From Microthyrium microscopicum (taxonomy: Eukaryota; Ascomycota; Dothideomycetes; Microthyriales; Microthyriaceae), in assembly GCA_010405405.1 (NCBI GenBank), contig MU004230.1, positions 3,555,744 to 3,619,743 on the forward strand: a DNA stretch of 64,000 nucleotides, given 5' to 3'. The position numbers and the translations under genes were made by a program. Shown piece by piece: positions 1-64,000 of the stretch. Each line of letters opens with the position of its first letter. Position 1 is the stretch's first letter. The notes below the pieces were generated by a model. That model had not been told where the DNA came from and ran no database searches. It worked only from the letters and a program-made list of their open reading frames with translations.

Positions 1-114
1 TAGCTAAACTATAGATATTAAATAGTATCCTAGCTAATTATAAATCTATTAATATTTGTAATATAAAGGTACTATGTTTAAACTAATAGAAGCATAGGGT
101 TATTTATATACTTC

Positions 115-210
115 TTAGAATATTATATTTAGAATATCTTCCTCTACTAGGAGTATAGAGATATTTGCATACCTTTTAGAATATTATACTTAGAATATCT
201 TCCTCTACTA
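115..210. repeat. 35-bp direct repeat pair
   Basis: Two copies of a 35-base unit ending in ATCTTCCTCTACTA lie at 115-149 and 176-210 and differ at one position. A third related end (CTCCTCTACTAGGG) follows near 223-236. It looks like local duplication inside the decayed element, possibly a sub-repeat of an LTR or untranslated region. Confidence 0.6.
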
Positions 211-1199
211 TAGAAATATAATCTCCTCTACTAGGGTGTTATTAAACTAATAGTAGTACTTCTAGTTATTTTAGACGTATCTAGTCTTATAGAAGAATGC
301 TTTATCTTAAGTTACGTTATAGAAGATCTATTAATCTTTTACTTTCTCTATAAGTCTTTATAAAGTATTTATATCATTTCATCCCTAGGTTCTATCTTTA
401 CTAGGTACTTTATAGCCCTATTATTAAATAGATAGGCGTAGTTTATTATATTTTCTAAGTACTTAGGATTTATTCTATCTTAGTATACGTTAGAGTATAT
501 TTAAACTTATAGTAAATATATATATAGCATTTTTGCGTTTCTATAAGGAGTAGTATTATAGAATAAATACTCCTTTATATAATACTTAGTATCGTCTTAG
601 CTATCTATCTAGAGAGTAATATTCTAAATTATATATTATAAAAGAAAAGTATTATATTTTAGTATTTATCGTAGTGTATTTAAACTAATAGTAGTAGTTT
701 AACTCCCTATAGTCTAGAAATTTCTTAATAATCTATTAAAGTAGAAAACAGCTTACTAGCCTTATTATTAAATAGATAGGTGTAGGCAATTTACTAGGCT
801 AGGATTTTCTTTTAACTAGTTTTCTAGTCTAGTTATCGTATAATTTAAATCTTTCTATAGAATAGGAGTAATAGTTTAATAATAGATATATATTTTGCTA
901 GTTAGCTACCCTTACTAGTAACTTACTTATTATAGTTCTTACTTAGCTTACGCCTTAGGAGCTAAATATATCTAATAGCTCATTATATAGAAATACTAAT
1001 CCCATTTTACGAACCTTCTTACTTACCCTATTTAAATTTAGCTTATAATAATACTAATATTCTAGGTTATTATCCTTCTTATTATTTAGGCTAGATTGTT
1101 TAGATCTTTATGGCTACTCTTATCTTTATTTAGGAACTTCCTTATCTTTAAGCTCTTTAAACTCTAGTAGCTACTCTTATTTTAATACGTTCTACTAAA

Positions 1200-4100
1200 T
1201 AGGTATATTGCTTTGTAATCCCTTTATTTATTCTTCTAGATCTTCTAGAATCTAAGGAAATTCCCCCTTTTTTAGATAGATCTTTAGATTATCTAAGTAT
1301 TATCGTATATCTTTATAAGTTTAACCTAGGAAGATTCCTTTTATTATAACTATCTAGCTATTATCGTTAAGAGACTCTACTATATAGGGCCTAGCTTATC
1401 GTAGCTAAAAGGCTTAGCTTCTTTATTTATCTAGATAGACTTCCCTTATAAGCACTAGATTTCTTAGCTTTATATTATTATTACTTACTAGAAGGTTTTT
1501 GCTAAAGTGTTATATTACTTTAGTAGAGCGATTTTCTATAGTGTGCTCTCTAATTTTATCTAGCTAGGCTAGCCTTATTATCTAATTTACTTAAGCTACT
1601 ATATTAAGCCTTAATGAGTTAACTTCTTCTTATAAACCTAGGTCTATTACTAATTGCCTAAGTTCCTTATTAACTATAAAGTCCTATGTTCTTTAAGGTT
1701 AAAATTTGTATAATAGTATTTTAGATATATATTCTTCTACTTTTAATAGTCTGCCTACTAGTATTTTAAACTACTAGTTTACTACTTTATACTAGTACTT
1801 TAGCTATTTAGGATAATTAAGGATATATTTAACTATTTCTACTTTAACTATATAGACTAGCTTTTTAATAAAACTAGTAAAAGAAGGATAATATAGTAAA
1901 CTAAAGAATATCTTTATTGCGTTAAGCTTAAGCTTATTTATAAACTTTCTATTCTAGAATTAGGCACTATTATCTAAGAAAGTAGTTAGTAGATATCTAG
2001 CTTATAAAAGAACTTTTTTATAGAATACTTTTTAGATATAAATACCTTTACATCTTAGTATAGCTTTACTAGTAGGGAATTATATAGCATAGTTCTAAAA
2101 GACTATAACGTATCTATTCCCTTTTTTTAATATTAAGGAAATTAGACCTAGTAAGTTAAAAGAAATATAGTCTTAAGGTTATAGCTATAAAATTAAGGTT
2201 AAATTCCTAATATGCTACTTAAGTCTAGATAGTTAATAAGTAAGATATTTCTAAGTATATTACTAAATATCCTAAATTCATAAGGGCTAATAATATCTTT
2301 TAATAATAGACTAGAGAGTTTTGTTTACTACCTAATATCTATATATATTATAAGTTTTTCTAAGTACTATATAGAGCTAATTACTAAGAATGTAATAAGC
2401 TAGCTCTCTATTTCTTTTATAGTAAGCTAAGTAAGGCTTAGGTTCCTAGATAAGTTAAAAATACTTTACTTAACGCGCTAGCTTTTATTAGACTTATTTA
2501 AGTATATTTTTACTTATTCTTAAAGTTTATTACATTTATCTAGTTAGGAGAAAGAAAACCTTCTTCTTATACTAGGGATCTATTAGCTAGTTATCCTAAG
2601 ACTTAAAATCTTTATTTATCTTCTCCTAAAGATCCTTACTTTCTAGTTCTTAAGGATATAAATATTTAGAAAGAGTTCTAGATTTATTAGCAACTATATT
2701 AACTTTAAAGGCTTTATATATTTTAGTATTATATAGGGCTAGATTACTACTAACTTAAGATAATCTATCTATAATAGCGATATTCTTCTTAGGGATATAT
2801 ATAATTTTTAGATTATACTTAAGTAGTTATTACTTTTAGGAAGCAATTTAGGCTATGCTAATTGTATCTTCTTAAATAATTTAAATAATAGTAAAGTAGT
2901 TAGTATAGGTTATTACTAGAAATTAGGTACTAATAAAGAGCTAACTTAAATATTCTACTGCTTTTAATAAGGCTAGTACCTCTCTCTTTGTAGTCTTATA
3001 GTTTCTCTTAGTATTAGAGAATTGTGCTAAATAAAATAGGACTAGGGAGTATTCTTTAATAGGAACTTTATTTTCTATAACTCTTAGAGGGTAGTTAGGA
3101 AGCTAGAATAAATATTTGCTATATCTTATCTTAAATACGTTAGTACTAAGGTAGTATTGTAGATTTAGATTCCTACTTTTCCTAGTCCTTATAGTAATTA
3201 TGTCTTTTACTCTCTAGAATACTTTTTATTGCTCTACTTTCTATTTAAAAGATCTAACTTCCTTTTATATCTAATACTTTTATATAACTAGGTCTTAGAC
3301 TCTTTTTCTAATTACTATAGTAGCTCTCTTAAGGATCTAAGTTAATTCTAATCGCTTAGGAATTCTATCTTATAAAAATAGTAGTATATAATTAAATTAC
3401 TTAACTTGCTCTTAGTTTATAAATATAGGATATTTTATAATTACTTTAATTTTAATATTATCTAGTTTAATCCCTTTCTAACCTATTTACATACTTAGGA
3501 CGTAGATTAAAGAGTAGGTAAAAGAATATTTATTTAGGTTAAATATAAGCTTTACCTAAGCTATATAAGGGAAGTAATGTTTATATAAAAACTTAATTAT
3601 TATATCTATGTCTTCTATACCTCCTATATCGTTATCTATAAAGTTAACTATTATAGCTTTATTATAATAGTCTAGAAGTAAAGGTTCTAGGCTAAGAGCT
3701 AGTATAGAACTAAATATAAAATCTTTTAACTTTTAATAGGTCTTATAAGTATTTATTAGCCCTTATCCTATATAAGTCTAGGCTATTTAACTATATATTA
3801 TATTAAAAACTATTTTATAAATATTATCTATATAGATATCTACTAACTAGTATTTGTTAGCTATATCTATCTTAAAAAATGTTTTATAGTTAGGCTTATA
3901 AAGCTTATTAAGAATAAGCTTGCTTTACCTTATTAGATAATAGCTTTTAATAGTTGCTACGTTAACTAGTTAAAAATTATAGGTCTATCTATTTATAGAC
4001 TATATAAGCTTATGCTTATATTCTTTCTTAGGTACTAATTATTCTCTTATAGCCTAATTTAAAATATAGTATATTATAATTATTACCTCTAGTAGCTTTA

Positions 4101-7100
4101 GAATAACTATTATTTAGTAGGCTTTATCTTTCTCTATTAGAATCTTAAGTAGTACTACTTTTGGTATAGCTTCTAAGTAAGTTAGGATATAATATATAAT
4201 AAGATTTATTATCTAGATATACTTTAATAATTTAGTAAAGAGATCTCTCTAAGTATATAGTATATAGTAAAGCTTCCCTTACTATATACTAGTTATTAGT
4301 ATACTACTAATAAAGCCTAGGCTTACTTTAATCTAGGCAAAGATCTAGGCTATAACTATGCCTTTAAGCGTACTTAATATTAGGTACTAAGAATCCTTAG
4401 GCTAATAGTTAGTAGAAAATTTTAGTACTACTTATTTATATACTTTATTATATATATATACTAGTGCTAGACTAGTAGGAAGGATTAGTTTTACCTTATT
4501 AACTTTTAATAGAGATTTATAGAGTAGGTAAAGCTCCTTATACTAATAGCGCTTTTTTAATAGATTAAGCTACTTCTCTTTCTCTTAATATAAGATCTCC
4601 TTTAAGATTATAGTTTTGTCTTTTACTACTATATTAATAGATCTAGACTTTTTTCTACTAATTACTTCGTTAAGGTAATATTTCTATATTCTTTGTAGCA
4701 TATTACTAAGATATAGAGGTTTTAGCTATTTAATTTACTATTTTGGTCCTATTCTTATTATATTCTTAGCTATAGGGTCTACTACTATATCTACTAGTAG
4801 TGCTTTTACTCTTTATAATTTAGTTATATTAACTATTAACTAATATTTATCTAGTAAGGATTTTACTAGAAGTTTATTAAGTAGTTAGTATAGTAGGATC
4901 TACTTTATTATAGTAAGATCTTAAGGATTTATTCTCTCTAGTACGTAAGTTAATTTATAAATAAAAGAAGCTTCTTTCTAGCTAGGCTTTTCTTCTTCTT
5001 AGGAGTAAGTCCTATCTAGTATAAAGTTAGTTACGTATAGATCTTCTAGGTCTTAGGTAAAGTCTATTTCTAAAGCTATGTTTAAACTAATAGGCGTAGT
5101 TAGATTCTTAATTTCCTTCTTATAGTCTTCTCTTTCTTTAAGTATTTTATTAGGGTCTATAATAATAGTATAGGTTAGTATAAGTAATAGGTTCTTACGT
5201 CCTAGGGCTAATTTATTTTAATATTATTAGGAGATATATAAATTAAGTAGGTTTAAACGTATAGGAGTAGCCTTCTAGGATTTATTCTCTTTTAATACTA
5301 CTTAAGTTAATCTTTATGCTAGTATTATTCTATTTTTAAGGTTAGTATCTAGTCTAAATTTAAAACTTATCTACTTTCTAAAATTCTATAGAAAATCTTA
5401 TAAGATCTAGGTTATTATTAAAGGAATAGGTATAGTTTAGCTTTCTAGATTAGTATTCTCTTTTTTACCTAAATTACGTTATAATAATAAGTTTTAAGAA
5501 GCCTTAATTATTAAAGATTTTAAAATCTTTATATCTCTCTAATACTTTAGATAATATATGCCTATTACCTATATATAGTCCTATACTAGTTTTTTAAGTT
5601 CTTTAGGAAGAAACTATCCCTTCCCTTATAAGTTCTTTAAGCTAAGCTATATAGTTTAGGTAGCCTTAAGTATAAGATATTTTGTATTAAGGTTATTAGT
5701 TAACCTTAACGTCGTTAGTATAGTAGTATCTATTAGATCTTGCTAATCTAATAGGCTTAAATTATTTTTATAATTTATAATAGAAATGTTACTTTTATAG
5801 TTTTGTAATATTTCTAATTACTCTACTAAATCTATAGTAAGATTAAGTAAAGGAGCTTAAGTAATTAGATCCTTTTGCTAAGTAGATTTTTCCTTAGCTT
5901 TTAGAAATAGTATATTTAAACTAATAATAGTAGAGATTTGCCTATTTTATATATTTAACTTTTTCTTTGCTAAAGAAAAGATTAGAATTTATAACTAATC
6001 CCTTATTCTTCTTTTTCCTAATTCTTTAAGCGATAGAGAGAGTATATTTAAACTATTAGCAATAGGTTCTAAGTAATATCTATATAAGAATGCTTATCTA
6101 ATAGATAGATACTACATATTATTTAGTCCTAGTATAAAGAGTTCCTAGTATGCTAAATTCTATAAAGGATTAGATATACTTAAACTTATAGGCAACGCCT
6201 CTAGTAGGTCTATATAGAGCTAATCTTCTAGTATATATATAAGGTCTTAATAAGGATTTTGTAATAAGTCTTTATTTAACTCTTTTATAAGTATATCTTT
6301 TTTGGCTACGTTTAAAGGGATAAGAGCACTCTTAGGCCTAAAATTAACGCTACTAAATTCTACTTTATAAAGAGGTTCTCTAGTAACTAACTATATATAG
6401 CTTTCCTTTACTAGTTATTTATCCTAATTATAGAGGATGACTATTAGCTAGTTAATACTTAAGCTTTTTAGAAGCTTTGTAGTTAAATATATTATAGGCA
6501 ACTTTTCCTATTACTTTATATGCTATGACTTTCTTTCTCCTTATCTATCTAGGTATACTCTAAGCTATACTAAAGACTTCTTTTTAGATAATAACTTACC
6601 TATATTTAAATATATTCTCTTAATTAGGCTTATTCTATTTAGTATACTTAAATATATAGATAATAAATATTATTATAATTAGGCTCCCTAGCTAAGTAAA
6701 AAGTCTAAGGAGATTTATACTAAATAACTAGGAATCTCTTATATTACTAAATTATTAGGGTAGTAAGCTTAAGTTATTATAGAGGAAGAAAATAAGTATA
6801 AGTAGTAGTTATATAAATTTATTAAATATTCTTAGTATACTACTTCTAGATAAGACTTATAATTATATATTTCTTTATAGTTAATATTGTTAAGGTTAAT
6901 ATAATCTTTAGAACTAGTCTTTTGCTTAATTTCCTCTTCTCTTCTAGACTTAAGACTACTAATGCTTATATACTTTATAATTATGCTATATATCGTACCT
7001 ATAGTAAAAGTATATTTTATAAATAAAGTACATATATAAGGCCTTATATATTTAGATATACTAGTAGTCTTTAGAGTATCTATTAGTAAAGTGCTTTTAA

Positions 7101-8900
7101 AGGCTATTAAATAACCTTTATTAGTATATCTTAAGTTAACTTTAGAGCGCTAATTAATAGTGCCTTTATAGCTTTATAATTCTCTTTGCCTAAGTTTTAG
7201 ATTAGGACTTATTAATAAACTTTATTTATAACTCTTATTAGTTCCTTATTATCTACTAAGTAAGCGTAATATTTAGCATCTAAGGCTAGGCTAATCTATT
7301 AAACTACTAATAAAAATTATAGGAAGACTTTCTCTACTAATTTATAAATTAAGAAGACAAGTTTGTCTACCTAAGGAAGTAAATCTCCTAAGGTAACCTA
7401 TATTTTAGGCTCTTTTCTCTTTGTCTTATTATAATAATAAAAATCTAGGGTAACTTAATAATTCTTCTTATTAACTACTATAGGAAGCCTATACTTACTC
7501 TACTTTAGTATATCTATACTTTTAGACTAATAGAAACTTAAAAGAATACTATAGCGAACTATTTTTAGGATAAGATAGTATTAGACGCTATAAATAGTAC
7601 TACTAATATTAAGAATAATCTTTACTCTTATATTTAGAGTAGATTAAGAGCTACTAGCAAAAGTAACGTATATTAGCTTAAACTCTTACTTCTTAAGACC
7701 TATCTTCTTAGCTATATAAATATTAATAAGGTTTATAGTAGAGCCTTTATTTAGAAAAACTTTATATAAAATATATTCTTTTCTAGCTAGTGTAGTAATA
7801 TGTACCTAAGTATAGAAGATATATCTTAATACGTTAGTATCTAGGACTAAATAATTATGCAAAGTATTCTTAGTAATAGCCTTTATTAATTACTTATTAG
7901 TATTTATAAAGTTTGCTCTATATACTATATTTAAAGTATCTATCTAATCTTTTTTTACTATTAGTATATAATAATTAGTATTAGCTAGGGTTACTTATAA
8001 GAAAGTTAGGCTTTAAATATACCCCTTAGTAGTAGGAATTACCTTCTTAGGCTAGGCATTATATATTACTATTTACTCCTTTATTTAAGCTTTATTTTCT
8101 TATTAGATCTTGTCTTTATAAGACTAAGTTGTAAGAGAGATTACCTTATCTTACTATAATGCTATACCTAGCTATTAAGTAAGGTAAAGAGAGCAATTTA
8201 TAATATCTCCTACTATAATGCTATCTTTTAGGCTAATAAGACGCCTAAGTAAGATCTTAGTAATATCTATAGGGCCCTTCCTCTCTATTTCTTTAAGGGG
8301 TTAAAATTTTAGAATCTTAGTACCTTTAAGGAACTTAAAATTATTATCTATATCTAGGTCTTAATTATCTAGTTAGGCCTAGGTTTTATAAGGGCGTAGA
8401 TTTTTATCCTTATTATTATTAATATTATGTTAAGTACATTTAATTATATTAGCTAAAGTAGTATTTTTAAATTCTATACCTTCTAGCTATAAAGTTAACT
8501 TACTAGCTTTATCCTTACTCTAGCCTAGACTAAAAGTATTTATACTATTAACGTACTTATGCTAGGTAGGCTTTTCTTAATCTTTATTATTAATATTATA
8601 GAATCTATCTCTAATCTTAGGTCTCTAAACGCTAGGGTAATGATCTTTAATAACCTTATTTACTTCTTACTATAATACTTATACTACTACTATTATTAGA
8701 GGATTTATAAGAGTAGGATAGTTTAGAGGAGGTTACTACTATTAGCTATTAAGTTGTTCTCCTTAATAGCAAGTTAGATAGTTACTCCTTTTTATACCTA
8801 GTACGCTATAACTAAAGTAAGTTAATAGTTAGCGTTTACTAGTACTATAAGAATTATAATAATCTAATTAGTTTTAATTATCTAGATAGTTATAAGTATT
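1200..8900 (-). mobile_element. Ty3/gypsy-type LTR retrotransposon fossil, minus strand
   Basis: Read on the minus strand, the block shows decayed resemblance to a gypsy polyprotein. A zinc-knuckle-like stretch lies near 8.7 kb, reverse transcriptase near 4.2-3.3 kb, RNase H near 3.2-2.7 kb and integrase near 2.5-1.7 kb, in the order usual for Ty3/gypsy. The long distance between the knuckle-like stretch and the reverse transcriptase may mean a nested insertion or an unusually long gag-pol. I could not find matching LTRs; the left one may lie outside the window. The element is thoroughly broken, with very many breaks, and is old or heavily RIP-treated. Limits given are approximate. Confidence 0.6.
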
Positions 8901-11440
8901 ACTAGAAGGTCTTAGCTAGCTAACTCCTTATAGCGTAGGTAAAGCTAATATTAGAGGATTTAGATCTCTCTAGTACTATTATCTATTATTAGCTAGCTAT
9001 ATAGGGTAGCTTCTAAGTCCTTACTAGAAATAGATTAGTTAATACTATTACTAAAGCTATATATATCTCTACTAGCCTTCTATCTAGTTAGGCTAGCTAC
9101 TTTAGTTATATAGAGGCTAAGAATTATCTATTTAGGTATTCTAGTTGTTTTAAGAACGATTTTGTTTTAGCTATAGTTATAAAGCTAAAGTTAGTGTTAT
9201 TACTACTTATCTTAATAAGTTAGCTAGATCTTAAATTTATAAGTTAGTACGTAATTAGTCTTTAGCCTTAACTTTTCTAGGTAGGTAAGCCTTATTAAAG
9301 ACGTAAGTAATAAACTCTATAGCTTTCTTAAAGGTAATATTATAGTACTTTACCTAGTTAGAGTAATGGTTAACTATAGTTATCTCTTTATAGTTATAAA
9401 CTATATTAGAATAAATATTTTAGTTATATAACTTCTTAATAATACAAGAGAGATTATAAAACTTATTAATATAATTATTAATAGGTATAGCTTCTTTAAC
9501 TATAGTCTTAGCCTTCTCTAAGGTATTAGAGATTAGCGTTTGATTTTATTTATTTATCTTAATAGTTAAGATTTGTATAAAGTTATTATATATATAGCCT
9601 TAAGTAATATTATATACTTAGTTTTATTCCTAGATAGGTAAGGCAAGGTTAGTAACTATAAGGCCTTTAGTAACTTTGTCTTCTAAGTCTTTAATCTCTT
9701 TATTAGAACCTTAATTAAAACTATTATTATAAAGTAAGATTTTAGCTAATTAATAATAACTACTAGCATAAGTCTAAATATCTTAGTTATAGAGGCTATT
9801 AAATTTATTAATTAGGGTAGATCTAGTAAATAAATAGATTAAAGAATCTAGATTACTATACTAGCTTATAGCATAGGTGCTACCTTAATCTCCTATAATA
9901 GAAGAAGTAGTAAGAAATTGTTTATTAAATTTGCTATCTAAAATAGATAATATAGGTAATTGTTTCCTTTTCCTAAAAGAAGAAACTAAAGGAGATCTTT
10001 TAGGAAACGCTAGTACTTTAACTTTAGCTAGTAGGCTAAAGTTCTACTTAGAATAGTATAAAGCGTACTATTAGTATTATTTATAAAAGGTTCTAGAAGG
10101 GTAAGTAGCCTTAATTACTATAATGCTAGAAAATAAAAACTTAGATATATTTAGTAAAATAGATATATAAGGACCTTAGATTTTTATTAGTAATAATAAT
10201 AGAATCTATAAAGGCCTTTTAGGCGTAGTTACTAAGAGATTAACGTCTAGTAGAGCTAATAATGCTCTCTTTTAAATAGGAGTACTAGGTTAGAGAAGTA
10301 ATAAATCTTGTTAATAGTTTTTAAACTATAGTTAATAACTTTAATCTAGGCTAAATAACTCTTCCTCTTTATTTATTCCTATACTACTTAAAACAACGAG
10401 CTAGCTATAGTAGTAATAAGAAGTAAGAAGTTTCTTAGGGCTAACTTTAAAAAGTAAAGTAGTATAGTATTAAATTAAATTAATAAGCGTAGGGGTAATG
10501 TGTATAAAAGTATAATAAATAGAGGTAATAAAGATTAAGAGAAGAAGAAGTCCTTAAGGCCTTCTAATCTTAGCCTAGTAGTTATAAAGTAAAAGCATAG
10601 GCTAGTAAATAATCTAACCTAAAGAAGTCTTATTTATAAGATGCTCTTAATAAGGAAGTTATAATAGTAGGCCTAAATTATAAAATAATAGCTTAGTAAT
10701 TAAACTTGCGCAAATTTAAAAATCTTGCCTACTAGTAATTTAATTATAGCGTTATCTATAAGTTTAATAGTAACTTTATTCTAGCTAGGAAGTTAACTAT
10801 AATATTAAAAATTAGACTACTTATAATAAATAACTAGCGCATAGCTATATATCCTTACTATACGTAGAAACTATTATTTTGCGTAGTAAGAACTACTCTA
10901 AAAGTATATAGTTAAACTAATAGCAATAGAGGTACTAATATTTTACTAGCTTAGTTGCTTTTTACTTTCTTATTATATTTTAATAGTCGCTATATTCCTT
11001 ATAGATAATTACTATCTATTAATTTAAATTTAATGCTTTAGGTATACCTAATAGTTTAATAATACCTATAGCTATTTATTATTTTATATTAGCCGCTATA
11101 AGCGCGCTAAATCGTCTAGAATTACTTTTTATTAGCCTATAGCTAGTATTTGTTTTATATTAATTCGTCGTTTATCTAATAGCTTATTCGTCATTAGAGC
11201 TCATTATTTATTATCTAATTATATTACTTAATTACGTAAGGTTTAGGAAGTTTATAGTTTAGCTCCTAATTTGATAATATGTAAACCTCTAAATAGGCTA
11301 GCGCTTTTACTATGCGTTTAAATATATATTATAGAATCTAGAGGATAAGAGGATATAAATTAGATATAGAAGACGTACTCAATTTAGCTATATAACGTAT
11401 ATCTTAATAATTAAAGTAAGTTAAGATCTTGCCTATTTTT

Positions 11441-13538
11441 GTGCCTTTAGACGTAGTCCGCGCCATTAGGTCCGTACAGTGCCAAGGACCATGGGTTAGT
11501 AATCTAGCTATCAACGTCAACAGCTGTTGATGACTTGAAAGTTAAGGTGGGCAAGCTTAGACAATATGGTACTAAAGAATTAACTAGTGCAGTCGCAACC
11601 TGCATGTCGTCGTACCTTCTTCTTCCAAGGTTTAACATTTATGGTTTGCCAACTAGAGTACTTCTTCTTCCATTGATATTCTAACCTAATCTTGGGGTGC
11701 TACCGCGTACACTTGATACTTCTCTTTCCACATCTTGAGGCTCTGGAGCGCCTATCATTCCGACACAGTCATCATATTCCATACTCATTCTAGAGTACAA
11801 CCGAATGTCTTACTCTTCCAAGTCATCACCAGCCATGAACCTCACCAGCCACCTGCAAGCTTCCTGATTCCTATAGGATCTTGAGTATCAAATCATGCAT
11901 TTTACCTACTATATCAAGCACTTGATGCCCGGTTTCATGGATACCTGCCCCTGGCCCTGCTTTGATCGTTTATTCTGACCAGAAAAAACCTGGTGCCATT
12001 CAGCCCATTCACCGCTTGGGCCTACACAGCTATCCGGACCCTCCGGCAACAATTTATTGGCATTATTATTGCTAACAACTCCGTCACCATTCCCGAAAGT
12101 CTCAGTGCACCCCAAAAAGCTTGCCTCAATCCAACTCGTATAACTTGATCCCAAGCCACCTGCAACGTTGTCTCTGTAAAAGCACTGCGGCTCCCACCCA
12201 ACGGTCCGTCTTACCCAGCTAAACTGTACCGTTTTTACCCTTTCAGTTGGGCCACGGTAGCGCGGTTTTTTAGGCGAGGTTTGTCCGTGAGCGATAGCGA
12301 GTCACTGCCTAAGTTCAGAGCGCCACCAGCAAGAAAAAGCGCGCTACCGTGGCCCAACTGAAAGGGTAAAAACGGTAGTACATTTCCTGGTAACATGCGA
12401 CTTCGGTTTTGCATCCGTTTCCGCCCTCGTCCGCCTCTGTCTTGGAAAGCGCAACAACACCCGTTACTGTCCAGGGCTAGTCGATGCGCTCTAGCTACTA
12501 TAAGTCTGGTGGCTTCGGATTGTGCGGAGGCCACTTATGCCATGTATGTCCTAGCGCTTTTCAAAATTGATGACGACAGGCCTTCCTTCCATTACCCAGT
12601 CATTGATCCAGAGGTCAAAAGGTTCAAGACCCATGGGTCGTACTCGCAAGACTTGTTCCCACGAGGCGATGTCTTTGTGCATGCATGTATTGGTGACTAG
12701 GAACTGTTTTACAGAATCTGGCAACGCGACACACAGGCGCGCGTCGCTCGTCCATCGTCAGCTGCAGAATCGTGTCACTGCCGAGGCGCTTATAACAGTA
12801 CCAAGACTCAAGAGTAGCATGTCCTCAAACATGTACCTACGACTAATACCTAGCAGTAGCACGTTCTGTGACTGGGAACCGATCACCATTTGTTTGATGC
12901 TGACTATTTAAACTCAAAACTTTGTTCTCTTATCACCAACTAGGTACATAGTACAGTAAGCAGATACCTATCATAACCCGTGGGACGCGTTTCCTGGGAG
13001 CAACCGCGGGCATGGTTCGTTCCACATACCATTTTGCTCGTGTCTCCGAAAAAATCTAGCGCCATCAGTCGTCACGCTAGATATATATATAGCTATAAGC
13101 TCGCGAACCTCGTGCTGTTGAAGCTTGGGCCAAGGCGAGAATTTATGAGCTGGTCTCTACCAGCTTGGGTGGAGACATCTGAGATCCATTGTGGAGAGCT
13201 AAATGGCGTACTGCTATCGTCCGTAAAGCTCGCGACAAAACATATCGAACAAGAAGGTTGAGATACCTCAGCACGATGGAAACATTGAATGTTATTCTTT
13301 ACGCATTCAATCTGCTTATCTAGAGCACATCCATAAAAAATTGTTCATAAGTAATCATTTGCAAATACTGGTATCATATAATGTACAAGCCGCTATATAG
13401 GTCTGAACCCCCATCAATTGTTCTAGTAGCTTTTCATATGCAAGTCTCGTAGCTTCCCCGGATGCGAATTATGCGATCTCTGTAAGCCGAGCCGCATTTG
13501 CCAATACCTGTGCTCCTTGAATGCATGGATTTCATATC
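11441..13538. other. Normal-GC gene-poor stretch
   Basis: About 2.1 kb between the AT-rich block and RPAC1. Apart from the inverted-repeat element at 12,227-12,377 I see no convincing gene: the open frames of 70-115 codons overlap one another, cross the inverted repeat and resemble nothing I know. The 3' region of RPAC1 lies at its right end. Confidence 0.6.
12227..12377. mobile_element. 151-bp MITE-like element with perfect 35-bp terminal inverted repeats
   Basis: Arms at 12,229-12,263 and 12,341-12,375 are perfect inverted copies, beginning CCGTTTTTACCCTTTCAG and ending GGTAGCGC, around a loop of about 77 bp. TA flanks both ends (12,227-12,228 and 12,376-12,377), as expected for Tc1/mariner/pogo-type insertion, for which non-autonomous copies are common in fungi. 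The centre carries no coding capacity. Arm identity is complete and there is no sign of RIP, so the insertion is probably recent or too short to be recognised by RIP. No autonomous relative with these ends is in the window: the 3.69-kb mariner element here has different termini. Confidence 0.8.
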
Positions 13539-14717
13539 TCATTTGTTCATCAACTGAATCGCCCGCTTTGCGCGAAGACACTTTAGCTTCAGAACCTTGG
13601 CAGCTTCGACAAAGAGATCGTTACTGGTAAATTGACCCGTTGACTCGATCTTGAAGATGAAGTGATCTTGAATTCTTCCCAGACGAACCTTGTCCGTGAA
13701 CTCTGGATGCCGAAGACATTCTCTCGTCACTGGATCTTTCATGGCATCAGCCACCACCGCGTACTTTTCGCCTTCGTGTCCTGCATATGGCGAGTTCTCA
13801 TCTTCGGCCTGTTCCTCCGTGACTGGTTTTAACGAGATGACTCCTTCGGGAAAGCATCTAGCGAACTTGCTCGCATCTGCGCCAATGATTGGCTTTATTA
13901 TATCTATCTTTGGCATCAGCCGGTAGGAAGCAGTAGCGCAAGGAGAGAATTTGGCGTGATCAGCGCCAATGCCTTTGACAGCGTGTGTTTTGATCTTAAT
14001 GACCTGGCCAGGACGTAGCTTTGCGATGAGAAGTTCGGGGTGCATTGGAAACACTGGTGATGGTATTCCCCTGTCGTTGCTCGCGTTGACGAAAGGCATT
14101 TGTCGATTGACAGGCTTAAACACAAAGTCGCGTGCGTACACTAATGTATTTCGTTAGTCGGGATAGATTTGATGAAGTACTTCTGTATTACCATGCGCAT
14201 TCTTGTATAGTTTTCTCGGGTCTCGCTCTCCTGCCTTCTTGTATTTGTCTTTTCCGTCTTCGAACCACTCGCAGTTGACTTCTAGATCTAGTTGGATGGT
14301 ATTGTAATCTCTCGGTTGGCCTTTGGCGGGTGCCCATTTGAGCCATTTGAACAGGTCATCATCAATCTTGAATGGTATAAGGCCCATCCGTTGTGCTAGG
14401 ACTTCATCTTGGATGACGGAGGTATTGTTCGAGATGTAGACGTCTTCGATGGCAATTGTAGGGACTTCGGCGATAAGGATGCGACGAAAGGCATTGGCGA
14501 TTGGCGCACTTAGGCCTATCAAGGAGAAAGATGAAACGAAAGCTTTGGTCTCGTGAAATTCGACTTGGAATGAATCTCTAAACTTGTCGATATTCCATGA
14601 GTGGTCTTCGCCAGGGTAGACGCCCGGGTAATCGGTGGCGCTGGTGTTTTTGATGGTCTCCGCGGTGAATTCGACAAAACGTCGTTTCGCAAGCTCGGCT
14701 TCAGAGGGTTGTGTCAT
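13539..14717 (-). CDS. RPC40: DNA-directed RNA polymerases I and III subunit RPAC1 (AC40)
   Basis: Encodes the alpha-like subunit shared by RNA polymerases I and III, which pairs with AC19 to nucleate assembly of both enzymes in the nucleus. Two exons: 14,717-14,192 and 14,140-13,539. The 51-bp intron (14,191-14,141) has donor GTAATA, branch GACTAAC and acceptor TTAG, and joins to read AHVYARD, a run conserved in AC40. The product is 375 aa, a little longer than yeast AC40 (335). Family motifs seen are the N-terminal dimerisation strand with NAFRRILIAEVPTIAIEDV, the AQRMGLIPF run, LRPGQVIKIKTHAVKGIGADHAKFSP and the closing DHFIFKIESTG. The start is the first ATG of the open frame. It is divergent from the complex I gene across 265 bp. 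RPB3 of polymerase II is the alternative, but the GADHAKFSP and VYARD context fits AC40 better. Confidence 0.93.
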
Positions 14718-14982
14718 GGCGGGTTATATGGGAAGCATAATTGTTGGTGTGAGTGTTCAAGAACTTTTCTTCGAAATAATTTTTGGAGCTCTAAAAAGTA
14801 CGCCCCACCATCGAAGCTAGCTTAGGGGGTGCTGTTATTATGCCGCTGAGCTTTCATGTCCCATGTTATTGTGCAGAGGTGCTCCAACCTCAACTCCATG
14901 ATTCAATGATTTTGGCAAGCTTTCGTCTCAATCGCCACTCTTTCAAGCCGCCTACCCTCCGTTCCTCAGCAGTGGTAGCAAA
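14718..14982. promoter_or_regulatory. Divergent promoter region RPAC1 / complex I 49 kDa
   Basis: The 265 bp between two start codons facing away from each other must hold both 5' leaders and core promoters. No clear TATA box is visible. Both neighbours are constitutively needed genes, so a shared TATA-less housekeeping promoter is likely. Confidence 0.6.
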
Positions 14983-16486
14983 ATGCCAATTGCTGCTGGA
15001 TTGAGTCGCGCTGCGGCTAATTCAGCGAAACGACTATGTCAACGGCCGTCCTCTAACTTCGCAATCCGATCCCTTTCCACAACTACACGAAAACATGCTA
15101 CTGAACCAGTCGATGTTGGCCGAACTCGATTGGTCCCAGTCGACGAGACATTCGGGAGGAAATTTGACTATCAAGATCCAGATAAGCTGAAGAGATTTAA
15201 TGCGGATATTGCGGAGAGAAAGATCCGTCACTACACGGTCAACTTCGGACCTCAACATCCAGCTGCACACGGAGTGCTACGGTTAATTTTAGAGATCAAT
15301 GGAGAGGAAATCGTTCGAGCTGATCCTCATGTCGGCTTACTGCATCGTGGAACCGAGAAGCTCATCGAATACCGGACATATCTACAAGCATTGCCATACT
15401 TTGATCGTCTGGACTACGTCAGCATGATGACCAACGAACAATGTTTCTCTTTGGCTGTCGAGAAGCTTTTAAACATTGAGATCCCAGAAAGAGCAAAATG
15501 GATAAGAACGCTATTCGGCGAGTTGACCCGTGTTCTTAACCATCTTATGTCTGTCTTATCACACGCCATGGATGTTGGAGCTTTAACGCCTTTTTTGTGG
15601 GGATTCGAGGAGCGAGAAAAGCTCATGGTAAGGCAAAGCATACAATGCTTTACGAATAAGGCTAACCCAGTGCCCAGGAATTCTATGAGCGAGTCTCCGG
15701 TGCCCGCCTACACGCCGCCTATGTACGACCTGGTGGTGTCTCGCAAGATATTCCGATCGGACTTCTGGACGATATATATCAATGGGCAACTCAATTTGGA
15801 GATCGAATTGACGAAACAGAAGAACTTCTAACCGACAATCGTATCTGGATATCTCGAACAAAAAACATCGGTGTTGTGTCCGCCGCCGATGCTCTCAACT
15901 ACTCCTTTAGCGGAGTCATGCTCCGAGGCTCCGGTGTTCCTTGGGATATTCGAAAGAGTCAGCCATATGACGCCTATGACCAAGTGGAGTTTGACGTTCC
16001 AGTTGGTATCAATGGTGACTGCTACGATCGTTACCTATGCCGTATGGAGGAGTTCCGCCAGTCATTACGAATTATCCACCAATGTCTCAACAAGATGCCA
16101 ACCGGTCCAATCAAGGTAGAAGACTACAAAATTGCGCCACCCCCAAGAGCTGCGATGAAAGAAAATATGGAAGCTCTTATTCACCATTTCCTTTTGTTCA
16201 GCAAAGGTTACTCAGTACCACCCGGAGAGACATATTCAGCAATTGAAGCACCAAAGGGTGAAATGGGTGTGTTCTTGGTCAGTGACGGGTCAGAAAGACC
16301 CTATAGATGTAAAATAAGAGCGCCCGGATTTGCTCACTTGAGCTGCATGGACCAGCTGGTAAAGGGCCATCTTCTAGCTGACGCTGTGGCCGTTATCGGT
16401 ACCATGGATCTTGTGTTTGGTAAGTCGTCCGTGATCATGTCTGATCAGACATCTACTAACTTTCACTAGGTGAGGTGGATAGATAA
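14983..16486 (+). CDS. NDUFS2: NADH:ubiquinone oxidoreductase 49-kDa subunit (NDUFS2), mitochondrial
   Basis: Core subunit of respiratory complex I; with PSST it forms the quinone-binding site in the matrix arm. Three exons: 14,983-15,627, 15,678-16,419 and 16,470-16,486. Introns are 50 bp each (GTAAGG...CCCAG; GTAAGT...CACTAG), with CTAAC branch points. The last exon is only 17 nt and restores the invariant C-terminus [13 protein letters not shown]; without splicing the frame would run into an unrelated tail. The product is 467 aa, normal for fungi. The first 40 residues are rich in Arg, Ser and Ala with [11 protein letters not shown], a typical mitochondrial presequence. Family motifs include [45 protein letters not shown] and [13 protein letters not shown]. 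The quinone-site histidines of the [11 protein letters not shown] run are present. Confidence 0.97.
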
Positions 16487-17541
16487 GTTTGACTTTCATT
16501 GGGCACTGGGTATATAGTGGCCTACAGAACTTCAATCACTTTCGACCTTGTAAATATGTAAAACTTTCACCCTCCTGCGACATTTGCTTTAAGCTATCAG
16601 CCAGGACTGGCGGGAATAACAATACAGCTTTGACCATCTAGCACTTTTTGTGCTTAATGCTCATTAACCATTCAGGCCCATGAGAATCGCTTGAGGAAGC
16701 TTAATGGTTCTGAGTTTTCTGGATGTGTAAATATTACCAAGTACCTGGAGCTAGTGAAGCGCATCGTGGTATTGACCAGATAGCCGCTGAACATAAGCCT
16801 AGACCCAATGTCGCAATATCTTCCATATTTGGCTGGGTATGATGCAGGCAAATGCGAGGGTTGGTCTTGCTCAGTTCGCATTGCTCGTCTCATTTCTCTT
16901 CCAAAGCCGAGCCTGCTTGTATTGAGAGATTGGTAATTTTGTTTACAAGAGCAGGGAAACGAGTGGCTGAGCTGGTCATCAAACGCAATTTGGATTGACA
17001 GCAGGCACAATGGAAATCCAAATTCGCTGAGGTAAGTTCACTGTACATCCCGAGGACCATTTGCGTTTGTGATACGGTCAATGTGCGCCTCGTCCCTTGC
17101 TGTGGGGTAGACTGATATCCACGATAGACGAGAACTCAATTATATATCAAGATGCCAGAGTCTGGAATTTCGTGTTCAACCAAACATTGAAAGTTCTGCA
17201 AGGAAACAGCGATCGGGTGCTCGTGCTGCTCTTTCCGATTTCATCAGCGTTCCTTCCAATTCTTCACCAACGTACCTTCCACCCTTTCATCGTCACCCCC
17301 TATTCAGGAAATAACCACCATTTTACTCACGGGTGCTCCTTCTCTTTTCTGCTGCCGCAATTTCCCACATCTTGGCGTCAATATTATGATCACGCGTCCT
17401 AGGTCTTCTCACTCACAACCTTCACTCGTCTTCTCCGCCATCCACCTCTTCCTATATCTTCATTCGTTCTCCACCCCCATTGTCAACACACTCTCTTCGC
17501 GCTTCTACCTTCGCTTTCGACCAATTCAACCAACCAACAAG
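16487..17541. other. Intergenic region with long TOS1 leader
   Basis: No convincing gene; a 112-codon frame on the minus strand (16,672-17,010) resembles nothing known. From about 17,260 to 17,541 the plus strand is strongly pyrimidine-rich with few A/G runs, the usual look of fungal promoters and 5' leaders just before a highly expressed gene, here the TOS1-like gene. Confidence 0.5.
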
Positions 17542-19085
17542 ATGATTATCATCGCCCCCTTTGTGGCCCTGTTGCTTCCAACAGCCATGGCTGCGGCCGT
17601 CACCAATCACTGCGACCAGGCCTCAACCTTCGTCGACGGGAACCATTACTGCAGCGCTGTTGAGCGCGTTTCATTCATGGATGTAAGTTTTAGTGGCTCA
17701 TACAATCGCGTGACTGGTATGCCTGAAGGCGGGGCTTGTACGTATGCTGTGACTCCGATCTCTGGTCCGCTTGCTCCTTTCGATGAGGATATGTCTTTGC
17801 AACTTCGTGGTCCTCTTGAATTTCGTCAACTCGCTGTCTACTATCCACAATCTGGCTCCGATATCAACAAACGAGAGCCGCACGCTAAGGTCGGCCATAC
17901 ACATGTCAAGAAACACCAACATGATCACGGTTATCACCACTTGCACCCGCGCCAACCAAAGTTGATCATCGAAACCGATGTAGTCACTGAGACTGATTAC
18001 ATCACAATCGACGCACCTGAGCCTACTATTGCCCATCAGGCCACGACCTTCGCCACATCTACTCGCAGCACTGTCACGCACACGGAAACTGAATTGGCGG
18101 ACTGCGACGATGATGGCGATGATCAGACCTCCTCCGCAGTAAACACTCCGCATTCGTCTCCCCAAGCACCTCTCAAATCAACTCCATCATCTCTCGCTGT
18201 TTCAATATCTACCACCCCCAGTACAGTTAGCACTGTTGTGTCCGAGTCTCAGCAGGCCCCTTCAAAGCCAGCATCGACGGTCTCACCCAACGGTGCAACT
18301 GGCAGCTGGAGTCGTGCTTCTTACTACAACTCGGACTCCAAGACATCGCAGAATATCACTTTTCTCAACAACATGGGAGGTGGCAAGTCAGGTGTTTTCA
18401 GCATACCATATGGGGCCTCTCTCTCTTATGCCTCTGCGGATGGATCCACTAGCGCAGCCTCGTCAGAGGTGTTTGGCGGGAAACTATCATCATGTCAGGA
18501 ACTCAGCGTCTTCTCAGACACTGCTTGCACCGAAGAGCTCTGTGGTTTCTCACGTCCCGGAGCAGTCACACGATGTAAGTGGTTCCCAATATAATCATAA
18601 CAACCAGCTGATCCAAATAATTAGTGGGATTTGGCGGCAAGAACGTTGCTAGCGGACAAAAGCTGTTGCTCATGGAATTCAAGATGCCTCACGATAGCGT
18701 ACCGTGCCAAGCACAGCAAGACATCCCAGCTATCTGGATGCTGAATGGCAAGATTACACGGACCGGCGAATACACCTGTAATTGTTGGAGCTCAGGCTGC
18801 GGCGAGCTCGATATTTTCGAAGTGCTTAGTTCTGGCAACAACAAGTGCATATCCACAATGCATGCAGGCCAGGCGAACACACAAGGAGCTGGGTTTCCCG
18901 ATTATTTTGACCGTCCTGTCGACTCGTTCGTCAAAGCCGCTGTACTTTTGAAAGGGAGCAACATCATTTTTCAAATGCTTCCCAGCGACTTTGACTTCTC
19001 GGATAATATGTCTGTTGAGCAGATTGCGAACATTGAAAACCCTTCTGTTCCCGGTTTGAAGGCGGCGAGCGCCAAATTCAACTGA
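17542..19085 (+). CDS. TOS1: TOS1-like secreted cell-wall glycosidase-like protein (DUF2403/DUF2401)
   Basis: Likely a covalently or loosely wall-bound protein of the Tos1 family. Exons are 17,542-18,574 and 18,625-19,085; the 50-bp intron has GTAAGT...ATTAG. The product is 497 aa. Residues 1-19 form a signal peptide (MIIIAPFVALLLPTAMAAA). The N-terminal domain has the family runs VDGNHYCSAV and GSYNRVTGM. Residues 110-138 are a His-rich stretch between a KR and an R. Residues 160-255 are a Ser/Thr/Pro-rich, probably O-glycosylated linker. The C-terminal domain (about 256-497) has LGFGGK, LLLMEFKMP and CNCWSSGCGELDIFEVL. The ELDIFE at 405-410 has the spacing of the GH16 catalytic ExDxxE motif; a glucanase-like role is inference. 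An upstream in-frame ATG (17,386) exists, but the signal peptide supports the later start. No GPI signal is visible. Confidence 0.85.
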
Positions 19086-20320
19086 ATAGTGTAAAGCTGT
19101 TGTTGGACTTGGGAACCGAGTTTGAGATGAATTCCAGGGGTTTGGTTCATGTTGCAGCGTTTTTCGAGAGACTCATGATTCATGATTATGATTTACAGTG
19201 GTTGCTGCAAACCACTTGATTGTACGATTAGATAGTAGGTGTAGGTGACAACAATTGAGAAATACCAACTAAAGAAATGTTTTATTTACACCTCCTGCTC
19301 AGTCTCCCAGACTACTGGAAGCCTGAATGGAAGTAATGCTGATGCACGCACTGAGTACCACGTTGCTATACTCCACAAGTCTCTCGTGGGGTTATTTGGT
19401 TCGCATCTGCTAGTTTGGTTCCTTTTCACCACCCTAATCATTTGCTTGAAAGCTGATATTCTACCTCAAGCTCTTAGTGATTGTAAAGATTGTAACTTGC
19501 AATGAAAAGATGTTACGTGCTCGCCATACAAGCACCGCAATGGTACAGAACCATTCCTTCTAAGAGGTTATGGGGAGGATTGAGATTGAACAGTAGTGCT
19601 TCATGATCTTGTAGAAATAAGACAAAAGCACTCTAGCGGAAGAACCGAGGCTTTCAGATGTGTGGGTGGAGCGACTAGGAATCTGGGGTTCGCCACCAAT
19701 TTCTGCACATGTGGTTGGCTATTCGGCATCTAGAGGCCGGACTTGTGGGCACAAGCATCGGTTGGCGGCCATTTTCTACATGTTGCGCGCATGCTTTAGC
19801 CGGGTACAGGCATTTTTTGTAGCATTTTGGCAGTGCAAGCTGCGGAGGCTGGCGGTTTGGGAGGTGGTGGGCAGAGACTGGCTCTGGTGGAGGTGGCCGA
19901 GGATTTGATTTGAGTGGTCAGTCAGCAACTCGTCAATATCGACGACATCAAAGAAACTGAATGACTGCTAGCCCTGATCATACCCATTTCTCTCGCCTTC
20001 TCTTTCTACACACTATCACTCTCCATCTGCACATGCCACTATTCCGCCTTTCATCCTCCACCTAATCTTCATCCTCCAGAAATATCACCACTTCAACATC
20101 TCTCCCTCACCCACCCGCTGTCTCTCTCTAACCGCGGCCGCCTCATCACCATCTCCATACCACGCGCCGCTTGTCATCATCCGCTCCCCGCTCCCTTCAC
20201 TATATTCGGCTCGGCTTAATAATTCTCACATCTTCAATTTCTAATCGGCTTCTACCACAAGCACCACTGGTGCGACAACACCAGCCCATGTGTCACTAGA
20301 TATTCCATTCGGACGGCTTC
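19086..20320. other. Intergenic region upstream of PEX13
   Basis: No gene recognised. Small open frames at 19,245-19,505 and 19,660-19,908 have no resemblance to known proteins. From about 19,980 to 20,280 the plus strand is C/T-rich, the usual composition of the promoter and leader of the following gene. Confidence 0.5.
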
Positions 20321-21814
20321 ATGTCAAATCCCTCGCCGCCGAAGCCTTGGGAGCGCGCCGGCGCTGGCACTGTCTCTGGAGCTCGTACGTTATCTCAATA
20401 ATTGCACTTAGAAAGAAAAAACTAATTTATATCCTAGCGCTAACAAGTTCCACAACCTCACAACCTACATCCACAATGGACGGGTCATCAACAGCACCTC
20501 CCGCCTTACCCTCTAGACCGGCTACTCTCTCTTCCGTCGTAAATCAAACCGCGTCAAATTATTCTACCATGAACGGCGCTGGTGCCTATGGTGCTTCACC
20601 CTATGGCATGAGCGGCATGAACAGCACATATGGCACCGGATACAACTCCTACAGCTCTCCATATAATCGCTTTGGTGGTATGGGAGGATCAATGTATGGA
20701 GGAGGCATGGGAGGTATGGGCGGCGGCATGTATGGCGGTATGGGAGGCGGAATGTATGGCGGAGGCATGGGAGGGATGTACGGGAACCAAATGGGAATGG
20801 ATCCCAACAACCCAAGCTTGACTCAATCGTTCAGCAACAGTACACAAGCAACCTTTCAACTCATACAAAGCATAGTGGGAGCCTTTGGCGGCTTTGCCCA
20901 AATGCTTGAAAGCACATTCATGGCTACACACTCCTCATTCTTTGGTATGTCTCGCAATTTATAAGTCTTGACCAGATCACAGCTAACCATCACCAGCCAT
21001 GGTATCCGTCGCCGAACAATTCGGTAACCTCCGCCAAACCCTCGGCTCTGTCCTAGGCATATACACCGTAATGGGCTGGCTCCGCTCCCTCCTCGCCAAA
21101 GTCACCGGCCGCCCACCACCAGCCCGCTCCACCGATCTCACACCCGCGAAATTCGCCAAGTTCAACGGCCGTCTCCCTGATGGCTCACCCGCTCCCCCAG
21201 CGCCAAGCCGAAAACCTCTCCTCGTCTTCGCCCTCGCCGTCTTCGGCCTCCCCTACCTCATGGGCAAGCTCATCAAAGCCCTCGCCCGCAGTCAAGAAGA
21301 ATCCGAACGCCGCCGTCTCGAAGCCCTCCCCGCCGAGACCCCTCTCGACCCATCCCAACTCCTCTTCTGCAAAGTCCTCTACGACTTCAACCCCGAAAAC
21401 GGCGCTGCCGTACCAGGCGTAGATCTCGCCGTCATAAAAGGCGATCTCGTCGCCGTCCTCTCCAAAGCCGACCCTCTCGGCAACCCCTCCGACTGGTGGC
21501 GCTGCCGAGCCCGCGACGGCCGAATGGGCTACCTACCAGCCCCATACTTGGAACCAATCCAACGACGTGTGCAGAACGCGATAGCAGCAGCGACAGCTAC
21601 GACGCCAGCGGGCAGTAGAGCGCACACGATGACGACTACTGTGGCCGGCAGTGGAAGCACGCCGAATAGTAGAGCTAGTACGCTGACGGGCATGAAAGTG
21701 GAGGATCTTGTCAAGGGACAGGATGGTGTCACTGAGCTGAAGCCCGAGGTGGTGGGGAAGCCGAATCAGATATCGGTGGAGAGTTTTCAGAAGAGCATGT
21801 TTAACAATTCGTGA
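20321..21814 (+). CDS. PEX13: Peroxisomal docking protein peroxin-13 (SH3 protein)
   Basis: Membrane component of the peroxisomal matrix-protein import docking complex with Pex14 and Pex17; it binds the receptor Pex5. Three exons: 20,321-20,384, 20,438-20,944 and 20,997-21,814, with introns of 53 bp (GTACGT...CTAG) and 52 bp (GTATGT...CCAG). The 64-nt first exon supplies the conserved N-terminus MSNPSPPKPWERAG. The product is 462 aa. Residues about 75-160 are Gly/Tyr/Met-rich (repeated GGMYGG), as in other Pex13 proteins. A conserved helical region with SFFAMVSVAEQFGNLRQTLG follows, then a hydrophobic segment (about 263-285), then an SH3 domain (about 312-378) with ALYDF-like VLYDFNPEN, DWWRCR and GYLPAPYLEP. 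The C-terminal tail is Ser/Thr-rich. Tail-to-tail with the E2 gene. Confidence 0.95.
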
Positions 21815-22450
21815 TGCGGATTGCGTGGTTTAGGCGGGGCGACTTTTATATCTCATTTGTTGATACCGGCGTATACAGCGATTTTCAAAGGGGGTGGCGT
21901 TTATGAGTTTACGATGATGGTTTTTTGGCTCGGTGCCATTATTCCCTTTTCTTTTCGTCTTGGGTGTGCGCATTTACACATTTGGATTGTGTCGAGTTCT
22001 GTCTGTATATGTACACGGATAGGGTCTGGATTTTTGGGATGGTTGTGGTGATTGGTAATTCAAAAAGAATATATCACAGTTTTGCTACTCGTTTTTGGCT
22101 CATAGTGAATTCGCACATTCAAGTAATTCATCCTATGTTGTATTTCTGGGTATCTGAATAGAACATGTCCTTTCTATTCCAACATGTGTTCTCGCCTACA
22201 GACCCGCCAATTCCGCAAGAGTCCAGCCTCTCACTCTCGTCTGTGTGTACAAAGTGTTCTTTTCGTCGTTAAGTTCATAAATGTATCTACAAGCCACCCC
22301 GCTTGCCCGCCAAACCGCGAAATCCAATTGAACACACGCAGTACCCCGGTATCTCTACTCTAGAGTAACCATCTCCATGCCCAATCTGCGAAAGCGTCTT
22401 GTTCATCCCCAAAGGACCACCCACACCGCTCAAGAGCATCGTTTCTCCGT
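21815..22450. other. Convergent intergenic region PEX13 / E2
   Basis: Holds the 3' ends of two convergent genes. The stretch after the PEX13 stop is T/G-rich and carries no recognised gene; its open frames of 60-78 codons look like chance. Confidence 0.5.
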
Positions 22451-23052
22451 TCACACCTTCTCATCATGAAACAAGAAACTAATATCCCTCGGTCTTCGCA
22501 TATTACTCCGCACAAAATCCGCATCATTCGGCGGTCTCTCATTCTTGCGATTCCCCGTCAACATGCTCTGCAAACTAATACACACGCTCTCCACATTATG
22601 TACCGGGCTCCAGGCCTGTTTGTCCAGCAAATCTAGACAGATGATGCCGTTGCTGTACACGTGTGGATGCATCGGCACGGGGTAGTCGTTCAGGACTGGT
22701 GGGTCGGCGCCGTTGGGCGCGCGCGTGAGGAAGACGACTTCGGGGGGCTCGATGGGGTAGGTGGCGCTGAAGGTGAAGCGTAGGCGGTAGGTTTGGTTGG
22801 TGTAGAGGGGGTTGGTGTCGTCGAGGACCCGGATGTCGAGATGCCATTCGGAGAAGTCGTTGGCGGATATTAGGGTTATGCCGGGGGGTGTTTGGGCTTG
22901 GAGCTGGGGGGTCAGTGATGGGTGAGAGGGTGGTGAGGGATTGAGGTTACTTTGATGAGTTCCTGGTGAGGGTGTTGTTAGTTTGTGACGATCGGAAGGG
23001 GATGATCGGGCCTTACTCGTTGGAGACGTTTGACTGCGAAGCTGGACGCCAT
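22451..23052 (-). CDS. Ubiquitin-conjugating enzyme E2, UBE2W-like
   Basis: An E2 enzyme; UBE2W homologues attach ubiquitin to protein N-termini. Three exons on the minus strand: 23,052-23,017 (36 nt), 22,962-22,951 (12 nt) and 22,903-22,451. The introns are 54 bp (GTAAGG...CACCAG) and 47 bp (GTAACC...CCCCAG); all joins are in phase 0. The 12-nt microexon encodes ELIK and completes the N-terminal helix MASSFAVKRLQRELIKLQAQ. The product is 166 aa; human UBE2W is 151. The active-site run HPHVYSNGIICLDLL has the catalytic Cys at about residue 105. As in UBE2W it has HPH rather than the common HPN tripeptide, and the C-terminus RNMRRPRD-like tail ends in FHDEKV, comparable to the UBE2W YHDD end. 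Codon use is GC-rich in the middle exon. Confidence 0.92.
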
Positions 23053-23794
23053 GACTTGATGTTGGTGTAGGTATATTGGTTGGAGGGTATTGTATGAGCG
23101 GCGTTCAAGCTTTTGGGTTTGCCGGTTGTATGTGGTTTGATGGAAGCAGTGATGTTGACGGAGGGTGTGTAGAGTGGGGTAGGTGATACGCTGGGCTGGG
23201 CGGCAAACGGGTAGAGAAGGAGGGTGGAGAAGTGACAAGTGTCTGATTGAGCAGATCAGATATCCAGTTTGATTGAAAGCGATGAGAACGAGAAATAAGT
23301 GAAGCGGATGCTGTTGGTGTTGAGTCGCATGGGAGATGCTGTTGGGAAGACCGGTTCAGCTTGAGACCCCACTCACCAGACAGGCACTGTCCTCCAGGCT
23401 CCACCAACACTGCAGTCTCAGCCTTATCGACAGCCTTGTCCAACTTCACCTCTTCTCTTCACCGTTGGCAACGATCAACATTATGCACCATCACATTTTT
23501 CAATCGCCCGGAAACGCTAATCCGATTGCAAAATGTAATGCTTTGGTTCGTTCAAACCGCATCAGCTCGAGCCTGACTTTGTAGGTAAACACAGATGGGT
23601 TTGCCATTGGCTATTAAAGAATGCTCTGGGACGGCTCTAGATATTGTAGAAATCAGAACCATCAATAACTTTGAGAGTTATATCATTGAACAATCCAAGC
23701 TTTTTATCTTTCAATCAACTGCATCATAACTTTGACAGTTATATCAACAATCCCGTCCCAGAATCTTATTACAACTACTTCGTACATACTCACA
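23053..23794. other. Divergent intergenic region E2 / unknown gene
   Basis: Contains the promoter of the E2 gene and of the 185-aa unknown gene. It has a short duplicated phrase (AACTTTGA[GC]AGTTATAT at about 23,667 and 23,728). No further gene seen. Confidence 0.45.
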
Positions 23795-24397
23795 ATGCCC
23801 GGCTCCAGCGCCCAGATCGGATCTATCAATAGCGTGGGACCACGAGACCCATCCTCCGACCATATATACCAAGTAGTTCGAGCATTCTGGAGCATGATCC
23901 AATTCTTCAGGGCAATATCAAACTTGGACAACCCTGCTGAGATAGGGGAAATTTTCAACAAAGCCCTCGAGAACGAGGACCTCCTGGACCAAGCATGGAT
24001 ATGGCGTCAGGTCAGAAACAACCTCAGGGTCGACTACGACCATACCATTCTACTCTACGAGATGGCGCAAGGCTTGGCCAACTTCAACAATACCCCCGAC
24101 AGGATGATCGGCTCACCAGATCTCGACTTGGTTACGTTCCTCTTCCACAACTATTACTATAGCGTGGACGCCGGTTTCGACGCCGTCACAACCAACAATT
24201 TGCTCTTATTGAAGGAGCGATGTGAGAAGCACACTGCCACTGAGAATGTCTGGGTGAAATGTGACGCGGATGAATTCATAACGAGGTTTCAAGATCTTTT
24301 GGTATGAATTTGTCCACTTTTCTTTCCCAAACTAATCCTCTGCTAGGCCGCCGTCAAGTATTTGGCCGATCACCCGGAATATACGCCATCGCCATAG
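23795..24397 (+). CDS. Hypothetical protein, 185 aa
   Basis: I do not recognise this protein. Exons are 23,795-24,301 and 24,347-24,397, joined across a 45-bp intron with donor GTATGA, branch ACTAAT and acceptor CTAG. The splice adds AAVKYLADHPEYTPSP to an otherwise in-frame stop. The start chosen is MPGSSAQIG, preceded by CACA; an in-frame ATG 63 bp upstream is less likely. The sequence is acidic and helix-prone, with no signal peptide, membrane segment or cysteine cluster. It has aromatic runs FWSMIQFFRAI and FLFHNYYYSVDAG and the phrase ENEDLLDQAWIWRQVRNNL. GC content and codon use match the neighbouring genes, which supports a real gene. It may be a lineage-specific protein of the sort often found at the edge of fungal accessory regions. 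Confidence 0.6.
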
Positions 24398-24567
24398 TCA
24401 ATTTTTGATGTATAAGTAATGAATCCGGCTGGATCGGGATCGTTTATTAGTTTGTAGGTAGCGGATTGTGCAAATGGTTTTAATATATAGCGTGTAGAAA
24501 ATGGAATAGGGAGTTCCACCAATCGTCCGAAAACAAGCAAGTGACATTACATCTGACTGACAAAATC

Positions 24568-24677
24568 AATGGCGCGCTCCCATCAAGTACGATGTCTCCT
24601 ATCGCACTTCTTAAAGAAGAGGGATATCGAGAAGCGTGGCGGATAATAGACATCATACTTGATGGGAGCATGCCATT
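24568..24677. repeat. Imperfect inverted repeat, MITE-like, with shared GCTCCCATCAAGTA core
   Basis: Arms 24,568-24,603 and 24,643-24,677 are inverted copies, with about 30 of 36 positions equal, around a 39-bp loop. The core GCTCCCATCAAGTA is exact in both. Similar single arms occur at 29,960-30,006 and 39,682-39,730 in the same window, so this looks like a small dispersed inverted-repeat family. Target duplications are not clear. Most differences between arms are transitions. Confidence 0.55.
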
Positions 24678-24883
24678 TGTTCTGCCTCTGGTTGACATTA
24701 ATGAGACTGGACAGGGATGTGTCCATCAGGCTGAGCATCAGGCTGACAATCAAAATATGCTTATGTCTCACAGCACCACCACATTAGAGCTACTACACTC
24801 TGAAAAAATATCAAACCATCAATAAATTGCTCCATGATTACATCTGCTTAGTTGTCAAATAAAAATACGGCACTTTATCTTCC

Positions 24884-24946
24884 GGTGGCAACCAAAATCG
24901 AACCGTGGACATGCAAAAATACAACCGCAGCTCCAGAGAGCTACCA
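24884..24946 (-). other. tRNA-like relic (tRNA pseudogene or SINE head)
   Basis: On the minus strand a D-arm-like hairpin AGCTC-TCTG-GAGCT is followed 27 bases on by a B-box-like GGTTCGATTTT. The flanks GGTAGC and GCCACC could form a damaged acceptor stem. No good anticodon arm is visible and the length (63 nt) is short for a tRNA, so a functional tRNA is unlikely. Confidence 0.25.
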
Positions 24947-25372
24947 TTGTAATAAAAGCCTATTACGGCTTTTTCCGGGGACGGGGCTATTACTCATCCA
25001 CAATTAAGTGCGGTGATTGAACTGCCCAATGTTTTTTCCAACCCGTATTGAGACTAATGCTGCCGAAGAGTCGCAGAAATCTTCGTCTCAATTCGACAGC
25101 ATCGGGGACCTGTTTGTTAGTAGACATTCCACCTTTGCAATAAATTTTAATATATAGAGCACGCATGTCATGAATTAAATCCCCCAAAAAGTACTTGATT
25201 CAACTCTTACACTCAACTGCAAATAAAACATGGTCCATGTGTCCATGAGAAATAAATGAATACTGGTTGCTAACAGAATTCATCCAGTTAAAGGGAGGTC
25301 GTAATATATCGTAGTATTTTCTCAACTTGACGACAGTCTCTACGGACCAAGAGATGCAACAAATGAAGATAT

Positions 25373-25675
25373 CTAAGAGTTACTTTGAGAGTACCCTCGC
25401 TGGTAGTACCAACACTTTCCTTTACAATCTTCAAAAGGCTGCGCCACATATGTCCTAGAATAACAATATCCACAAGGCTGACAGGGCGGATACTCAGGTG
25501 TTCCTTTACACACAACATTTTCAGAACCCTTCATTGTTAAGTTTCCCCAGTAGCCATCAGGTCTACATGTATTGCAAGGCCATCGAAGTTCTTTTCGTCC
25601 ACTACAATGGGGACAATGCTCTAGCTCATACCCCATACCGTCGCAAGAAACGCATTTGACAGGCAAAATTTCCAT
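25373..25675 (-). CDS. Small stand-alone DnaJ-type zinc-finger protein 1 (100 aa)
   Basis: Intronless 100-aa protein whose only recognisable content is cysteine pairs of the DnaJ zinc-finger kind. In order: CVSCDGMGY (residues 8-16), CPHCSGRK (21-28), CNTCRPDGYWG (about 34-44), a lone VVCKGTP, then CQPCGYC (about 66-72) and C-x3-C near 85-89. The first pair keeps the CxxCxGxG signature; the later ones have drifted. No signal peptide, membrane segment or J domain. It lies next to a J-domain gene on the same strand, 863 bp downstream of it, and shares its layout with three other intact genes at 30.5, 31.1 and 36.4 kb. In class A J-proteins such fingers bind zinc and help hold client proteins; the plant protein BSD2 is a known finger-only chaperone. 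A similar role here is inference. Confidence 0.7.
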   Translation of the reverse strand: MEILPVKCVSCDGMGYELEHCPHCSGRKELRWPCNTCRPDGYWGNLTMKGSENVVCKGTPEYPPCQPCGYCYSRTYVAQPFEDCKGKCWYYQRGYSQSNS

Positions 25676-26538
25676 GACGTTTTAAGACTTTGTTTTATGG
25701 ATATGTGAGTGCTAGATCGGGTGCGATGTTGCAGTGATATAACCGTTCTACCAGGATCAAAGGCGGCGAGGGCTGATGGTAACTAAAATGTGTCGGTACA
25801 AGGGGACTGGTATGCATTTCTACTCAGCAATTGTTTATGTGTCAGGTGCTATGGAAATCCTGCTGCTGTTATTATCCACCTTCGGTGTAAGAGTCATCTG
25901 AGATATATCACCGCTGGTGATCTAGTGCCATCCGTTCACCTCTCAATGGCACGCATAGTTTCGAGATTGAGTTTGTTTAGTGATGAGAGTCTATATCAAC
26001 GAAGTCATTTTACACTAGGACAATCAAGTGATCTTTCTGGTTGTGCACTTGTATCTATTTGCAATCCTCAAACCTTATATGGTTTCTACTAGTTATCGCG
26101 AAGGTGGGAGGTAAGGAAACAAACGCCGTGGACTTTATACAATCACGGAGGTAGGAGGTAAGACATCACCGAGTGACGAATCTAGTGTATTAAGTTTGTT
26201 CAATATGCTAGAGGAGGTATCGAATACGTCGACAAGAATGATTTCAATTGATGTCTACCTGCAGCAGAACGGGTACAATCAGTACGCCTCAGATCTTCTC
26301 AGACCAACTTGACAAGTCGCTACAATCATCCATAAAGCACGTCTACCTTGCGTTCATGCTATCATAAGCAATGTCATCATTGCAATGATCGCGTCCTATT
26401 AACTTTCATAATCATACAACACGCTCGTAAGAACGCTCATGCATTAAAGTCAACTATCACAGTCATGCCGTATAACCGTCCATTAAGAACATCATCATTC
26501 AAACAGCCTCAAATCGACCACAGTCTACCACTGCCACC
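25676..26538. other. Intergenic region between zinc-finger gene 1 and J-protein
   Basis: Contains the upstream region of zinc-finger gene 1 and the 3' side of the J-protein gene. A 100-codon plus-strand frame (25,790-26,092) has a CLCVRC run but nothing else of the finger family, and I do not accept it as a gene. Confidence 0.45.
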
Positions 26539-29265
26539 CTATTGAGCAGTAATAATAGGAGGCCCGAATCCTTCCTTCCGCACTCGTCCCTTGATCTTCA
26601 CAAAGTCCATCACGCACTTTTGATGCCTATTACAAGCGCTAGACCAGAACTCGCGAACCCGTCGGTCCTGCTCCAACGTCTCCGCATATCTCTCGATACC
26701 ACCGTCTCTAATATCGCCGCTGGCTTCGAGGAGATTTGTTGCGGCCTGATTAGGAATACCTGTGCCGAACTTTGTTGCGTCGACATGACGTGTTGCAAAA
26801 TGTTGGATCATCTTGTCTTCGAACTGATACCAATAACCCATGTAGGCAGACATGTTACCAACGTGTTGCTTCCATTCCTCATGGGTCATTCGTCGACCTG
26901 TTGGAAGTTGTGGTGGCTGTGGAGCCTTTGGAATGTTTAGTGGCGCATTTGATGGAGCCGTTGGGTGACGATCTGATGTGCCAGAGTTAAACGGAAGCGA
27001 TGTTGATAGATCTCCTATATCAACCGAGCCTGAAGCTGCTCGTTTGGTGAGGTTCGACTTGAGGTCGGCGAGATTTAGTGAAGGCGGTATCTCTTCCGGC
27101 GCGGAAGCTCCACCGGTAGTGGGACGCGAGCTAAAATTGGGTGGAGGTCCAGGCGGTGGAGGCGGTATATGCTGATTCGGTGGTGGGACAGCGTTTGGCA
27201 CTGCTGAAGGCACTGCAGTTGGAATCGTAGGTTGGCCCAGAGGTATTGCGCTAGAGCCCGAAGCGACTGGCTTTGTCTCTAGCATATCTCGCCAGTCTGC
27301 TCGCTGGGGAGCAGCTGGTACCATTCGCACATTACCAGAATCTGATCTACCAGCTCCGCGAAAGGGTGGAGTCATATCGACATCAATGTCCATTGCATCA
27401 ACGTCCTCTTTCGAACCGCCAGTGGATGCGGATCGACTCGTAGGCTTTCCGTCTCGATTCGCGCCTTTTGCGTCGAAATTGGGTCGGTCCGCAGTCTTTG
27501 ACATTGTCCGAGGCCGTAGCGGCTTCCTAACAGTAGATGGTGGACGTGATTGTTGACTCAGATTGTTTATATCTGGTACAAACAGTGACGGTTGTTTGAA
27601 ATACTTGCCCCATTCCTCTGCCGAGAACTTGACAGGAGGTGAAGGGTTGGCAGGAGAAGGATTTACAGGAGAAGGTTGAGTTTCGCCTGCACTTGGAAAG
27701 GGTGTGTTGGTGTTTATTGGTACAGTATCCGAGATGTTGATATAGACCGGGCTCGTGGAATTTTTGCGAGACGTGCGCATGGGTGATGGTCTTGAACGGC
27801 TCGTTTGTGGTCCCAGTTGTGGCGGTCCAAAGAGATTATTCCCCTCAAAAACGCCTGTCCAATCTTTTGAAGCAAATGAGGTATCAACAGGCTGTTTTCC
27901 ATCCTTGTTAGGCGATACTGTCCATTTTCTCGAGGGCATCGCTACCTTCCGTGCTTGTGGTATATTGAAATTTCCAGTTTGTGCTTTTGCAGAGAATCCT
28001 GATGACCCACTCGAGGAATCAGACTCGGATAAATCAGAGACAAAAGGTTGCTTTCTAGCATTAGCACCTGGTGATGCTTGGTTCGAAGGGGCATTGTGTG
28101 GGCTCGAACTTTTGGCTCGAGGCGTTGTCTTCTTAGAACTGGGATTTGAACCAGCGGATTCATAGTCCGCCGCCATTCGTGCCTGGTCCTTAACACTCGT
28201 CGACCGTTGGAGAAATTCGGCTGCGCCCACACTAACCTTCTCTCCACCAGAACCTTGATATGGGGAACTTATCCGTTCACCATAAGACATATCCTGGTCA
28301 ACGTTTCTCATATTAGGAAAGGACTGGGGATGCATGTGTTCCGAGTGTCTCTTAGGCTTCGGTTGCGCAAATTCATCCTCTTGGTCATGTGTGGGGACGA
28401 AATTGGGAGGAAACATTCCATCGGTGTTTCCTTCTGTAAAGTGTGGGCGGGTTTTATAGGACGATGTTTGTTTAGCAGCGGGTTCCCAGAAATCGCCAGG
28501 AGCATTTGGATCGAACCCATTCTTACGGGGAGCTCTAGTCGTGTTGCTTCGATGTATTCCTGGATGAGCAGCACTTGCTCTACCAAAAGGACCATGATTG
28601 CGATCAGCTCCTGTATCATCCCCAGATCCAGGTGTTGACGGTTGTGTTCCAGTGTTCGGCCGACTGTGTGTCTTGTTCATGTTTTGCCATGCATTGAAAA
28701 CATTATCTCGAAGATTGGCATCATCCTTCGCTGCCGCCGGACGAGGAGGGTAGAATTGGGCAAATCTATTAGGCCCCGTAGGATTCGTAAATTTACTGGC
28801 ACCTGTAGGGGCCGCAGACGGTCTCGTCGATGTATTGTAAGGATTCTGAGGCGGCGGTCGGTTTGGGTGATTGGAGGCCTGACGTGGAGGGGGTTGAGGT
28901 CGTGGAGGTGGTCGTGGAAAGGCTTGAGAGGGTGGTGGAAAATGAGCGGGTTGTGGAGGTGGTCTAGGTCGAGGTTGTCTGAAAGTAGAGGGATATGGGG
29001 AAGGTTTGGGCACGGCTCGGGCGCCATAACCTAATCGTTTGCGGTCGGCATCGTATTTTGCTCGTTGGTCAGGATCACCGAGAACTTCGTGAGCGGCTTG
29101 AATGGCTTGGAATTTCGGGACATATTCGAGTTCTTTGCCCGGGTTGCGATCAGGATGGTATAGCCGGGCTAGTTTGCGGAACTGCTTTTTTATGTCGTCG
29201 GTCGAAGCAGCGGGTGAGACGTCAAGGTCAGCGTAATAATTACGCTTCGGGTCTGCTTTGACCAT
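26539..29265 (-). CDS. J-domain (DnaJ/Hsp40) protein, 908 aa, no zinc finger
   Basis: A single open exon. Residues 8-73 form a J domain: YYADLDVSPAASTDDIKKQF, the HPD tripeptide at 37-39 that stimulates Hsp70 ATPase, and FQAIQAAHEVLGDPDQRAKYD. The rest to about residue 785 is low-complexity, rich in Pro, Ser, Asn and Arg, with poly-Pro runs near 100-130 and 690-705, and is probably disordered. The last 120 residues look folded, with MTHEEWKQHVGNMSAYMGYWYQFEDKM and VREFWSSACNRHQKCVMDF; a comparable tail exists in other filamentous-fungal J-proteins as far as I recall. There is neither a CxxCxGxG finger nor the DnaJ C-terminal substrate domain, so it is a class C J-protein. Flanked on both sides by finger-only genes. 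The start follows GACC (ACC-ATGG type) and gives the full J domain. Confidence 0.88.
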   Translation of the reverse strand: MVKADPKRNYYADLDVSPAASTDDIKKQFRKLARLYHPDRNPGKELEYVPKFQAIQAAHEVLGDPDQRAKYDADRKRLGYGARAVPKPSPYPSTFRQPRPRPPPQPAHFPPPSQAFPRPPPRPQPPPRQASNHPNRPPPQNPYNTSTRPSAAPTGASKFTNPTGPNRFAQFYPPRPAAAKDDANLRDNVFNAWQNMNKTHSRPNTGTQPSTPGSGDDTGADRNHGPFGRASAAHPGIHRSNTTRAPRKNGFDPNAPGDFWEPAAKQTSSYKTRPHFTEGNTDGMFPPNFVPTHDQEDEFAQPKPKRHSEHMHPQSFPNMRNVDQDMSYGERISSPYQGSGGEKVSVGAAEFLQRSTSVKDQARMAADYESAGSNPSSKKTTPRAKSSSPHNAPSNQASPGANARKQPFVSDLSESDSSSGSSGFSAKAQTGNFNIPQARKVAMPSRKWTVSPNKDGKQPVDTSFASKDWTGVFEGNNLFGPPQLGPQTSRSRPSPMRTSRKNSTSPVYINISDTVPINTNTPFPSAGETQPSPVNPSPANPSPPVKFSAEEWGKYFKQPSLFVPDINNLSQQSRPPSTVRKPLRPRTMSKTADRPNFDAKGANRDGKPTSRSASTGGSKEDVDAMDIDVDMTPPFRGAGRSDSGNVRMVPAAPQRADWRDMLETKPVASGSSAIPLGQPTIPTAVPSAVPNAVPPPNQHIPPPPPGPPPNFSSRPTTGGASAPEEIPPSLNLADLKSNLTKRAASGSVDIGDLSTSLPFNSGTSDRHPTAPSNAPLNIPKAPQPPQLPTGRRMTHEEWKQHVGNMSAYMGYWYQFEDKMIQHFATRHVDATKFGTGIPNQAATNLLEASGDIRDGGIERYAETLEQDRRVREFWSSACNRHQKCVMDFVKIKGRVRKEGFGPPIITAQ

Positions 29266-30499
29266 GGCTGGGCTGCTGATTCTATAGAGCAGAACAGAAC
29301 AGCATTGTGGAGATGTTTGTAGGAGAAAAGGAGTAGGCGATAGATGCTCGGTCGACGCGCAATGACGGAGCCCTGGAGGAGTGGTAGTTGGGCGCGGCTA
29401 GGTGGATGGACAACAGTCGCAGTCAGTCTGTGAGAGGGGACGCTTTTGGTGGTTTCTGCGGTTGATCACCCTGGCAGCGCCTTCCCTGCCAGTGACCGGC
29501 CCTGCCCGGCACTTTCCTGAAAGACAAGGATCCCCTGCCTAGACCGGCTTGCTGGCATTTCACTATCAACCTCATCTCAACTCCAACGACTCTCCCTCAA
29601 TAATCATCAGAAGTCTACAACTTCATCACAGGTTGATATTACCACCTGAAGTTGCCTCTAAAGTGTCTCAACAGCGTACACATGTACCTTGAAGCTCTGA
29701 CCAACGTGAAAACCCTGGACGCCGTCATCTTCCAGCATCACCACACGATAGTCTCTCATCAATGATTCATCCAGACCGTACTAATCATGTAGCTATTCAG
29801 TAAGGTGGTGTGCAGATTGCGTATCTTGTTCTTCTATAGGTTAAGGCTGCTTCGCAAATACTAATACTATAACACAAATGACTTGTCCGCTACGCTCAAA
29901 GCCCACCGGCCTCAAGAGGCTTTGACATCCTATAGTCATATCGTACTGCCAACCGAAGGACAAAACAAATGTCGCGCTCCCATCAGCTTCGTTGGCTCCT
30001 ATCGGGCGGCCTCCGCTACTTCTGTAATGAACTGCTCCATTTTCCATTGGATGCGAAGAAACAGTTGTAAAATATCGATTACGATGGGAGTTAGAGAATA
30101 TAATGTTTAGCAGCTGCGCTGGTAGACATCGCACTCGCTGGCAGCGCGCGATTCGTTTTGTCGGCCCGTCAACTGCTTCTGCGTTCTGAACTGTAAGCAG
30201 ATTGACTATGGCTAAGACTCGTTGACTTTGCGTGACCTTGAACAATAAATCGCAATTACAGGCAATCTGTCATATGAAGCCGAAGAAAGATCAAGTCAGC
30301 TGCTTGCCAAAACATGCTCAATTCATATATGATATGCCTGACAGAACCTTCAGCTGGATCTCCTACCTCTTAAATTCAGCTTTTTATCCAATATTATGCT
30401 CCCGCCTATCTCTTTTGGCTGAGTTTATTTACATATCAACACGCACAGGCGAAACAGCTCTCATCAGCTGCACTCTGCAGTTCAGATATCCCAGTCACC
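29266..30499. other. Intergenic region J-protein / zinc-finger gene 2
   Basis: Divergent promoter region. The J-protein side is GC-rich. About 29,560-29,650 looks like a fungal 5' leader on the plus strand but leads to no gene. A copy of the GCTCCCATC repeat core lies at 29,960-30,006. A 134-codon minus-strand frame at 29,841-30,245 overlaps that repeat and resembles nothing known. Confidence 0.45.
29960..30006 (+). repeat. Single arm of the GCTCCCATC repeat family
   Basis: Starts ACAAAACAAATGTCGCGCTC and follows the left arm of the 24.6-kb inverted repeat, including the later GGCTCCTATCG, with internal differences. A possible weak opposite arm with ATGGGAG lies near 30,081. It is about 500 bp upstream of zinc-finger gene 2. 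Confidence 0.4.
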
Positions 30500-30802
30500 A
30501 TGGCCCCAAGAGCCAATGGCACTAGAAAAGCTCATAAAAAGACATCCGTTCGATGCTCAGAATGCAATGACTCACAAACAAGACAAATAGAGTGTGCTCG
30601 GTGCTTTGGGCAAGGATTGAAACCCAGTGCATGCCCTCTAATGGAAATCGTCGATGTACCTTGCTACTATGATGGAACACAATTCAAGTGCGGTCGTTGC
30701 CGAGTTCATGATTACAGGATTGCCAAAGTACAATGTGATAAATGTCAGGGAGAAGGCGTGGTGACCGTTAACTGTTGGGTGTGCGTCGGGAGGGTGATTT
30801 AG
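30500..30802 (+). CDS. Small stand-alone DnaJ-type zinc-finger protein 2 (100 aa)
   Basis: Intronless, 100 aa, starting in a good CACC-ATGG context. A basic N-terminus (MAPRANGTRKAHKKTS) is followed by cysteine pairs: CSEC (19-22), CARCFGQG (33-40), a divergent CPLM...CYYD part, CGRC (about 68-71), CDKCQGEG (81-88) and CWVC (94-97). Two of the pairs keep the full CxxCxGxG pattern. The pairing order resembles the two-site DnaJ finger in which four CxxC elements bind two zinc ions, but a spare pair is present. The N-terminal Lys/Arg patch could be a nuclear or nucleic-acid contact (inference). Same strand as gene 3, 288 bp apart, so the two look like a tandem pair. No signal peptide or J domain. 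Confidence 0.75.
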   Translation: MAPRANGTRKAHKKTSVRCSECNDSQTRQIECARCFGQGLKPSACPLMEIVDVPCYYDGTQFKCGRCRVHDYRIAKVQCDKCQGEGVVTVNCWVCVGRVI

Positions 30803-30959
30803 GTCTTACGATTGAGAATAAGATCTGGTTCATAGTGAGATTGTCAGGAGTATTCGACACAGTTCCCATTTAATAAGTGTCGTCATTTACATCTTTGGAA
30901 TTGCACCACACACTCGGATCTTGATCAACATGAACACTAAGTTCCATCGAGTTGACTAT

Positions 30960-30967
30960 TATATAAA
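30960..30967 (+). promoter_or_regulatory. TATA box of zinc-finger gene 3
   Basis: TATATAAA lies about 125 bp before the start codon of zinc-finger gene 3, followed by a pyrimidine-rich stretch (TTTCTTCCATAGTCTTCTC). The position fits a TATA-driven, probably regulated, fungal promoter with a leader of roughly 80-90 nt. Confidence 0.5.
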
Positions 30968-31090
30968 CCTGTCGCTGCGCTACTATTTCAAATCCAAACA
31001 TAATCCTTTCTTCCATAGTCTTCTCTATTTTGAATGCTCATAAATTTTAGTTCCTATAATTAAGAGCCTCAGTTTCCTGTCAACCTCAAA

Positions 31091-31375
31091 ATGGGTACGA
31101 GACGTAATGAAGGAGCGCCAAATTGTAACCGTTGCCATGGCACAGGCTGGGTGGATGTTTGCTGTGACAATTGTAACGGGAGCGGAAAAGCTAAGGTGAA
31201 ATGTGAGGAGTGTGAAGGAGGAATAGTCCGTACCGGAGAACACGAACACGCGTGGAAGAGATGCTCAAACTGTTATGGACATGGCTTCATATTACCGAGT
31301 CCAAGGGTCTGTACGATCTGTGAAGGGATAGGTAAGGTCCCCAGGAAATGTCCTAGATGCAGGCCTCGCGGTTAA
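31091..31375 (+). CDS. Small stand-alone DnaJ-type zinc-finger protein 3 (94 aa)
   Basis: The clearest member of the family: intronless, 94 aa, in good context AAA-ATGG. Cysteine motifs in order are CNRCHGTGW (12-20), CDNCNGSGK (26-34), CEECEGG (38-44), CSNCYGHGF (58-66), CTICEGIGK (74-82) and CPRC (87-90). Four motifs match CxxCxGxG fully, which is the number needed for a complete two-zinc DnaJ finger; two partial motifs are extra. About a third of the protein is Cys or Gly. No other domain, signal peptide or membrane segment. DnaJ and Ydj1 have this domain after a J domain and a G/F linker; here it stands alone, as in plant BSD2. The nearby J-protein could supply the J function in trans (inference). 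Confidence 0.82.
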   Translation: MGTRRNEGAPNCNRCHGTGWVDVCCDNCNGSGKAKVKCEECEGGIVRTGEHEHAWKRCSNCYGHGFILPSPRVCTICEGIGKVPRKCPRCRPRG

Positions 31376-32552
31376 TAGCTTGATTACCGTGAATTCCCTA
31401 TCTCCTAGAGACCAGTAATACTTGGGTCTTTGAGTAGTGTTTTCAAATCTTTGTTCTTGGGAGCGAATATGGTAGGCGCTGGTTACTAGCACATCTCTTC
31501 CTTACAAATATTGACGGTTGAGTGTTGAGCCCAAGTAGTCATATATTGTAAAATCTGTATCAGGGGTTCATGATAAACTGCCAACCAGGTTCATAACACT
31601 GGCTGAAGGCTGCTTGAAAAGGTAGCTTGTAGAATAACAGCCACTAGGTACCTACCGTAGCGCGCGACGGGCAGTAACAGAAATCGACTAGTAATCATAC
31701 TATTATGCTTTTTTTGCAGAAAATATATGTTGCTTATAGTGGTGCATCGTGCGCACTCTTTTAAAGAAGTATTTTTTGATAAGAAAAGCATTCTTTGAAA
31801 ACATCATTTTCTAGCCATGTTTCAATCATGTTCTAAGAGCCAAAAAAAAGGCAATAAAGTTAAATTGTGTTAGAGATAAGGAGGATTAAGAAAAACTACT
31901 TTATTAATTTTTATTTATTACAATTCGAACTACAAATAAGGCTAGATCAATACACTACAGCTTAGTCAGGCGAGGCAGAATTACGACTACTTTTTACTAG
32001 GGGTTTCACAATAATAAAGAAGAAATTACCAAGCTTATGTATATAGCCCCCATTTTATTTAGCTTATATACTTTACTCTTTCGTTCTTACTAACATCCTA
32101 TCGTGCCTTCTTCATCTTTAGTTATAAGCGCTTTTATTCACAGAACATAAGATCTACTCAAGACATCACATTCTAGAGAAGAATAGGCTTCTAAAAAAAG
32201 TTCAAAAGGTAATGTAGTTTCATCAAAAGATCAAGTCCTTTACTCCCCCCTCCACGCTACGGTACTTAGTGTAAGCCAGATTTCAAGCTCTTATGAAGTT
32301 CTTTGTCCCTTTTTACTTTACGAGTGTTGTCGGATGCCTAGACCATAGACACCATTGATGTTTGGTGTTCAGTGGCCTTGAGACATTCACCGCTTCTCTG
32401 TCTTTCTTTCATTGAATCTTTGTCCACTGAGATGTAATGCAGCCAATAGTGAGACTTTGCAATAGTTCTGGCACTGCGAATGGAACATTTATTGCTATTT
32501 AATAGATTCTACTTCCACTGTTCCCTAAAAACTTCCATCTTAATTCCAGTTG
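31376..32552. other. Intergenic region up to the mariner element
   Basis: No gene recognised. The GC content falls from about 31,700 onward but CpA/TpG are still present, unlike the transposon interior, so this is AT-leaning host DNA rather than a RIP product. It ends at the TA duplication at 32,553. Confidence 0.5.
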
Positions 32553-32554
32553 TA

Positions 32555-32601
32555 CACTAAAATACGAAATGTCATTGCTAGCCACCCTCCCTCCCTACAT
32601 A
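32555..32601 (+). repeat. Left terminal inverted repeat of the mariner element
   Basis: 47 bp, preceded by TA. It includes the C-rich run CCACCCTCCCTCCCT, which escaped RIP because it has few CpA sites. Confidence 0.9.
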
Positions 32602-34979
32602 TGTAAATAGCGCAATTTTTAGCTATTCCGCTAATTATAGGTAAAATAGCCTATGAAGCTAGAATTATAAAATTCTAATTATTACTAGCACTAAATATTA
32701 ACTAGGAATTTTAATATTATATTATAACATTAGTATACTAAAAGTAGGTATTTTAGTAGCTATAATAATTAGCTTCTTCTAGTCTACTATAAGGATAGTA
32801 TCTAGTCTTCTACCATAGTATCTAATACTCTACTATAATATTTTAAACGTAGCTAAAGGGATACTATGTCTTTATATATAAAATTCTTAATATTAAACTT
32901 ATATAAGATATAGCCCTTTGCTATTATTACTATTATTATAACTTCTTTATCTCTTTATTAAATTCTATAGCGATTTAACCCTCTTATCGCTCAAGATAGG
33001 TTAATTAGCTAAGAATATTATTGTTCCTACTTACTAGAGCTCTTATAAACGTACTATAAGCACTATTGCTATTACTAATACTACTCTTAAAGCCTCTACT
33101 AAGATTATTATTCCTTTAACACTTACCTCTAGCTACCCCCTTCTACTACCTTAAGAATCCTCTTCTTTAGACCCTTTAATTAAACTAGAGACTTAATTTC
33201 TTAACTCTTAAGCACTAGAATCTTAACCCCTTACCTTTAAATCTAACTAATTAGAGGCTAAGAACGCTATATCTCTTAACTACAAAGTTATAATTAAATA
33301 TAATATAAAGGTACAGGATAAGGGCAATATTTATAACAAAGAATTTACTTATTAGCACCTCTATACTATTAATTTTCTTTATTAGGTATATAAGAAGGTT
33401 ATTAAGAAGTAAGAGAGACATTTTGCTATTAAATAGCGTCCTTATTATTAATATAATGTCTCTTTAATCCTTTAAATATATATTATACATAAGGAAGGGA
33501 TATTAAGAAGAATTACACTAGATTTTGCCTATCCATTACTTAAACATCCTTCTAAAGATAAAGGAAACTAATTTAATCCTCTTAATCTAAAGATAACTAG
33601 TTAGTACTTAAAGTTCTTTTATTAATAGCTAATATTTATTCTTATCCTAAATTTTAAAGGCTTTTAGAATATTATAAATATTAATAATCCTACTAGAGCT
33701 TTAACTTCTACTATAACGCAAGAACTAGCTTCTTAATATTTAGGAGCTACCTAAATTAATAATCCTTCTACTACCCTTCTAGATAACAATTAAAATCCTT
33801 CCCAAAATACTACTAATAGTAATAGTATCTTAGATAATAAGGTCCTTAAGAAGTTATTACAACTTATCCTAAAGTATACCTATAAATACTAAACCTACCC
33901 TTACTATAAGAAGCGTACCTATTAGACTAATAATAGGCATAACTACTACACTATAGATAAGGAATTACTTACTATTTAGGCTATAGAATAGGCTAATAAT
34001 ACTCTAAATATTAACATCTTAAGGCTGTTAGTAGCTATTTATAACGTTATTTAATAGCAGCAAGTTCATCATCCTAGACCTATTTAATTAAGTAGCAATT
34101 CCCTCTCACTAATCATAATCTATAATTATATTAGTTTAGCATTAGAAGTAGCGCCAATAGCTTCCTTAGAGCACCTTTATCTAAAGATATGCCTTAACAC
34201 TAACGTAGTTCTTAAGCTAAAGGGGTTTAAATCTTAGGCCCTTAACAAGATCGTTAGTAGTAAAGAACTAGGTAATCTAATAACAATTAAGGTCCAAAAG
34301 CTGTTTAATATAATACGATCTTACTTTATATAACTTCTTTACCTTAGAGAGAAGAATATTACTTAGTTCTTACGGTTTAATGTAATTATAAATAAGTTCC
34401 TTTTAGGTAAACTTCGTAATATTGTTAAGCAGTAGTGAGCAGAGGATTAGATGACTTAAATATACTCGTTTGCTATAGATAGACACTTTATATATATAGA
34501 GAGTATTTAGATTCTATAGTTTTAGTATTTTTTGTATAAAATTTAACCTTACCGTCATTTAATACGACCTAATTCTTTAATCTAGCTTTACGATATTAAG
34601 ATATAGTTATAAATCTTACTATAGTAATTATAGATTCCTTAAAACACGTAATGCGCTAAACTACTATAGGTAGCTACTAGATTATAATAGGCCTTAGCGT
34701 AGGGTACTAAGATATAATTTAACATAATAGAACTTAGATTCTTTATAAAGTACTAAAGCTATAAAGACTTTAACTAAAACTATACTTCATTACTATAAGA
34801 TCTCTATAACAAAAAGGCTAAATTTAATTCTAAAAAAAATACTCTAGTCTAGATAGGCTATCTAGTATATACAAAATAATTTTTTACGCATCTTTTATCC
34901 CTTCCTTATATAAGAACGGCTTACTTAAAAACCTCCTCAAAAAGCTAGAACTTTTCTTTACGATTTCTTCCTCTCTTAA

Positions 34980-35945
34980 AGTCTAGTTAATACCGCTTTA
35001 AGTAAGACTTAATATTACTAAATAAGGCTTTAATTAGATTTAGGTCTAGCAAATATAGTAGTAAATATTCTAATTTAACCCTATGCTAGTTATAAATATC
35101 CTATATATTACTATTGTAATAAAAAGATACGTTATTTATAATAATAACACTATAAAGAGTAGAGTAGTAGCTATAGAGAGGAAGAAGCCTATTATCTAAC
35201 TACTATTTAAAGCTAAGTCTATCTAAATTTGCTATATATTTATCGTAATTAAGAAGGCTATAGATAGTATAAGCTAGAATTAGGTTTAACCTCTTTATAT
35301 AATCTAATTACTTACAAGACTTATAAATAATACCCTATAGGCTCTATCTAGTATAATAGCAAGTATCTAATTTACTACTATTACTCTTATCTATAAATAC
35401 TAGCTATTTAGTATTATATATTAACATACGTTTAAAATATGCATCTCATTAAAGGCTATAGCGTTATTAAGCAATCTCTTTAACCTAGAAGAAGTAGAAT
35501 TAATATAGGAATTACTAGGAAGTAATATAACTTACTCATTTCTTTATCTAATTAACTTACTATAGTTCCCTCTTTACTATAGCTTTACTATAGTTAACGT
35601 TAAGCTTAAGCTATAGTAATATTAATATTTTATTAAGATAATAAGTTTCCTTTAGTGCTAGGATCTTTAGCATAAAATTGCGTATAGCGTTAGATATCTT
35701 TAGGACGCAACTAAGAATAAATTTAAGTTATTTAATATACTCGCTAGTAACTTCATTAAGACGTTTATAATAAAGACGTACAATATATCTAGAAACCTTT
35801 ATATATTTAGTAATAGTAGTACACGTTTAGCCTATTTAAAGCATTATAATAATAGCTTGCTATTAGTAGTTCATAATATAACGTCCCTATTGTAATCTTA
35901 CTAACTTCATTTTAAGCTATTTCTAATTAAATAGGGTCTATAATA
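34980..35945 (-). pseudogene. Decayed Tc1/mariner transposase
   Basis: The minus strand read through many stops shows an HTH-like segment (near 35,800-35,700, SRYIVRLYYKRL) and, near 35,050-34,985, a segment of the form YLLDLNLIKALFSNIKSYLK. That matches the PYSPDLNPIE...LK signature around the last catalytic acidic residue of Tc1/mariner transposases, including its spacing to a basic end. The stops are mostly TAA/TAG where RIP would make them from CAA/CAG/TGG. Inactive. Confidence 0.7.
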
Positions 35946-36194
35946 ACAGGTTAGGATAAGAATAATTAATTTATATATAAAATAGGTAAGAGAATATTAA
36001 GGGATGTCTAAATAGACATGTTTAGATTAAGAGCTTTTAAACAGTAGCTAAAACACCAATATTGGCATACTAAAAGTAGTATGCTACTTTAATATTTAGA
36101 ACGCTTAATAGGATAGTACGAAATAGCCTAATTTTCTACCTCCCAAAGCTGTAGGCTATTTTACGTGTGATTGGTGGAATTTGATAAAAACTAC

Positions 36195-36241
36195 TATGCA
36201 GGGAGGGAGGGTGGCTGGCAATGACATTTCGTATTTTAGTG
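36195..36241 (-). repeat. Right terminal inverted repeat of the mariner element
   Basis: 47 bp, followed by TA at 36,242. It lies 145 bp before the start codon of zinc-finger gene 4, so the transposon sits in that gene's upstream region. Confidence 0.9.
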
Positions 36242-36385
36242 TAATTCGACACTCCCGAGCGATCATAATTATCTTGACTTCGTTGCCTCTTCTGAGCACT
36301 CAAAACATAGCTTCTCGTTTCAATCTATCCCAGCTAGATCCATCGGCCCAACAACGCCATTGCTAATCTCTCCGCTGCCGGCAAA

Positions 36386-36640
36386 ATGGTACAACCCCGT
36401 TGTGAGAACTGCGATGCTACCGGTCGTGTCGAATCGACCTGTAATCGCTGTGCTGGTGGTGGCCGGATATATAGGAAGATCCAGGATAAGTGCGCCGAAT
36501 GTCCGTCTGCCTCTCACTGCGACAATTGCACTAGGGATGTGTACGAGCATGTCGGTGTTTGCACGAAGTGCAATGGTCGAGGCGAAGTCTCGTGGCTTTG
36601 CCCACAGTGCAAAGGGTTTGGACTCTTAGGCTTTCCATAA
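36386..36640 (+). CDS. Small stand-alone DnaJ-type zinc-finger protein 4 (84 aa)
   Basis: Intronless, 84 aa, starting in AAA-ATGG context like gene 3. Cysteine motifs: CENCDATGR (6-14), CNRCAGGGR (20-28), CAEC...CDNC (36-48, closely spaced), CTKCNGRGE (about 59-67) and CPQCKGFGL (about 72-80). Four motifs keep the CxxCxGxG spacing with one Gly changed in the first, so a full two-zinc finger could form. No J domain, signal peptide or membrane part. It shares start context, size and motif order with gene 3 more than with gene 1. The mariner element ends 145 bp upstream, so its original promoter has probably been displaced or shortened; whether it is still expressed is open. Confidence 0.78.
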   Translation: MVQPRCENCDATGRVESTCNRCAGGGRIYRKIQDKCAECPSASHCDNCTRDVYEHVGVCTKCNGRGEVSWLCPQCKGFGLLGFP

Positions 36641-37201
36641 GTCACAAGCTCTAGCCAAGTTCTGGCGTGTCAGTGAGTGACTGAACTTGATAGAATCGGT
36701 ATGAGCATGCTGACAATGACAGAACCATGGATCTTCTTACCTTATCAGCAACGGGGAAAACTATCAAGAGTCTGGTTGCGTGTCTGGGGTAGCAGCTTGT
36801 TGAATTGGAAGCTGGTTGGGAGTCTCTAGGTTGATATGGGTTGCTGTTGCTGATTGACTACTCTTTGCTTGTCTGCATCAGCAAACTGTGCTCTTCTCAC
36901 TTGATCTGCATGTTTTATCTGTTTGAAACTATTGGAATATAAAGAACTGTCATGCTGTCATTTATCCCAGTGAAAGCTCGCCCTTGTATTCCATTCGCTA
37001 CCAGCTCCAGTCATGCCACTTCCTGTATGCCATTCAACACCTCCGTTCAGCTCACATGTCGACTGGTCAACAACATCAAAAAAATGTCTTGCTGTTGGCT
37101 AACACACTCGCTTGATCTCTCAGCTTTAAAACACCTTGAGCCTCATTTCACACTCGCTCTCTCCTTCCGCCCATTCACTACTGAAGACCACGGAAGAGAT
37201 C
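36641..37201. other. Intergenic region between zinc-finger genes 4 and 5
   Basis: No gene recognised. The part from about 37,090 to 37,190 is pyrimidine-rich and resembles the leader of the following, broken, finger gene. Confidence 0.45.
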
Positions 37202-37495
37202 ATGGCTTAAAGAAATCCCGCTAGTTCTTGCACTTGTAGTTGCACCAGATGCAAAGGCAAGATGATTATCGACCAACCATGTCCTGAATGTGATGCTCTG
37301 GGCTGGAAGCTGGAGCACAAGCGCTGTGCTTGCCCTATCACTCCGCTTATCACTGCATCCGGGCCAGGTCAAGTCGAAAACAAGGTGGGGCATGACCTCC
37401 AAACTTCATTGTCAGCTCCATATCAGGATCCAAGACCCGATTGTCCTGGTTGCCATGGTACTGGCACCTACTCAGATCAATCAGTGTGTCAATGA
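37202..37495 (+). pseudogene. Broken DnaJ-type zinc-finger gene 5
   Basis: A fifth family member. The expected start ATGGCT (37,202) is followed at once by TAA, then the same frame continues as RNPASSCTCSCTRCKGKM, CPECDALGW, CACP and CPGCHGTGT to a TGA at 37,493. The stop at codon 3 is one C-to-T change from CAA. The TGA after VCQ is one C-to-T change from CGA, which would complete a CQRC pair, since a Cys codon follows. Both changes are of the deamination type. An internal ATG (37,262) could still give a 77-aa product with two finger motifs, so a shortened gene is not excluded. Start and stop context match genes 3 and 4. Confidence 0.65.
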
Positions 37496-37966
37496 TGTTG
37501 GATACTGGCATGATCAAGATGGCGTGTGATGGAGTGGGCCGTACTTAGTGATCTATCTTACGCTCCATGCCAGTGAGTGGTTGCCTGATGACTTGTTCTC
37601 CATTACATATAACGAAGCTGGGTCGTGAGATTGCGCTGCGGTGATTTGACCACCTAGGCTGGATTCTGAAAGGGCTGGTGCCGTCTGGTCCTAGGATTTG
37701 AATTATTGGGCTCTTGCCTGGTGAGACGGTCATTATCAAGCCGGCAACTGGTGGATTTGGCAGTGCTACTGTAATTAATACTCTTGCTATGGGCCCTTAC
37801 ATTCACCATGACATTGGTATCTAGCCTCACAAATAGGGTTCTAGAATTCTGTTTCAATAGGAAAAGTCGTCAATGAGCTCTACGCGAAGGAAGAGCATCG
37901 GCACTATCCACTCTAATCCAAGAAGTGTATTGTATGATTGATGACATAATCTAAGATGTGGAGGCT
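37496..37966. other. Intergenic region zinc-finger relic / HET gene
   Basis: Holds the 3' sides of the finger relic and the HET gene. No gene recognised. Confidence 0.45.
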
Positions 37967-39502
37967 TCAGCTACTACTCTGGCCATAATTTTCCTCCTCA
38001 AATTCCATTGTGAGGCGAATCCTAGACTCTCCGTTGAAGAGTGCGCATTTCGCAGCAATGACAATCGTTTGTTGACCCGGTTTCCTGCAATACACTTCCC
38101 CTCTGGTGTTTTTGATCTGCCACCCTTCTTGAACAGTAATAGAACTTAGCATACGGAACCAATTTGCAGCAACATCGATGGTAACAATCGTTTCGCTTGA
38201 GGGCTCCAAGTTCTTAATTGAAAATATTGCCTTCCGTGAGCTTTGGTTCGCGAACTCGTAAAAGCCTCCCCCGATATGGTTTATCGAAGGGCTTGCAGAC
38301 GAGATAATGAGATCGGGTATGGACGTAACGAACATGATTCCGCTTGCTCTGTGATGTGTAGTGTATACTCGGTCTGAAGGAATTTTCTGTGGGAAGAAAA
38401 TAGTGGCTCCTGAAGGGCCTTTCATATAAGCTCTTGTATCCGGGTCGAAAGCAAGTTGGTCTGGTAGGATTCGAGCGTATAGATTTTCTCCCATATGCTG
38501 TAGGTAGACACCAACCGCAATGCTCCATGACTTCTTCCACACCCCCCATAGCGGAAGAACAAACTCATTTTCAGCGGATTCGCATTTCAAGATTCTTGTC
38601 TCTACACGAATGCCTTTGTTGGTAATGTCATAAAGCGGACTAGTAGTGTGAGACAGAATTACATCCGCACACTCCGCGAAATGTGAAGGCGACGTGGATA
38701 ATAGCCCTCGATAAGAGGACGCCGTGGCAGACTTGTCACACCAGCAGAATAGCGACATGTCATCTGATGTTTTGATGATTTCTTCTTGAAGGCGCAGGAA
38801 AGCTCGTTCCCCTTCTCCGTAGAGCATTGCCATGTTGACCTCAAATATGCCCATGAGGCAATACGCTATGTCTTCTGCTCTGGATGTCGATCGATGAGCC
38901 GCCCAGCTCATTCGCTGTGCTACTGAAGATTTTGAGACATTTCCTGTCACAAGCACGCTAATAGGCACGCCAGTAATGGCCTGAAGTTCCACGGCCATGC
39001 TCTTTTTAGTTCCGAGGTGTATACCGTTTTCCGAAAAGAAAACTAATCTTTGTGGAGCGATCAGTTCTTGTAGACACCAGCCTCGAGAGAACCATCGAGC
39101 GTCCCGAAACTTCTTCCACCATGCCTCGTCGGCCTCAGGAGCAGCTCCATCTAGCCTTGTGGGGACATCCGACAAAAAAGTGTAACATACGGCTGCATTT
39201 CTGTACCAGCGATACATTGAATTGATTGCTTCCGAGAGCTCTGCACTGCTGGATTTGTTAATGCAACAGCTGTCAACCCAGAAATGTTCGATGCCATCAT
39301 CTCGAATCCGTTTGGCACAGAACTCTATCTTGCGATATCCTGGCTTTGACTCTGCAAGCGCTCTGTTCTTGTTCATATCCTTATAGGTAACTTCGTCATT
39401 TCCCCATGTATGAGAAAGGATCGCGTATGCTGGTATATCTTCATCCCGCACGAACTCCTCAAACATAAGAGGCCCGTCTGCTGAGGCTCGAAGCAGACGC
39501 AT
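37967..39502 (-). CDS. HET-domain (heterokaryon incompatibility) protein, 511 aa
   Basis: Single exon. HET domains act in fungal self/non-self recognition and cell death when unlike strains fuse; the domain is TIR-like in fold. The domain covers about residues 26-170: YAILSHTWGNDEVTY (26-40), EHFWVDSCCINKSSSAELSE (72-91), SMYRWYRNAAVCYTFLSDV and WFSRGWCLQELIAP (137-150). These are the classic HET blocks in order. It is followed by the SRAEDIAYCLMGIFEVNMAMLYGEGERAFLRLQEEI run typical of the het-6/vegetative-incompatibility family. The C-terminal 220 residues are unassigned, without ankyrin, WD40 or NACHT repeats. The chosen start, MRLLRASADG, is the usual N-terminus in this family; the frame extends 57 codons upstream but that part looks non-coding. 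No TIR or transposon sequence interrupts it and it looks intact. Confidence 0.92.
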   Translation of the reverse strand: MRLLRASADGPLMFEEFVRDEDIPAYAILSHTWGNDEVTYKDMNKNRALAESKPGYRKIEFCAKRIRDDGIEHFWVDSCCINKSSSAELSEAINSMYRWYRNAAVCYTFLSDVPTRLDGAAPEADEAWWKKFRDARWFSRGWCLQELIAPQRLVFFSENGIHLGTKKSMAVELQAITGVPISVLVTGNVSKSSVAQRMSWAAHRSTSRAEDIAYCLMGIFEVNMAMLYGEGERAFLRLQEEIIKTSDDMSLFCWCDKSATASSYRGLLSTSPSHFAECADVILSHTTSPLYDITNKGIRVETRILKCESAENEFVLPLWGVWKKSWSIAVGVYLQHMGENLYARILPDQLAFDPDTRAYMKGPSGATIFFPQKIPSDRVYTTHHRASGIMFVTSIPDLIISSASPSINHIGGGFYEFANQSSRKAIFSIKNLEPSSETIVTIDVAANWFRMLSSITVQEGWQIKNTRGEVYCRKPGQQTIVIAAKCALFNGESRIRLTMEFEEENYGQSSS

Positions 39503-40618
39503 TGTGCTGATGTCGGAGGAGGGTAATTCTCTACTGGGCTTGAAAGCCGAAAGATCCACCGTTCGATTTGTTGGCCAGTTTAGTAGAAGACTTGATGCTA
39601 ATGTCTGTGGGAACCAGAGATTTGAAGGCAGAGTCCAGAGATGATAAGAAACAAGAGCATATAATGGTCTCAAACGGGCGACGAAATAGATGGCTCGCTC
39701 CCATGAAGTACTCTTATGATGTCTACCATCTGCTCCGCTTAGGTTTTACTGTAGGACGCCCTTTTGGAGGTGCGACAGTTACATCGGTCCTACCACAAAA
39801 TTACGGTGTCCTACTCTCTACCGGTACCTGTTGGTAGGACCAAAGCTAATTGGTTCAATTATGGTTCTAAGCTAAAATTTAGTGATGAAATACCCGCGAG
39901 TTACCTACAAAGGTGTAGTCTTAGGAGGAGTATCAATTTGCTCGTATTTCACAGGATGAAGTCCTCAGCTCTCGAGTTAAGGAACCGATGAAATATCTAG
40001 GACGCTAATTAGATCAAAAGCTCTTAAATGTAGAAGTAGAAGTTTCCTACATGCCTACTACTGACAAAATACAAACAGTGAAGCCTTCCACTCCTTACAA
40101 GGGGCTTTTCCTCGGATTGAATGCGCAAAATGCCTTATTTCCTACAAGTTCGGTGAGCATCGAAGTATCTCTCTTCCAAGCATTGCGATCATTTGCGATG
40201 GGAGGTTATGTTAGTTGATGTTGCGGTCACGTTGAAATCGGCCTTTGATAAGCTAAAGAGCCACCAAGGTCCAAGCCAGGCTTGCCAGGGCTTAGCGCGA
40301 CAAGGTAAGGATGCAGGGATGTGCTCTGCGGCGAATGCTTGGCAGCTTGCTGCCACTTACACCAACCGGTCCGAGATTAAGACTCTACTACTTCCCCATA
40401 GCAATCGCTACTCTTCTCTGGTATATATCCTACATATCCTACATCGATGTTACCATTCAGATACTGTGCCATATCTACCAAGTCTAACTGGACATCAATG
40501 GCGTTCACCTAGCGCTCACAACACCAGCAAGATCTGACACCACACCCGTTTGACAATCCGACATCTACATCGATCTCTACATTCCGATCCAGCCTCTTGC
40601 CGCTCCCAATCCCTAAGG
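39503..40618. other. Intergenic region HET gene / phosphodiesterase
   Basis: Divergent region. It contains one arm of the GCTCCCAT repeat family (39,682-39,730) and a 10-bp perfect hairpin stem GGTCCTACCA/TGGTAGGACC (39,786-39,795 and 39,832-39,841). No gene recognised. Confidence 0.5.
39682..39730 (+). repeat. Arm of the GCTCCCAT repeat family with 4-bp insertion
   Basis: GATGGCTCGCTCCCATGAAG followed by TACTCTTATGATGTCTAC: the same order of blocks as the 24.6-kb arms, but with a short insertion between the AAGTA and GATGTCT blocks and C-to-G at the CATCAAG position. No opposite arm found nearby. Confidence 0.4.
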
Positions 40619-42776
40619 ATGGCATCCTCTAACACTGACGACCCCTCCGAAAAGGCCACTCTCCTTCCCGATCGCCCTCCCACTCCCTCCGCAGCTCACG
40701 ATAACGACATCTCCGACGACGACGAAACATCCACCCTTGCCCAGGACGAAGACGACGTCCTACAAGATGACTACGCCGCCGATAGTTCAAATCCAGATAA
40801 GTCCCGAGGCCGCCGCTCCTGGCGCGACTGGCTTTTCCGCCGTTCTACACCCATGTATCACAGGCCGACTCGTCTACGGCGCCGTCAACGTGGGCGGCGT
40901 GAGGCAAGGGGCGAGATGGTGTACGATACTGAAGAGCGCGGGTCCATATCGCGGAGTTCTAGTGAGACTGACGATCTAAGACCGTTGAAGGAGGCGCGGA
41001 TGGTGGATGAGCCACGCGCAAAGTCAAAGCTGGCGCGGGTCCTGGTACATGTTGGTATAATCGTATTTCTGCTCTCTATCCTATACGGCGCATACGCAGC
41101 GACACGGAATTTGAGAGCGACGAAAGAGAGTGCAGTGAAATTAGTCTCGAACGGAACGAGTCTTTTTGCGCCAACGACGCTGTTGATAAGCCTGGACGGC
41201 TTCCGCGCAGACTTCTTGCAGCGCGGGCTGAGTCCGACGCTGAATGCGTTTGTAAGAGAGGGTGTGTCGTCGCTCTACATGCTTCCACCATTTCCAAGCG
41301 TCACGTTTGTGTCGCATTATACCATGGCGACGGGGCTGTATCCGGAGTTACATGGGATAGTTGGCAATTCGTTCTGGGATCCGGCAATGAAAGATACCTT
41401 TTCGTACACAGACCCGAAAGCGCTGAAGCCAGAGTGGTGGGGCGGAGAGCCGTTTTGGGTTACGGCGGAGAAGCAGGGGATTAAGACGGCAATACATATG
41501 TTTCCGGGATCGGAGGCGCATATTGGGAACGTGGATTTGGCGTACGTGGACAAGTTCAATCAGACGGAGGCGTTGGATAATAAGGTGTCGAGAGTACTGG
41601 GGTGGTTGGATCTACCTGGGCCGAAGAGCGTGGAGACGATCAAGGATGCTCCAAGGCCGCAATTGATTGTGGCATATGTACCAGATGTCGATGCTGATGG
41701 TCATGCCTTTGGACCGAACAGCACGGAGGTCAGGGATAGTATTGTTAAGGCGGATGACATGCTTACCAAGATCTTTGACGGGCTCAAGGATCGGAATTTG
41801 ACGGACATTGTCAATGTCATTATTGTTTCTGACCATGGGATGGCCACGACGTCGGTTGATCGACTTATTCAGCTTGATGACTTGGTTGACATGGATAAGA
41901 TTGAACACACGGATGGTTGGCCTTTGTATGGACTTCGACCAAAAAAAGATGCGGACATTGAACCGATTTATCACCAGCTCAAGGCCCATGCCGAAGAAAA
42001 TCCATACATCGAGGTCTACCATAAAGACAAGGATATGCCGGCCGAGTATCACTTCTCCAATAACCCTCGGATTGCTCCTATCTGGGTTGTACCTCAGACT
42101 GGGTGGGCAATTGTCAAGAAAGACGAGTTCAATGTTGAACAAGCCAAGAATGAAGGCATAGTTTACAGCCCCAGAGGTCTTCACGGCTACGATTTTCGAG
42201 TACGTTTTCAATAATCTCTTCTCCTAGATCTACTGCTAACCACTACTGTAGCATCCTTTAATGAGAGCAATCTTTGTTGCTCGGGGACCTGCATTTCCAC
42301 ATGCACCCCATAGTCGAATTGAAGCATTCCGTAAGTCTGATGTGAAGTTCCATAGTATCTCAACTAATTTAATCTTAGCAAATATCAACGTCTATAACAT
42401 TGTTTGCGACTCCATTGGCCTGAAGCCAGTGCCAAACAATGGAACCGTTAGACTCCCTCTGAAACCACTTGGATTGCATTCAGATCCTCACGCTCCTACC
42501 CTCGAGGTTCCTGAGGATTTGCCTGAGAAAGGACCGGGATCCGTGCCCACGGCTCCAGTATCTGCTAAGTCATCCGCTATTTCACCTACTCAATCGCCCA
42601 CCGAATCACCTACTCAACCACCGGTGCCATCGCCTGTTGTACCAGAGCCGAAGAAAGACGAAGATACAAAAGAGACAGAAAAGCCCAAGTCAATCTGGGA
42701 CTGGCTAAAGGATAGTTGGGACGAACTGAAGGATAAGGTGGAAGGTATCTTCAAAGGAGAAGAATCCTCTGATTGA
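40619..42776 (+). CDS. NPP1: Ecto-nucleotide pyrophosphatase/phosphodiesterase (type II membrane protein)
   Basis: Alkaline-phosphatase-superfamily enzyme that splits nucleotides and similar phosphodiesters at the cell surface or in the secretory/vacuolar lumen. Exons: 40,619-42,199, 42,252-42,330 and 42,379-42,776. Introns are 52 bp (GTACGT...TGTAG) and 48 bp (GTAAGT...CTTAG). Product 685 aa. An acidic then basic cytosolic tail (1-138) precedes one membrane segment (VLVHVGIIVFLLSILYGAYA, about 140-160). The catalytic part has LLISLDGFRADF (metal-binding Asp, about 192), PSVTFVSHYTMATGLYPELHGI (Thr nucleophile, about 228), VDADGHAFGPNS, VIIVSDHGMA and LHGYDFRHPLMRAIFVARGP. All metal ligands of the family are present. 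A Ser/Pro-rich C-terminal linker (TQSPTESPTQPP) ends in an acidic and Lys-rich tail. Similar to yeast Npp1/Npp2. Start MASSN chosen because an upstream in-frame ATG (40,550) adds no conserved sequence. Convergent with the monooxygenase gene. Confidence 0.94.
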
Positions 42777-42993
42777 TCTTTTGAGATGTTTTGTTTGGAG
42801 TCTATGGCGCAATTACTTGGCATGCCGAAAAGGCTCCTTATTGTATGTATTTGAATGGTTTAACGCTGATGAGTTCTATATCAATTTCTACGCTGGGGTA
42901 TCTAACGCTTGAAGAAAGCACAAAGCTGACAGTCTAGTCTATGCATCACCTTCAACCTCGTATATGTACCAATCACGGCCATCTTCCATAGAT

Positions 42994-45190
42994 CTAGATG
43001 GCATCCACGTCCATGAATCCCTCGAAGTACTCATCGAGCAAGGTACAGGCCTTACCCGCAAACTCCCTCGTCCCACGCCCTCTCATCATCGTCCCCACGA
43101 CGCCATCCGGCCGCATTACAACGACTGCTACCTCACTCCTACTCATTCCGCCCAACCACTTCTCCCCTGCTGTCATGCCCTTGGTATCTAGATGCGGAAC
43201 ATCATCCACATACACTGCCCACTTACTCTCCCTCCACAACTTCGGCAGCTCCTCGACCTCCACTCCACCCTCCCCAAGCACCAACGCCGCCGTAAACAGT
43301 CCACTAACCGTCGTATACCGCTCCGGCCTAACATAGTCGTCCGACACAGCCGCAAACGGCGGCTGCGTACTATACTCCACGTTCGTCCGTCTCGCTGCCC
43401 TTCCAATCCGACTATTATCACTCAGCACATGCGCACTCACACCCTCCAACCACTCACTCGCACTGCTCAACGCTTTGGTGAACACCATGATGCGAAATTG
43501 CCCCAGGACTGGCACATCGAGCGCCAAGTCAATTGGACACCCATCGACCAGCCTACTCGCCCTAGCCGGCGGCGGAATGCTCCCCACCCTTAGTGCCCCC
43601 AACAAACTCCCCCGTTGTGGCACATTCAACACATTCGGCGCATAATCCGCACCAAAACCACTAGCGAATCTCGCATTTCGTAAACTCGTTTCCAAAAAGC
43701 GTGCTGGATCGCCCGCGCTCAACGCATCGCCTAGTTCATGATCAAAATCAATGAGATTGTCGATAATAGGTCGTCGTTCAAGTTCGTACGTGGCAAGTAA
43801 GGTTGGATGCGCAAGTCGGCGCAGGACGAGGTTGAGTTTCCACGCCAAGTTCCAGGCGTCCGCGATACCGGTGTTGAGACCGTGAGTTTGTGGCGAGTGC
43901 GTGTGCGCTGCGTCGCCGCAGAGGAGGATTTTCGGGTACGCGGGGGAGTCGCTGAATTTGGAGGCGATGCGGCGGGATACTTGGTAGCGGCCGAACCAGT
44001 CTATTGTGCGCCAGGAGGGGATATGTGGCTACGGGGTATGTCAATCACGGTGGAAAATCTAAAGCAAGGGAATGGTCACTTACTTCGAAGATTTCCGCGG
44101 CGCGCTGGACGGCGTAGGCGCTGGTTAGGACTTCGGAGGAGGTCTCTTCGGATGAATCGGAGCGCAGCTCGACGTACATGCGCGTCATGTTCCGTTCGCG
44201 AGGGAGGAGGATTGCTGTGCCGATATCCTGGGCGTGCACGTTGGTTTTGCTGTAGAGGTCGGGGAAGTCAAAGGTCGAATCGAGGATGCCGTCGATAACT
44301 CCCCAGACTTCACCGCTGTTCTCGCCGACTTGGCGTACACCCATGGCTTGAGCGACTTGGGAATGGGCTCCATCGCAACCTATGAGATACTGGGTTTGGA
44401 AGGCAATGCGTTCGTTATTACTGGTTTCGCATATTACATCAATAGGCCAGTTTCCGGGTGCGGTTTGATAGTCGATGAATGTTAGGTTTCTTGTTACGTC
44501 GTAGCCACGTTCTAGCATGTCTTTTAGGAAAACCTCTTCGACAAAGCCTTGGTGCACGTTTAAAAGGTATGGGTCTGTTGTATCGACTTGGTCGCATGGG
44601 AAGAGAACATCTTTCATTGTTCGATGTAGTGGCTCTTCTGGTGACGATGACTGATGGACGTCAGCTTATATCTGCTTTTGGAACTGATATACCTACCCAG
44701 AACCTTGTTTCGTGAACTTTGACTCCTTTAAGCAGAAGGCGATCGGACAAGCGCATTTGACGTAGTGTTTCTATGGTTTTTGGCAACAAGCTATCCGCTC
44801 TTCCAGTTTGAGTTCTTGTTGACCGATTATCGATCACCAAGACATTAATGCCACATCGTATCAGATTCGCCCTATGAGAGTTAGACAATTGATATATGCT
44901 TCTTACTCTAACAAGACTTACGCAAGGCATAAGCCAGTAGGCCCTGCTCCGACAATCGTTACTTGATAGACTATCCGCGGTTCCGATTCCTCATCATTAG
45001 AATGCTGCGTAGACGGTCGTTTTAGATTTCGATGAGTAGGTTTCCGTCTAAGTTTCGTCTTTTCCAATTTCTCCTGACTACTCTGAAATTTCATAACAAA
45101 ACCATTGAGTTCATCCTTGCGCAAAGACCGAACAGAGCTAGGTCGTGAGAGCTCATGTTGTCTCCGAGTATTCCGTTTGAAAAATGACAT
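42994..45190 (-). CDS. FAD-dependent aromatic monooxygenase (phenol 2-monooxygenase / PheA-TfdB family)
   Basis: Flavin hydroxylase that would add an OH group to a phenolic ring using NADPH and O2. Exons: 45,190-44,922, 44,871-44,697, 44,650-44,084 and 44,028-42,994. Introns are 50, 46 and 55 bp (GTAAGT...CATAG; GTAGGT...ATCAG; GTAAGT...CGTAG). Product 681 aa. FAD motifs: GAGPTGLCLA near 81-90, LIGCDGAHSQVAQAMG (DG motif, about 250) and LLCGDAAHTHSPQTHGLNTG (GD motif, about 375). The C-terminal part (from about 450) fits the thioredoxin-like dimerisation domain of phenol hydroxylases. A basic extension of about 75 residues precedes the Rossmann motif, longer than usual. The intron-1 join keeps CLAANLIRCGINVLVID. 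The substrate cannot be told. It stands alone, without other catabolic or biosynthetic genes beside it. Confidence 0.9.
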
Positions 45191-46773
45191 ATCCAAGACG
45201 AAGCTATAAAGAGAAATAGGCGTGTCTCAAGTTTAATAACCACGATCAGGGACCAAACATAAGCGAAAGACAACAGCAGCACACGAGCGTCGAAAAAAGT
45301 TGGGGAAAACAGGGTAAAGATTTCGATATGAGACACGAAAAACGTGCTGGCCGTGCCGCATCTATTATGGTTCACCAAATCAATATTTTGTTGATCTGCC
45401 TAATTCCCCTCTATCGGTGCAGATATCCGGACGCACAGTTCATCAATTCAGGAACCAAACAAACGGCTTCCGTCTGTGCCAGTTCACGTAAATCACTCCC
45501 GCTGGCCAGTGGGGCGTCGTCATAAACTGAGGATTGTCAACGCGCCTGGGATTTCTGCAGGCGAGCACCGTGAAAGGCGGCGCGTTAGCGTGTGATTTAG
45601 TGAGCGCCATTGCCATCAAAGCGAGCTTGTTCGGTGGAGTTTCTGCGGTGGTTATGCTTGGTCCCTTGGATGGATCCCGAACATGTCTCAGACTTGCGTG
45701 GTTGGCGGAGAAAAGGAAAATATTCAAATTCTTGGGAACTGGAACGCGATGTGAATGGTCAGGTAGTGGTGCGTTGTTGCAGCTAAAATGGTGATAGAGG
45801 TTTATATAGTGGATGAATTCTGGTTATTCGGACCGATTAGAACTTTAATCGAGGTTTAGGGAATTTTTGAAACCCCCGATCACTGCTAAATCTTACGTCT
45901 CTATCAAACTGTTGAAGCAGCACTTTGATAGAGATAACCTGTTTGGCTGTCTAGCAAGCTGATTGCTGACGGCGTTTCAAGCTTTACTCCGTGGTGCCTC
46001 GTCCAACGAAACTAGCAGATAACAGTTACAGGTTTTCGAGTGATTATCAAAAGTACGAACCCGAGCTGGACTACTGAGATTGGAGGAGGCTTAAAATTTG
46101 TGACCAACAAGGCGAGACGTTAGCAACTGGATTTGGCAAAGAACCAATTCGGTACTCCCGTACCCCTGAACAACCATCAGAAAAGGGGTTGGCAGAGCCG
46201 CCACCCGCCCAGTTGAATGGCACCAACACGTGGGATTAGATCCTTGTACGAACCTGCCAGATGTCATGGTTGTTTTTAGTGTTTCCACGTTTCCGGACGG
46301 GAAGCAACTTCTCTCTTCACATTTGTGATAGGCTTTGGGCAACGTGATATGTCCGGGTTGTCCATATGTGATGATATGTCTGACCTTTTCGATTGCCGAG
46401 CTTTGGCGAAGTGAAAACATGCATCACCGTTAAGCCATCGCTTAAGTCCTCGAGTGCCTGATGTCAAGATCAGACGAGACACGTTATCTTGCGGTACTAG
46501 TTCATAAGGCTATTTGTCTTATCAAAACAGGATTTTGCAACGGTCGGCTAACGATTCTCCGAACTTAAGACTACGCCTTTGGCGGTCAGTAGACAATACC
46601 ACAGCAAGCCGGTATTTCTCGGCAGATGATTGTCTTCGTGTACTCCTTGGATAGACCCAGACCGTCAAGACCGTTAAGGCAACATGAAAACCCGAAAGCG
46701 AGAAGGAGAGAATGTTTTATTACTGGCGGCATATATGTATACTATACACAATGTTCCCATGTGAACGTCACTG
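45191..46773. other. 1.6-kb intergenic region
   Basis: Upstream region of the monooxygenase and downstream region of the DUF1776 gene. Overlapping frames of 80-110 codons on both strands (45,443-45,794; 46,091-46,482) show no family resemblance. I see no RNA gene, repeat or transposon here. Confidence 0.45.
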
Positions 46774-48115
46774 TTAGTGGAGTTTGTATAGCGCTGTTCG
46801 CATCCTATCTTTCAATTGGCTTTTTGAAATCATCAAATCAACCAACGTGGTGGGAAGCGAACCGATGATGCCGTACAGCACCGAGCCGCTGCCAACACTT
46901 GATGTTCCAAACGGCCTCTTCATCGTCAACGCATCAAAGACCTTGTGATGAAGTTCACAAGGATTGGCGTATTTTCGAGAATCGCTTGCTCGCACTTGCT
47001 GAGCGCGAGGCGTTAAGGCCCCGAAATCAAATGCACCTAGCTTAAGATGCGAGACATGGACCCCAGAAGAATGAAGCTCGCGCTGCAGAGCTCGCGTGTA
47101 ACCCTCCAATGCGCCAACCATAGTAGTCTCTACGGCATGTAGTGGAGGACTCAAAGAGTATGTGATGGTTGGCGTTAGTATCAGGACTCGTGCTTGGTGT
47201 TCAATCACTAGTGGTAGGAAAGCTCCTGATGCGTTTATCGTTAAAGTGACCTTGGTTGAGAATTCGTCTGTCCAAACATCCGCTGCAATACTATCAATTC
47301 GCTTAAGTTGGTGATATGTAAGATCCGGGGCAATCACGACTCCAGTCAGATCCAGGGTATGTGGCGTGGCTCCTGGAAAACTTTGATGTCTGGAGTCCAA
47401 GATGCTGTGGAATTGCTGGATTGCTGCCTCTGTTTGAAACGGCTAGCACGTTGTTAATTCGAGAGCGTGTAAAAGTGAAGGAGCATAACATACATCGTCA
47501 ATTTCTAGTCTGAGGGGTTTGATATCTGGGCGTGATTCGGACTGAATAGTTGTAATATCATCGTGTGATATCGCAATGATGTAGACGATGAATCCCCGTT
47601 TCTCAAGATCGAGTGAAATAGACCTTACAACAGCCGATCCAGGAGTCCCGATTATTACTAGAAGAAATTAGAATATCCTGCAATCCACATTGGATGTTCA
47701 TCATACCAACTACTTCTTTCCTAGCTCCCTGCTTGCTTCGTTTCGCGCGACGAGTCTTCCTTTTTGAAGCCCGCTGATTGTAGTAGTAAACTGCATAAAC
47801 TGCACTGGCTGAAACAACTGCGAAGAAAATGGCAGATTTCGTCTTGTTTCGAACTATCCAGTCCTGTGAACTATTGAAAAATCCAGCTTTTGGCGTAAGC
47901 AGCAATTGAGGTGAACTTTTAGGCTTTGGAAGATCTGGTATTGGAATGCTCACGCCTAACACTTGATTAACTTGGTGAATGCTCTCCCGGACGATTTGAG
48001 TTGCAGTCTTTTCTGCAGCTTTTCCATATTCCCAGATATCATTCACCACGAAGGAGCGAACACTCTCAGAAGCTCGGTCGAGGCTATTAAGGTGGTGTTG
48101 ATCGCCACTTGACAT
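46774..48115 (-). CDS. DUF1776 membrane oxidoreductase-like protein (Pbr1-like)
   Basis: Fungal family related to short-chain dehydrogenases; the yeast member Pbr1 (YNL181W) is an essential putative oxidoreductase. Exons: 48,115-47,707, 47,657-47,494 and 47,442-46,774. Introns are 49 bp (GTATGA...TCTAG) and 51 bp (GTATGT...GCTAG). Product 413 aa. Residues 1-90 are soluble; a membrane segment (KSAIFFAVVSASAVYAVYYY, about 93-112) is followed by a very basic run (RASKRKTRRAKRSKQGARKE). A Rossmann-like start VVVIIGTPGSAVVRSISLDL begins near residue 135 with a changed dinucleotide motif (GTPGSAV instead of TGxxxGIG). An SDR-like core follows, with TINASGAFLPLVIEHQARVLILTPT and a helix GALEGYTRALQRELHSSGVHV in the position of the SDR catalytic YxxxK helix. 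The canonical Tyr-x3-Lys is absent, as far as I can see. Last normal-GC gene before the right AT-rich block, 260 bp away. Confidence 0.85.
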
Positions 48116-48372
48116 TCTGGATCCAGTAAATGCGAATTTGAACGATTAGACTTTACACTGTGCCCTTATTTATGATGGATTTAGATGCCTTCCGGGTTGT
48201 GCTGATGATGGAGAGGAATGAAAGTTGAAGCCTTGGATCTTGTCTGACGATGGACGTGGGGGTCGCACCCTGCCCAATCATTTGCCACACCAACAGCATC
48301 GTGACAGAAGGTTCGTTCCAAACCCTGGATCCACGCTAGTCCTGATCTAGGATTAGGAAGCAGAAATACCAA

Positions 48373-50553
48373 AATTCGGCCTCTATTAGCTATTATATCT
48401 TTTTACCTTTTCTATCCTTTTTTATATATTACTTTTACCTCTATTATAGCCTAAATTCTAGGCTCTAAAAAGATACGTTTTATATCTTTAATAGAGTATA
48501 AATACTATAGTTATTATAGTAGTTAGTTAATTAGATTTTTTAATATTCTTTTTACTAATTCTATATTTCTTAAGCTATATAAACTATATTTTATTAGTTA
48601 TAAGCCTAATATTCTAATATACTTTTATTATTTTATTATTCTATATATAAATTTCTTATAAACTATATTATTATAATCTTCTAAATTTTAGCTATTACTA
48701 TATACTAATTTTAGTATTAATACTTAATATTTAAGTTATAGATTAACTTATAACGTTACTTTTAAAGTTATAATTATTACTAAAGCTAGAACTACTATTT
48801 AGAGCTACTACTTTTTTAGAATAGGATTAGGAAGTACTTTACTTTACTTATCTCTCTTTATAGTAACTTATACTTCTTTTTATTACTTTACTATTTATAA
48901 TATCTATTTAAATTATTAAGAAGTAATAAGAGAACTTTACTATATTATTTAATAATAAGAAAGAGTAAGAAATTAGTAAATTAAATTAAGAAATTACTTA
49001 AAGAGGTAATCTTATAAACTTTAAGGATATAAATATTCTTTTATCCTTTCTCCTTTTTCTTTTCTTCTTTTCTTCTTTATTATATACTTTAAGCTTTACT
49101 TTATTTATACCTTTATTAGTACTCTTTTTACTATATTTAGTATTTATATAATCTTTACTATTAAGATCTTAGTATCTTCTTATCTTTAATAGTCCTTAAA
49201 AACTATTACTCTTTTAAACTCTTAATACGCTAATAGCTTTAATATTAATAGTACTAGAATATATTAATAGCTTTAGTATTTATAGAGGTAAAGTATAAGT
49301 AATACTTCTTACTACTTTTAGTTATTATCTAGTCCTCTAATCTTTAATAATTCTTTTACTATTATTACTCTCTTAACTTTAAGGACTTAACTATTAGTAA
49401 TCTTTACCTTTAAGGACTTAACTTCTTTACTACCTTAATATACTAATAGCTTTAGTATTAATAGTACTAAATAATACCTTCTAACTTCTTAATAGTAACT
49501 ATATTACTATACTTGCTACTTTCTTTCTTATAGACCTAAGTTACTAAGTAAGTCTCTTAAAGAAACTTACTATTAGTATTATATAAATTATTATTATTAT
49601 TCTTTAACTTTAAGAACTTAATCTTTTTATTACTTTAGCTATAGTAGTACTAAAACCTATACTACTTTTAAGTACGTCCTAAATTCCTATAGAATATTAT
49701 TAGTAATCTTACTACTACTAACCTAACCTTAGTACTTTAGTCTAGGCTTAGTATACTATAACTAGAAGGTATATTTAGTAAAGATATATAAGTATCTAAT
49801 TATTCTATATTCTATTTCTAAGTAAAGTAAAAGAAATACTTAATAAAGATATATAAGTATCTAATTATTCTATATTCTATTTCTAAGAAGGTAATAGTAT
49901 CTACTAGAAGCGCTTATTATAAGCTTATGCGCGCTCTTTCTAAACGAACTTAATATAAATTGCCTAAATAAGTAATCCCTTAATTCCTAGAAGTATAAAA
50001 TACTTTTTTCCTCTTTTTCTCTACTTCTTCTTCTTCTTCTTCTATATATTAAGTTCCTACTTCCTAATTAAAGTAGTATTAAAAATATTAGCCTTTATAG
50101 AAAGCTAGGTATTATTCCTAAGTATACTATATAGAAGCTTATAGAAGGATTATCTATAATAGTAATTACTAGTAATCTCTTTATAGTAATTATATTAAAG
50201 AATAGTAATAACTAGTATATTTAGATTAACTCTATAAAATAATAAATATATACCTTAAATATATAGAATTATATTAATCTAAAAGAAACTAGTTCTTCTT
50301 TAAAAGAACTAGTATACCTATTTAAAATATACCTAATAGAATTTATTATTTCTTAAGTACTTATAAAGAATAATAAGAATTAACTTACTTAAATAGTAGA
50401 GTTAATTCCTACTTAAGAATATAATATTCTATTATAAATATATAATTTAAACTACTAAGAGTATTAAAATACTAAAAACGCTATAGTTAAAATTAATAAC
50501 TTCTTAAATAAGATAGTATCTAAAAGTTTTTAGAACTATATTACTAATATTTT
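48373..50553. other. RIP-saturated AT-rich DNA, left flank of the LTR element
   Basis: AT-rich, CpA/TpG-poor, with no recognisable coding remnant. It begins within about 20 bp after normal-GC DNA near 48,370. It seems to continue beyond the LTR element at 58,133, so the retrotransposon inserted into DNA that was already repetitive. It contains a 44-bp direct repeat. Confidence 0.75.
49779..49887. repeat. 44-bp direct repeat pair
   Basis: Copies at 49,779-49,822 and 49,844-49,887 start TAAAGATATATAAGTATCTA and are identical over 44 bp, with a 21-bp spacer. Identity after RIP means the duplication arose after the RIP of this region, or was too short to be altered independently. Confidence 0.8.
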
Positions 50554-50715
50554 TATTAGGGGTTGAACCCCCTGAAGCTATGCCCGTTCGGGCTACCCCT
50601 ATTATATATAAACACCTCAATTAAAGAGTCTCTTGACTCTTCTTTCTCTCTAAGTTACCTTCCTATTTAGTAGGCTTACAATATAACTTGTCTCTTTATT
50701 ATCTAACCCATAATA
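50554..50715 (+). repeat. 5' LTR (162 bp)
   Basis: Contains the short palindromes GGGGTTGAACCCC and GCCCGTTCGGGC near its left end and a TATA-like TATTATATATAAACACC, the likely LTR promoter. It keeps more CpA/TpG than the element interior. Confidence 0.85.
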
Positions 50716-53700
50716 TTAAGTAACTTTAAAACTAACCCCTCTCTTTACCTACTCCCTCTCCATCCGTTAATAAATAGCTAGAATAGCAGACTAAGATCTT
50801 TCTTACCTAATAATCGCTAGATAGGATAAAGAAACGTTCTCTAAGAGCTTTACTTACAAGAACGTAGAAGCATACTTTACGTATATTAGCTAATAATAGA
50901 CAGAGCTATAGAATTACTTAGACGTATCTTAGGAGGCAACTAACAATAGCTTATAACAAGTAATAGATAGTATTTTACTACTTAATAATATACTTAATTT
51001 ATCTATCTTGCAATTATATATAACTATTACTAATTATAGACAAGCCCTATAATAACTAAACGGATTAACTAGCAAAATTCATACATAATTAAATAAGAAT
51101 GCGTAATAAATTATAGTAATCTATGCTAAACTCTAAGCCTAAGTTAATAACTAAAATAAATAGCTTACTAATATCTATACTAGCGATAAGATCCTTATAT
51201 AATAAGTAAATAATACCACCTATAAGACACTAACCTAGTAGTAGTAATAAGAATAGGAATAATTCTAGAAAGAATCTATAACGCCTAGTATAACTCTTTC
51301 TTTAATACTAGCTATACCCTTTACTAGAGAAACTTCTAACTATAGCTATTACCCTCCTTTAATTCTATAAGCTAATCCTTTTTAGACTCTAATCATAATA
51401 GCTAGACTAGTAGCCCCTCCTCTACCTCCTCTAATAAATTTTCTAGCTACCTAATATAAGCTACTTTAACTACTACTACAAAACCTTTAACTAACTCTTC
51501 TAAACTTAAAACAATATTTATATAAGGACCTAACCCTTTACCCTAGTTTTTACTAAATAATTAAAGCAAAATTATATATTAATAGATAAATTTATATAAA
51601 TAACTATGCCTAAATCTACTATATATTTAGCTAGCTTATAAGAGATGCTACTTAATAAGTCCTTCCTTAGATTTAGAATCCTACTAGCTATAGTATTATA
51701 AGTTTTAGTAAATTTATAGAACGAATAGACCTTCTCTTTTATAACCTATACGAAGAAATAAGAGCTTTAGTAAACTTCTAAGGAATTTAGTAAGGAGGTA
51801 GAGAATAGAGAATCTTTTAGGCTAAGTTTTAGTAGTATCTCGTCTATATTAAAGTATAATTTTAGGCCGCCTCTATTTAGATATAGTTCTTAGAAAATGC
51901 TATAGATTCTAGTCTTAGAACGGCTCTAATTACTTATCCTTAGCCTAATAATTTAGATACCTTTGCCTAAGAAGCTTTAGAGACCTAGAATTAAATAATT
52001 TAAGCCTATATAAGCTATTATAGCCTAAGAGGCCTAAATGCTAAAATAAGTACTTAGTAGAGTTAATTATTTAAGAATTAGAACCTAAATATAATAAAAG
52101 GCGTCTAGGTTAGAGTTAGCTAAGCCTAGCATAACTATTATAAGTAAAATAACCTTTATTTTCACTATAGCTTAGCTAATTATAAGATTTAGGATTATAA
52201 ATAGGCGCCCTAAGCATTATCTAGAAGTTAGAATTCCTCCTATAGCTAGGCTAGCTATAGATAAGGATAAGGCAGAGAAGGCATTACTAGAGGCAGATAC
52301 TTATAGAATAATACTAATAGATTCTAAGCTAGTACTACTAACGCTTTAGACGTCTCCTAGAGTAGCTAGCTAATAAGGGCTACTACTACTTAGCTAAGAA
52401 ATAATAACCCTTATAATAATCTATACGACATTACTAATATAAAATTAGAAAACTAGTAAGCTTAAATTAAAGACGTAATACTAAGCTAGAAAATTATAAA
52501 AATATTATTTTAGGATAGTATTAAAAGTTCTTTATTTAAAATATAGTTATAGAGCCCTTTTTAATACCTTTAATAGTAAATTAATTTTCTTTATATATAG
52601 GCTTTATTAATAGTAGCTACTTAACCTATTTCTTTATAAGTCTTTGCTTTACCTAAAGATATAAACTTAAACGTATATTACTACCTTAGGTAATTCCTAT
52701 TAAAGAGATAAATAGCGAGGCTAGAGAAATCTATAAAATAGTAATTATAAAGATTAATATTAAAGGCTATAAAGAAATTATTTAAGCCTTTATAGTAAAA
52801 AAGACTCTAAGCTATAATATAATCCTTAGCCTATCTTAAATAAAGAAATAGGATATTATTCTCTATATAAAACCTAAGAAGCTAGTCTTTAATAAAATAG
52901 GTTATATAGTTATAAGTCTAAAGACTCCTTAAAAAAAGTATAACTATATAGCAATTAGAGTTATAGTATTTAAGATACTTACCTAATAAGCTAGAAAGTA
53001 AATAAAATAGTCTTAAGAAGACTTAATACTAATTATATAAGTCTTTACTATAAGTCTTTATAACTTATAAAAAGCTCTTACTTTTAAGAAGCATATTAAC
53101 TCTTATAAAAAGCTTCCTAAATAGTATTTAGATTACCTTAACCTCTTTTAAAGAGAGCTAGCTAATAAATAGCTACTTATTTAAGGCTCTTTCGTAGACT
53201 ATAAGATTAACCTAATCCTAGATACTAATAGAAAGGAATCTTAGTTACCTTAGTAAGTATTATACCCTATAAATTAAGACGAATTACTAGCCCTTAGAAG
53301 AATTCTTAATAATCTACTAGAAAGTAAGTTTATTTAAGTAAGTAACTTACTTACTAAAATACTAATTCTCTTTATTTATAAAGTAGATAGATTAATTTAG
53401 TTTTATTATAACTACTATACGTTAAATAAGTTAACTATAAAGGATTATTACTCCTTACTACTTATTTATAAGATACTAAATATCTTAAGAAAGGTATAAT
53501 AATTTACTAAGCTAGACGTATCTTAAGTATTTTATAAGATTTAGATATATAAGGGTAATAAGTAGAAGATAGCCTTTTAGACAAGATATAGCTTATTTAA
53601 ATAGATAGTAACATTATTTAGGTTATTAAATACTCTAAGCACTTTTTAAAGGTTTATTAACTTTACTCTTTAAGATATCTTAGATAACTATATTTTTATA

Positions 53701-56700
53701 TACTTAAATAACGTCTTAATCTTTAGCTTAAGTACTAGGAAATAATATAAGGCTTACGTCTATAAAGTCCTTAAGTAATTATAAAAAGTAGAACTCTACC
53801 TTAATATTTAGAAGTATAAATTTATAACTACTTAGATAATATACTTAGATTATATTATTAAGGCTAGATAAAGAATCTTAATAGACCTAGCTAAAGTTAA
53901 AGCAATTTAAGAATAGAAGGCTCCTAAGAACGTTTATAGAGTTTAAGCTTTCTTTAGCTTTATTAATTTCTATTGTAGGTTTATACTAAACTTTTAAATA
54001 ATTACGGAACCTCTTATTTAACTTACCTAAAAGGATATTCCCTTCTTATTTAAAGACCTAAAGAAAGTTATATTTAAGGAGCTAAAATAGCTCTTTACTA
54101 CTAACTAAATACTAGCCCTATTTAACTATAATAAAGAGACTCTTATCTATATTAATTCCTTTAGTTACTCTTTAGGAGCTATACTAATATAAAAAGATAA
54201 GATAGATAAGTTTTAACTAGTAGCCTATTTCTCTAAAAAATATAACTCTACTTAAAGTAACTACTTAATCTATAATAAAGAAATACTTATAATTATACTT
54301 ACTCTAGAAGAATAGGACTTAAAGCTATGAGTAGTAGAGAAATTTAAAATAATATTTAATTATAAGAACCTAGAGTATTTTATAAAACCATAGAAGCTTA
54401 TAAAAAGGCACGTCTAATAGTCTATTAAACTTATAAAGTATAATATAATAATTAAGTATCGTTTAGGCTTATAGAATAATATAGCAGATAGTCTCTCTTA
54501 TTATAAATAAGATATACCCTAAGACGTAGTTAATAAAAGGATCTAGGCTAGAACTTTCTAACTACTTTATACCTAAGGAGATTAATTACTTAAACTACTA
54601 TAAGCCTTACCTATCTATATTACCGCCTTTCCTATAGCGATTAAAAACGAATTAATAGAGACTCTACTAGCTAATAAAGCTTTAATCCTTAGCTTACTAC
54701 TATTAATACTAAACGTTCTTAAACTATTAGTAACTTAGTAAAATAAGGTAGTATAAGTTAATAATACCTATTAAGTAGCTTATTAAATAATTAAGGCTAG
54801 TAGATAAAAATTTCTCTTATTAATCGTAGGTATTAAAATCTCTATTCCTAACTACTTAATTAATAATAAGAATTATCTTTACTAAAGAGGACGACTATAG
54901 ATTCTAAACTTAGAACCTCTACGGATAATAATATTATAAGTAGCGTATACGTCCTTAACTTAAGGCTATTTTAGTCATAAAGGAACTTATTAAGCTTTAT
55001 AGCTATACTTCTTTTAGCCTAGAATTATAGTTAATATAAGGCATTTTGTAAGAAATTATAGTATATATAGCTAATTAAAAGTTAGTTATAAGTAGAAAAA
55101 AGGCTTTCTAAAGCCTCTACTTATCCTAAGCTAATAATAGTAAGAACTATTTATAGATTTTATAATAGACCTCTCTCTATTAAATAAATATATAATCTTA
55201 ATAGTTATTATTAATTAGCTAAGTAAAAAAGTAATCCTAATTCCTCTCGCTTAAAGAGAAGCTAAAGATATTATAACTATTTTCTTATAATACGTTTATT
55301 CCCTTTATAGTATTCTTAATATAATTATCTATAATTATAACCTAGTATTCGTAGGAAACTTCTAGACAAAGTTTTATACGCTATTATAAATAGAGCTATA
55401 GCTATTAATTATATTTTATCCCTAGATAAATAGCTTTATAGAACAGCAAAACTTAGATATTAAAGCCAAAGTATAAATATATACTAATTATATATAATTA
55501 AACTAGTTCTTACTAATACTAATACTTTAACTTATGCTTAACTTATAATGCTTATTTATAATAGAACTCTTACCCTTCTTTCTATCTTACGGCTTTAAGA
55601 ACTCTACTTTTCTAGACTTTCCTAAGTAAGCTCTTTTATCTAAATAGAAAAATACTTTAAAAGAGAGAAAGGAAAAAGCTATTTATATAATTTTAAAAGC
55701 TATAAAATAGACTTAAGATACTATAACTCTTACCTAAGAAAGAATATAAGAATAAGCTAACTAAATAAGAATCTAAACGCCTAAGTACGAAGTTAGCAAT
55801 TAAGTCTAGCTAAACTTAAAGAATACTAAGACTAAATAAGTAAAGAAGAAGTTTAATTACTATTACTCTAAGTTTTAAATTATAAAGGTAGTAAGCTTAT
55901 ATATAATCGTATTAAATACGCTATAAAGAACTAAGAAATTCTACATCGACCTATTTAGACTAGTAATGAATAACTTATTCCTAAGTTAAGATACTAATAA
56001 TTCTTATCTATTACTAATCTTAGTTAAAGACTTAGATAGAGAAGAATAAGAAGAGTAGCTAATAGAGGAGATTATAACTAAAAAATATAAGAAGATAATA
56101 AAGAGCAAACTCTATATAGTCTATGTTATTAAATAAATAGATTATCTAGATATAATAGAAGAATTAATTAACTTTATTAAATAGTTAGAAACCTACGTAA
56201 AGTAGATAAAGAAAATAAAGTATATATAAGATAATTATAAAAAATTAGTATTAAACTAGTCTATTCTTTAAGTATAACTAAGATTAAAAATTAGCCCTCC
56301 TATTATAGTAATTAACTTTATAAAGATATAATTAGAGGTGTTATCTATAATCTACGTATGGAAATATTTTTCTTTTATTTATACTAAGACCTCTTTTCCT
56401 ACTAAATAAAACTAGAAAACTATAAAAATATAAGAAAACTAAAGAAATAAGATATGCCTAATAAACTCTTACTACTAAGGAAGATAAACTTAAGTAGTGC
56501 CTTAAAGTATAGGAGGATTAAAGTAGATAGTTAATAGTAAAGAATTCTTATCCTTCTTAGTAACCTCCTTCTTATTATTATAAAAATACTTCTTACCTAA
56601 GCTAATATTATTATTATAGACGTAGTTTAAATATATATTATTATAAAATCCTAAAAACTAAACGTAACCTATATATCATAGCTAATTCTTTAAATTAGAA

Positions 56701-57416
56701 TAGCTAACGCAATAAGTATAACGCTATTCCTTATAAGTCTTATTTTGCTTATTTTTAATAAAGAATTATAAGATATTTGTATAATAAATATCTAAGGCTT
56801 TAAGATAACTAGCCTAGTTATTAGTTAACTAAATTATACTAAAGGAGCTTTAACAAATTATAATACTACGAATATTAAGCTACGAATTATTAATAAACCC
56901 CTTAGAAGAGGCGTTTAATAAATTAAGACGTTTATTAGAAGAGTTAGAAGGATAGTTAACTATAGTATAAAGGACCTTATTTTATAAATATATTAGTATA
57001 AATTAAGAAAGGCTAAAGAAGTACGTATAGTTTAATTAATATAAAGTGCCTTAAATAAAGTATAGTTTTATAAATTATAATAGTTAATAACTATATATAC
57101 CTTCTTATATTAGAGAGTAATTAATAGATGAGGATGAGGATTATAAATAATATTATTCTAGTAATGAAGTAGAACTTAGTTAAGAAAGCAAAGACCTTTA
57201 TTTATATCGTTCTAGTAGGCCTTACGTATAGCTACCTTATATATAGTAGATAAATAAGATTAAGAAGTATTATAATTAGTAATATATATATAAGGAGAGG
57301 TAATAATAATAAGGATATGATTATTAAAACTAATAATATTATTAAAAGCGTTAATAATTAAGGCAGCTATCTCTATATAGTTAGTAAGGCTATAGCTACT
57401 ATAACGAACGATTTAC

Positions 57417-57456
57417 CTAATTAATTAATTAATTAATTAATTAATTAATTAATTAG
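57417..57456. repeat. TTAA-type tetranucleotide microsatellite
   Basis: About ten tandem TAAT units between CC and GG (CCTAATTAATTAA...TTAATTAGG); the whole tract is palindromic and can form a hairpin. It lies inside the 3' part of the LTR element. Confidence 0.9.
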
Positions 57457-57965
57457 GTAAGGAAGAAAAAACTTAATAAGGACTAATTAGAAGAGAAGAA
57501 GCTTATTTAAAATATAATAAAGGAAGAATAGTTAACTTTATAAAATAATATTACTTTATACTTTTTAAACGTATAGGCAGAAGTATAGTAACTTAACTAT
57601 AGTTACGTTCTTTTAATCTTATCTCTTAATATTATAATAGAGCTCTAACTAAGCATAAATAAGATAACTTACTAATTAAGTAACCTTTATAAGATCATAG
57701 CTAAAAAGAACTAATAGTATACGCTAAGAAAGGGGCCTTATACCTAGAATTTAGTCTAAAATAGGCAAAACACTAATATAGAACTAATAGTTAACGACCT
57801 AAGCTTTATAATTTATACCTAAAAATAAACATATAAATCTATACGTTATAAACAAAGGCTCCATTACAAACTATAAGAATAGTAAGCATTAGATACAGCT
57901 AGATAAGATTAGGATCTTATAATTAACTTAGTATTTTAGCTAGAATTTTTAGATAGGAAAGGTAA

Positions 57966-58127
57966 TATTAGGAGTTAAACCCCCTAAAGCTATACTCATT
58001 TAGGCTACCCCTATTATATATAAATACCTCGATTAAAGAGTCTCTTAACTCTTCTTTCTCTTTAAGTTACCTTCCTATTTAGCAGGCTTACAATATAACT
58101 TGTCTCTTTGTTATCTAACCTATAATA
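57966..58127 (+). repeat. 3' LTR (162 bp)
   Basis: Same length as the 5' LTR and aligned to it without gaps; more RIP-altered than the 5' copy. Followed directly by the ATTTT target duplication. Confidence 0.85.
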
Positions 58128-58132
58128 ATTTT

Positions 58133-60999
58133 TAAGGCTTAAGATATACTTTAGGTACTTTAGAAAAGTATTTATCTTTTCTAAACTAGTATAATCTTAA
58201 AGCTAGATAAAGAATTTAATATCTTAAAGAAGAGGTATAAATAGTAAAAACTATAATTCTAACTAACTTACTAGATATTCTTTTAAAAAGAAAGTTTTCT
58301 TTATAATAAGAATAGAATCTCTAAGAAATAGCTTATAAATACCTTTATAGACACTACTTAAGCTTTCTATTTTAATACTTAAATATAGTTTATTTATTAT
58401 TACTAATATAGAAGGTAAATAATTTATCCTTTTAAAGTATATTAAGAAGTATTAAACTATCTATAGTAAGAAAACTATACTAGTATTATAATCTAATATT
58501 ACTTTTACTACTACTCTTAATAGAAAGACTTAAGAAGAAATATCTTAACTTAAAAAGACTTCCTTAAATATAAATACTTATTAACTTTTCTTAATGTCTA
58601 AATTATAGAATTCTTAAAAGAATAAAAAGATAACTCCTCTTTACCTCTATAATAAGATAAAACTTTATAATAATTACTTTTATCTTTAACCTAATAAATA
58701 CCTAAATAAATAGTATCTTAACTCTAAAATAAAAGCTAAAGTTAAAGAGAGCCTTAGGAATTCTATACTTAAAGCTAGAATAAATTATATCCTTTAAAGA
58801 GAGTAAGAATAAAAGTATAGTAATAATAACTAACTATCTAAACTAATTAAATATATAAGTATTAGAATAGTAGTTATAAAAGTTATAATATTTATAATAG
58901 TTAAGATATCTCTTAATAGAAGGTTTATTCTTAATTCTAAAGTAAATATATATATTTATAATAATAGATTCTACTTTAAAATATATAAGAATATTCTTAG
59001 TTCTTTAATCTATAGTAGAGTCTTCTTATAAGTTATAAAATATAGTAATATAGATATTACTATTTTAGGCTCTAAAAGATACTAAATAGTTACTCTCTAT
59101 AATGTTACTTATATACTTAGTTTCTATAAGAATCTAGCTTTCTATTATAGGATAAAAGCTATAAGATATTACTAGAATATATATAAATCTTGTTTATTGT
59201 CTTTTAGCTATGCTAATAGGCTATATAGACGCTACTCTTACTTTTAGAAAAACCTCTATAGGGAAACCTATAGTATTTCTTTAGTTACCTTTTAGTAGCC
59301 TCATTCCATTATTATTATAATATCCTCTTAGTCTACTACTTCTAAATAGAAGAACTTATATCATCTCTCTATAAACTATAAGCCTACTAAAAGAATTCTA
59401 GTTAGTAAGTTAATATAGTAAGTAACTAATAGTTGCTAACTACTAAGGGCCCTATATAGCTTAAGTATATTACACATTATATAAATCCTACGCTACACGC
59501 TAAAATCTTAATCCTTAATACTATCTTTATTACTAGTTTCCTTTTTAAGACTTATTTATTACCTAATTGCTTAAGGCTATAACGTCTTTTAGAATAGGTT
59601 AGATCTAGCTTCTTAGCGCCTATTTCTATTTAGTGTTGCTTTATTATTAAGTTTTACTATTATAGTTTAATAAGTTTCTATTAATCTTCTCTTTTCTAGA
59701 GGCCTATAGCTATTATCTTTATATAGTTAACTTTCTATATAGTTTTATAATAAGCATATATAATATATATTTCTAAGTTTTTATAATTAATTTCTATTCT
59801 TAATAAGCTCTAGTATTACTATAGCCTTTAGCTATATTAAGCCCTTTCTTTTAATACCTATTAAGTAGGGTATCTATAATATTCCTTAGCTAAGTTTTCT
59901 CTATTAATCTACGCTCTTTAATACTATATAATAAGCTACTAAATAGCTACCTTTAAGTTTCTAATAGTCTATATAGTCTACCTCTAGGGTATAAAGCATT
60001 TTAAATCTACATAGTTTTAGTTATTTCTTCCTCTCTAAGTTTTTATTATACCTTCTACTCTCTCTAATTCCTCTTTTAAGAATAAGTCCTCTATAAGCTT
60101 TCTTTCTCCCTCTTCCTTATACTTTTAGGTACCTAGTAAACGTCTTACGCCTATAAGTACTTCTCTTCTATTATCTCTAAAGAAAGTAAAAACTACTTTA
60201 TCTATAAACGTTAAAAATACTACTTTATCTTTAGATATAAAATTAGCTAGTCCTATCTTAGCTTTTATTATAAGTCTTTTAGTATCCTTTTATATATAGT
60301 ATTAACTATTATAATATAGATTATATACGCCCCTAGCGTAAGAATCTATTTATACTATCTTTAAGCATTATACTATTACGTAGAGTTACTTAATAGCAAG
60401 TACCTAGTTAGTCTTAGTATGCTTACTATAGTAATTACCTATATCTATAGTTAAGCTAGCCTTAGCTAGTATCCTTACTTTTATTATAAAGAGCAACATT
60501 CTAAGTATAAGGCTATAAGTATATCCTTACTCTTAGTCTTCTACTTTTTCTAATATTGTGGTAAGGTACTAGTAGAGTTAAAAGAGTAAGGTAAGTACCT
60601 CTAACGCGCCTTTAATAAGGTAATAGCTAACTTAGTTAACCCTTATTAAGATATTAAAGAGTACGTATTATTAAGTATAAATAAGGAGACTACTAAGTAA
60701 GTAGAGGTTATAAAGGGTTTAGTAAGCAAGTTTACTAGCTATAAGGCCTAGTTTACTTCTACTATAGCCTTACTAGCGCAATAAAAGAAGAAGAAGCTAA
60801 AGGTTAATATAGCTATATTAGCTACTAATTTAGCTTACCTATAAGCTATCTTGCTAAAGCTTTATACTTAAAGCATAAAAATAAATTTATTAGTAAAGAT
60901 ATCTTAGTTATTAAGTAGAGTAGTAGCATTATTTAATAAAGAGTAGTAGATAGATATAGAATAAAATTAATTACATTCCTAGACTTAGCTATTTTCTTT
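58133..60999. other. RIP-saturated AT-rich DNA between the LTR element and the LINE
   Basis: CpA-poor AT-rich DNA. The first 1.3 kb is probably the continuation of the sequence interrupted by the LTR element. From about 59.5 kb the composition shifts slightly to more C/T runs on the plus strand, as in the LINE that follows, so the LINE 3' part may begin there. No recognisable gene. Confidence 0.55.
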
Positions 61000-63900
61000 A
61001 TAATTATATATTACTAGCCTATTAGTACTATAGTATTATAGTTAGTTACTTATAGGATCCTTAAGTCTTAGTAGTTCTCTATACGCCTTAAAGTCTATTT
61101 TTATAATCTTTTTAGTTAGCCTAAATTACTAAAGAGCTCTACTCTTTAGTAGCTATCTAGCTACTACCTAAGCATTCCTTAAATTAGAGAGTATATAGGC
61201 CTTATTTAGTATTATTACTTATTCTAATAATCTTTCTCTATAATATTATAGGTAGTTTAGTAATATATAGTAAATTATTTATTACTAGTAACTACATAAG
61301 CACTATAGTAGAGAGACTATTAGTACCTATACGCTATATAGCTAATTATTAAGTCTAATAATTTTTAATTACATAAGGAAGAGCACTATTACTTATACTT
61401 TATTAAGATTATTATAAAGCTTAATTAGTTAGTTACTTTATAACGTTCTTTACGCTATAGTAGTATATTACTACGTCCTTATAAGCTATACCTAAGCATC
61501 TATCTAGAGCCTATAGTAATATACCTTAATTAAAGATATATCTAGCTCTAGTTTAGTTTTTGCCTTCTTCTCCTTCTATAGTGCACTATCTATTAGTTAT
61601 ATTACTTACCTATAGTTAGTATCTTACTTCTACTTTATCTTTAATTTCTTTTTTTATTACTTTAGCGCGTTAACTCTCTAAGTTATAACCTTAATTACGT
61701 ATATTTATACTAGTTTAAGTATTACTAGGCTTCTTAGTTATTACTACTAAGAAGGTATCCTCTAGTTTCTTAAGAGGTTTGCTTAGTATACTTTAGTAAC
61801 GATTTTACTTATCTTTTGTATTACTATTAAGTCTTTATTCTTATTAGTATATTCTTCTACTAAGACTATAGCGTTTATCTAGAGTAGTTTAATCCTTATT
61901 TTCTTATTTAATAAAGTAATAAAAGTTCTTTAGTACTCTCTTATTATCTTATAGAGTATATTATTCTAAACCGCTACTAGTAGTTTATAATAATTCTTTA
62001 GTACCTTAGGGGATAGTAATTCTAGACCCTATACTTATACTCTATATATAAGAGTTAGCCTAATGACTACTATATAAAGGAGCTTTATCTTTCTAAAGAC
62101 TAGTCTTTATTTTAACTACGCTATTCTTAAAAGTACTACTACTTACTTAAATCCTTTAGTTCTAGTCTTTTTAATATAGTCTTTCTAGTTTATTCTTCTA
62201 TTTACCTATATACTTAGTACCCTAATACTCTTTAGTATAAGCTTAGTAAATATACTATCTACTATTACTATAGATTATAAGTCTACTTCTAGGTAGTAGA
62301 TATTCTAAGTAAAGTATATTACTTAGTACTTATTAGGAGTAAACTTTACGCTATATCTAGTTACCTAGTTAGTATACTTTTAGTAAGCCTCTTCTAGTCT
62401 TATATAGTTCTCTTAGGTAATATTACCCTATATAACTAATATAGTATTATCTATAAACCTAAATCTAAAGATATTATTACTTACGTCCTAAAAGTATTCT
62501 AGTAGTTCTAATATAAAGAAGAGGAAGAGAATAGGCAAAAGGGGAGATCCCTAGAGGATCCTTATATTAGTTATTATTACTAGGCTTTAGTACTTAGCAA
62601 ATATAATTTAGGTTATATAATTAGTAGTAAAGCTTACTACTATATTAATTAGTTACTAAGGGACTCCCTTTATCTCTAAGATATAAAGAAGTTTCTTTAA
62701 ATTAACGTTATTATACGCTCCTTAAAGGTTAAGGCTAAGTACTAACACTATAGCTCTTACGTTTCTCTTTTATACTACCTTAATAGTACTCCTTAGGAGC
62801 TATACTACTATTAGCATTAATTACTCTACCCTAGCCCCTATCTAATTCTAGGGTAGTAAGTTATTATCTTCTATAAGTTAAGTAAGTCTATTAGCAATAA
62901 TCTTTTTAACTAGCTTTGCTATAGCATTCTTAAGGGCAATTAGCTAATAGGCTAATAGTAGTAAGTAGTCTTTCTTGCCTAGCTTTTTTAGTGCTAGTAT
63001 ATAGGATTGCTTTAAGTATTTTAAGATTATACTACTTATTAGCATTTTGCTAATTATAAGTGCTAGTCTTTTACTAAATTCTATTAGTTTTAGATTATTA
63101 CTCTCCTTTTTAGGCTACGCCTTAAGCTTAAGAGCCTTTAGGACCTTATTTAGTATATTAATAGGTCCTATTACCTTATAATTTAGGAGGCTACTAATTA
63201 CGTAATCTATCTCTTTTACTATTACTTTATAATCTATCTCTAGTTTTAGGGATAGAATAGCGTCCTCTATATTACTTAGGTCTACCGCCCTAGTTTAAGG
63301 AAAGAACTTTATAGATAGCATATCTACCTTACCTTAGTTATTATAGGTATAGTTATTACTAGTTATTTATCTAAGTGCTAGTAGGTATAAGTCTTCCTTT
63401 AGTTTACTAGCTTTAGCTCTTATCTATTTACTTATTCTTTATAAGCCTTAGTTCTTATAGTACTTATAATTCTTTATAATCTCTTCTATAAAGGTTCACT
63501 AGGATATTACTTTATCTTAATATAGAGATTTCCTTAGCTAAGCTATAACTAATTTATATACGTATTTATCCTAGTCGTTCCCTATCTAGAAGTATCTTCT
63601 CTTTACGTAGCGCTTTCCTTATATTAGTAGGGTAGTTATAAGCAACTACCTATATAAAGCTTACTTTAAGAGTTTTACTTTTAGGTAGTAAATCTCTAGT
63701 ACTTTTATTATTACCCTATATAGGGCCTCTATTAGTATATCTTTAGTATCCTATAAGCTATTATTTACGTATTTAATAAATTATTCTATATCTAGTTTTT
63801 ATATATTATACTATACTTTTAATACGTACTTTTCTTATCCTAGGGTAAGCTAGATTAGTACTAAGACATAATCTTCTATTAGTACCTAGGTATTAACTAG

Positions 63901-64000
63901 GCTATAAAACTTTAGTCTTTCTTAAAGGAATTAAAATATAAATATAAAGTTAATTACTATCTCTACTATTCTTACTCTCCTTTCCTTATATGACCTATAG
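61000..64000 (-). mobile_element. LINE-type non-LTR retrotransposon, minus strand, RIP-mutated
   Basis: Read on the minus strand, about 63,050-62,200 shows a LINE reverse transcriptase: an AIAKLVKKIIANRL run (near 62,900), as in the KIxEKIxxxRL block of non-LTR elements; a GSPLLPILFLFFI run (near 62,540), as in the QGSPLSPxLF block; and FIDNTILVI (near 62,450) at the FxDD catalytic box, with the second Asp replaced by Asn by a RIP-type change. This fits Tad-like LINEs of ascomycetes. Endonuclease should lie to the right and may run past the window end. The 3' end (left side) is not located; no poly-A tract was recognised. Many stops, inactive. Confidence 0.65.

Follow-up and report, generated by a model that had tools for sequence, protein, structure and literature searches.

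A cluster of small cysteine-rich, finger-only genes in the ascomycete Microthyrium microscopicum, predicted to encode J-domain-less, protein-binding modules of DnaJ type

Introduction

The central domain of DnaJ carries four CxxCxGxG units that form two zinc sites. What such a finger does alone is hard to ask of DnaJ itself, whose J domain and substrate domains usually confound the answer. In a 64,000-nucleotide stretch of contig MU004230.1 from Microthyrium microscopicum (the window), five short copies rich in CxxC units, here Z1 to Z5, lie close together beside a J-domain gene. Do they form a family of finger-only genes, and what might its products do? The features of the locus are as follows:

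25373-25675, minus strand: Z1, intact ORF, 100 aa, finger-only; 12 Cys, 5 CxxC (two overlapping), 1 exact CxxCxGxG
26539-29265, minus strand: J-domain protein, 908 aa; Pfam DnaJ E 6.4e-21, J domain at residues 9-72
30500-30802, plus strand: Z2, intact ORF, 100 aa, finger-only; 12 Cys, 5 CxxC, 2 exact CxxCxGxG; basic, net +7
31091-31375, plus strand: Z3, intact ORF, 94 aa, finger-only; 13 Cys, 6 CxxC, 4 exact CxxCxGxG
32553-36243, no strand: putative TIR transposon relic; AT-rich, RIP-like block of 3.7 kb with terminal inverted repeats of about 100 bp
36386-36640, plus strand: Z4, intact ORF, 84 aa, finger-only; 12 Cys, 6 CxxC, 3 exact CxxCxGxG
37202-37495, plus strand: Z5, broken copy; in-frame stop at codon 3
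37967-39673, minus strand: HET-domain (heterokaryon incompatibility) gene; Pfam HET E 1.9e-14; converges on Z5

Results

Four intact frames and one broken copy

A preliminary description of this DNA had reported four intact genes and one broken gene, and its coordinates and frames were right, the break in Z5 being the stop at codon 3. Within Z5, an inner ORF (37262-37495, 77 aa) has one exact CxxCxGxG; because its ATG lies downstream of the first CxxC units, the inner ORF is without them, and the frame ends directly after a lone Cys (residue 76 of 77), downstream of the last full CxxC. The stretch between stops in Z5 (37211-37492) matched a profile of Z1-Z4 with E 0.0091. Cysteine makes up 12-14% of the Z proteins. 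The description of these proteins as almost only CxxCxGxG-type motifs is apt insofar as Z1-Z4 are Cys-rich, with five or six CxxC units each; exact motifs, however, number just 1, 2, 4 and 3 in Z1 to Z4, so that the wording is wrong for Z1 and Z2.

The proteins had also been said to contain no J domain or other domain, and none of the five reached any Pfam family cut-off. The reported lack of a signal peptide agreed with Kyte-Doolittle hydropathy, the one measure applied, which revealed no hydrophobic N-terminus: the best 15-residue mean, among windows starting at residues 1-20, was 0.76 (Z1). The Z proteins would be cytosolic or nuclear. An A or G at -3 together with ATGG is a good start context, and it is present in 4/4 of the intact genes.

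CxxC units exceed chance and tend to a 13-residue period

For a null expectation, 100 windows were simulated (first-order Markov, 2-kb blocks), and overlapping CxxC units were counted in stop-to-stop ORFs of 40 or more codons. ORFs with three CxxC averaged 0.21 per simulated window and ORFs with more numbered 0 (n=100). The real window held six ORFs with at least three: Z1-Z4 with five or six each, Z5 with three, and one false positive at 20567-20830 (minus strand), which was rejected as a sixth member because it runs antisense to a Gly/Tyr/Met-rich coding stretch. The intact frames of Z1-Z4, with 12-13 Cys, are far above chance. Their CxxC units tend to a 13-residue period: the distance from one CxxC to the next was exactly 13 residues in 9 of 18 cases, relative to a null mean of 0.68, and 0 of 5000 draws reached 9. 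Many of the residues between the cysteines are aromatic, large or charged.

An archaeal DnaJ aligns by its motifs 1-2 with the first CxxC pair and by its motifs 3-4 with the last, leaving the extra CxxC units in between, and the layout of Z1-Z4 is predicted to be that of a three-zinc DnaJ-type finger from which the J domain is absent. The four-unit arrangement of the DnaJ finger was not found, CxxC units numbering 5, 5, 6 and 6 in Z1 to Z4; Z3 alone has four exact motifs, accompanied by two further CxxC. Structure prediction, which the preliminary description had proposed as a check, returned a mean pLDDT of 48.0 from single sequence and 38.4 from a four-row alignment, and with values this low in both models it gives the fold and the zinc geometry no support.

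Z3 and Z4 resemble the DnaJ finger beyond their cysteines

Comparison with the DnaJ finger family gave a divided answer. The Pfam gathering cut-off for PF00684 (DnaJ central domain) is 32.7 bits, and all scores fell under it: 27.9 bits for Z3 (E 2.9e-6), 20.8 for Z4 (E 4.6e-4), 15.3 for the Z5 inner ORF and 12.1 for Z2 (E 0.25), while Z1 had no Pfam match at E up to 1. Although no member passed the cut-off, the matches of Z3 and Z4 were lost when their sequences were shuffled with the cysteines fixed (0/10 shuffles matched PF00684 at E up to 1). The other sub-threshold Pfam matches, weaker as a group, were to models of zinc-binding or of short Cys-rich proteins, among them Stc1 (PF12898) for Z2 (E 0.0011) and Anti-TRAP for Z3 (E 0.0019).

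Against the archaeal DnaJ finger, the real score was reached by 0/500 (as query) and 1/500 (as target) Cys-fixed shuffles of Z3 and by 0/500 in both directions for Z4. Z1 (1/499 and 30/500) and Z2 (20/500 and 30/500) were near the shuffle background. The Z1-Z4 profile scored 28.9 bits against this finger, where the maximum of 500 Cys-fixed shuffles was 19.9, and the hhalign probability was 94%. Among solved structures, the best match of the profile was the E. coli DnaJ Cys-rich domain (1exk; E 9.9e-6, 30 of 84 profile positions); Z4 alone matched a CHY/RING zinc-finger chain (E 0.031) slightly better than the DnaJ finger (0.051). These comparisons show that Z3 and Z4, which are in DnaJ-type register, are clearly similar to the DnaJ finger beyond cysteine positions, and that Z1 and Z2 may be related to it marginally. 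By Pfam, the J domain is absent from Z1-Z4, unlike class A J-proteins. Z3 and Z4 can be classed as J-domain-less DnaJ-type fingers, and Z1 and Z2 by layout alone.

Kinship among the copies and evidence that they are genes

The same shuffling was applied among the copies. For Z3 and Z4, 0/500 Cys-fixed shuffles reached the real score in both directions, and Z3 is the closest relative of Z4; similarity beyond the cysteine pattern was found for this pair only. The counts were 1/500 for Z1 as query to Z4 (reverse 18/500), 4/500 for Z3 to Z2 (reverse 8/500), 2/500 for Z1 to the Z5 inner ORF (reverse 13/500) and 5/500 for Z3 to the Z5 inner ORF (reverse 64/500), and they ranged from 14 to 176 of 500 in the remaining ten of the 20 query-target directions. 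The other copies are 22-40% identical to Z3, and Z1 is the most diverged of the finger-only group. What had been called a local family therefore stands as a clustered finger-only group in which Z3 and Z4, at least, are of DnaJ type, whereas Z1 and Z2 show weak kinship once the cysteine pattern is set aside.

At 29 identical residues of Z3 and Z4 (Met and Trp excluded), the third codon base differs in 20, and nucleotide identity over aligned codons is 47%. Synonymous change thus seems to have reached saturation without loss of the frames or the cysteines, a pattern that points to selection at the protein level. The pooled codon usage of Z1-Z4 was unlike that of conserved neighbour genes (918 of 2000 null draws scored as high), in a test where the conserved genes themselves, on which the model was also trained, beat their own null mean in 35 of 36 chunks; the Z5 inner ORF obtained some support (10 of 2000). 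GC and RIP indices of the Z1-Z4 ORFs are close to those of gene-bearing segments. Z1-Z4 look like real genes, and we infer that they are expressed.

The setting of the cluster

Z2 to Z5 form an array on the plus strand, which the block at 32553-36243 appears to split as a TIR transposon relic. Both of its ends begin TACACTAAAA, and the terminal inverted repeats are 78% identical over 102 columns, with 47 identical among the outer 49; a search for ungapped repeats at 60 nt listed no inverted pair. The RIP indices behind the RIP-like call were computed for 32100-35990. Z4 starts 142 bp past the relic. The locus also holds three MITE-like relics and flanking RIP-like blocks.

The J-domain gene reported beside the finger genes is real, and Pfam found no finger in its product. 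It is probably an incidental neighbour outside the array: it starts 1.2 kb away from Z2, a MITE-like relic lies between the two, and on these grounds joint regulation was dropped. A shared promoter was likewise dropped as a candidate, since pairs of upstream regions, compared on the same strand over at most their last 350 bp, gave matches of 9-11 bp only, which are raw matches without a null. The 280-600 bp preceding each of the five copies contained no heat-shock element (three-unit, at most one mismatch), which is mildly against a stress-chaperone role. The suggestion that the locus might be a system draws no support from the isolated 9-11-bp matches between pairs, the lack of a heat-shock element, or a J gene set apart behind a relic. 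A TATA-like sequence lies about 130 bp upstream of the Z3 ATG.

Wider searches

The searches covered PDB, Pfam, NCBIfam and PHROGs together with sequence collections from prokaryotes, plasmids, phages and viruses, the single-protein contig scans being able to detect close relatives only. In these scans, Z3 had no match in viral or genome contigs, and Z1 and Z2 had none in viral contigs. Z4 had one weak match in viral contigs, inside an unnamed 229-aa ORF that carries an exact motif and a partial one, and one in genome contigs, the finger of a 358-aa archaeal DnaJ whose J domain was read by eye.

Discussion

We propose, tentatively and as a prediction that may well need revision, that Z1-Z4 are a real intracellular finger-only family, subject to birth and death, folded around zinc, and binding proteins as adaptors or holdases with partners of their own. 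Z1-Z4 would be the products of a small gene family that evolves by birth and death in this filamentous ascomycete. Each protein would have the fold of a DnaJ-type finger organised around zinc, lacking the J domain and extended by CxxC units in the middle; three Zn(Cys)4 sites are predicted per protein in place of two. The product would be a compact binding module, holding or capping a client or partner without itself recruiting Hsp70, and the members would be specialised for different partners. ZnJ2 in the chloroplast and anti-TRAP in Bacillus offer the analogy of fingers working as such modules. The likeliest role would be that of a small stand-alone protein-binding helper.

The high cysteine content, small size and several tandem copies would also suit metallothionein-type buffers, intracellular Cys-rich proteins that bind zinc or copper in bulk and use CxxC for metal loading and not for a partner. 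The short pattern CAAGGT is present upstream of both Z2 and Z5, a single time each and on the opposite strand, and copper-type matches of low information lie upstream of Z1, Z2, Z4 and Z5, all raw matches without a null; a full Zap1-type site was found upstream of none of the five copies. Buffering is quite unlikely given that the glycine register matters, as the loss of the Z3/Z4 match to DnaJ in Cys-fixed shuffles indicates, and given the 13-residue period and the residues between the cysteines. Alternatively, the proteins may act on nucleic acids or the transcription machinery, as small nuclear regulators like phage Q-like antiterminators or anti-TRAP. Z4 matched the antitermination Q-like profile phrog_127 (E 1.3e-6), the single match of Z3 in plasmid tblastn was a Pantoea protein annotated as an antitermination protein (E 8e-3), and the NCBIfam anti-TRAP model NF058604 (cut-off 65 bits) gave sub-threshold scores of 21.3 bits for Z3 (E 2.2e-4), 15.7 for Z4 and 12.1 for the Z5 inner ORF, Z1 and Z2 not being listed; Z3 also matched anti-TRAP partially in PDB (E 0.034), and Z2 is basic, with its sub-threshold match to Stc1. 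We regard this role as unlikely: the matches span short stretches and may reflect just a common motif, the PHROG that Z3 matches best has no assigned function, Z4 matched nothing in phage tblastn at E 0.01, and Z1 and Z4 are near neutral in net charge.

That the ORFs are decaying or were never functional, remnants of old duplications left open by chance, would account for the codon usage of Z1-Z4, the one broken copy in five and the low mutual identity. It is an improbable account of four frames that stay open with 12-13 cysteines despite such divergence, of residues kept while third codon positions are scrambled, and of good start contexts and gene-like GC and RIP indices. The alignment of the first and last CxxC pairs to DnaJ motifs might suggest finger pieces split off from longer class A DnaJ genes, which is barely credible for genes that start and stop on their own, have additional CxxC units and lack a J domain, and whose 13-residue spacing differs from the 17, 26 and 14 of the archaeal DnaJ finger; an ancient derivation from a DnaJ finger may still underlie them. 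Because a HET gene lies next to Z5, the Z genes might also be partner or regulatory genes of a fast-changing allorecognition region, where small proteins are recognised or guarded, a reading that we hold very unlikely. The unsettled setting, with its transposon and MITE-like relics, broken paralogue and RIP-like blocks, would suit such a region, and there is a reported precedent for a HET gene acting together with a linked second gene (PMC10890737). Against this, HET genes are numerous in such genomes, a HET domain occurs in one of ten neighbouring ORFs scanned, most others belonging to ordinary metabolic or housekeeping families, and the copy to which it is close, at about 470 bp, is the broken one. 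A candidate HET relic beside the J gene amounts to a DNA match of 64 bp at 75%, and a tblastn search with the HET protein (E up to 1) failed to pick it up.

Returning to protein-binding modules, a bolder form of the proposal, which we consider doubtful, is that fungi possess a so far undescribed family of DnaJ-type fingers with three zinc sites, released from J-proteins: a 13-residue CxxCxGxG-like repeat in intracellular proteins of 84-100 aa, multiplied at a transposon-invaded locus with a different partner protein for each copy, and a counterpart of the plant BSD2/LQY1 group that arose independently outside plastids. No finger-only DnaJ family in fungi appeared among the literature matches listed, which comprised titles and abstract starts of open-licence papers and are therefore weak evidence of novelty. 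If the Z proteins are expressed and bind zinc, the DnaJ finger would have been reused in fungi as a module that stands alone, multiplies and has one more zinc site, in the absence of plastids and of Hsp70 recruitment, and they would offer small, easily purified proteins to probe what the finger alone does.

Among known systems, plants and algae have several J-domain-less DnaJ-type finger proteins per genome (PMC5818400). BSD2, ZnJ2, LQY1 and PSA2 are described there as chloroplast factors that each have four Cys-rich centres; the algal zinc finger ZnJ2, which has no J domain, acts as a holding chaperone and shows no synergy with DnaK/DnaJ/GrpE (PMC5818400). The Z proteins share with them the J-domain-less DnaJ-type finger and the several copies per genome, and are set apart, by description, in having no chloroplast, no evident targeting stretch and more CxxC units. 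That finger-only proteins are known mainly in plants was too narrow a statement: Bacillus anti-TRAP (RtpA) is a zinc-dependent DnaJ-like finger protein of 53 aa that acts by binding one partner (PMC2896485), and the phage Q-like profile partly matches Z4. Anti-TRAP has two motifs in its 53 residues and forms trimers and dodecamers, and the Z proteins are longer, with more units; the Q-like profile, from prokaryotic viruses, has 253 positions, and its best stretch matching Z4 covers about 20 residues. With the Cys-rich domain of class A J-proteins (PF00684), Z1-Z4 share CxxCxGxG-type units and the aligned first and last pairs; compared with the archaeal DnaJ finger, which has 8 Cys in 4 units, they carry 12-13 Cys and 5-6 CxxC.

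Cysteine-rich ORFs and their layout

Five small CxxC-rich ORFs, which we call Z1 to Z5, were located in the gene-bearing part of the window, matching the four intact copies and one broken copy of the preliminary description.

25373-25675, - strand: Z1, intact small ORF
30500-30802, + strand: Z2, intact small ORF
31091-31375, + strand: Z3, intact small ORF
36386-36640, + strand: Z4, intact small ORF
37202-37495, + strand: Z5, broken ORF

The 77-aa ORF previously listed for Z5 does belong to a broken copy, with a stop at codon 3, but it is a truncated domain, because its inner start lies downstream of the first CxxC units, which are therefore missing. To assess chance occurrence, stop-to-stop ORFs of at least 40 codons were compared between the real window and 100 simulated windows. 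The real window held five ORFs with five or six CxxC units, Z1-Z4 among them, and Z5 has three; simulated windows held on average 0.21 ORFs with three units, and none of the 100 held an ORF with at least four. The fifth of these, at 20567-20830 (- strand), was treated as an artefact: on the opposite strand runs a Gly/Tyr/Met-rich ORF that immediately precedes an ORF with the peroxin-13 domain and probably forms the beginning of that gene. CxxC counts alone thus yield false positives.

Z1, Z2 and Z4 have 12 cysteines each and Z3 has 13, arranged in five (Z1, two overlapping; Z2) or six (Z3; Z4) CxxC units, with one, two, four and three exact CxxCxGxG motifs in Z1 to Z4, respectively. Of the 18 distances between neighbouring CxxC units, 9 measure exactly 13 residues (null mean 0.68; 0 of 5000 draws reached 9), including the first distance in all four proteins and the last in three. 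The cysteine count would be compatible with three predicted Zn(Cys)4 sites, a layout that drew no support from two low-confidence structure predictions (mean pLDDT 48.0 and 38.4).

Relation to the DnaJ finger and kinship within the array

Pfam PF00684 matched Z3 (E 2.9e-6) and Z4 (4.6e-4), and weakly the Z5 inner ORF (0.024) and Z2 (0.25); Z1 had no PF00684 match, and neither Z1-Z4 nor the Z5 inner ORF reached the curated cut-off. When the cysteines of Z3 and Z4 were kept in place and the remaining residues shuffled, 0 of 10 shuffles matched PF00684. Against the Cys-rich domain of an archaeal DnaJ, the score of Z4 was reached by none of 500 such shuffles in either direction and that of Z3 by none as query and one as target, and Z2 (20/500 and 30/500 shuffles reaching the real score) and Z1 (1/499 and 30/500) lay near background. 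Profile comparison with this domain by hhalign, against one template sequence, gave a probability of 94% (E 1.1e-7), aligning the first CxxC pair with DnaJ motifs 1-2 and the last pair with motifs 3-4, with no counterpart for the central pair of CxxC units in Z3. Among solved structures, the Z1-Z4 profile best matched the E. coli DnaJ Cys-rich domain (E 9.9e-6; 30/84 positions), followed by full DnaJ (0.0028), anti-TRAP (0.0062) and ten weaker matches, some of them unrelated zinc proteins. Single sequences performed more weakly than the profile, with anti-TRAP (0.034) ahead of DnaJ (0.11) for Z3 and a CHY/RING zinc-finger chain (0.031) ahead of DnaJ (0.051) for Z4. Taken together, these results make Z3 and Z4 DnaJ-type; Z1 and Z2 probably are as well, judged by layout and company.

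Within the array, no Cys-fixed shuffle (0/500, either direction) reached the Z3-Z4 score, marking these two as clear paralogues by sequence comparison. Kinship beyond the cysteines is suggestive for Z1 to Z4 (1/500; reverse 18), Z3 to Z2 (4/500; reverse 8), Z1 to Z5 (2/500; reverse 13) and Z3 to Z5 (5/500; reverse 64), and the remaining ten query-target directions (14-176 of 500) were inseparable from shuffles. Identity to Z3 is 40% for Z4, 30% for Z2 and 22% for Z1. Alignments also pair the C-terminal half of some members with the N-terminal half of others, as expected for an internally repeated protein.

Genomic setting

Strongly RIP-like dinucleotide shifts mark AT-rich blocks at 1-11.4 kb, 32.1-36.0 kb and 48.2-64 kb. 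Z2 to Z5 share one strand, and Z3 and Z4 are separated by a block with inverted ends; short, related MITE-like relics with inverted-repeat parts lie in GC-normal segments around the array.

32553-36243: TIR block between Z3 and Z4, ~100-bp inverted-repeat ends, AT-rich RIP-like interior
24559-24700: MITE-like relic
29944-30162: MITE-like relic
39680-39740: MITE-like relic

The inverted ends of the TIR block share 78% identity across 102 aligned columns, with matches at 47 of the outer 49; an ungapped repeat finder missed them. Both begin TACACTAAAA, and the TA at each end suits a Tc1/mariner-type target. The block, ending 142 bp before Z4, is best read as a TIR transposon relic that would have split an older array.

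A J domain is the only domain that Pfam identifies in the gene between Z1 and Z2 (26539-29265, - strand), whose start lies 1.2 kb from Z2 with a MITE-like relic in between; we see no reason to count it as an array member. Other genes of the window include a fungal DUF1776 gene, a Tos1-type wall-protein gene and a heterokaryon incompatibility (HET) domain gene (37967-39673, - strand), which follows Z5 in converging orientation. Together with the RIP-like AT-rich blocks, these three genes suggest a filamentous ascomycete as the source. A 64-bp segment beside the J-domain gene (26248-26311) matches positions 38452-38514, within the HET gene, at 75% identity and may be a HET relic; tblastn with the HET protein did not recover this segment. 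Elsewhere, an imperfect palindrome of ~150 bp (12227-12377; 77% match to its own reverse complement) lies close to the edge of the first AT-rich block, and a 162-bp direct repeat (50554-50715 and 57966-58127; 91% identical) lies within an AT-rich block.

Coding evidence and possible function

The start codon of each intact ORF is preceded by a purine at -3 and followed by G at +4. Codon choice in Z1-Z4 is unlike that of the window's conserved genes (918 of 2000 null draws scored as high; 35 of 36 conserved-gene chunks, which were also the training set, exceeded their null mean), which can be read as low expression or as non-functional ORFs. The latter reading leaves room for decaying ORFs, an explanation we consider unlikely: Z3 and Z4, at 47% nucleotide identity, keep 29 identical residues (Met and Trp excluded), yet the third codon base differs in 20 of these, a pattern suggestive of prolonged selection at the protein level. 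About as improbable as decay are regulators bound to the transcription machinery. Metal buffers and allorecognition partners both appear less probable again, and fragments shed from DnaJ genes very improbable.

Searches of sequence collections from prokaryotes, plasmids, phages and viruses, which reach only close relatives, turned up one DnaJ from an archaeon, one antitermination protein encoded on a plasmid and one unnamed ORF in a viral contig. Among the matches listed from the open-licence literature, no title or abstract start described a fungal finger-only DnaJ family; this is weak evidence of novelty, because most subscription papers fall outside that set and only the matches listed were covered. 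Nothing in these results shows the 'system' that had been suggested as a possibility.

We describe the Z proteins as a fungal, locally multiplied group of finger-only DnaJ-type proteins that carry additional CxxC units. No signal or membrane stretch is apparent in Z1-Z4, and they have no further Pfam domain above cut-off; the 280-600 bp upstream of each of Z1-Z5 contained no heat-shock element with at most one mismatch. By analogy, the most economical reading, held tentatively, is a stand-alone protein-binding module that would serve as adaptor or holdase and would act without recruiting Hsp70. Known finger-only DnaJ-type proteins act through protein binding: algal ZnJ2 binds zinc and has holding activity with no addition to the DnaK cycle (PMC5818400), and anti-TRAP binds one regulatory protein and requires zinc (PMC2896485).
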